DNA of 23,007 nt from IMG/VR virus record IMGVR_UViG_3300029995_000043, positions 1 to 23,007 of that record; one strand, given 5' to 3'. Shown piece by piece: positions 1 through 23,007 of the stretch. Numbering within the stretch: position 1 is the stretch's first letter; every line of letters begins with the position of its first letter. The DNA comes from a virus. The notes below the pieces were generated by a model. It did not search any database. It saw nothing but the letters and a program-made list of their open reading frames with translations, and had not been told where the DNA came from. Both the position numbers and the translations under genes were made by a program.

Positions 1-1
1 G

Positions 2-1984
2 TGGGATGGCCTGACCTTCCTCTATAATGGCATCCGTTTCTACCCGGACGACATGGTCAATGGGGTCGGATACAAGCATCTCGGCAATTACCAAGGCACG
101 TTGTTTCGAAACATCACGTTCTGCACCGATGGACACAAGTTTTCTGAGTTAAATTGTGCATTTCAAGGATTCATAGACACAGTTACGATCAGGGGTTGCA
201 AATACCTTTGTCCGAGTAGCGCCGCTACCCCGTCCCCATCCCCCTACGATGCGATCCTGCCTGCTGGATGGCCTCCCAAGGCTCCCATGTTGGACGCCTA
301 CTCAAACGTGTTTGTACCCTATACTTTGGATATTCAAGATTGGCGCTGCTTCTGGGCAGGCGGCGGCAACAATGTGGTGATCGAGGATTGCGAGTTCCAT
401 CTGTGGGGCATGTACGGCATGATCAAGATGTACCAGACTGCCTCTCAGTTATCTCAGCTTGCCGGGGTGTCGGGCAGTTACGAGAATATAACGGTACGGC
501 GCAACAAGTTTTATGAATTGGGCCAACAGGAGTGCATCTCATACGACGCCTTTGATAACGTCATAGCGTTCAAAGGCACCGTGCAGAGCGTGGACGGAAA
601 CAGCATCACCTTTACCAATGTGGCGGCAGCACCCAATAGCGAGATAACGAAACTGACCTGTCTGACGTACATGGGCAAGACCGGCGGTTCAGCTGGGCAT
701 TACTATAAGATACTTGGCCCCGATAGTCTCTCGTCCACGACTATGACGCTGTCTGCATATAGGGAGGATCTGGATGCCATAAAGGTGGGAGATACGTTCG
801 TGGCCATGAAGGTCGCGGTAAATTGGTATATCTACGACAACGACTTCTATCACACGGAGGCTTGCCGGTGCTACGGGACCTTTATTGGCACTCCCGTAGC
901 CGCTCAGGCTTCAGGCAGTTCCGCCGGCTGGCAGGTGTTCAACAATAGGTATCACGATGTCCGCGTACCGTTCAACGATTACACCTACTCCGACAGTGCT
1001 GGTTCCGCCAGCGGCATAACGATGGGGAACCTGTTCGAGAACAACTGGATGACGGGATACCGGCAGTTCGGCTGGCAGGTGCTGCTCGGTGGCCGTTATA
1101 ACCAATATGATTCGGCGGATGTCGGCGTGCGGAACATCGGCGGCATCTGCCGGAACAATATTGGTGAAAACTGGGTATATACCGCCATTAGCGAGGTTAT
1201 CGCCGGTCCCGGAGTCAACGGGCCATTCGGCGAATACCCTACACCGGCAGGCGCCAGTGTTCCGATCACGTTCGGCTACGGCCTGGCCGATGTGACAAAC
1301 TTCACCGATCAGGGCAACGTAATTGATACCCGTCCCGATATATCGGGAATACCGACGGGATATCGAAATATTAAAAATCATTTTGACAACCTCGGCAGAA
1401 ACACCTACCGCGATCAGGTCGCCGATCCTGCGCCGGTGCTGCTGCATATCGATTCGGATGTTTACTATGCGACCGCAGGTAGCTGCTCGATCTATGGTTA
1501 TTGCACCGTTGGGGCGTCGATCTCGGTTAGCAGCGATGGGGGTGCAATAGTTTCATCGGTGGTATTTAACGCCGCCCACAATGTTTTTGCATTCACCGTC
1601 ACGGGCGTCACCTTAAACCAGAACATAACCATAACGTGCAGCGCTGCCAACGCAAAACCCCTGTCGAAAACGGCTCTTTTGTCCACCACCACGGCCTCCG
1701 CTGAAACACTCAGCGTGCCTACCAACGCCCCGGATATATCGGCCATACCCGGCACGGGCACCGGAAGTGTTTCGAGCGTTTCAGCCCAAACGTCTGTCGC
1801 TAATATTATTGGGATAGCAGCAAACCCCGCGATATGCACAGGAGTTTATGTCGATACGAGTGTCGGCCAAATTACGGGAGCGGGAGTAGTAAACACCACT
1901 GCTCACCAGATTCGAGCGCCCAACGGAAGTTTTTTTGAAATTCGGGATTTATCGGGCAATGTCTACATACTACGCAGTTTATAA
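2..1984 (+). CDS. Tail fibre/tailspike-like beta-helix protein, 5' truncated
   Basis: The reading frame is open from base 2 to the TAA at 1982-1984, so the start lies outside the window; the first ATG (53) has no ribosome binding site and is probably internal. About 660 residues are visible. The first ~430 are rich in Gly, Asn, Tyr and short beta-type stretches with recurring patterns such as NNVVIEDCEFHLWG and YENITVRRNKFYELG, typical of right-handed parallel beta-helix (pectate-lyase-like) folds in phage tailspikes. Residues after ~470 are Ser/Thr/Ala/Val-rich with no catalytic motif I can name, perhaps Ig-like or receptor-binding. It is probably a virion host-recognition protein, possibly with polysaccharide-degrading activity, but I see no active site. 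The next gene follows after 11 bases with its SD (AAGGAG) at this gene's stop codon, so they are co-expressed. GC content is clearly higher than in the rest of the window. Confidence 0.72.
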   Translation, partial: WDGLTFLYNGIRFYPDDMVNGVGYKHLGNYQGTLFRNITFCTDGHKFSELNCAFQGFIDTVTIRGCKYLCPSSAATPSPSPYDAILPAGWPPKAPMLDAYSNVFVPYTLDIQDWRCFWAGGGNNVVIEDCEFHLWGMYGMIKMYQTASQLSQLAGVSGSYENITVRRNKFYELGQQECISYDAFDNVIAFKGTVQSVDGNSITFTNVAAAPNSEITKLTCLTYMGKTGGSAGHYYKILGPDSLSSTTMTLSAYREDLDAIKVGDTFVAMKVAVNWYIYDNDFYHTEACRCYGTFIGTPVAAQASGSSAGWQVFNNRYHDVRVPFNDYTYSDSAGSASGITMGNLFENNWMTGYRQFGWQVLLGGRYNQYDSADVGVRNIGGICRNNIGENWVYTAISEVIAGPGVNGPFGEYPTPAGASVPITFGYGLADVTNFTDQGNVIDTRPDISGIPTGYRNIKNHFDNLGRNTYRDQVADPAPVLLHIDSDVYYATAGSCSIYGYCTVGASISVSSDGGAIVSSVVFNAAHNVFAFTVTGVTLNQNITITCSAANAKPLSKTALLSTTTASAETLSVPTNAPDISAIPGTGTGSVSSVSAQTSVANIIGIAANPAICTGVYVDTSVGQITGAGVVNTTAHQIRAPNGSFFEIRDLSGNVYILRSL

Positions 1985-1995
1985 GGAGCCACATC

Positions 1996-2436
1996 ATGGC
2001 ATATGTACCAGGAATTACCAGGTATCAGAAAAAGAAATGGATGGATGAAATTAGTGCAAAAATCACGGCCGGATCTCTCAAAGCTGCAATATATTCGACC
2101 ACGACGGCTCTGGACGCGGCCACAGATCCCACAACACCACTGGCGTACACTACCACTGGGGAACTCACCTCCACCGGGACCGGTTACGCCGCCGGAGGTT
2201 ATGTCCTGGCGACTCCGGCCAGATCATCGACCTTTGCTGCCAATGCCGAGACGTTGGATTTCGCAGACATCACCACTGGGGCGGGAACGATAGCAACTGG
2301 AACCTATGCAATGACCATCTACGATACTACAGACTCCAACCGCATCCTGGCGATATGCACAGTCACGGTTTCCGTGGCATCGTCGAGCACGGCGATGGTA
2401 TTCAGTATCCCCTCTGATTGCATGAAGATTGCGTAA
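1996..2436 (+). CDS. Small phage structural-type protein, 146 aa
   Basis: ATG at 1996 has an ideal SD (AAGGAG, 1983-1988) and starts 11 bases after the tail gene. The protein is Thr/Ala/Gly/Ser-rich and low in charge after a basic start (MAYVPGITRYQKKKWMDEI). The central stretch (GELTSTGTGYAAGGYVLATP, then ETLDFADITTG) resembles a widespread family of small phage proteins coded beside tail fibres, where a TGTGYxAGG motif recurs. The role is unproven; a minor virion or fibre-associated protein is likely from position and composition. It is the last gene of the late transcript, with a terminator 34 bases downstream. Its GC-rich codon use matches the tail gene and contrasts with the AT-rich genes to the right. 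Confidence 0.75.
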   Translation: MAYVPGITRYQKKKWMDEISAKITAGSLKAAIYSTTTALDAATDPTTPLAYTTTGELTSTGTGYAAGGYVLATPARSSTFAANAETLDFADITTGAGTIATGTYAMTIYDTTDSNRILAICTVTVSVASSSTAMVFSIPSDCMKIA

Positions 2437-2469
2437 TTTGGTCGGTAGCTAGCCCGACTTAATAGATTA

Positions 2470-2500
2470 AAGGGCAGTGTAAAAGCTGCCCTTTTTATTT
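2470..2500 (+). terminator. Rho-independent terminator of the late operon
   Basis: An 8-bp perfect stem (AAGGGCAG 2470-2477, CTGCCCTT 2486-2493) with an 8-base loop is followed by a T-rich run (2492-2500). It ends the plus-strand structural transcript. In the minus direction the T-run is short (TTTAAT), so it would be at best a weak terminator for the converging replication operon. Confidence 0.9.
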
Positions 2501-2510
2501 TAGGAACATT

Positions 2511-2765
2511 ATGAAATGTTTTGCGCAAAGAGATGCTTTTACGTGTCCTTTAGAAACAAATGAAACTAGCGCAGGCTATGGTTGTGGAGTCACTTCAGAA
2601 GAATGTACTAGAACAGGCTACGACTTAATTACCTTATCTACTAAATACGCAGATGCTAGAAGAACTTCTGCTGTTTCTCCTTCTTCAAATATCCTATTTC
2701 ATATAAAATCTCTTCGGCTTCTGTTATATATCTATTATAGTCTATGTCTTCAGGAAAAGAAGTAG
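2511..2765 (+). CDS. Doubtful small Cys-containing ORF antisense to the polymerase end, 84 aa
   Basis: ATG at 2511 has an AGGA-type SD about six bases upstream, just after the terminator. The N-terminal ~50 residues contain Cys 3, 12, 25 and 32. The last 110 bases are antisense to the DNA polymerase gene, and that part (ILFHIKSLRLLLYIYYSLCL) looks like an antisense translation. The 219 bases between 2437 and 2655 have no better gene on either strand. No family is recognised. It may be spurious; without a promoter between the terminator and the ATG it would depend on read-through. Confidence 0.25.
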   Translation: MKCFAQRDAFTCPLETNETSAGYGCGVTSEECTRTGYDLITLSTKYADARRTSAVSPSSNILFHIKSLRLLLYIYYSLCLQEKK

Positions 2766-4827
2766 GTAAGTCCTGGCATGGCTTTGCACCATCCGTTTTA
2801 GGTACTTTATTACCGTTTGCTACTCTGCAAATACAACCTTTTATATTTTTAGCATAGTAAAATCTTACCGTTTTTCCTAAATAAATACCGTCTTTTTCTC
2901 CGCCTCCTGTAACTTTAATAAGAGAAACAAATCGTCTTATATCTTTGCAAGACTTAATTGTTTGCTCAATAGGTATGTTTTTAGTAAGCAACACTTGCAC
3001 TGCATCGGAACAAATTAAAGTTTCAGGATTCTTAGATAGCCTACTATTCAAAGCCGATCCTACTTCAGAATAACAACCTTTTACTTTACAAGTATTATCT
3101 TCTTTGACTATTATAAAATTGTTTACATCTCTTGAATAGACTGCTTTGTAACGTGTTTCTTCGGTAACGAAGCCTGTAGTTTTTTCCCATTCAGAAATTA
3201 ATATATTCAGATTTTCATATCTATCGCTTGGGCATTTAATAATTATACCGTCTGTATTACCTGAAACTACAGGTATGCCAGCAAGTTCTATCGCTTCGAT
3301 TAACATTAACAAACACAATTGACCTGAAATTGTAACTTGAAGCATTAAGTCAGGTGAATAAAGTGAAGACCATTTGCTTCCGAGTTTACCGAAGGAACCG
3401 TTGATCGTCAGCTTAAGCGCATTCATTTCAACAGTTTGTTGTCGAAGTTCTTTTTTAAGTTCTTTTATTTTGTTTTCGATTTCGGAACGATTCATTGCAA
3501 ATTCTGTCAACATCTTTTCGTACTTTTCTATCTCAGATTTTATCTTTCTTACCCTGGCTTTTGCCGCAAGTCTTCTCTGAACAATACTTTCGTATACCTT
3601 TAAAAAGTTTTCTCCTAAATGTTTTGGATATAAACGCTGATTAAGTATGATTGAAGGATAATAACTAGCAACATCTCTGTCAATTAGTAGTGTATTTTCA
3701 TCTGCTATTTGTGAAGAACATTCTTCTGTTGAATGCAAGCCACCTATTCCCATACGATAAACAGAACTACCAATTTGGATAGCTTTAAGTTGCTCAAATT
3801 CAGCAGGTTCTAAAACTTGTCCATTGTCTGCAATAACGAAATCGGCATTACGAACAATATCAAGCATACGCTGAAGTATTGGAGTTTTGTATTGCACAAA
3901 TTCTGGAACTTGATACTTATATACTGTTCCAGCTTCAATTGTTGGACGCTTTGACCAATACCCGTTTATTTCCTTAATTTCCCCACAAAGAATAGCTTCG
4001 GCTACTTGGGCATCCGATTTTGAACGAAGGTCTTGCTTGTATTGTTGTGAAAGCTGTTCCCGAAGCTCCAATTGTGGGGAAAGCTCTCTGAGCAGCAAAT
4101 CTGTGTCTTCAAGATCGACAAAATTGTAATTAAGCACCTCGGCGCACTGTGAGGCCCTCAGAGCCGTTTCCGGGGAAAAGGGTAGTTCCTGTAAGCGCGG
4201 TGCGTGAAGACGCCCAGCATAAGCCTTGAGCGAAGCTGAAAGGGGGGCCACTTCAATTAAGTCTATGTGATTAATGCTACCCATTTTAAAATGATATGCT
4301 TTTTCAACATCCGAAGGACGCCAGTTCTCTTTAATTATAAAGTTTGCTACATTTTTAAGTGTTTCTGTCGAAACTCCTTGAAGTGAGAGCCAAATAATAG
4401 GCATGTCAAAAGAAATGCTATTGTAACCAACCACACAAAAATTATGTAAAACCCATAGTAGCTTATTGCAATCAAAATCCAATGATTCGGTACGCTCAAA
4501 GTAGACAATCCGTTTAGTATAAAAACACCTAAAGCTAACCACAAAGTAATTAGAGTACACTTCAGAGTCAAATACAAGAATACCTCCTTTTGCAGCGTAA
4601 AGTTGATCGTCTGTAAACAGTTCGAAAGGCACAGGTTCGCGTTGCAGCGCAACCGTTTCAGTTCGATTGCGCTGCTTACGTTTTATTGGGGAGTTTGGGA
4701 TAGAAAAAAACTTAACAGTTTTTTTGATATCAGCTTCTGCAAAAGCATGTCTTAATTTTAATTCCTCTACTATAATTTTGTCTTCAATATTTTGCCATTT
4801 AGCTTGAGCCTTTTCTAAATCATTCAT
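2656..4827 (-). CDS. Family B DNA polymerase with 3'-5' exonuclease domain
   Basis: This is the replicative polymerase of the phage, 723 aa. The exonuclease domain shows Exo I (D87-S-E89), Exo II (N136 ... F140-D141 in GYNSISFDMP) and Exo III (Y234-N-F-V-D238). Polymerase motif A is D385-V-A-S-Y-Y-P-S, motif B is K472-L-T-I-N-G-S-F-G480, and motif C is SGNTDG with D526. The first Asp of the usual DTD is Asn (N524), a variant I believe occurs in related phage enzymes. A charged coiled-coil insert (about 414-465) lies between motifs A and B. The ATG overlaps the stop of the preceding 58-aa gene as ATGA, implying translational coupling. It is the last gene of the minus-strand operon and probably works with the clamp-like protein two genes upstream. 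It is a nucleic-acid-primed type by context; no terminal-protein gene is recognised nearby. Confidence 0.95.
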   Translation of the reverse strand: MNDLEKAQAKWQNIEDKIIVEELKLRHAFAEADIKKTVKFFSIPNSPIKRKQRNRTETVALQREPVPFELFTDDQLYAAKGGILVFDSEVYSNYFVVSFRCFYTKRIVYFERTESLDFDCNKLLWVLHNFCVVGYNSISFDMPIIWLSLQGVSTETLKNVANFIIKENWRPSDVEKAYHFKMGSINHIDLIEVAPLSASLKAYAGRLHAPRLQELPFSPETALRASQCAEVLNYNFVDLEDTDLLLRELSPQLELREQLSQQYKQDLRSKSDAQVAEAILCGEIKEINGYWSKRPTIEAGTVYKYQVPEFVQYKTPILQRMLDIVRNADFVIADNGQVLEPAEFEQLKAIQIGSSVYRMGIGGLHSTEECSSQIADENTLLIDRDVASYYPSIILNQRLYPKHLGENFLKVYESIVQRRLAAKARVRKIKSEIEKYEKMLTEFAMNRSEIENKIKELKKELRQQTVEMNALKLTINGSFGKLGSKWSSLYSPDLMLQVTISGQLCLLMLIEAIELAGIPVVSGNTDGIIIKCPSDRYENLNILISEWEKTTGFVTEETRYKAVYSRDVNNFIIVKEDNTCKVKGCYSEVGSALNSRLSKNPETLICSDAVQVLLTKNIPIEQTIKSCKDIRRFVSLIKVTGGGEKDGIYLGKTVRFYYAKNIKGCICRVANGNKVPKTDGAKPCQDLPTSFPEDIDYNRYITEAEEILYEIGYLKKEKQQKFF

Positions 4828-5000
4828 GCCACTACGCTCACCTCTGTTATATCGTCTAAACGTTGTCTCATAAAATCCATATCGTTTTTAAGCTTTACTA
4901 TATCGTTACGAAGTTCTCCGCAATAAACTGGATTATAAATAACATCATTAAGATAATCTTCTATGTCTGAAACTGCTTCGCTTAAAACATCGCTTATCAT
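4824..5000 (-). CDS. 58-aa acidic/helical protein coupled to clamp and polymerase
   Basis: This small gene fills the space between clamp and polymerase exactly. Its ATG (5000-4998) overlaps the clamp stop as ATGA, and its own TGA (4826-4824) overlaps the polymerase ATG in the same way. The product begins MISDVLSEAVSDIEDYLNDV and continues with a charged heptad-like stretch (LRNDIVKLKNDMDFMRQRL), so it is acidic and probably a short coiled coil. No family is recognised. The double stop/start overlap is strong evidence that it is translated. Its place between the clamp and the polymerase suggests, by inference only, a polymerase accessory or assembly role. Confidence 0.8.
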   Translation of the reverse strand: MISDVLSEAVSDIEDYLNDVIYNPVYCGELRNDIVKLKNDMDFMRQRLDDITEVSVVA

Positions 5001-6121
5001 TTACTTACCCCAGCCAGCGCCCCACGAACGCCAGCGCCATAAAAGTACATAACGTTATGTGAATAAAAGTCAACAGTTTGAATGCAATGTTCAATGCGTT
5101 TTAAACGTTTAATATTAAACGCAGGACCATGTTTAATTCCAGGAACTTCACAAACAGCACCTTCAATTTTATCTCTATGAGATTGCAAAGCACCGTCTAC
5201 AAAATAAACGCATTTTTCAGTATCTTTACCTTCACTAAATGGTTCTATGTTTTTTAATGCTTCATAAAAACCTTCAGGTAATGGTTCAGGCTTACAGTCC
5301 TTATTCAAAATCAAACTAACGTCCGGCCATGATTCTTCGTATAGTTGCGTTTTTATCCAAGAATCATCTTCAAACCAAAAGGTGCAACTATTACCAGAAT
5401 ATCCAAAAGCTTTCAAAGACTTTTTAGTATTCATAATTGCAGAAACAAATGTCTTAGGAATGGTCATTGTGGGTAAATCAATACCGTGCCAAAACTCAAG
5501 CATAACTGCCGAATCTGTAGCAATCATTGAATTAGCTTGAAGCAGCAAAGAGGTTTCAACAATCTTTTTCTTATCGTTGTCTACTGTGAAGCCAGAAATC
5601 ATCTCGAAACCGATCTTCAGGCTGTCGGAAATGGGCCAGGAAGCGGGATCAGGTTCGAGGGCTGGCATACCCTCATGCCAGCAGGGTACAAAGCAGGAGA
5701 ACGCCCCGGATTTGATCGAGAGACGACCTTCCAGTTCGGTAATTGACACGTCTTTTGTTGTGCGTTCCAAAGCCGCTATGAGTTTGTAAGTATGAGGTGC
5801 TATTTCAAGAGTTTCTTCGATCTTGCAACCGGCTGTAAGAATACCATCATAAGCCATCGCCATTCCATTATGCAAGATACAATGATTTTTCCAAGGAGAA
5901 TCAGTTTCAGTTTTTAATTGTGCTATTGATATAAAATGTAATGCTGCAAGCAATCCTTCGGACGTTTTAGATTTAGTTGATTTTTTAGCCATTGTTTGTT
6001 CCTTGCATTTAGGATTTTTACAAACATAAACTCCAACAACTTCTTCAGGATAAGCTTCGCAGTTAAATTTGAAGCAATGCAAACTATTATCTATTGCAAC
6101 AGATTCGTATAAATTATTCAT
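4997..6121 (-). CDS. Sliding-clamp-like (DnaN/beta-clamp-like) phage protein
   Basis: The product resembles phage proteins related to the DNA polymerase III beta clamp. Recognisable stretches are GLLAALHFISIAQ, HCILHNGMAMAYDGILTAG, then AALERTTKDVSITELEGRLS and IKSGAFSCFVPC, followed by further beta-rich repeats and a conserved-looking C-terminus (FYGAGVRGALAG). It would encircle DNA and tether the family B polymerase coded two genes downstream. Two starts are possible. The long form starts at ATG 6121, three bases after the previous stop and without a clear SD. The short form starts at ATG 5992 (MAKKSTKSKT) with a good SD (AAGGA, 7-base spacer), giving 331 aa. The extra 43 residues hold two CxxxxC pairs (C16/C21, C34/C39), possibly a small zinc-binding module. 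The stop overlaps the next gene as ATGA. The clamp assignment rests on recalled family resemblance, not a search. Confidence 0.8.
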   Translation of the reverse strand: MNNLYESVAIDNSLHCFKFNCEAYPEEVVGVYVCKNPKCKEQTMAKKSTKSKTSEGLLAALHFISIAQLKTETDSPWKNHCILHNGMAMAYDGILTAGCKIEETLEIAPHTYKLIAALERTTKDVSITELEGRLSIKSGAFSCFVPCWHEGMPALEPDPASWPISDSLKIGFEMISGFTVDNDKKKIVETSLLLQANSMIATDSAVMLEFWHGIDLPTMTIPKTFVSAIMNTKKSLKAFGYSGNSCTFWFEDDSWIKTQLYEESWPDVSLILNKDCKPEPLPEGFYEALKNIEPFSEGKDTEKCVYFVDGALQSHRDKIEGAVCEVPGIKHGPAFNIKRLKRIEHCIQTVDFYSHNVMYFYGAGVRGALAGVSK

Positions 6122-6124
6122 ACG

Positions 6125-6334
6125 TTAAAACGGCACATTAATTTCGTCCCATTTTTCACAGCCTTTGGCAATAACTTTAGCAGGAGGTCTTGCTTGATAC
6201 AAATTACAGGCTTCTCTGCTTTCATTAAATCTGCTACAATTTAAGCACGAACGTAAGTTATTGTCAAGAACTTTAATTATTGTTTCAGTAATTACTTTTG
6301 CAATTTCATTTAAGGCTTCGGAACGGGTTTGCAT
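6125..6334 (-). CDS. Small four-cysteine zinc-binding-type phage protein, 69 aa
   Basis: I chose the ATG at 6334 because it has a strong SD (GGAGG, in GGAGGGGAGTA) and overlaps the upstream stop as TAATG; a start 24 bases earlier exists but lacks an SD. An N-terminal helix (residues 1-26) is followed by C30-L-N-C33, C43 and C59. The pattern CLNCSRFNESREACNLY ... RPPAKVIAKGCEKW matches a small putative zinc-binding family I recognise from tailed phages. Function is unknown; it sits in the replication operon between the helicase and the clamp. Confidence 0.78.
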   Translation of the reverse strand: MQTRSEALNEIAKVITETIIKVLDNNLRSCLNCSRFNESREACNLYQARPPAKVIAKGCEKWDEINVPF

Positions 6335-6579
6335 TACTCCCCTCCTTGATTTTCCCATTCATTTCTATAAATAATAATACTTTCTTCTAATGTTGAATTA
6401 ATTTTGCATAAATAAAATGCAGCTAAACGTCCATCATCAAATTTATGTTTTCTAAAAGGACAAATATAAACACTTCTTTTAAAAGGTTTCTTAGTTAAAT
6501 CAAAATCACTAATCGGTTTTATTTGAATCCAATCGCCGTTTTCATCTTTGATACTTAACTTAATATTAGTCCCTTTCAT
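6334..6579 (-). CDS. Hypothetical phage protein, 81 aa
   Basis: The ATG (6579-6577) overlaps the stop of the upstream 53-aa gene as TAATG, and its TAA overlaps the next ATG the same way. It has mixed charge with a beta-type start (MKGTNIKLSIKDENGDWIQI), single cysteines and a helical C-terminus. No family is recognised. The SD of the next gene lies inside its last codons (NQGGE). Translational coupling supports it as real. Confidence 0.7.
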   Translation of the reverse strand: MKGTNIKLSIKDENGDWIQIKPISDFDLTKKPFKRSVYICPFRKHKFDDGRLAAFYLCKINSTLEESIIIYRNEWENQGGE

Positions 6580-6740
6580 TACTCATTACTCGTTTTGATA
6601 TTATAATTATTACCATATTTAGCTTTAAGTTTTTCTAGCATTTTAGGACTTACCATTAAACAATCGTCCGGTATATAATTATTAGCAATTATTTTAATAC
6701 CTAAAAATGTTTTGCATTCTTCTTTTATAGATAGTTTCAC
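6579..6740 (-). CDS. 53-aa hypothetical protein with GTG start, coupled to the helicase
   Basis: GTG at 6740-6738 overlaps the helicase TGA (6739-6737) as GTGA, and its TAA (6581-6579) overlaps the next ATG as TAATG. The frame fills this gap completely. The product (starting MKLSIKEECKTFLGIKIIAN, with a later YIPDDCLMVSPKMLEKLKAK) is basic and lysine-rich with two cysteines. No family is recognised. The paired overlaps are the main evidence. Another GTG three bases upstream is an equally possible start. Confidence 0.7.
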   Translation of the reverse strand: MKLSIKEECKTFLGIKIIANNYIPDDCLMVSPKMLEKLKAKYGNNYNIKTSNE

Positions 6741-8395
6741 CACTCTACCCCCATAATTTCAGGATACTTTAAATCAACACGAACTTTAATACTTTTAGGA
6801 CAACGCAATTGACTTGTAATAAGTAAAGCTTCATCTATAGTTACAGGAGGTTCGCTATTGTGTCTTTGCCTCCACCAGTTTACTGCACGAGTTCTTGCAA
6901 ATCCTTTATGTTCTAAGCAAATATATTCGGTAAATCTTTGTAGCCCACAATAATAAGATACTTTTATAGTTGGAACAGAACCTATTTTAACGTGTTTATG
7001 ATAAATAACTTTGCTAACATTTATTGTTTGTATATCTTGTAAATCGCCTCTTATTAATTCGTCAGTTCCAGCAGTTTTAGTTATTTTAGTTTTAAATATA
7101 AACTCTGCTCCGCAACCTTCATTTGTGGGGAAAGGTTTACCTCCACACCATCTCGCACTAGCATGTTGGTATACTCCGCAAACTTCACAAATTTTAACAG
7201 GAGCGTCACCTACTTTTTCACCTTTCTTTCTAGGTATAATAGGATCGTTAATAGGACCGATTCGTTTAGTATTGCCTGCAAAGTCCATTACCAACGCATT
7301 TTGTTTTATATACTCAAAACCTTTAATATATTGCTGAGGATTAGTAAAATCGTAAGGTCTGGTCAGTCTTCCCAACATTTGCACCCATTTGCCAGGAGAC
7401 ATTGTTGATCTGAGCATTATACAAAAATCAATAGGTGGAAAGTCATAGCCGGTTGTAAACTTTTCATTACCGCAAATAGCCCTAAGTTCACCACACTCAA
7501 ACGCTGCAAATCTTTTATCACATTCAGCTTTTGTTAGTTTTGAATGTATTGCTGCTGCCGGTATTCCAAAACTTTGAAGTATTTCAGCAGCATGCTCACT
7601 TGTTTTAATTCCTGAACAAAACACCATCCAGCAATTACGATTGTAACCATACTGGATAGCTTCTTTCAAAGCTTCGTATATAACTTTTTCAGTAGCGTCG
7701 TCAAGCTGTTTTGTAGCAAAGTCACCTTTTAACAATTTAACATTACTTACATCTATTTCAACGTTAGTACGTTTTGGAATTAAAGGAGAAAGATAACCTT
7801 CGGCTATGAAACGATTAAAGCAATCTACTTTTGTAAGATCAATTACTATATCGTCAAATAAATCTCCATCTGTAAGCAAACCTTGGCCTAAACGATAAGG
7901 TGTTGCCGAAGTTCCAATTACTTTTAAATTAGGATTTATTTCTGTAAGTCCTGCTATAATCTTTCTATACATTGTGTCTTCATCAGGTGAAACCAAATGC
8001 ACTTCGTCAACAATAACTATATCTCTAAAGCCAAATAGTTCTATGCTATTTACAACAGAAGCAACGCCTCCTACAATTATAGAGTTTGCAATATCTCTCG
8101 AATTAAGACCTGCTGAAAACAAACCTACAGGTGCTTCAGGCCACATTGATTTAATTGCTTTATAATCTTGGGTAAGAATCTTTTCAACATGAGAAAGAAC
8201 AATAAAACGTTGCAAGGGCCATCTCTGAAATACCTTGTAAATAAAACCAGCAATTACAAGACTCTTTCCCGTACCTGTGGGTAAAGCCGCGATTACGTTG
8301 CCATTGTTTCCTTGATTATAATAATCAAAGATTGCTTGTATCGTTTCTTCTTGATAATCTCTAAGCTGTAACTCTTGATGAACTTTCAAACTCAT
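6737..8395 (-). CDS. SF2 DEAD/DEAH-type helicase with C-terminal zinc-ribbon region
   Basis: This is a 552-aa superfamily 2 ATP-dependent helicase of the SSL2/RAD25-like group (type III restriction/UvrB-like fold). From the chosen start it shows an RDYQ Q-motif-like segment (~12-15), Walker A PTGTGKS (39-45), Walker B DEVH (130-133), SAT (163-165), the motif V region FTTGYDFP (~313-320) and motif VI QMLGRLTR (339-346). A Cys cluster (C403, C406, C417, C428) follows and likely binds zinc. It probably unwinds DNA in replication or recombination, partnering the nearby exonuclease, AAA ATPase and polymerase. The start ATG at 8395 overlaps the upstream stop as ATGA with GGAG 11 bases before; an upstream TTG (8401) is less likely. 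The stop overlaps the 53-aa gene. Confidence 0.93.
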   Translation of the reverse strand: MSLKVHQELQLRDYQEETIQAIFDYYNQGNNGNVIAALPTGTGKSLVIAGFIYKVFQRWPLQRFIVLSHVEKILTQDYKAIKSMWPEAPVGLFSAGLNSRDIANSIIVGGVASVVNSIELFGFRDIVIVDEVHLVSPDEDTMYRKIIAGLTEINPNLKVIGTSATPYRLGQGLLTDGDLFDDIVIDLTKVDCFNRFIAEGYLSPLIPKRTNVEIDVSNVKLLKGDFATKQLDDATEKVIYEALKEAIQYGYNRNCWMVFCSGIKTSEHAAEILQSFGIPAAAIHSKLTKAECDKRFAAFECGELRAICGNEKFTTGYDFPPIDFCIMLRSTMSPGKWVQMLGRLTRPYDFTNPQQYIKGFEYIKQNALVMDFAGNTKRIGPINDPIIPRKKGEKVGDAPVKICEVCGVYQHASARWCGGKPFPTNEGCGAEFIFKTKITKTAGTDELIRGDLQDIQTINVSKVIYHKHVKIGSVPTIKVSYYCGLQRFTEYICLEHKGFARTRAVNWWRQRHNSEPPVTIDEALLITSQLRCPKSIKVRVDLKYPEIMGVEW

Positions 8396-8736
8396 AAACA
8401 ATAAGTCTCCACTTTAGCAGCTTTACCACGTCGAACCATATCGGCAGTACCTGCACCACCTGGAAACGCTAAAATCATATCAGGACGGGCAAATTCAAGC
8501 ATCCATTGGTTACGAATTGGACCCGCTTTGTTATCGTATAAATCCCAATTTGCATCACATTGAAAACACGCAATTCCGTATAACTTAGCCCATTTCTTAC
8601 TAAGCAAATCAGCACCTTTAGCACCGCCTTGAATGATGCAAATTGATCCGAAGTCTAACAAGGCTCTGTCGAGAACTGCGAATAGAAAAGCTTCGTTGTT
8701 ATATGTTCTGCCGCCGCAAACTAGGATTCGTTTCAT
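8392..8736 (-). CDS. DUF2493/YspA-like SLOG-fold protein, 114 aa
   Basis: The protein shows the SLOG (Rossmann-like nucleotide-binding) signature of the DUF2493 family: GGR (8-10), GGAKGAD (37-43), GPIRNQWM (72-79) and FPGGAGTADMV (91-101). Length matches the family. SLOG proteins bind nucleotides or nucleotide-derived ligands, related to lysine decarboxylase-like/LOG and SMF/DprA folds. A phage copy could process or sense a nucleotide signal, but the substrate is unknown. It is coupled on both sides by ATGA overlaps, upstream to a small Cys-rich gene and downstream to the helicase. Confidence 0.9.
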   Translation of the reverse strand: MKRILVCGGRTYNNEAFLFAVLDRALLDFGSICIIQGGAKGADLLSKKWAKLYGIACFQCDANWDLYDNKAGPIRNQWMLEFARPDMILAFPGGAGTADMVRRGKAAKVETYCL

Positions 8737-9011
8737 AACTTATTCAACGCTTCAAGTTCACAAGTAATTGTATATTCTTTCATGCTTCGACAACCGCTGT
8801 GACAACAAATACTGCCGCCATGACCTATTATTTCACCGCAACAGCAAATTTCATCGTCATATTTGCGATATTTCCAATTAAGATAAGGAACTTTAAAATC
8901 AATTATAAAAACGCACATTGGCAGAGGAAGTATATAAATAAGCTTCTTTTTAGTATCTATAAAAATACCAATCCAAAGATCAAACCATATAAATTTAAAG
9001 TTCCATTTCAT
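8733..9011 (-). CDS. Conserved small phage protein with Cys/His-rich C-terminus, 92 aa
   Basis: ATG at 9011 overlaps the exonuclease stop (ATGA) with a GGGAG SD about eight bases upstream; an ATG 15 bases earlier is less likely. The N-terminal half (MKWNFKFIWFDLWIGIFIDT, then KKKLIYILPLP) has a pattern I recognise from many tailed phages as an uncharacterised conserved protein. Residues 56-74 carry a Cys/His cluster (C56-58, H64, C69-70, H71, C74) that may bind metal. The hydrophobic segment ILPLPMCVFIIDF is short for a true membrane span. Confidence 0.8.
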   Translation of the reverse strand: MKWNFKFIWFDLWIGIFIDTKKKLIYILPLPMCVFIIDFKVPYLNWKYRKYDDEICCCGEIIGHGGSICCHSGCRSMKEYTITCELEALNKL

Positions 9012-9886
9012 ATAATACTCTCCCATTCAGGGCAAGCTACAAAAATAGCTTCTTTGCTAGGAACAATAGCTTGCCAATGTTCACAAAACCAAGCGGCATC
9101 TTCTACGGGTTTACATCTTTTGCAAGAACGACAATTAACTAAAGGTTTTGCGTTGCTGTAGCAAACATCTTTTGCGTCGCACCATGAGCATTCAAAATAA
9201 GCAGGTGAACAGCTAACCCCGTTCGGTGGTTCTTGACTAAAAATAATCATTTCTGCTTTGCGCTCTAAATCTGCACCTAAATTGTGATCTAATTCAAGAA
9301 CTTCAATATGCAAATCGTCATCATTTTTATTTACAGCCATGTAGATACTATATTTAAGACCTAGCTTGTAACCATAAATACTTTGTTGCGAAAAATGTTG
9401 AGGTGCTTTAGCTTTGCAACCTTTTTCTTTTAGTTCTATAAAACCTTTGCCAGTTCCTTTAGTCTTGAATTCGCAAAGAACTTTACCAAAATCTTCACGT
9501 TCCGCCATACCGTCAATTGAACCTCCAAAATGACCCTTGCAAGCCGAAATGCGGATTTGCATTTTACCTTTATCGGTTTCGCCTCTAGCAATAGCTTCTT
9601 CATCAAAAAGAATAACTTTAAAACCAACACTTTCAAGATACCCACAAAAGCGAGGTTCTTCAAAATGTCCTCTTTGAAATAAACGTTGCTGTCTGCCGTC
9701 ATGATGTTTATGAAAAGTCCATCTAAACTTAAGCCATAAATACTTGCTGCAATTATGGCCTATTTCGGACGAGCCTAAGTGACTTCTAGGCCCATCGTCA
9801 TATTTATCGGCGCAATATTTGTCTATTTCATTTTTAAGTTGTTTGGAAAGTTTGGCTAAAGTGCCAGGGTATTTAAGGTCTATCAT
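9008..9886 (-). CDS. PD-(D/E)XK exonuclease, Cas4/AddB-like
   Basis: This is a 292-aa nuclease of the PD-(D/E)XK superfamily. The catalytic pieces are RGHFEE (72-77), D125 in GSIDG, E139-F-K141 and Q167-Q-S-I-Y171 (QxxxY). C46 together with C233, C236 and C242 matches the four-Cys Fe-S arrangement of Cas4/AddB-like enzymes. A further Cys group (C252, C255, C258, C268) follows at the C-terminus. In phages such enzymes generally resect DNA ends for recombination or replication; the DUF669-type protein and AAA ATPase upstream fit that. The start has an AAAGG SD in the ten-base gap after the upstream gene. Confidence 0.88.
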   Translation of the reverse strand: MIDLKYPGTLAKLSKQLKNEIDKYCADKYDDGPRSHLGSSEIGHNCSKYLWLKFRWTFHKHHDGRQQRLFQRGHFEEPRFCGYLESVGFKVILFDEEAIARGETDKGKMQIRISACKGHFGGSIDGMAEREDFGKVLCEFKTKGTGKGFIELKEKGCKAKAPQHFSQQSIYGYKLGLKYSIYMAVNKNDDDLHIEVLELDHNLGADLERKAEMIIFSQEPPNGVSCSPAYFECSWCDAKDVCYSNAKPLVNCRSCKRCKPVEDAAWFCEHWQAIVPSKEAIFVACPEWESII

Positions 9887-9896
9887 AAAAGCCTTT

Positions 9897-10238
9897 CTAA
9901 AATTTTATATCGGCAGCAACTTCAATTGAAGTAATAGTTTTAAAAAGTTGTTCGTTCCATTTTATTTTAATTGCTAAATAAGGAACATTTCTTAAGATAT
10001 ACTTATAAGACCAATAATTAAGTTCTTGCACTAACATTTCATCAGCCGTTGTTTGATTTCCAGAATATACAGCGCAATAAACATTAGGAATATCATTTAT
10101 AGAAATATTACAAAATTTTATATTAGTGATGTTTTTAACAGGAAAATTTACTTTAGGAAAGGCAAAAGCCGCTATTAAATAATCGTCAGAATCTATTTTA
10201 GGCCCGGCTATAAAAATTGCAGTTTTAGTAACCTTCAT
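9897..10238 (-). CDS. Hypothetical phage protein, 113 aa
   Basis: ATG has a clear SD (AAGGA with a 7-base spacer). The product begins MKVTKTAIFIAGPKI and is dominated by beta-type hydrophobic/charged alternation with a mid-protein helix (QTTADEMLVQELNYWSYKYI). I recognise no family or catalytic motif. It lies between the DUF669-type gene and the exonuclease; a role in DNA metabolism is inferred only from position. Confidence 0.75.
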   Translation of the reverse strand: MKVTKTAIFIAGPKIDSDDYLIAAFAFPKVNFPVKNITNIKFCNISINDIPNVYCAVYSGNQTTADEMLVQELNYWSYKYILRNVPYLAIKIKWNEQLFKTITSIEVAADIKF

Positions 10239-10272
10239 TATTTTGTCCTTTCTAATATTTAGTTACTCAATA

Positions 10273-10296
10273 AACGGCGCTATTTCTAACGCCGTT
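10273..10296 (-). terminator. GC-rich hairpin, possible weak terminator or attenuator
   Basis: A perfect 7-bp stem (AACGGCG/CGCCGTT) with a 10-base loop lies between the DUF669-type gene and the next gene. In the minus direction the stem is followed by TTTATTGAG, a poor T-tract, so it is better read as an attenuator or mRNA-stabilising hairpin that could lower expression of the exonuclease-to-polymerase genes relative to the DUF669 product. Confidence 0.4.
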
Positions 10297-10313
10297 CGTT
10301 CAACAACTAAATA

Positions 10314-10922
10314 TTATTTAGCCCAACTAGGTTTTGCAACTTCGCCGCCTGTTGCCGGTGCACTACCCCAAGGAGTCTGCCCCGTAGGTGCTTCAGGCTG
10401 CACAGGAGCGCTCCACGGTGCGGTAGGGGTGTTTGCAGCAGGAGGTGTAGGGGGAACAGCAGGGGCAGAAGGTTGCACTGCCGTAGAGCTTCCTGCTTTG
10501 CCAGGATCGTTGCCGTTAATGTCCTTAACGCCTTTGACCTGAGTGAAGTTTTCCTTTCCTTCGCCGGTCTGAGAAACAACAACTGCCCGGAAGGGCTTGT
10601 TATGCAACAGCGAAGAGTCCGTAAGCTGCATAACTCCGGTTACATGACAAATAGCAGAAAGCTGTTTGTGGGCAATCTCTTGAGCTTTTTCATTTTTGTT
10701 GAAAATGTTAAGCCTATAAGCTCCTTCCATTCCGCGATGATCTCCGTCAATAATTTGAAGAGTAAGTTCAAGGAAACCGTCACCGTCTTTTGCAGCGGTT
10801 TGTTTCATTTCACTGGCTGTAATTACGACAGGCCAGCCGTTTGAATCTGAAACAGGCAGTTGCGAAGAAACTCCTGCCGGATCAACTTTACTTGCATCAA
10901 ACATCATACCAATGTTAGCCAT
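10314..10922 (-). CDS. DUF669-type phage protein, putative ssDNA-binding
   Basis: The start is set at ATG 10922 (MANIGMMFDASKVDPAG) because of its AAGGAG SD ten bases upstream; an upstream ATG at 11000 lies inside the tRNA gene. The 202-aa product has the hallmarks of the DUF669 family: WPVVITASEMKQT, DGFLELTLQIIDG, then RLNIFNKNEKAQEIAHKQLS and ICHVTGV, about residues 28-110. These proteins accompany phage recombination/replication genes and are suspected to bind ssDNA. The last ~55 residues are a Pro/Ala/Thr-rich disordered tail (SAPAVPPTPPAANTPTAPWS) with local GC enrichment, ending KPSWAK; such a tail could recruit partners as in SSB proteins (inference). Confidence 0.88.
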   Translation of the reverse strand: MANIGMMFDASKVDPAGVSSQLPVSDSNGWPVVITASEMKQTAAKDGDGFLELTLQIIDGDHRGMEGAYRLNIFNKNEKAQEIAHKQLSAICHVTGVMQLTDSSLLHNKPFRAVVVSQTGEGKENFTQVKGVKDINGNDPGKAGSSTAVQPSAPAVPPTPPAANTPTAPWSAPVQPEAPTGQTPWGSAPATGGEVAKPSWAK

Positions 10923-10970
10923 GCTCTTTAATCTCCTTTTAGTTAAAATAGCCCGTAGGCTTTTGATAAT

Positions 10971-11056
10971 TGGTGCGAGTGGCAGGCATCGAACCTGCAA
11001 GGCTTAGAGCCGTGAGAGCTTAAATCTCATGTGTTTGCCAATTTCACCACACTCGC
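10971..11056 (-). tRNA. tRNA-Leu(UAA)
   Basis: The minus strand folds as a class II tRNA of 86 bases. The acceptor GCGAGTG pairs perfectly with CACTCGC. The anticodon stem TGAGA/TCTCA closes the loop TTTAAGC, with anticodon TAA at 11022-11020. The long variable arm is GGCT-CTA-AGCC, and the T arm is GCAGG-TTCGATG-CCTGC. An A discriminator and encoded CCA follow. It lies within the operon between the 69-aa gene and the DUF669-type gene, so it must be processed from the mRNA or from its own transcript. It decodes TTA, a codon abundant in the AT-rich genes here. Confidence 0.95.
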
Positions 11057-11061
11057 TTAAA

Positions 11062-11271
11062 TTAACCGTTAGCTACAATCAAACCCCTTTCAATTTGTGA
11101 CTTGCGTCTTGCAATTTCATTTGCTCCTGAAAAACGCGTACGAACAGGATTTGCATGCGGACCTTTTTTAGAAGTTTTACTTTTAGACACACCGTACATT
11201 CTTTTAGCATAAAGCATTGAAGCAGCTACTGCATTTAGCATTGCAAACATTTTGCCTGTCATTTTGCTCAT
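11062..11271 (-). CDS. Small basic hypothetical protein, 69 aa
   Basis: ATG at 11271 has an AAGGA SD nine bases upstream. The product is strongly basic (SKSKTSKKGPHANPVRTRFS, then ARRKSQIERG) with an N-terminal hydrophobic/helical part (MFAMLNAVAASMLYAKRMYG). High charge suggests nucleic-acid binding, but no motif is recognised. It lies five bases from the tRNA gene, downstream of the acyl carrier protein gene. Confidence 0.7.
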   Translation of the reverse strand: MSKMTGKMFAMLNAVAASMLYAKRMYGVSKSKTSKKGPHANPVRTRFSGANEIARRKSQIERGLIVANG

Positions 11272-11287
11272 TATAAACTATCCTTTC

Positions 11288-11530
11288 TCAATGGTCCGGT
11301 TCACAAACATTAACAACGTAATCAATAACGCCTTGAACCGTATCAATATTTTCAAAAGCATCTTCTTCAATTTTAATATCGAATTCTTCTTCGAGAGCGG
11401 TTTCAAGTTTCAAACAATCGAGAGAATCCATTCCTAAGTCACGAACAAGATTTGCTTCGTTGGTTACTTCATTACTTTCTACCACAAGAACATCTTCGAT
11501 AATGTCTTTAACCTGCTGCTCAATTGTCAT
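11288..11530 (-). CDS. acpP: Acyl carrier protein (phage-encoded)
   Basis: The 80-aa acidic product is a textbook acyl carrier protein. The DSL motif (D35-S36-L37, in LGMDSLDCLKLETALEEEFD) carries the serine that receives 4'-phosphopantetheine, with the expected helix II, acidic helix III and length. ACPs carry acyl chains in fatty-acid, polyketide and lipid pathways, and are also cofactors of some non-lipid enzymes. No phosphopantetheinyl transferase or fatty-acid gene is nearby, so it would rely on host AcpS. It has a good SD (AAGGA, 7-base spacer) and lies in a replication operon just downstream of the AAA ATPase. The phage role is unknown; altering host lipid metabolism or binding a host ACP-interacting protein are hypotheses. 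Confidence 0.93.
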   Translation of the reverse strand: MTIEQQVKDIIEDVLVVESNEVTNEANLVRDLGMDSLDCLKLETALEEEFDIKIEEDAFENIDTVQGVIDYVVNVCEPDH

Positions 11531-11542
11531 TTAATTATCCTT

Positions 11543-12382
11543 TCAGTCTTTATTAAAAACATCAACACCGCTAGATTTATGAATTGCGTCTGCTAGATAA
11601 TTCCAAGATTGTTCTTTAGGTATTGAAATTTCTCCTTTCATTCCATAACGATTTTTAGCAACATAAGAAGGTGTTCTTTCGACTCCTAGAATTCGGCCTT
11701 TATTAGCGCTAATGCCTTGAGTAAATGTTTCGCTATTTTTTGAAATAAACAAAGGTTCATGAAGAAAGCCCACAATATCGGCCCATTGTGTTACCATTTC
11801 ACGCTTGCCGCTGTTCTTGTTATTTTTAGGAGAATGAAGCAATAAATCCCAAGTATTATATTCTCCTGCCGTTGGATCAATAACTTTATTTGCAAAAGCA
11901 TGACAAGTAAGAACAATGTTTATATTTGCATGAACTGCAAGCAAGTCACACTTTTTAATAAAGTCGTTCATCTTTTCATCTGCAAATTGATAAGCTTTGC
12001 CGTAACCTCCCAAGGCAGACTCCATTGTAACACCTTTAGGATTGCCTGTTTTCCATCCTGGGTCGCTTTCAATTACTGCGTTATGAATGAGCCTTTCAAT
12101 TGCAGTTGCGCTATCAAAAATGAGCGTTTTAAATTGAAATTTACCTTTTTGTGCAGTAGCTATTATTTCATCAAGCAAGGCAATTACATTTTTGTATTCC
12201 ACTAGCATTGGAGTTTTATTAACACTCATACCTTGATACCCAATTTCAAGCGGTATGAGCAAGGGGCGTGGAGCAGAGCAAGCAAAAGAAGTTTTGCCTA
12301 TCCCTTCTACTCCTGCAATAACAACGCGAATTCCTTCTTGCGTTGCTGTAGTGTGAGTAATTTGAGAAAGAAGATTGCTCAT
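11543..12382 (-). CDS. RecA-like AAA ATPase (phage nucleotide-binding protein, AAA_24 type)
   Basis: From ATG 12382 the product has 279 aa. Walker A is G24-V-E-G-I-G-K30-T31 and Walker B is LIFDS (D90), followed by a RecA-fold core with the sensor-like stretch [12 protein letters not shown]. Proteins of this type sit beside DUF669 and exonuclease genes in many phages and probably act in recombination or replication, for example as a loader or strand-annealing helper. The start is unusual: unlike its neighbours it has no good SD. Immediately upstream lies a 270-bp hexamer repeat that keeps the frame open, so a GTG-initiated form with a long Val/Ala/Gly extension is formally possible. An in-frame TAG (12655-12653) bounds the repeat. 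Confidence 0.88.
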
Positions 12383-12652
12383 AGCGACCCCGACTGCGAC
12401 CGCGACCGCGACCGCGACTGCGACTGCGACCGCAACCACGACCCCGACCCCGACTGCAACCACGACCCCGACCGCGACCCCGACTGCGACTGCGACTGCG
12501 ACCGCAACCACGACCCCGACCCCGACTGCAACCACGACCCCGACCGCGACCCCGACTGCGACTGCGACCGCAACCACGACCCCGACCGCGACCCCGACTG
12601 CGACTGCGACCGCAACCACGACCCCGACCCCGACTGCGACCGCGACTGCGAC
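12383..12652. repeat. Degenerate hexanucleotide tandem repeat (45 units of NNCRAC)
   Basis: Forty-five back-to-back hexamers of the form NNCRAC (plus strand: tgcgac, cgcgac, cccgac, cgcaac, cacgac, tgcaac) run without a break, directly abutting the AAA ATPase start codon. A higher-order 72-bp unit is repeated exactly (12419-12490 and 12491-12562), followed by shorter 42-bp versions. GC content is far above the flanks. All six frames are open, giving Val-Ala/Val-Gly, Ser-Gln/Ser-Gly and Arg-Gly/Arg-Ser dipeptides on the minus strand and Thr-Ala/Thr-Pro and Asp-Cys/Asp-Pro on the plus strand. It separates the 113-aa gene from the ATPase gene. Confidence 0.97.
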
Positions 12653-12686
12653 CTATCAAATCCTGTTCTTAGCATGCAAGCGTTCA

Positions 12687-13028
12687 TTATTTTTGACTCC
12701 GTGGAGCTTTTTCAATAGTTATAGCGTCAATTATTGAACCTCTGCCTATAATCAAAGGTCTATCACCAGGGAAGGGTTCGACTTCTCCAAATTCAGCTTT
12801 TGCAATAGCATCAGCAAAACGCCCTGTATCTGCAATCCAAGCAGCTTCTTCAAGAACAAGTTCTTGTTCGGTAACTGCTATAAGTCTTCCGGTGTCAATC
12901 ATAGTTACGGTACGAACACAATAAATTTTACCAATCTCAAAAGCAGTTTCAGTCTTTGCGACAGGCGAGTTGCCAAACATTGCAACAATTTGTTTAATCT
13001 CTCCTACTGTAAGATCGTCGATTTTCAT
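12687..13028 (-). CDS. Conserved phage protein of unknown function, 113 aa
   Basis: ATG has an AAAGGA SD with a 7-base spacer, and a consensus promoter lies 38-65 bases upstream. Features include [59 protein letters not shown] and [21 protein letters not shown] recognise this pattern from a family common in tailed phages; no function is assigned. It is the first gene after the strong internal promoter, so it should be well expressed. Confidence 0.82.
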
Positions 13029-13065
13029 TTTTATTTCCTTTCTTATTTTATTTAACTTTAATTAC

Positions 13066-13093
13066 ATTATACAGATTAGTTTTTATTTGTCAA
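13066..13093 (-). promoter_or_regulatory. Consensus sigma-70-type promoter
   Basis: On the minus strand TTGACA (13093-13088) and TATAAT (13071-13066) match the consensus perfectly with a 16-bp spacer. It fires into the 113-aa gene at 13028 and the long replication operon beyond. The -35 box overlaps the last codons of the upstream 56-aa gene, so it is an internal operon promoter. Confidence 0.85.
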
Positions 13094-13253
13094 GTTTTAT
13101 TTCCTCAAGTCCGTGTTTAAATCCGTGAACCATTGACGATTGATAGTGAAAACCAATTATTTTAATTTGTTCAGAATCTAAACCATGAGTTTCAAGAACA
13201 CATTTTAAATATTGCCAATGATCCGAAGCTAACTTTATAGCTTTATCGTTCAT
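13083..13253 (-). CDS. Hypothetical phage protein, 56 aa
   Basis: ATG at 13253 has an AAAGG SD with an 8-base spacer, and overlaps the last 11 bases of the MazG-like gene. A longer reading to 13328 has no SD and would overlap MazG more. The product begins MNDKAIKLASDHWQYLKCVL and ends VHGFKHGLEEIKLDK; it is likely helical. No family assigned. Its terminal codons carry the -35 box of the next promoter. Confidence 0.68.
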   Translation of the reverse strand: MNDKAIKLASDHWQYLKCVLETHGLDSEQIKIIGFHYQSSMVHGFKHGLEEIKLDK

Positions 13254-13572
13254 CGCCAGAACCTTTGATAACGTTTCTTTCTTTACGGTCTTTAAGTTTT
13301 GCATAATTATGTGTTGCAATTTCTTCAAGTGTTAGACCGGCCTGTCTTGCAACTTCCGAAACATACCAAAGAACGTCGCCTAATTCTTTTTTAAGTTCCA
13401 ATTGTCGGGCAACGGTTATAAGACCATTATCGTCACGCATTGCTTTCTTTACTTTTTCGGCAACTTCACCAGCTTCACCAGCAAGACCTAAAGCAGGATA
13501 AACAATTGCATGACCGAGTACAGGATAAATTGCAGTTTCTTGAGCTAATCGTTGATAGTCATTAAGTTCCAA
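13243..13572 (-). CDS. MazG-like nucleotide pyrophosphohydrolase
   Basis: A 109-aa single-domain MazG-like protein. The metal-binding helices show E33-A-G-E36 (LAGEAGEVAEKVKKAM) and E63-L-G-D66 (ELKKELGDVLWYVSEVARQ), the ExxE...ExxD arrangement of the all-alpha NTP-PPase superfamily. Such enzymes hydrolyse NTPs/dNTPs to monophosphate and pyrophosphate; phage copies have been linked to dNTP housecleaning and to changing host alarmone levels. The start is TTG at 13572, chosen for its strong SD (GGAGGT, 5-base spacer). The gene overlaps the upstream zinc-protein gene by 28 bases. Confidence 0.93.
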   Translation of the reverse strand: MELNDYQRLAQETAIYPVLGHAIVYPALGLAGEAGEVAEKVKKAMRDDNGLITVARQLELKKELGDVLWYVSEVARQAGLTLEEIATHNYAKLKDRKERNVIKGSGDER

Positions 13573-13778
13573 GTTCTACCTCCAAATCGTCTGTCACCGG
13601 GATTAAGTTCTTTACGTCTAATTCGTTTCGTTGTATCTTTACGTCTGCTTATTGCTGAACAATCCAAACCGCAACATTTTTGTTTCTTCCAAACTTTATC
13701 ACTTTTGCCCAAAGGTCTATAAAATATTTCTTTACAAATTGGGCATACTTTATGTTTGCTTTTATGTACTTTGTTCAT
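13545..13778 (-). CDS. Small zinc-finger-type phage protein, 77 aa
   Basis: The ATG overlaps the upstream stop as ATGA. C12-P-I-C15 and C35/C36 ... C40 (QKCCGLDCSAISRRK) form a likely treble-clef-like zinc site, followed by a basic tail (TTKRIRRKELNPGDRR). The CPICKEIF ... W..QKCC pattern is familiar from small phage zinc-finger proteins; DNA or RNA binding is likely but unproven. The MazG SD and start are embedded in its 3' end. Confidence 0.8.
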   Translation of the reverse strand: MNKVHKSKHKVCPICKEIFYRPLGKSDKVWKKQKCCGLDCSAISRRKDTTKRIRRKELNPGDRRFGGRTWNLMTIND

Positions 13779-14431
13779 AGCAATTTTATATTCTCAGGAT
13801 TGCGAATTAATCTCCAATGATCCGAAGGATTCAATAAATCTAATTGCGGATTAAATATTATATTATTAATCCTTTTCCAAGTAAACCAACAAATTGCTTG
13901 TAATTGATTGGGTATTAAACAAGCCTGTCTTGCAACAAATTTAAAATCCTTTTCAATAGTTTCATATTTCATTTTAAGAATTGCAACTTCTTTCATTGTT
14001 CTTCGTGTTCCACTCCAAACATTATGCATATGCCCGTCAATGGTTATATGCGATTTATCGTCAGGCTTGAGTATATTATGATAAAATGCAGTTATCTTTA
14101 AACCTTTAGTTTCAATTAAAAAATCTTTATTGCCAACAAAATATTCATAAGCTCTATCTCTGCAATGCTTATAAGTTGAACATTTAATTTTGTCAACAGA
14201 AATGTTAGTTTTAACGCCGTTTATTAGTGTAACGAGTGAACGCAAATTACCAACATAGTCATTATTGGGTGAAAGTGAAACAAAAGCTTGCACCGTTTGA
14301 ACAAAACCTACATTATAAAAATCAGCAATTACTTTAAGTAATTCGTGATAATTTCGGTATGCTGCTTTTCCTTCAGTAAAATCAATAGCATCTGCTTGGG
14401 CCAAAACTTTTTTAATATTGCTTATACTCAT
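13775..14431 (-). CDS. Conserved phage protein (LSPNN ... TIDGH family), 218 aa
   Basis: The ATG overlaps the upstream stop as ATGA. Key stretches are TVQAFVSLSPNNDYVGNLRS, KGLKITAFYHNILKPDDKSH and ITIDGHMHNVWSG (residues ~125-140), followed by a basic C-terminal half with conserved-looking Trp/Tyr. I recognise this as an uncharacterised family frequent in tailed phages; the layout recalls helix-hairpin-helix DNA-glycosylase/endonuclease III-like proteins, with D and H of TIDGH as possible functional residues. That link is inference. It is probably a DNA-metabolism enzyme in the proximal part of the operon. Confidence 0.78.
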   Translation of the reverse strand: MSISNIKKVLAQADAIDFTEGKAAYRNYHELLKVIADFYNVGFVQTVQAFVSLSPNNDYVGNLRSLVTLINGVKTNISVDKIKCSTYKHCRDRAYEYFVGNKDFLIETKGLKITAFYHNILKPDDKSHITIDGHMHNVWSGTRRTMKEVAILKMKYETIEKDFKFVARQACLIPNQLQAICWFTWKRINNIIFNPQLDLLNPSDHWRLIRNPENIKLL

Positions 14432-14670
14432 ACCGCTTCAGCATGATCCGGTTTAACCATATACCCAAGGCGAGTATATTTAGGTTTGAAGCCCAAATCA
14501 ATATCCTCAATTGTAAGATTAGGAGACGCTGTGCCGTTAGACATTAAACGAACAAATCCGCTGCCGTAATTTGCATAAATAAAACCTTTTCTTTCATAAA
14601 CTTTGCGTTGATTATAAACACCTTTAGTTTTAGTAATTACAACAGCATCGTCAATAATGTTAAAAAGCAT
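14428..14670 (-). CDS. Conserved small phage protein, 80 aa, first gene of the replication operon
   Basis: ATG at 14670 has an AAAGGAG SD; a longer reading to 14724 would start between the divergent promoter elements and lacks an SD. Product: MLFNIIDDAVVITKTKGVYN, KVYERKGFIYANYGSGFVRL, then a negatively charged C-terminal part. The pattern matches an uncharacterised phage family. It is promoter-proximal, about 30-60 bases from the minus-strand promoter, and coupled to the 218-aa gene by ATGA. Confidence 0.8.
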   Translation of the reverse strand: MLFNIIDDAVVITKTKGVYNQRKVYERKGFIYANYGSGFVRLMSNGTASPNLTIEDIDLGFKPKYTRLGYMVKPDHAEAV

Positions 14671-14702
14671 TTTTAAGTTTCTCCTTTCAATTTGTGTAAG
14701 CC

Positions 14703-14731
14703 ACAATCTCACAAAACAATTCAAGTGTCAA
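14703..14731 (-). promoter_or_regulatory. Leftward promoter of the replication operon
   Basis: A perfect -35 (TTGACA, 14731-14726) is followed after 17 bases by a weak -10 (GATTGT, 14708-14703). It points into the 12-kb minus operon. The weak -10 suggests that it may need activation. Confidence 0.5.
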
Positions 14732-14746
14732 GGAATATTTTCTCGA

Positions 14747-14775
14747 TTGACAAAAAAAGTTCCTCGGTGTATGTT
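14747..14775 (+). promoter_or_regulatory. Rightward promoter of the regulator/primase operon
   Basis: TTGACA (14747-14752) and TATGTT (14770-14775) are 17 bp apart and drive the small gene at 14803. The -35 is back-to-back with that of the leftward promoter: TGTCAA and TTGACA are separated by 15 bp, forming an inverted repeat. Confidence 0.65.
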
Positions 14776-14802
14776 GGTCCAAACCCAAAAGGAAGGACTT
14801 GC

Positions 14803-15009
14803 ATGATTAACTCAAATTTACGCATAGTTACACTCGCTTTATTACGAAACAGACCTGCTCATATTAAGCTTTCGGATATTGAAAATCATACCTCATTGAC
14901 AACAGACTGGCTCAAATCGTTTATGAAACGTGGCGATAATTGCGACTCCGGTTCGGATAAAATTGTCACGCTTTACGAATATCTGACGAAATCAAAAATT
15001 AAAATTTAA
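14803..15009 (+). CDS. Small helix-turn-helix-type putative regulator, 68 aa
   Basis: ATG at 14803 has a GGAAGGA SD; the longer frame from 14692 would start upstream of the promoter. The product (MINSNLRIVTLALLRNRPAH, then KLSDIENHTSLTTDWLKSFM and a C-terminal LYEYLTKSK helix) has the size and helix pattern of small Cro/C1-like phage DNA-binding proteins, with the SDIENHTSLTTDWLKSF segment as the candidate HTH. It sits at a divergent promoter, the usual place for a switch regulator, and is followed after 26 bases by the primase-helicase gene. The assignment is from layout and weak motif only. Confidence 0.65.
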   Translation: MINSNLRIVTLALLRNRPAHIKLSDIENHTSLTTDWLKSFMKRGDNCDSGSDKIVTLYEYLTKSKIKI

Positions 15010-15035
15010 ACATGCTTCAATATATTGGAGTTTAA

Positions 15036-17441
15036 ATGTCATTCGATTTAATACCGAAAGAATTGCAAAGTCTTCCGCAATTTATTTGTTGGAAGTATGT
15101 GCAAGAACAAGGTAGTGAAAAACCTACTAAAGTACCAATAAATCCACATACAGGGCAATACGCAAGTCCCACAAATCCTGAGCATTGGGGTTCGTTCGAA
15201 CTTGCTTGTTCCGTTGCCTACAAAGTTGACGGTATTGGTTTTGTTATAACTAAAGACGACCCTTTTTTATGTTTAGATTTCGATCCTACTAACGATCCTG
15301 AAATATTAAAACGACAAAATTTAATATATAACGCTTTCAATTCGTATTCCGAAATCTCGCCTTCTGGAAAAGGCTGTCATTTATGGATAAAAGCCAAAGT
15401 TCCAACAAATAGAAACAGAGCTTTAGTTGAAATTTATACAGCAGGTCATTATATGACTATGACGGGGAATGTTTGTAGAAACGAACCTGTTAAAGAATAT
15501 CAAAGTCTAGCTTCTCAATTGTGGGAAGAAATGCAAACTAAAATAGTAAACGAAGGACAACATTTAGATAAAACTGAAACAATGTCTGACTATGATGTTT
15601 TAGTAGCAGCTTCAAGTGCTGTTAACGGTGAAAAGTTCATTGATATTTTTGAAGGACGTTGGGCTAAATACTTTCCGTTTGAAGCTGAAAAAGGAAAAAG
15701 TGATTGTAACGAGGCAGATCAAGCTTTATGCAATATGCTTGCATTTTATACGCAAAATCGTGAACAAATTAAACGTATATTTAGAACAAGTGTTTTAGGC
15801 CAAAGAACTAAAGCTAAACGTGAAGATTATTTTGAAAACCCTAAATGGGGAATGCTGAATAAAGCTTTCGATAAAATGCCGCTTGAGATCAACATGGACG
15901 AGTTAAGGAACAATCTTGAGCAGCAGCTTGCAGTTAAGAGGCAAGAGGCAGCAGTTAAGGGGGAAGTGCCAGCAGTTAAGAGGCAAAGCTTAGACGAAGC
16001 CCTAGAAGCCTCTAGCCCTATCGCTTGCATACATGTAACTTCTAATATATCTGAAAAACAGAATATAGAAAAATCTGAATATCTAAATATATCAAAATTT
16101 GAATATAACGTGCCTCCTGGCCTTGTTGGAGACATAGCAAAATTCATATACTCTGCTGCACCTCGTCCTGTACCTGAAATTGCTATCGCTGGCGCTATCG
16201 GTTTAATGTCTGGTATTTGTGGCAGATCATACAATATAAGCGGAACAGGTCTTAACACATACACTTTTTTACTTGCTAAAACTGGAAGGGGAAAGGAAGC
16301 TATGGGGCGGGGGATGAACAAGCTAATTGCTTGTGCTTCTAAAACTGTTCCTGCTGCTAATACTTTCATCGGGCCTAGTCGCATATCATCACCGCAAGCA
16401 TTGGTAAAGTTTCTATCTAAAAGTTCTAACTCCTTTGTTTCTATACTTGGAGAGTTCGCCGATACTTTAAAGCGAATGTCAAATGATAGTAGAAACCCAA
16501 TTCAACAAGATGTTCGTATTGCTATGCTGGACCTTTACAATAAATCAGGTCACGGTGACGTTTTAGGAAGTCTTATCTATTCAGATAAAGACAAAAATAC
16601 TGACGTTTTTAACGCTCCTTCTTTTTCGGTAATAGGTGAAGCCACTCCTGAAAAGTTTTACGAACTACTTTCTAAATCTATGATTGATGAAGGTCTTTTG
16701 CCACGTTGCACAATTATTGAATATCATGGCAACCGAACCGAGTTAAATGAAGATCATGACAAAGCAACCCCTTCTCAACAGTTAATAGACCAATTCTCTT
16801 CACTATGCGCCTACTCGTTGCAGTTAAACAACGGAAATAATGTCAAGCTAGTTCAGTTAAGTGATGAAGCTAAAAAACTAATTGACGACTTTAATATAAG
16901 CTGCGATAAAAAAATAAATACTGGTGATAGTATTGCTAGTGAACTATGGTCCCGCGCTCATATCAAGGTGCTAAAACTTGCGGCGCTCCTTGCAGTAGGT
17001 TGCAACTATATCAATCCTGTAATAAACACCGAATGTGCTATGTGGGCATTGCAGCTAATAACTAATGACGTGCTAAATCTCCTTTCTAAATTTGAGGCTG
17101 GAACTATTGGAGCAGCTAACGTTCAAAACGATCAAGTAACAGATATAAAGAAAGGTTTTAAACGCTACGTTACAAGCACGTGGGAGGAAGTTTCTAAACT
17201 CCCTGGTTCAACATTGCTTACCCATTCGATTCGAGTAGTACCACATTCTTTTATATCCGCCTTTTGCCGTCAACGTGCGTCATTTAAAAATGATCGTATG
17301 GGACCGATACAAGCCGTTAACAATTGTCTTAAAAACCTTATCGAGTGTGACGATATTCGTGAATTATCCCCACATGATAAAAAGCAAAAAGGACTCGCTA
17401 GTAACGCTAAACTTTATATGGTTTCAGGGATGCAATTGTAA
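15036..17441 (+). CDS. Primase-helicase (primase-polymerase-like N-terminus, DUF3987 C-terminus)
   Basis: An 801-aa two-domain replication protein with a TTGGAG SD. N-terminal domain (~1-170): KPTKVPINPHTG, LCLDFDP (D81, D83), SPSGKGCHLWIKA (S110-H115) and VEIYTAGHYMTMTG, the D-x-D/SGKG-x-H pattern of phage primase-polymerase-like domains. A helical region follows, then a low-complexity linker with three heptapeptides AVKRQEA/AVKGEVP/AVKRQSL (299-319). From ~350 the DUF3987 helicase/ATPase domain begins, with a P-loop-like AKTGRGK (414-420) and an FVSILGEFADTL Walker-B-region. It likely primes and unwinds at the phage origin. The linker DNA carries 21-bp iterons and an AT-rich tract. The 3' end overlaps a convergent small gene by 28 bases. 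Confidence 0.88.
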   Translation: MSFDLIPKELQSLPQFICWKYVQEQGSEKPTKVPINPHTGQYASPTNPEHWGSFELACSVAYKVDGIGFVITKDDPFLCLDFDPTNDPEILKRQNLIYNAFNSYSEISPSGKGCHLWIKAKVPTNRNRALVEIYTAGHYMTMTGNVCRNEPVKEYQSLASQLWEEMQTKIVNEGQHLDKTETMSDYDVLVAASSAVNGEKFIDIFEGRWAKYFPFEAEKGKSDCNEADQALCNMLAFYTQNREQIKRIFRTSVLGQRTKAKREDYFENPKWGMLNKAFDKMPLEINMDELRNNLEQQLAVKRQEAAVKGEVPAVKRQSLDEALEASSPIACIHVTSNISEKQNIEKSEYLNISKFEYNVPPGLVGDIAKFIYSAAPRPVPEIAIAGAIGLMSGICGRSYNISGTGLNTYTFLLAKTGRGKEAMGRGMNKLIACASKTVPAANTFIGPSRISSPQALVKFLSKSSNSFVSILGEFADTLKRMSNDSRNPIQQDVRIAMLDLYNKSGHGDVLGSLIYSDKDKNTDVFNAPSFSVIGEATPEKFYELLSKSMIDEGLLPRCTIIEYHGNRTELNEDHDKATPSQQLIDQFSSLCAYSLQLNNGNNVKLVQLSDEAKKLIDDFNISCDKKINTGDSIASELWSRAHIKVLKLAALLAVGCNYINPVINTECAMWALQLITNDVLNLLSKFEAGTIGAANVQNDQVTDIKKGFKRYVTSTWEEVSKLPGSTLLTHSIRVVPHSFISAFCRQRASFKNDRMGPIQAVNNCLKNLIECDDIRELSPHDKKQKGLASNAKLYMVSGMQL
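15931..15986 (+). repeat. Three 21-bp-spaced iterons inside the primase-helicase gene
   Basis: CAGTTAAG occurs at 15931, 15952 and 15973, exactly 21 bp apart; the first and third continue identically (CAGTTAAGAGGCAA), the middle as CAGTTAAGGGGGAA. The same 14-bp word recurs in non-coding DNA at 18.4 and 18.95 kb. The spacing of two helical turns and the presence of related copies outside genes suggest protein-binding sites, not just a peptide repeat. Confidence 0.75.
16037..16109. other. AT-rich tract next to iterons, candidate unwinding element
   Basis: A run of A/T-rich sequence with GAATAT at 16061, 16077 and 16101 lies 50 bases downstream of the iterons, inside the linker-coding part of the primase-helicase gene. 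A 5-bp inverted repeat (ctaga-agcc-tctag, 16002-16015) lies between. This matches the iteron/inverted-repeat/AT-rich layout of lambdoid origins. Confidence 0.45.
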
Positions 17442-17545
17442 AAGTTAAATTGTGCTTTTATTAGTTTCTTGTATTCTTCTATGCTTTTGTATTCATCTTC
17501 TAACGTATAGTAAGTTTTACCATTTATTAAATGAGCGTATCTCAT
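17414..17545 (-). CDS. 43-aa small phage protein
   Basis: ATG at 17545 has an AAAGGG SD about 8 bases upstream, right after the stop of the 47-aa gene. The product starts MRYAHLINGKTYYTLEDEYK and continues with a Lys/Glu-rich helix (SIEEYKKLIKAQ). No family is recognised. It overlaps the convergent 3' end of the primase-helicase gene by 28 bases and is the last gene of the minus-strand early block. Confidence 0.6.
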   Translation of the reverse strand: MRYAHLINGKTYYTLEDEYKSIEEYKKLIKAQFNFYNCIPETI

Positions 17546-17560
17546 TTGGTTTGCCCTTTC

Positions 17561-17704
17561 CTATTCAGCTATAAAAGTAATTGAATCTTCATCGTTGTCG
17601 CAACAGGTATATCCGTACTGCTCCATTACCCTTGCTATATCTTCCCTGCATTCAGCCGATAACCTTTGACCTGTTTCATCGTCATACGTTTCGAGTGCTA
17701 GCAT
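17561..17704 (-). CDS. 47-aa acidic small phage protein
   Basis: ATG at 17704 has a strong AAGGAG SD with an 8-base spacer. The product begins MLALETYDDETGQRLSAECR and ends CCDNDEDSITFIAE; it is acidic, with three cysteines. The leader shares 13 bases (attagctcctttc on the plus strand) with the leader of the next gene upstream. Function unknown. Confidence 0.68.
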   Translation of the reverse strand: MLALETYDDETGQRLSAECREDIARVMEQYGYTCCDNDEDSITFIAE

Positions 17705-17725
17705 ATGATTAGCTCCTTTCAAAAG

Positions 17726-18094
17726 TTAACAATAAATCAAACCATCATCGCCAACATACAAATTTATCTCTCCGTATTCTTTACACTTTGCCGTTAATAA
17801 ATCGCCGTGTTCGGGCCAATCTCCATCCCAAAAACCAGCGCCGTGGCCGTTACGTGTTAACCAGAAGTCATGACCAGCTTGGCTCAAATCGTCTTGAATC
17901 ATTGTCATGTTTTCAGCTTGAAACATTGCGCAATCAATATTTATTTGTGTGAGACATTCGGCAGATATATCATAAATATCATAATTTGCGTCAAGCGGCT
18001 CGTCGTTATCATCTGTTGAACTCCATAAAGCACATTCAACATAAGCTATTGTAAAAATATCTAGCTCCATAAAATCTCTAATATCGGCTTTCAT
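17726..18094 (-). CDS. Conserved phage protein (FWLTRNGHGAGFWD family), 122 aa
   Basis: ATG at 18094 has an AAAGGAG SD; the frame continues upstream to 18145 without an SD, so the shorter form is preferred. The C-terminal half holds AGHDFWLTRNGHGAGFWDGD and then LTAKCKEYGEINLYVGDDG, a signature I recognise from a widespread phage family of unknown function. The N-terminal half is acidic. It is part of the early small-gene block. Confidence 0.85.
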   Translation of the reverse strand: MKADIRDFMELDIFTIAYVECALWSSTDDNDEPLDANYDIYDISAECLTQINIDCAMFQAENMTMIQDDLSQAGHDFWLTRNGHGAGFWDGDWPEHGDLLTAKCKEYGEINLYVGDDGLIYC

Positions 18095-18177
18095 TTTATT
18101 AGCTCCTTTCCTCTTTATGTTTGTTGCGCGCTTGGATTGCATCATATTGATATTCGTGGCAAGCCTGTATTAAGCTG

Positions 18178-18378
18178 TTAATAAACACGTTTAATAAATC
18201 TGCCGGTACGATAGCGTTTGATTTCGAATTTGTCTTTACCGTTCGAGTACAAGTATAGAGTACCTACCTTGTCGGCGTCAATGTCTTTGTCAAATTGATT
18301 AAGACGGCCACGGTTAGCGGTTTGTTTTACAAGACGCTTTGCCTCGGTATAGGCTATTGCTATTTCATTTTCAGGCAT
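18178..18378 (-). CDS. Small hypothetical protein, 66 aa
   Basis: ATG at 18378 has an AGGAA-type SD in a leader identical over 22 bases to that of the 94-aa gene at 21177. The product is basic, starting MPENEIAIAYTEAKRLVKQT and ending KRYRTGRFIKRVY. No family is recognised; nucleic-acid binding is possible from charge. Confidence 0.68.
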   Translation of the reverse strand: MPENEIAIAYTEAKRLVKQTANRGRLNQFDKDIDADKVGTLYLYSNGKDKFEIKRYRTGRFIKRVY

Positions 18379-18410
18379 GATTAAATTCCTTTCGTTTTGG
18401 TATTTGGTTG

Positions 18411-18443
18411 CAGTTAATGTAATTGACGACAGTTAAGCAGTAA
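18411..18443 (+). repeat. Two iteron-like CAGTTAA copies, intergenic
   Basis: CAGTTAA at 18411 and CAGTTAAGCAGTAA at 18430 are 19 bp apart in the 54-base gap between two small genes; the second overlaps the stop codon of the 68-aa gene. They belong to the same word family as the copies in the primase gene and at 18.95 kb. Confidence 0.6.
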
Positions 18444-18639
18444 ATGACATTATGGCTAATTTATGCCAGCCGTTTTCTGTCATTATATCACCTTTTTCAA
18501 GTATTAAGTTTTTGTGATAGTTTTGCGCTTCAATTAAATTATTAAAGCTTGACAGTATTTTATATTTGCAATTCCAATGTTCGTTTGTATCTTCTTTCCA
18601 AACGTCTTCGATAATTTCAACAACGTCATATCTGTTCAT
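18433..18639 (-). CDS. Small hypothetical protein, 68 aa
   Basis: The ATG overlaps the stop of the 100-aa gene as ATGA. Product: MNRYDVVEIIEDVWKEDTNE, then CKYKILSSFNNLIEAQNYHK and a short C-terminal beta stretch. No family is recognised. Likely translationally coupled to its upstream partner. Confidence 0.7.
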   Translation of the reverse strand: MNRYDVVEIIEDVWKEDTNEHWNCKYKILSSFNNLIEAQNYHKNLILEKGDIMTENGWHKLAIMSFTA

Positions 18640-18938
18640 TTTGTCACTTCCATAATTTTATAAATACGTCCGTAAACTATAGTACGTAAGGCTGTTTTGT
18701 TTGGTGCATATACTGAATAAATACCGCTTTCAGTTTGATACCAGTACAATTTTAGAAACGGTTTAAAATTGAATTGCCAGCCGTGTATTCTATATGATCC
18801 TGAGTGCATTAAATTATCAATTCCAAACATACAACCAGATTGGAATTTTTCTTTTAAAAACTCTTTTTCGGTTTTACCATTTAAAATATCAGGTTGATTT
18901 ATATTTGTTTTGGTTTTGTTAAATCTATAAGCATTCAT
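18636..18938 (-). CDS. Hypothetical protein, 100 aa
   Basis: ATG at 18938 has an AAAGGGG SD (spacer ~6). The product (MNAYRFNKTKTNINQPDILN ... ending TIVYGRIYKIMEVTK) is basic and rich in Tyr/Phe/Trp with mixed alpha/beta character. No motif recognised. The SD region is adjacent to the 21-bp-spaced repeat at 18952-19000, so binding there could affect this gene's transcription. Confidence 0.7.
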   Translation of the reverse strand: MNAYRFNKTKTNINQPDILNGKTEKEFLKEKFQSGCMFGIDNLMHSGSYRIHGWQFNFKPFLKLYWYQTESGIYSVYAPNKTALRTIVYGRIYKIMEVTK

Positions 18939-18951
18939 TTTAAACCCCTTT

Positions 18952-19000
18952 CAGTTAAGTAGTAAGTCAAGACAGTTAAGTAGCAATGCTTAACAGTTAA
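18952..19000 (+). repeat. Three 21-bp-spaced iterons, intergenic
   Basis: CAGTTAA starts at 18952, 18973 and 18994, each exactly 21 bp apart. The first two continue as CAGTTAAGTAGTAA and CAGTTAAGTAGCAA, and the third sits in a near-palindrome (TTAACAGTTAA). The array fills the gap between the 31-aa gene and the 100-aa gene, overlapping the stop codon of the former. The sequence and spacing match the array inside the primase-helicase gene. Confidence 0.8.
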
Positions 19001-19092
19001 CGTCTATTGGTTTTATCTTCAAACTCAATAAACAGATTTTCAATATCCTCATCATCCATTTCCAGAATTACAATTCCGTGTTTATTGCACAT
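18997..19092 (-). CDS. 31-aa acidic microprotein
   Basis: ATG at 19092 has a strong AAGGAAGG SD with a 6-base spacer. Product: MCNKHGIVILEMDDEDIENL then a short acidic end (FIEFEDKTNRR). It is too short for family assignment; good SD and placement two bases after the upstream stop support translation. Its stop codon overlaps the third iteron copy. Confidence 0.55.
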   Translation of the reverse strand: MCNKHGIVILEMDDEDIENLFIEFEDKTNRR

Positions 19093-19094
19093 GA

Positions 19095-19277
19095 CTAACC
19101 TTCCTTTCTATAAAGTTTATGAACAAAGTTTCTCGGATACAAAACACTTGAATAACAATCGTTAATTCCTGGCCCACATTCCCATTCAGGACCGGCAAAA
19201 CGTTCTATTGTTTTTAAGTGAGCTTTCTTACTGCTGATTACGTGCAGTTCGGTTTCAGTTTGGTTTATTATGCGCAT
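19095..19277 (-). CDS. Small hypothetical protein, 60 aa
   Basis: ATG at 19277 has a GGAG SD (8-base spacer) inside the end of the upstream gene; a TTG 18 bases earlier is rejected. Product: MRIINQTETELHVISSKKAH, then LKTIERFAGPEWECGPGIND and a basic C-terminus. Two cysteines; no family recognised. One base separates it from the upstream stop. Confidence 0.7.
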   Translation of the reverse strand: MRIINQTETELHVISSKKAHLKTIERFAGPEWECGPGINDCYSSVLYPRNFVHKLYRKEG

Positions 19278-19278
19278 G

Positions 19279-19566
19279 TTAATTTCTCCGTTCAAAAGTC
19301 ATATTATCGGCAAAGGGTATTGTTTCATTATTAAATTTGACAAACCATTTGCCTTTATCTTGATAAACGTTAAAACCTAAATCGAATTGGTTGGCCGTTT
19401 GATTAATTCTAGTTTTAGTAGTTGCTGTTAGCCATCCGCCAGAATTAAGAGTTATAATTTTTTGATCGAAAGATACTACAACAGTTTGATGAAAAGTTAC
19501 TAAGGTAACTCCGTTTGTTGCTGCTACTGTAGTATTGCCTTTTCCAATTTTAAATTGATTTGCCAT
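19279..19566 (-). CDS. Conserved phage protein (VTLVTFHQTxVV ... LNSGGWLTATTKTRINQ family), 95 aa
   Basis: ATG at 19566 has an AAGGTAGG SD (8-base spacer). The sequence VTLVTFHQTVVVSFDQKIIT, LNSGGWLTATTKTRINQTAN and QFDLGFNVYQDKGKWFVKF is a signature I recognise in many tailed-phage genomes. It is beta-rich and its function is unknown. It belongs to the early block and is followed one base later by the 60-aa gene. Confidence 0.85.
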   Translation of the reverse strand: MANQFKIGKGNTTVAATNGVTLVTFHQTVVVSFDQKIITLNSGGWLTATTKTRINQTANQFDLGFNVYQDKGKWFVKFNNETIPFADNMTFERRN

Positions 19567-19583
19567 GATAAACACCTACCTTT

Positions 19584-19946
19584 CTATTTAATTGAGTTTT
19601 TGAGGTCAGTTATTTGTTGTTCTAGTCCAGGCAATGAATAACTACTAAATACAATACCGCCACCGTATGACTTGTTGTTATACTTTCTGCCGCCGATTTT
19701 ATTCATCAGTTTGCAAGTCATTGCGTATTTTTCTTTTTCGTCAACCCATGTTTTAGGCATGCATTGCAGGAAGTGAACAACGTAGCGAGGATTGCCACAA
19801 TACTCGTTATTGATACGAGTCCAGCGATAAGCATTACGCTCTTTATCATCAGCCTCAATTGCTTGTTTTGCTACTCTAGCAATAGCAGTTAAGCTACCTG
19901 TATTACCCTCAGCCATTGTCAATATGTTTTCCATAGCTTGTTTCAT
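19584..19946 (-). CDS. Phage protein, 120 aa, probably conserved
   Basis: ATG at 19946 follows an AAGGAG SD located in the last codons of the upstream 44-aa gene. An N-terminal helical part (MKQAMENILTMAEGNTGSLT, then AIARVAKQAIEADDKERN) precedes an aromatic and basic middle (YRWTRINNEYCGNPRYVVHF) and a Gly-rich stretch (GGRKYNNKSYGGGIVF). The arrangement resembles early phage hypothetical proteins; function unknown. Confidence 0.75.
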   Translation of the reverse strand: MKQAMENILTMAEGNTGSLTAIARVAKQAIEADDKERNAYRWTRINNEYCGNPRYVVHFLQCMPKTWVDEKEKYAMTCKLMNKIGGRKYNNKSYGGGIVFSSYSLPGLEQQITDLKNSIK

Positions 19947-19950
19947 TGTC

Positions 19951-20085
19951 TCAATTCTCCTTTATAGGTTTAATTGTAGGGATACACGTTTTACAATACT
20001 TTGCGGCTAGTGTCGCTTTTTCTAGTGACTTATGACGGCTTATTGTTTCACCTGATTCGTTTATTAGTTCATATTTAAATATCAT
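19951..20085 (-). CDS. 44-aa small protein
   Basis: The ATG (20085-20083) overlaps the upstream TGA as ATGA, and the stop is four bases before the next ATG. Product: MIFKYELINESGETISRHKS, then LEKATLAAKYCKTCIPTIKP; it is basic with a CxxC pair (C33, C36) that might bind metal. No family recognised. Its final codons contain the SD of the 120-aa gene. Confidence 0.68.
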   Translation of the reverse strand: MIFKYELINESGETISRHKSLEKATLAAKYCKTCIPTIKPIKEN

Positions 20086-20294
20086 TTTATACCGCCTTTA
20101 TATCTGAATTGATCCGCTATTACTTCGATATAACCTTTTTCATGCAAACGGTTTATAGCGTTAACGGTAGGTTTATCATTGAGCTTGAATGAGTGCCATT
20201 GAGGATATTTAAAAGCAAAGTCTAAAAGGTTACATTGATTTTTACCTATTGTAATCATAGGTTTTGCGCCACCGTAGTGTATTGTTAGTTTCAT
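20082..20294 (-). CDS. Small protein with winged-helix-like C-terminus, 70 aa
   Basis: ATG at 20294 has a GAGGTG SD with a 6-base spacer. After a short beta start (MKLTIHYGGAKPMITIGKNQ) the segment KPTVNAINRLHEKGYIEVIA, then DQFRYKGG, looks like the recognition helix and wing of a winged-helix domain. It may bind DNA as an early regulator; the assignment is by pattern only. It is coupled to the 44-aa gene. Confidence 0.65.
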   Translation of the reverse strand: MKLTIHYGGAKPMITIGKNQCNLLDFAFKYPQWHSFKLNDKPTVNAINRLHEKGYIEVIADQFRYKGGIK

Positions 20295-20304
20295 AGTTAA
20301 CACC

Positions 20305-20601
20305 TCACTGTAATTTGTATGTAAACTGATAATTGTGTTTGTTGACAGTTAACCAAGTTTTGATAGCTTGCGTAATTTCTTTTTCAGGTTGATTCGATGA
20401 ACAGAAGAAATACCAGACTTTTCCATTTTGTATTGATTCTTGACACAATACGCCGTGACAGTTAAGAGTAAATTTCTCATTGATATATGATACTTTGACA
20501 GTATTCTTTGTCGTTTTAAGTATCTCAATATCAATTGTGCCACCTGATTTAAACAGACTGTCAACTATTTGTTTGTTAGTTCCGGCGGTTAATGTTTTCA
20601 T
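20305..20601 (-). CDS. Hypothetical early protein, 98 aa
   Basis: ATG at 20601 has an AAGGAG SD with an 8-base spacer; the longer frame to 20673 lacks one. Product: MKTLTAGTNKQIVDSLFKSG, TIDIEILKTTKNTVKVSYIN, a CHGVLCQES segment and a C-terminal helix (ITQAIKTWLTVNKHNY). Unknown family. Two CAGTTAA words (20346, 20459) fall inside it. Confidence 0.7.
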   Translation of the reverse strand: MKTLTAGTNKQIVDSLFKSGGTIDIEILKTTKNTVKVSYINEKFTLNCHGVLCQESIQNGKVWYFFCSSNQPEKEITQAIKTWLTVNKHNYQFTYKLQ

Positions 20602-20627
20602 GTTGTTAACTCCTTTTGTGGGTAATA

Positions 20628-20729
20628 TTAATCTATTATATACGGTTTTTTGTAAGAGCATGGCAACATGCAAGAGCTACATTTAAAACCAAGATAGTTA
20701 CATTTTTCTGGTACAAGTCCGTTTTTCAT
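20628..20729 (-). CDS. 33-aa four-cysteine microprotein
   Basis: ATG at 20729 has an AAGGA SD with a 6-base spacer. Product: MKNGLVPEKCNYLGFKCSSC followed by MLPCSYKK; the cysteines (C10, C17, C20, C25) form a compact C-x6-C-x2-C-x4-C pattern that could bind one zinc. No family recognised. Spacing from neighbours fits the tightly packed block. Confidence 0.6.
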   Translation of the reverse strand: MKNGLVPEKCNYLGFKCSSCMLPCSYKKPYIID

Positions 20730-20740
20730 GATCGTTCCTT

Positions 20741-20914
20741 TCAGTTTAATTTATGATGGATACCGGAAGACGGATTGACAAAATATCCACCGTAAACATG
20801 TTTCGCGTGATATGCTCCAATACGTTTTGCTAATCTTTCAGCTCTTACGAGTTCAAAATCTTCTATGATATCATTATTAAACTCTTCAGATACTATTTCA
20901 AAATTAAAATACAT
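20741..20914 (-). CDS. 57-aa hypothetical protein
   Basis: The frame starts at ATG 20914, overlapping the last 22 bases of the 94-aa gene in another frame, and ends 11 bases before the 33-aa gene. Product: MYFNFEIVSEEFNNDIIEDF, ELVRAERLAKRIGAYHAKHV, then a Gly/Tyr-rich end. The SD is weak (GAAG-type). It is plausible because it fills the gap exactly, but the start is uncertain. Confidence 0.5.
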   Translation of the reverse strand: MYFNFEIVSEEFNNDIIEDFELVRAERLAKRIGAYHAKHVYGGYFVNPSSGIHHKLN

Positions 20915-21177
20915 TGGTCAGTATCTTCAATTGTAGCTTTGCAAGGCGTTCCGTCAATATCAAACATTGCAAAGATTGCTTTTCCTGTTGCACGTTGACG
21001 CAATACTTCACATTTATCGGTTTTTGCAAATACACAATCATTTGTTTTCAATTCAACAAATGAGCCGCTAACAAACAATTCAGGCATGCGATTAAATAAG
21101 ACAAAGAAAGCTTGTTCCCATACGTCAATTTCTACGTGTTTTGTGTTATGGTCTATAGCCTTTTGAATGAGTTCCAT
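20893..21177 (-). CDS. Hypothetical early protein, 94 aa
   Basis: ATG at 21177 has an AGGAA SD in a leader identical over 22 bases to that of the 66-aa gene at 18378. Product: MELIQKAIDHNTKHVEIDVW, EQAFFVLFNRMPELFVSGSF, then a beta-rich Cys-containing C-terminus. No family recognised. It is the first gene left of the 516-bp non-coding region, so a promoter is expected just upstream, but I do not see a clear one. Confidence 0.7.
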   Translation of the reverse strand: MELIQKAIDHNTKHVEIDVWEQAFFVLFNRMPELFVSGSFVELKTNDCVFAKTDKCEVLRQRATGKAIFAMFDIDGTPCKATIEDTDQCILILK

Positions 21178-21333
21178 GATTAAATTCCTTTCGTTTCGTT
21201 GATACTTTATACATTGCAGTCAACATGCCAAAACTAACAATTTGTTATTTATTTTATAAGTAAGTGTTTTAACTATATTTTATATTTTAAAACCCTTTCT
21301 TGTCTTTTCTCATTTAATTCAAAAGTAACAAAC

Positions 21334-21425
21334 TTTGTCACCGCTTATGTCATTTATTGTCACTTGCTACACAAGTATTTGATTTTACTATCCTTTTTAG
21401 TGACAAAATTTGCTACCGAAGTGAC
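21334..21425. repeat. Inverted array of four GTGAC half-sites
   Basis: TTTGTCAC (21334) and ATTGTCACTT (21356) face GTGACAAA (21400) and AAGTGACG (GTGAC at 21421). The two left copies are 22 bp apart and the two right copies 21 bp apart, in opposite orientation. TTGCTAC is also repeated (21364 and around 21409). The layout resembles an operator or initiator-binding region. Confidence 0.6.
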
Positions 21426-21560
21426 GATTTATGGCAATGCTCCTGTAACGCTCTGCCCGGCCTATACGCTTGCCCACATATTGAGGCATGCTATCTATCG
21501 CGCCTCGTGCCGTTTGCCCTTCCTGGAGCGTCCCATGAAGCCGATTTTGTCCTCATGGGG
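21426..21560. other. GC-rich non-coding island, candidate structured RNA or foreign insert
   Basis: About 135 bases are visibly GC-richer than the AT-rich flanks and hold inverted repeats: GAGGC/GCCTC around 21483-21515 and the perfect 7-bp CCCATGA (21532-21538)/TCATGGG (21553-21559). Overlapping plus-strand frames exist but have no SD, and no convincing gene covers it on the minus strand. Together with the AT-rich stretch to 21178, this forms the 516-base gene-free interval between the 94-aa gene and the 76-aa gene. Confidence 0.45.
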
Positions 21561-21567
21561 TCTTAAA

Positions 21568-21606
21568 ACAATAAAAAGAAAGCCACCTGGAACAATAGGT
21601 GACTTT
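21568..21606 (-). terminator. Rho-independent terminator of the rightmost early transcript
   Basis: Read on the minus strand, a 10-bp stem (AAAGTCACCT/AGGTGGCTTT, one T-G wobble) with an 8-base loop is followed by CTTTTTATTGTTTT. It ends the transcript of the 62-, 97- and 76-aa genes. Confidence 0.82.
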
Positions 21607-21693
21607 CAGTCTTACTTATTTAGTTATAACGCCGCTTTTAAACGGCTGATACATAATATACCTCCTGAAATAGTTTTTCTTTCTGTTAAAACT

Positions 21694-21924
21694 TTATTGA
21701 ATACTTTCTTCCAAAGCCGCAATAACACAATCCATATTATCAAAAGCTTCTTGCAAAGCATTCGCTGCTGTTTCGCAAGCTTCACCTCTTTCCGACATTT
21801 GCAAACCTTCAGGCATGTTATCAAAGGATTCTTGTTCTTCACATTGTAACTCTTCAATTTGATTTTTTAAATCTTCTAACTGCTCCTGAATTTTGGTTAT
21901 TGTTTTGCGTCTTGCGTTGTTCAT
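21694..21924 (-). CDS. Conserved phage coiled-coil protein, 76 aa
   Basis: ATG at 21924 has a GGAG SD (8-base spacer). Product: MNNARRKTITKIQEQLEDLK, NQIEELQCEEQESFDNMPEG, then ACETAANALQEAFDNMDCVI. This acidic, heptad-rich pattern with the EQExFDNMPE motif is familiar from many tailed phages as an uncharacterised early protein. It is the last gene before a terminator. Confidence 0.85.
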   Translation of the reverse strand: MNNARRKTITKIQEQLEDLKNQIEELQCEEQESFDNMPEGLQMSERGEACETAANALQEAFDNMDCVIAALEESIQ

Positions 21925-21940
21925 TTTGTTATCTCCTTTT

Positions 21941-22234
21941 CTATTTTAATGTTCTGTTACGCTCGTTCAATAATTCTGAAAACTGGCTGACGAAGGTTTC
22001 ATCTACAGCTAAAGGATGATCCATCTCAAATAGTATTGCGTGAACAGTTTCATGATCGAGTGCTAGAGTCAAAGCCTTTTCTGTAATTTCAGGATTAAGC
22101 ACAATTCTCTGTAACTCACTCAAACACAAACCTTCGTATTCAGCGTTACCAAAGCAACGATTAGCAGCGGTCATGGTTTCATCATAAGATATAAACCATG
22201 TTTTGTTATTTAGTTTGAATGAGCGCGGTTTCAT
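21941..22234 (-). CDS. Putative HExxH zinc-metallopeptidase-like phage protein, 97 aa
   Basis: The product contains H61-E-T-V-H65 in LALDHETVHAILFEMDH, the zincin core motif, with acidic residues further on (D78, E79) that could provide the third ligand. The overall pattern (an ILNP-like strand, the HExxHA helix, then EtFVSQFSELL) matches small phage zincin-like proteins. Whether it cleaves a substrate is unknown. The ATG is one base after the upstream stop; the SD is weak (AGGG). Confidence 0.72.
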   Translation of the reverse strand: MKPRSFKLNNKTWFISYDETMTAANRCFGNAEYEGLCLSELQRIVLNPEITEKALTLALDHETVHAILFEMDHPLAVDETFVSQFSELLNERNRTLK

Positions 22235-22235
22235 G

Positions 22236-22424
22236 TTATGCCCTAACTACGTTGTCGCAATCAATAAGGGTAAAATAGTCTTTGCATTTGCCGCTGTTTA
22301 CCGCTTTAACACATCCTGCATCATAAGATGCACCGTCGTCATTGCGATTGTAGCGATACCATTTATCATAGAAGCCAGCAAGCCTATTGTTGTAGCCGCG
22401 TTGTTCGTCGGTGAGGGTTTTCAT
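22236..22424 (-). CDS. Small hypothetical early protein, 62 aa
   Basis: ATG at 22424 has an AAGGA SD (8-base spacer). Product: MKTLTDEQRGYNNRLAGFYD, KWYRYNRNDDGASYDAGCVK, then a Cys/Asp-rich end. It is Tyr/Asn/Asp-rich with three cysteines and no recognised motif. It is the first gene of the rightmost minus transcript, downstream of a candidate promoter at 22459-22487. Confidence 0.7.
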   Translation of the reverse strand: MKTLTDEQRGYNNRLAGFYDKWYRYNRNDDGASYDAGCVKAVNSGKCKDYFTLIDCDNVVRA

Positions 22425-23007
22425 TTTGTTTGTCCTTTCTTTCTCATTCTTTAAATATACTTTATCAAACCTAATTATCGTTGTAAATACTTTATTTCAA
22501 TCTTTTTATTGCTAAACACATATACTATTATAATGCTAATATCATGCCAATAAAGTAACCAAACAAACTAAATTACACATACGAAAACTATTTCTAAGCA
22601 TACCGTCCTATTGCTCAAACAATCAAACACTCTACAGGGCTTTATATTGCGTTTAAAGATATAATTCAAGTATTGATATGTTCATATTATAAGCGTTATA
22701 ACTTCAAGTATAATTTCAATTGGTATGATAGTTGCTATAACAATACATTCAACTTCTAATATATATTAAAACGGGGATTCCCGTAACGGAGAATATAGTA
22801 ATATGTTTTGCTGAATATACTAATATACCCATACCCTCCTCCACTATTCCCCGCCCTATTAAATATAGAAATATATATTACTATATTATCGTTGTTGTGA
22901 TCGTTTGAGTATATTTTTATATTCCTCTCCTGTTCAGTCAATCCCGCAAACATATATCTATATCTATACCCCCATATCTGAATGTCTGGAACTTTTTGTT
23001 CGAAGAC
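22425..23007. other. AT-rich gene-free region
   Basis: These 583 bases hold no convincing gene; one 65-codon minus-strand frame (22953-22756) has no SD and reads as low complexity. Visible features are a 5-bp-stem hairpin (ACGGG-gatt-CCCGT, 22771-22784), a perfect 13-bp inverted repeat (aatatagtaatat at 22792-22804 and its complement at 22875-22887) and repeated TATA/ATAT words. It probably contains early promoters or another control region at the edge of the early block. Confidence 0.5.
22459..22487 (-). promoter_or_regulatory. Candidate early promoter
   Basis: On the minus strand TTTACA (22487-22482) and TAAAGT (22464-22459) are 17 bp apart, upstream of the 62-aa gene. The -35 matches consensus at five of six positions and the -10 at four. 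In this AT-rich DNA chance matches are common, so support is moderate. Confidence 0.4.

What the first reader, a model, noticed from the sequence alone, without database searches (positions are those of the whole stretch)
15931..19000. Dispersed 14-bp iteron family CAGTTAAGnrGyAA with two 21-bp-spaced triplets
CAGTTAA appears 14 times by my reading in 15.9-20.5 kb, always on the plus strand (15931, 15952, 15973, 16779, 16821, 16854, 18411, 18430, 18952, 18973, 18994, 19886, 20346, 20459), but only once that I can find in the first 15.9 kb (6060). About 0.5 would be expected per strand in 5 kb of this composition. Two sets of three copies are each spaced exactly 21 bp: one in coding DNA (15931-15986) and one intergenic (18952-19000). 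Several copies share the longer form CAGTTAAGnrGyAA. The same word and spacing in coding and non-coding DNA argues for a DNA-binding protein, such as a replication initiator or an early regulator.
Basis: partly seen in the sequence, partly recalled or inferred. Interest (0 to 1): 0.82.

Follow-up and report, generated by a model that had tools for sequence, protein, structure and literature searches.

The report
Repeated switch sites before phage genes
A group of uncultured bacterial viruses carries the same short two-part DNA signal, usually doubled, just in front of many small early genes and, in some of them, again inside a DNA-copying gene; it looks like a control site read by one still unknown factor.

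Summary
The word and both triplets are real, but CAGTTAA is only half of a bipartite unit. Read along the minus-strand early genes the unit is (C)TTAACTG-N7-TT(G/A)(C/A)Y. It is often in tandem, usually ends next to the Shine-Dalgarno sequence, and in 16 of 55 clusters begins at the previous gene's stop codon. It recurs in eight other environmental phage records.

In six phages the early-gene regions hold 120 TTAACTG in the sense direction and 4 in the other; TT follows at +14 in 87 of 120.

The 21-bp phase is not constant: one alignable array has spacings 21,21 in the window, 21,21,19 in G006 and 19,19 in L152. Some leaders stay alike while the genes around them do not.

The coding triplet is a true array: full units lie antisense in the primase linker of three phages beyond protein-preserving shuffles.

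Best reading: direction-specific operators of the early operon, working like stoperators or start-associated sequences. The binder is unknown. RNA-level control and a lambda-like origin remain rivals.

The parts
18980..19001 (-). Leader array, unit 1 (GTTAACTG-N7-TTGCTAC); its TAA would end a short 31-codon ORF read by eye
   Evidence: PWM 21.0 bits; box A at 18994-19000
18959..18980 (-). Leader array, unit 2 (CTTAACTG-N7-TTACTAC)
   Evidence: PWM 23.6; 21 bp from unit 1
18938..18959 (-). Leader array, unit 3; the Shine-Dalgarno AAAGGGG lies in its N7, start codon of the 100-aa ORF follows 13 nt after TTAACTG
   Evidence: PWM 14.7; distance 13
18416..18437 (-). Second leader pair, unit 1; its TAA is the stop codon of ORF 18433-18639
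   Evidence: PWM 22.1; stop overlap
18397..18418 (-). Second leader pair, unit 2, 19 bp from unit 1, 32 nt before the start of ORF 18178-18378
   Evidence: PWM 15.0
15917..15938 (-). Primase-linker array, unit 3 (box A plus weak box B), antisense to the primase
   Evidence: PWM 14.4
15938..15959 (-). Primase-linker array, unit 2, full bipartite unit (CTTAACTGCTGCCTCTTGCCTC)
   Evidence: PWM 26.4; protein-preserving shuffles 0 of 1500 as high
15959..15980 (-). Primase-linker array, unit 1
   Evidence: PWM 18.3
16840..16861 (-). Single full unit antisense in the primase, outside the linker (box A 16854-16860)
   Evidence: PWM 16.6
16779..16827 (-). Two bare box A words antisense in the primase (16779, 16821); the same two codon contexts carry the word in G006 and L152
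16040..16099 (.). AT-richest 60 nt of the primase gene (83% AT), following the linker array
15036..17441 (+). Primase-helicase gene (PHROG 3022), convergent to the early operon, host of the linker array
   Evidence: E 2.4e-215
14803..15009 (+). 68-aa helix-turn-helix-like protein beside the primase; candidate binder by position and co-occurrence only
18636..18938 (-). 100-aa ORF behind the leader triplet
18178..18378 (-). 66-aa ORF behind the second leader pair

Best explanation
The repeats are asymmetric, bipartite, operator-like elements, (C)TTAACTG-N7-TT(G/A)(C/A)Y, in one or more tandem copies. [quoted passage not shown] SHOWN by sequence: the unit, its internal spacing, its orientation, its place between stop codon and Shine-Dalgarno, its recurrence in related phages, and selection for it within coding DNA. 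INFERRED: one sequence-specific protein binds the DNA and acts mainly on RNA polymerase coming from the early operon, lowering or stopping transcription at gene boundaries (early shut-off or staging) and limiting read-through into the primase gene, i.e. a stoperator-like action. The binder could be the 68-aa helix-turn-helix-like protein encoded beside the primase, another phage protein, or a host protein.
For: 120 sense against 4 antisense TTAACTG in the early regions of six phages; TT at +14 in 87 of 120. PWM above 12 bits: 84 hits in the early regions of five phages against 3 on the opposite strands of the whole records (trained on 74 units from the same early regions). Full units antisense in the primase linker of window, G006 and L162, in two reading frames in L162, beyond protein-preserving shuffles: P below 1/1500, 0.016 and 0.0013; such copies are not in the primase mRNA as TTAACTG, which speaks for DNA (or antisense transcripts). 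G003, G004 and G017 have hairpins at the convergent junction and no primase words, while window, G006 and L152 have weaker or no hairpins and do have primase words. L5 stoperators are likewise asymmetric, short-intergenic and oriented with transcription (PMC9283540, passages). Every record that reaches the primase locus also has the 68-aa protein gene, 8 of 8.
Against: No binding or expression data. In 27 of 41 clusters with a nearby start the last TTAACTG is 25-34 nt from ATG, and 4 more at 13 nt, which also fits RNA-level control. Only 4 of 20 primase words in six phages have TT at +14, and L152's primase has the word but no full unit. The terminator correlation is soft: the hairpin energies of G006 (-13.1) and G017 (-14.8) are close, G024 has neither primase words nor a strong hairpin in the 450 nt looked at, and kinship confounds it. 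G017 has one unit-like hit in the primase-sense direction (16.0 bits). No tyrosine integrase was found in six partial records, so a prophage-silencing role has no support. Spacing between units of 7 to 42 bp fits no simple protein-protein contact on one DNA face.
Confidence: 0.48

Rival explanations
1. RNA-level leader operator: a protein or small RNA binds UUAACUG-N7-UUG in the mRNA between stop codon and Shine-Dalgarno and controls translation, or marks a processing site.
For: Sense orientation; tight distance to ATG, with the Shine-Dalgarno inside the N7 in the 13-nt cases; start of the element at the stop codon in 16 of 55 clusters; tolerance of spacing changes.
Against: Full units antisense in three primase genes under nucleotide-level selection, unless antisense transcripts are the target. 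TTAACTG is no more unpaired than AT-matched words (0.522 against 0.518, p 0.78). No Rfam match at gathering threshold in 14500-23007.
Confidence: 0.24
2. Lambda-like origin: the primase-linker array is a set of iterons with an AT-rich unwinding stretch beside it, and the leader units are secondary sites of the initiator.
For: Linker arrays in window, G006 and L162; the AT-richest 60 nt of the primase gene follow the array in window and G006; the arrangement resembles the lambda origin inside a replication gene (described in PMC11447400, passage).
Against: G003, G004 and G017 have no array in the primase and L152 has no full unit there, though all have leader units; the leader units outnumber and predate any need of an origin; the linker is a low-constraint region where AT-rich codons are expected.
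Confidence: 0.1
3. The elements are mainly homology joints at which small genes are exchanged, for example by the phage's own Sak4/exonuclease recombination, and persist for that reason.
For: Leaders 80-89% alike with flanking proteins that do not align well: G006:4417/L152:3158, G003:3316/G004:12811, G003:2018/G004:11447, G003:655/G004:9893.
Against: A joint needs identity, not a fixed bipartite consensus with a constant gap shared by otherwise different leaders; orientation and start-codon distance; the pair G003:1537/G004:10891 does show homology downstream (score 68). Likely a by-product.
Confidence: 0.08
4. Phage-specific promoters: each unit or pair is a promoter for the gene behind it.
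For: Oriented, about 20 bp, fixed internal gap, just before genes.
Against: No -10-like block seen between unit and ATG in the leaders (by eye); sigma-70-like sites in 14500-23007 are not above shuffles, 34 against 32.1; no sigma-70 region 4 in six partial records; T7-like RNA polymerase not found, but that control rang nowhere and is uninformative; antisense copies in the primase.
Confidence: 0.06

Closest known systems
Stoperators of cluster A mycobacteriophages (L5 type; PMC9283540, passages read)
   Same: Asymmetric sites, many per genome, in short intergenic gaps, oriented with transcription; recognised there by a monomer with two DNA-binding domains, which a bipartite site would suit.
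   Different: Other sequence; here bipartite units usually in tandem and abutting the Shine-Dalgarno, plus an array inside the primase gene; no repressor or integrase identified, silencing untested.
Start-associated sequences (SAS/ESAS) of cluster K mycobacteriophages (PMC3203893 and PMC12699233, passages read)
   Same: Short asymmetric repeats immediately upstream of gene starts, mostly in one orientation, shared by leaders of different gene families; function unknown.
   Different: GGGATAGGAGCCC, and ESAS are inverted repeats; here direct tandem bipartite units.
21-22-bp repeats of T1-like phages TLS and Stevie (PMC11447400 and PMC4319613, passages read)
   Same: Intergenic, asymmetric, oriented with transcription, upstream of starts; a two-block consensus with a TTG in the second block (aaATAGCACnnnTTGnTAAAA in TLS).
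   Different: Other first block and gap; about 76 bases from the start codon in TLS; not described there as tandem or inside the primase gene.
26-bp repeat of Citrobacter phage Mordin (PMC4611695, passage read)
   Same: Repeat upstream of the translation starts of 8 small genes, likened to SAS.
   Different: Other sequence, single copies as described.
Lambda origin iterons inside a replication gene (named in PMC11447400, passage; details recalled)
   Same: Direct repeats within a replication gene, with AT-rich DNA beside them in window and G006.
   Different: Here the same unit is also spread over early-gene leaders, and relatives with leader units lack the in-gene array.

Membership tests
Stoperator system (L5 type) | Asymmetric sites, in short intergenic gaps, one orientation relative to transcription | tested here: met
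   120 against 4 in the early regions of six phages; placement
Stoperator system (L5 type) | Consensus of the L5 family | not tested
   The L5 13-mer was not scanned; the sequence here is a different one
Stoperator system (L5 type) | Cognate repressor of a temperate phage | tested here: inconclusive
   No tyrosine integrase in six partial records; only a 68-aa candidate HTH protein
Stoperator system (L5 type) | Orientation-dependent block of transcription elongation | not testable with these tools
   Needs a reporter assay
Start-associated sequences (cluster K) | Immediately upstream of gene starts, mostly one orientation | tested here: met
   27 of 41 clusters with a nearby start are 25-34 nt away, 4 more at 13 nt
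Start-associated sequences (cluster K) | GGGATAGGAGCCC core, ESAS inverted repeats | tested here: not met
   The consensus found de novo is TTAACTG-N7-TT in direct repeats
T1-like intergenic repeat | ATAGCAC-nnn-TTGnTAAAA | tested here: not met
   Consensus differs in first block and gap
Replication iterons with an AT-rich region | Clustered direct repeats next to AT-rich DNA in or by a replication gene | tested here: inconclusive
   Seen in the primase linker of window and G006; no such array in G003, G004, G017, L152
Replication iterons with an AT-rich region | Constant spacing of the repeats | tested here: not met
   21, 19 and other spacings
Sigma-70 promoter | -35 and -10 hexamers 16-18 apart | tested here: not met
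   34 sites against 32.1 in shuffles for 14500-23007; none made by the unit itself
Integron cassette site (attC) | Imperfect inverted repeat plus a tyrosine integrase (features recalled) | tested here: not met
   Copies are direct repeats; no PF00589 match in six partial records

The most novel reading that the evidence does not exclude
One phage-encoded initiator-regulator uses the same bipartite word as origin iterons hidden in the primase linker and as direction-specific stop sites before many early genes, so that replication start and early-gene shut-off are one switch; the word also serves as the joint at which small genes are exchanged.
Probability: 0.1. Interest if true: 0.86.

Novelty: new variant of a known kind. 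Interest (0 to 1): 0.62.

Why it matters
Oriented, start-side repeats have been described in T1-like, Felix-O1-like and cluster K phages without a known function (passages). This family has a sharp bipartite consensus, 120 early-region copies of its first box in six phages, leaders that stay alike where neighbouring genes do not, and an in-gene array shown by codon shuffling to be under nucleotide-level selection. That gives a concrete probe to fish for the binder and to decide whether such repeats act on DNA or on RNA.

Tried and rejected
Chance or composition: rejected. A plain protein heptad repeat (AVKRQEA/AVKGEVP/AVKRQ) as the whole story for 15931-15986: rejected, because shuffles that keep protein and codon usage do not give the words or the full units, and L162 holds the array in two reading frames. 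Tandem duplication inflates the window's own count, so G006 and L162 carry more weight.

I searched whole records for 14 of those loci, chosen mainly by site density, plus the records of L006 and L007. G005 is a lysine-rich coding repeat (read) and G009 has the same site spacings, so both were set aside. Others of the 14 (G007, G008, G010-G016) show few sites and were not pursued. G018/L133 has one pair and weak bias (21 against 11); not pursued. The only three bacterial-genome matches are 21-bp-periodic stretches shared by Verrucomicrobiales contigs that look like coding repeats, no host clue.

My first 19-bp pattern was mis-specified (N5 instead of N7) and was corrected; a Shine-Dalgarno-linked pattern found nothing, partly because its gap before AAGGAG was too narrow a guess. 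Of the six loci examined, L159, L160 and L167 look like chance or coding matches; L162, L166 and L075 were kept.

RNA accessibility gave no signal. Strand-biased 7-mers in KL1, QH3, MiCath and Lucius gave no TTAACTG family; L007 and L155, 40%-identical primase relatives, have no site in the stretches held. The host could not be named. The PF00940 search is uninformative because its control rang nowhere.

Text searches: TTAACTG as a whole word with phage, 0 papers; CTTAACTG and CAGTTAAG inside words with phage, 183 and 247 papers, of which only the first 10 listings each were seen, mostly about macrophages, none read. Absence from print is therefore not shown.

Limits of counts: gene calls come from my own simple caller, and one search uses five phages. 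In one search only leaders with two or more units and an ATG preceded by a Shine-Dalgarno-like word were paired (44 leaders, 459 cross-phage pairs; best 22 printed). The PWM was trained on 74 early-region units already chosen for TT at +14, so its early-region hits in those five phages are not independent; primase genes, L152, L162, L166 and L075 were outside the training. Shuffles: 2000, 5000, 1500.
Full report
OBSERVATION. All 15 CAGTTAA positions are as reported and all on the + strand (4.82 expected on both strands, 0 of 100 shuffles as high). Both triplets are spaced 21 bp. The exact 14-mer occurs five times. The window is a virus record of 23,007 bases; IMGVR_UViG_3300030491_000021 (G001) is the same phage over the 11,902 bases compared, with one mismatch.

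SETTING. The window carries genes matching DNA polymerase, processivity factor, helicase, Cas4-domain exonuclease, Sak4 and primase families, the last PHROG 3022. The primase (15036-17441, +) and a 68-aa protein (14803-15009, +) face small genes on the minus strand (17561-22424). The repeats read TTAACTG along those minus-strand genes. The nearest named relatives of the primase are about 45% identical (Pseudomonas, Variovorax, Burkholderia phages), and KL1 and QH3 have a similar gene order.

RELATIVES. Pattern scans and a primase-profile scan of viral contigs gave eight further records with the element: G003 (3300025030_000289), G004 (3300025030_000062), G006 (3300036884_000010), G017 (3300050132_000164), G019/L152 (3300020045_001610), G021/L162 (3300025000_000404; the contig begins inside the primase, so only the primase array is seen), G022/L166 (3300050132_000132; leaders only) and G024/L075 (3300025000_000676). 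The scans used exact patterns, so this is a lower bound. In five phages compared gene by gene (window, G003, G004, G006, G017) seven protein clusters are shared by all, among them the 68-aa protein and the primase. Counting the window, eight of nine phages have the 68-aa protein; G022 shows neither it nor the primase, its arrays lying near one contig end.

THE UNIT. Aligning the last copy of 37 tandem clusters in five phages shows C before TTAACTG in 28, and T at +14 and at +15 in 34 of 37 each. In six phages 87 of 120 early-region TTAACTG have TT at +14, against a TT frequency of 0.093. Spacing between neighbours (up to 45 nt apart) in five phages: 21 (20 of 44), 19 (13), 9 (2), 23 (2), and 7, 14, 17, 18, 27, 35, 42 (one each). 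In one array that aligns between window, G006 and L152, the joint TTGCTACTTAACTG (21) of the window and G006 is TTGCCTTAACTG (19) in L152, so the helical phase is not conserved while the gap inside the unit is.

PLACE. Of 55 clusters in five phages, 41 have a called start within 90 nt; 27 of these have the last TTAACTG 25-34 nt before ATG and 4 at exactly 13, where the Shine-Dalgarno lies inside the N7. In 16 of 55 the TAA of the first TTAACTG is the stop codon of the gene before. Not every cluster is a leader: 14 of 55 have no called start within 90 nt, and one G003 pair precedes a terminator instead. Early regions of six phages hold 120 copies in the sense direction and 4 in the other; in all 242,834 bases held of these six there are also 20 antisense to the primase, 11 elsewhere on that strand and 26 on the opposite strand.

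CODING COPIES. Three primases carry 6 (window), 9 (G006) and 5 (L152) CAGTTAA; synonymous shuffles give means of 1.08, 2.06 and 1.16, with 0 of 2000, 0 of 2000 and P 0.0016. G003, G004 and G017 have none. L162's partial primase has 3, P 0.069 for the bare word. Full units antisense to the primase (PWM above 15 bits) number 3, 2 and 3 in window, G006 and L162, with P below 1/1500, 0.016 and 0.0013; the best-scoring ones lie in the linker after the conserved LEQQLA-like stretch, while one each in window and G006 lies outside it. L162 has its three in two reading frames, two of them 19 bp apart. Against this, L152 has the word but no full unit, only 4 of 20 primase words in six phages have TT at +14, and G017 has one unit-like hit in the primase-sense direction. 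The AT-richest 60 nt of the primase gene follow or overlap the end of the linker array in window and G006, not in the other four.

GENE-INDEPENDENCE. Leaders G006:4417 and L152:3158 are 89% alike over 82 columns, while the proteins after and before them give alignment scores of only 24 and 14; G003:3316/G004:12811, G003:2018/G004:11447 and G003:655/G004:9893 behave likewise (80-89%; scores 14-34). The most similar pair, G003:1537/G004:10891 (97%), does show some homology downstream (score 68). Gene exchange at these leaders is a likely by-product.

TERMINATORS. At the junction of early operon and primase, G003, G004 and G017 have 50-nt minimum energies of -22.8, -26.4 and -14.8 kcal/mol and no primase words; window, G006 and L152 have -9.7, -13.1 and -8.4 and do have primase words. 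G006 and G017 differ little in energy, and G024 has neither primase words nor a strong hairpin in the 450 nt examined (-13.6). The pattern suits sites that stop read-through, but it is soft and kinship confounds it.

BINDER. The 68-aa protein is predicted as four helices (mean pLDDT 81.7, six sequences). Its PDB matches are weak (none at E up to 0.001, best 2.1) and include the AcrIIA15 N-terminal domain, Aca11, HipB and SinR, which I recall as Xre-like. It has no Pfam match at E up to 0.1. It is a candidate by position and co-occurrence only; a related gene sits beside the primase in phages without the element as well. No sigma-70 region 4 or tyrosine integrase was found in six partial records.

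KNOWN KIND. Oriented, start-side or intergenic phage repeats are known: L5-type stoperators (PMC9283540), SAS/ESAS (PMC3203893, PMC12699233), the TLS and Stevie repeats (PMC11447400, PMC4319613) and the Mordin repeat (PMC4611695); I read passages of these papers only. The family here has its own sequence and, unlike those descriptions as far as read, tandem bipartite units plus an array in the primase gene. I file it as a new variant of that loose kind, not as a member of any one of them.

VERDICT. Real, conserved and functional-looking. DNA-level, direction-specific control of the early operon is the best reading (0.48), RNA-level control next (0.24), then a lambda-like origin for the primase array (0.1).

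Noticed in passing
window 12384-12653: Array of about 45 hexamers (GCGACC) at the 5' side of the Sak4 gene; it may lie upstream of, or extend, the Sak4 reading frame.
   Followed up: no
window 11288-11530: Small ORF that looks by eye like an acyl carrier protein (LGMDSLD); a homologue is in all five phages compared. No family search was run on it.
   Followed up: no
window 1-2436: G+C of about 0.52-0.54 in the tail-side ORFs against about 0.31-0.49 in the rest.
   Followed up: no
window 10971-11056: A tRNA-Leu (TAA) gene on the minus strand.
   Followed up: no
L143:9853-12112 (G017) and L130:6582-7631 (G006): Transposon genes inside the early regions: an IS21-like transposase/IstB pair and an OrfB_IS605/TnpB-like gene.
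   Followed up: partly
G017 junction of early operon and primase, near 36.5-36.6 kb: A terminator-like hairpin whose loop is TTAACTG.
   Followed up: no
L149 22637-29222 (QH3) and L148 22443-28751 (KL1): Strand-biased words such as GCTTGAC (8 against 0 in QH3) and CATCGAA (8 against 0 in KL1) in the small-gene region; possibly promoters with a shared spacer.
   Followed up: no
G006 early region (L130): Another repeat family rich in CGGCGCTGACCTTTACGG-like words (CGGCGCT 20 copies on one strand, 0 on the other).
   Followed up: no
G004 51433-51636 and 72422-72616: Two copies of the 68-aa HTH-like gene, one near the polymerase genes and one near the primase.
   Followed up: no
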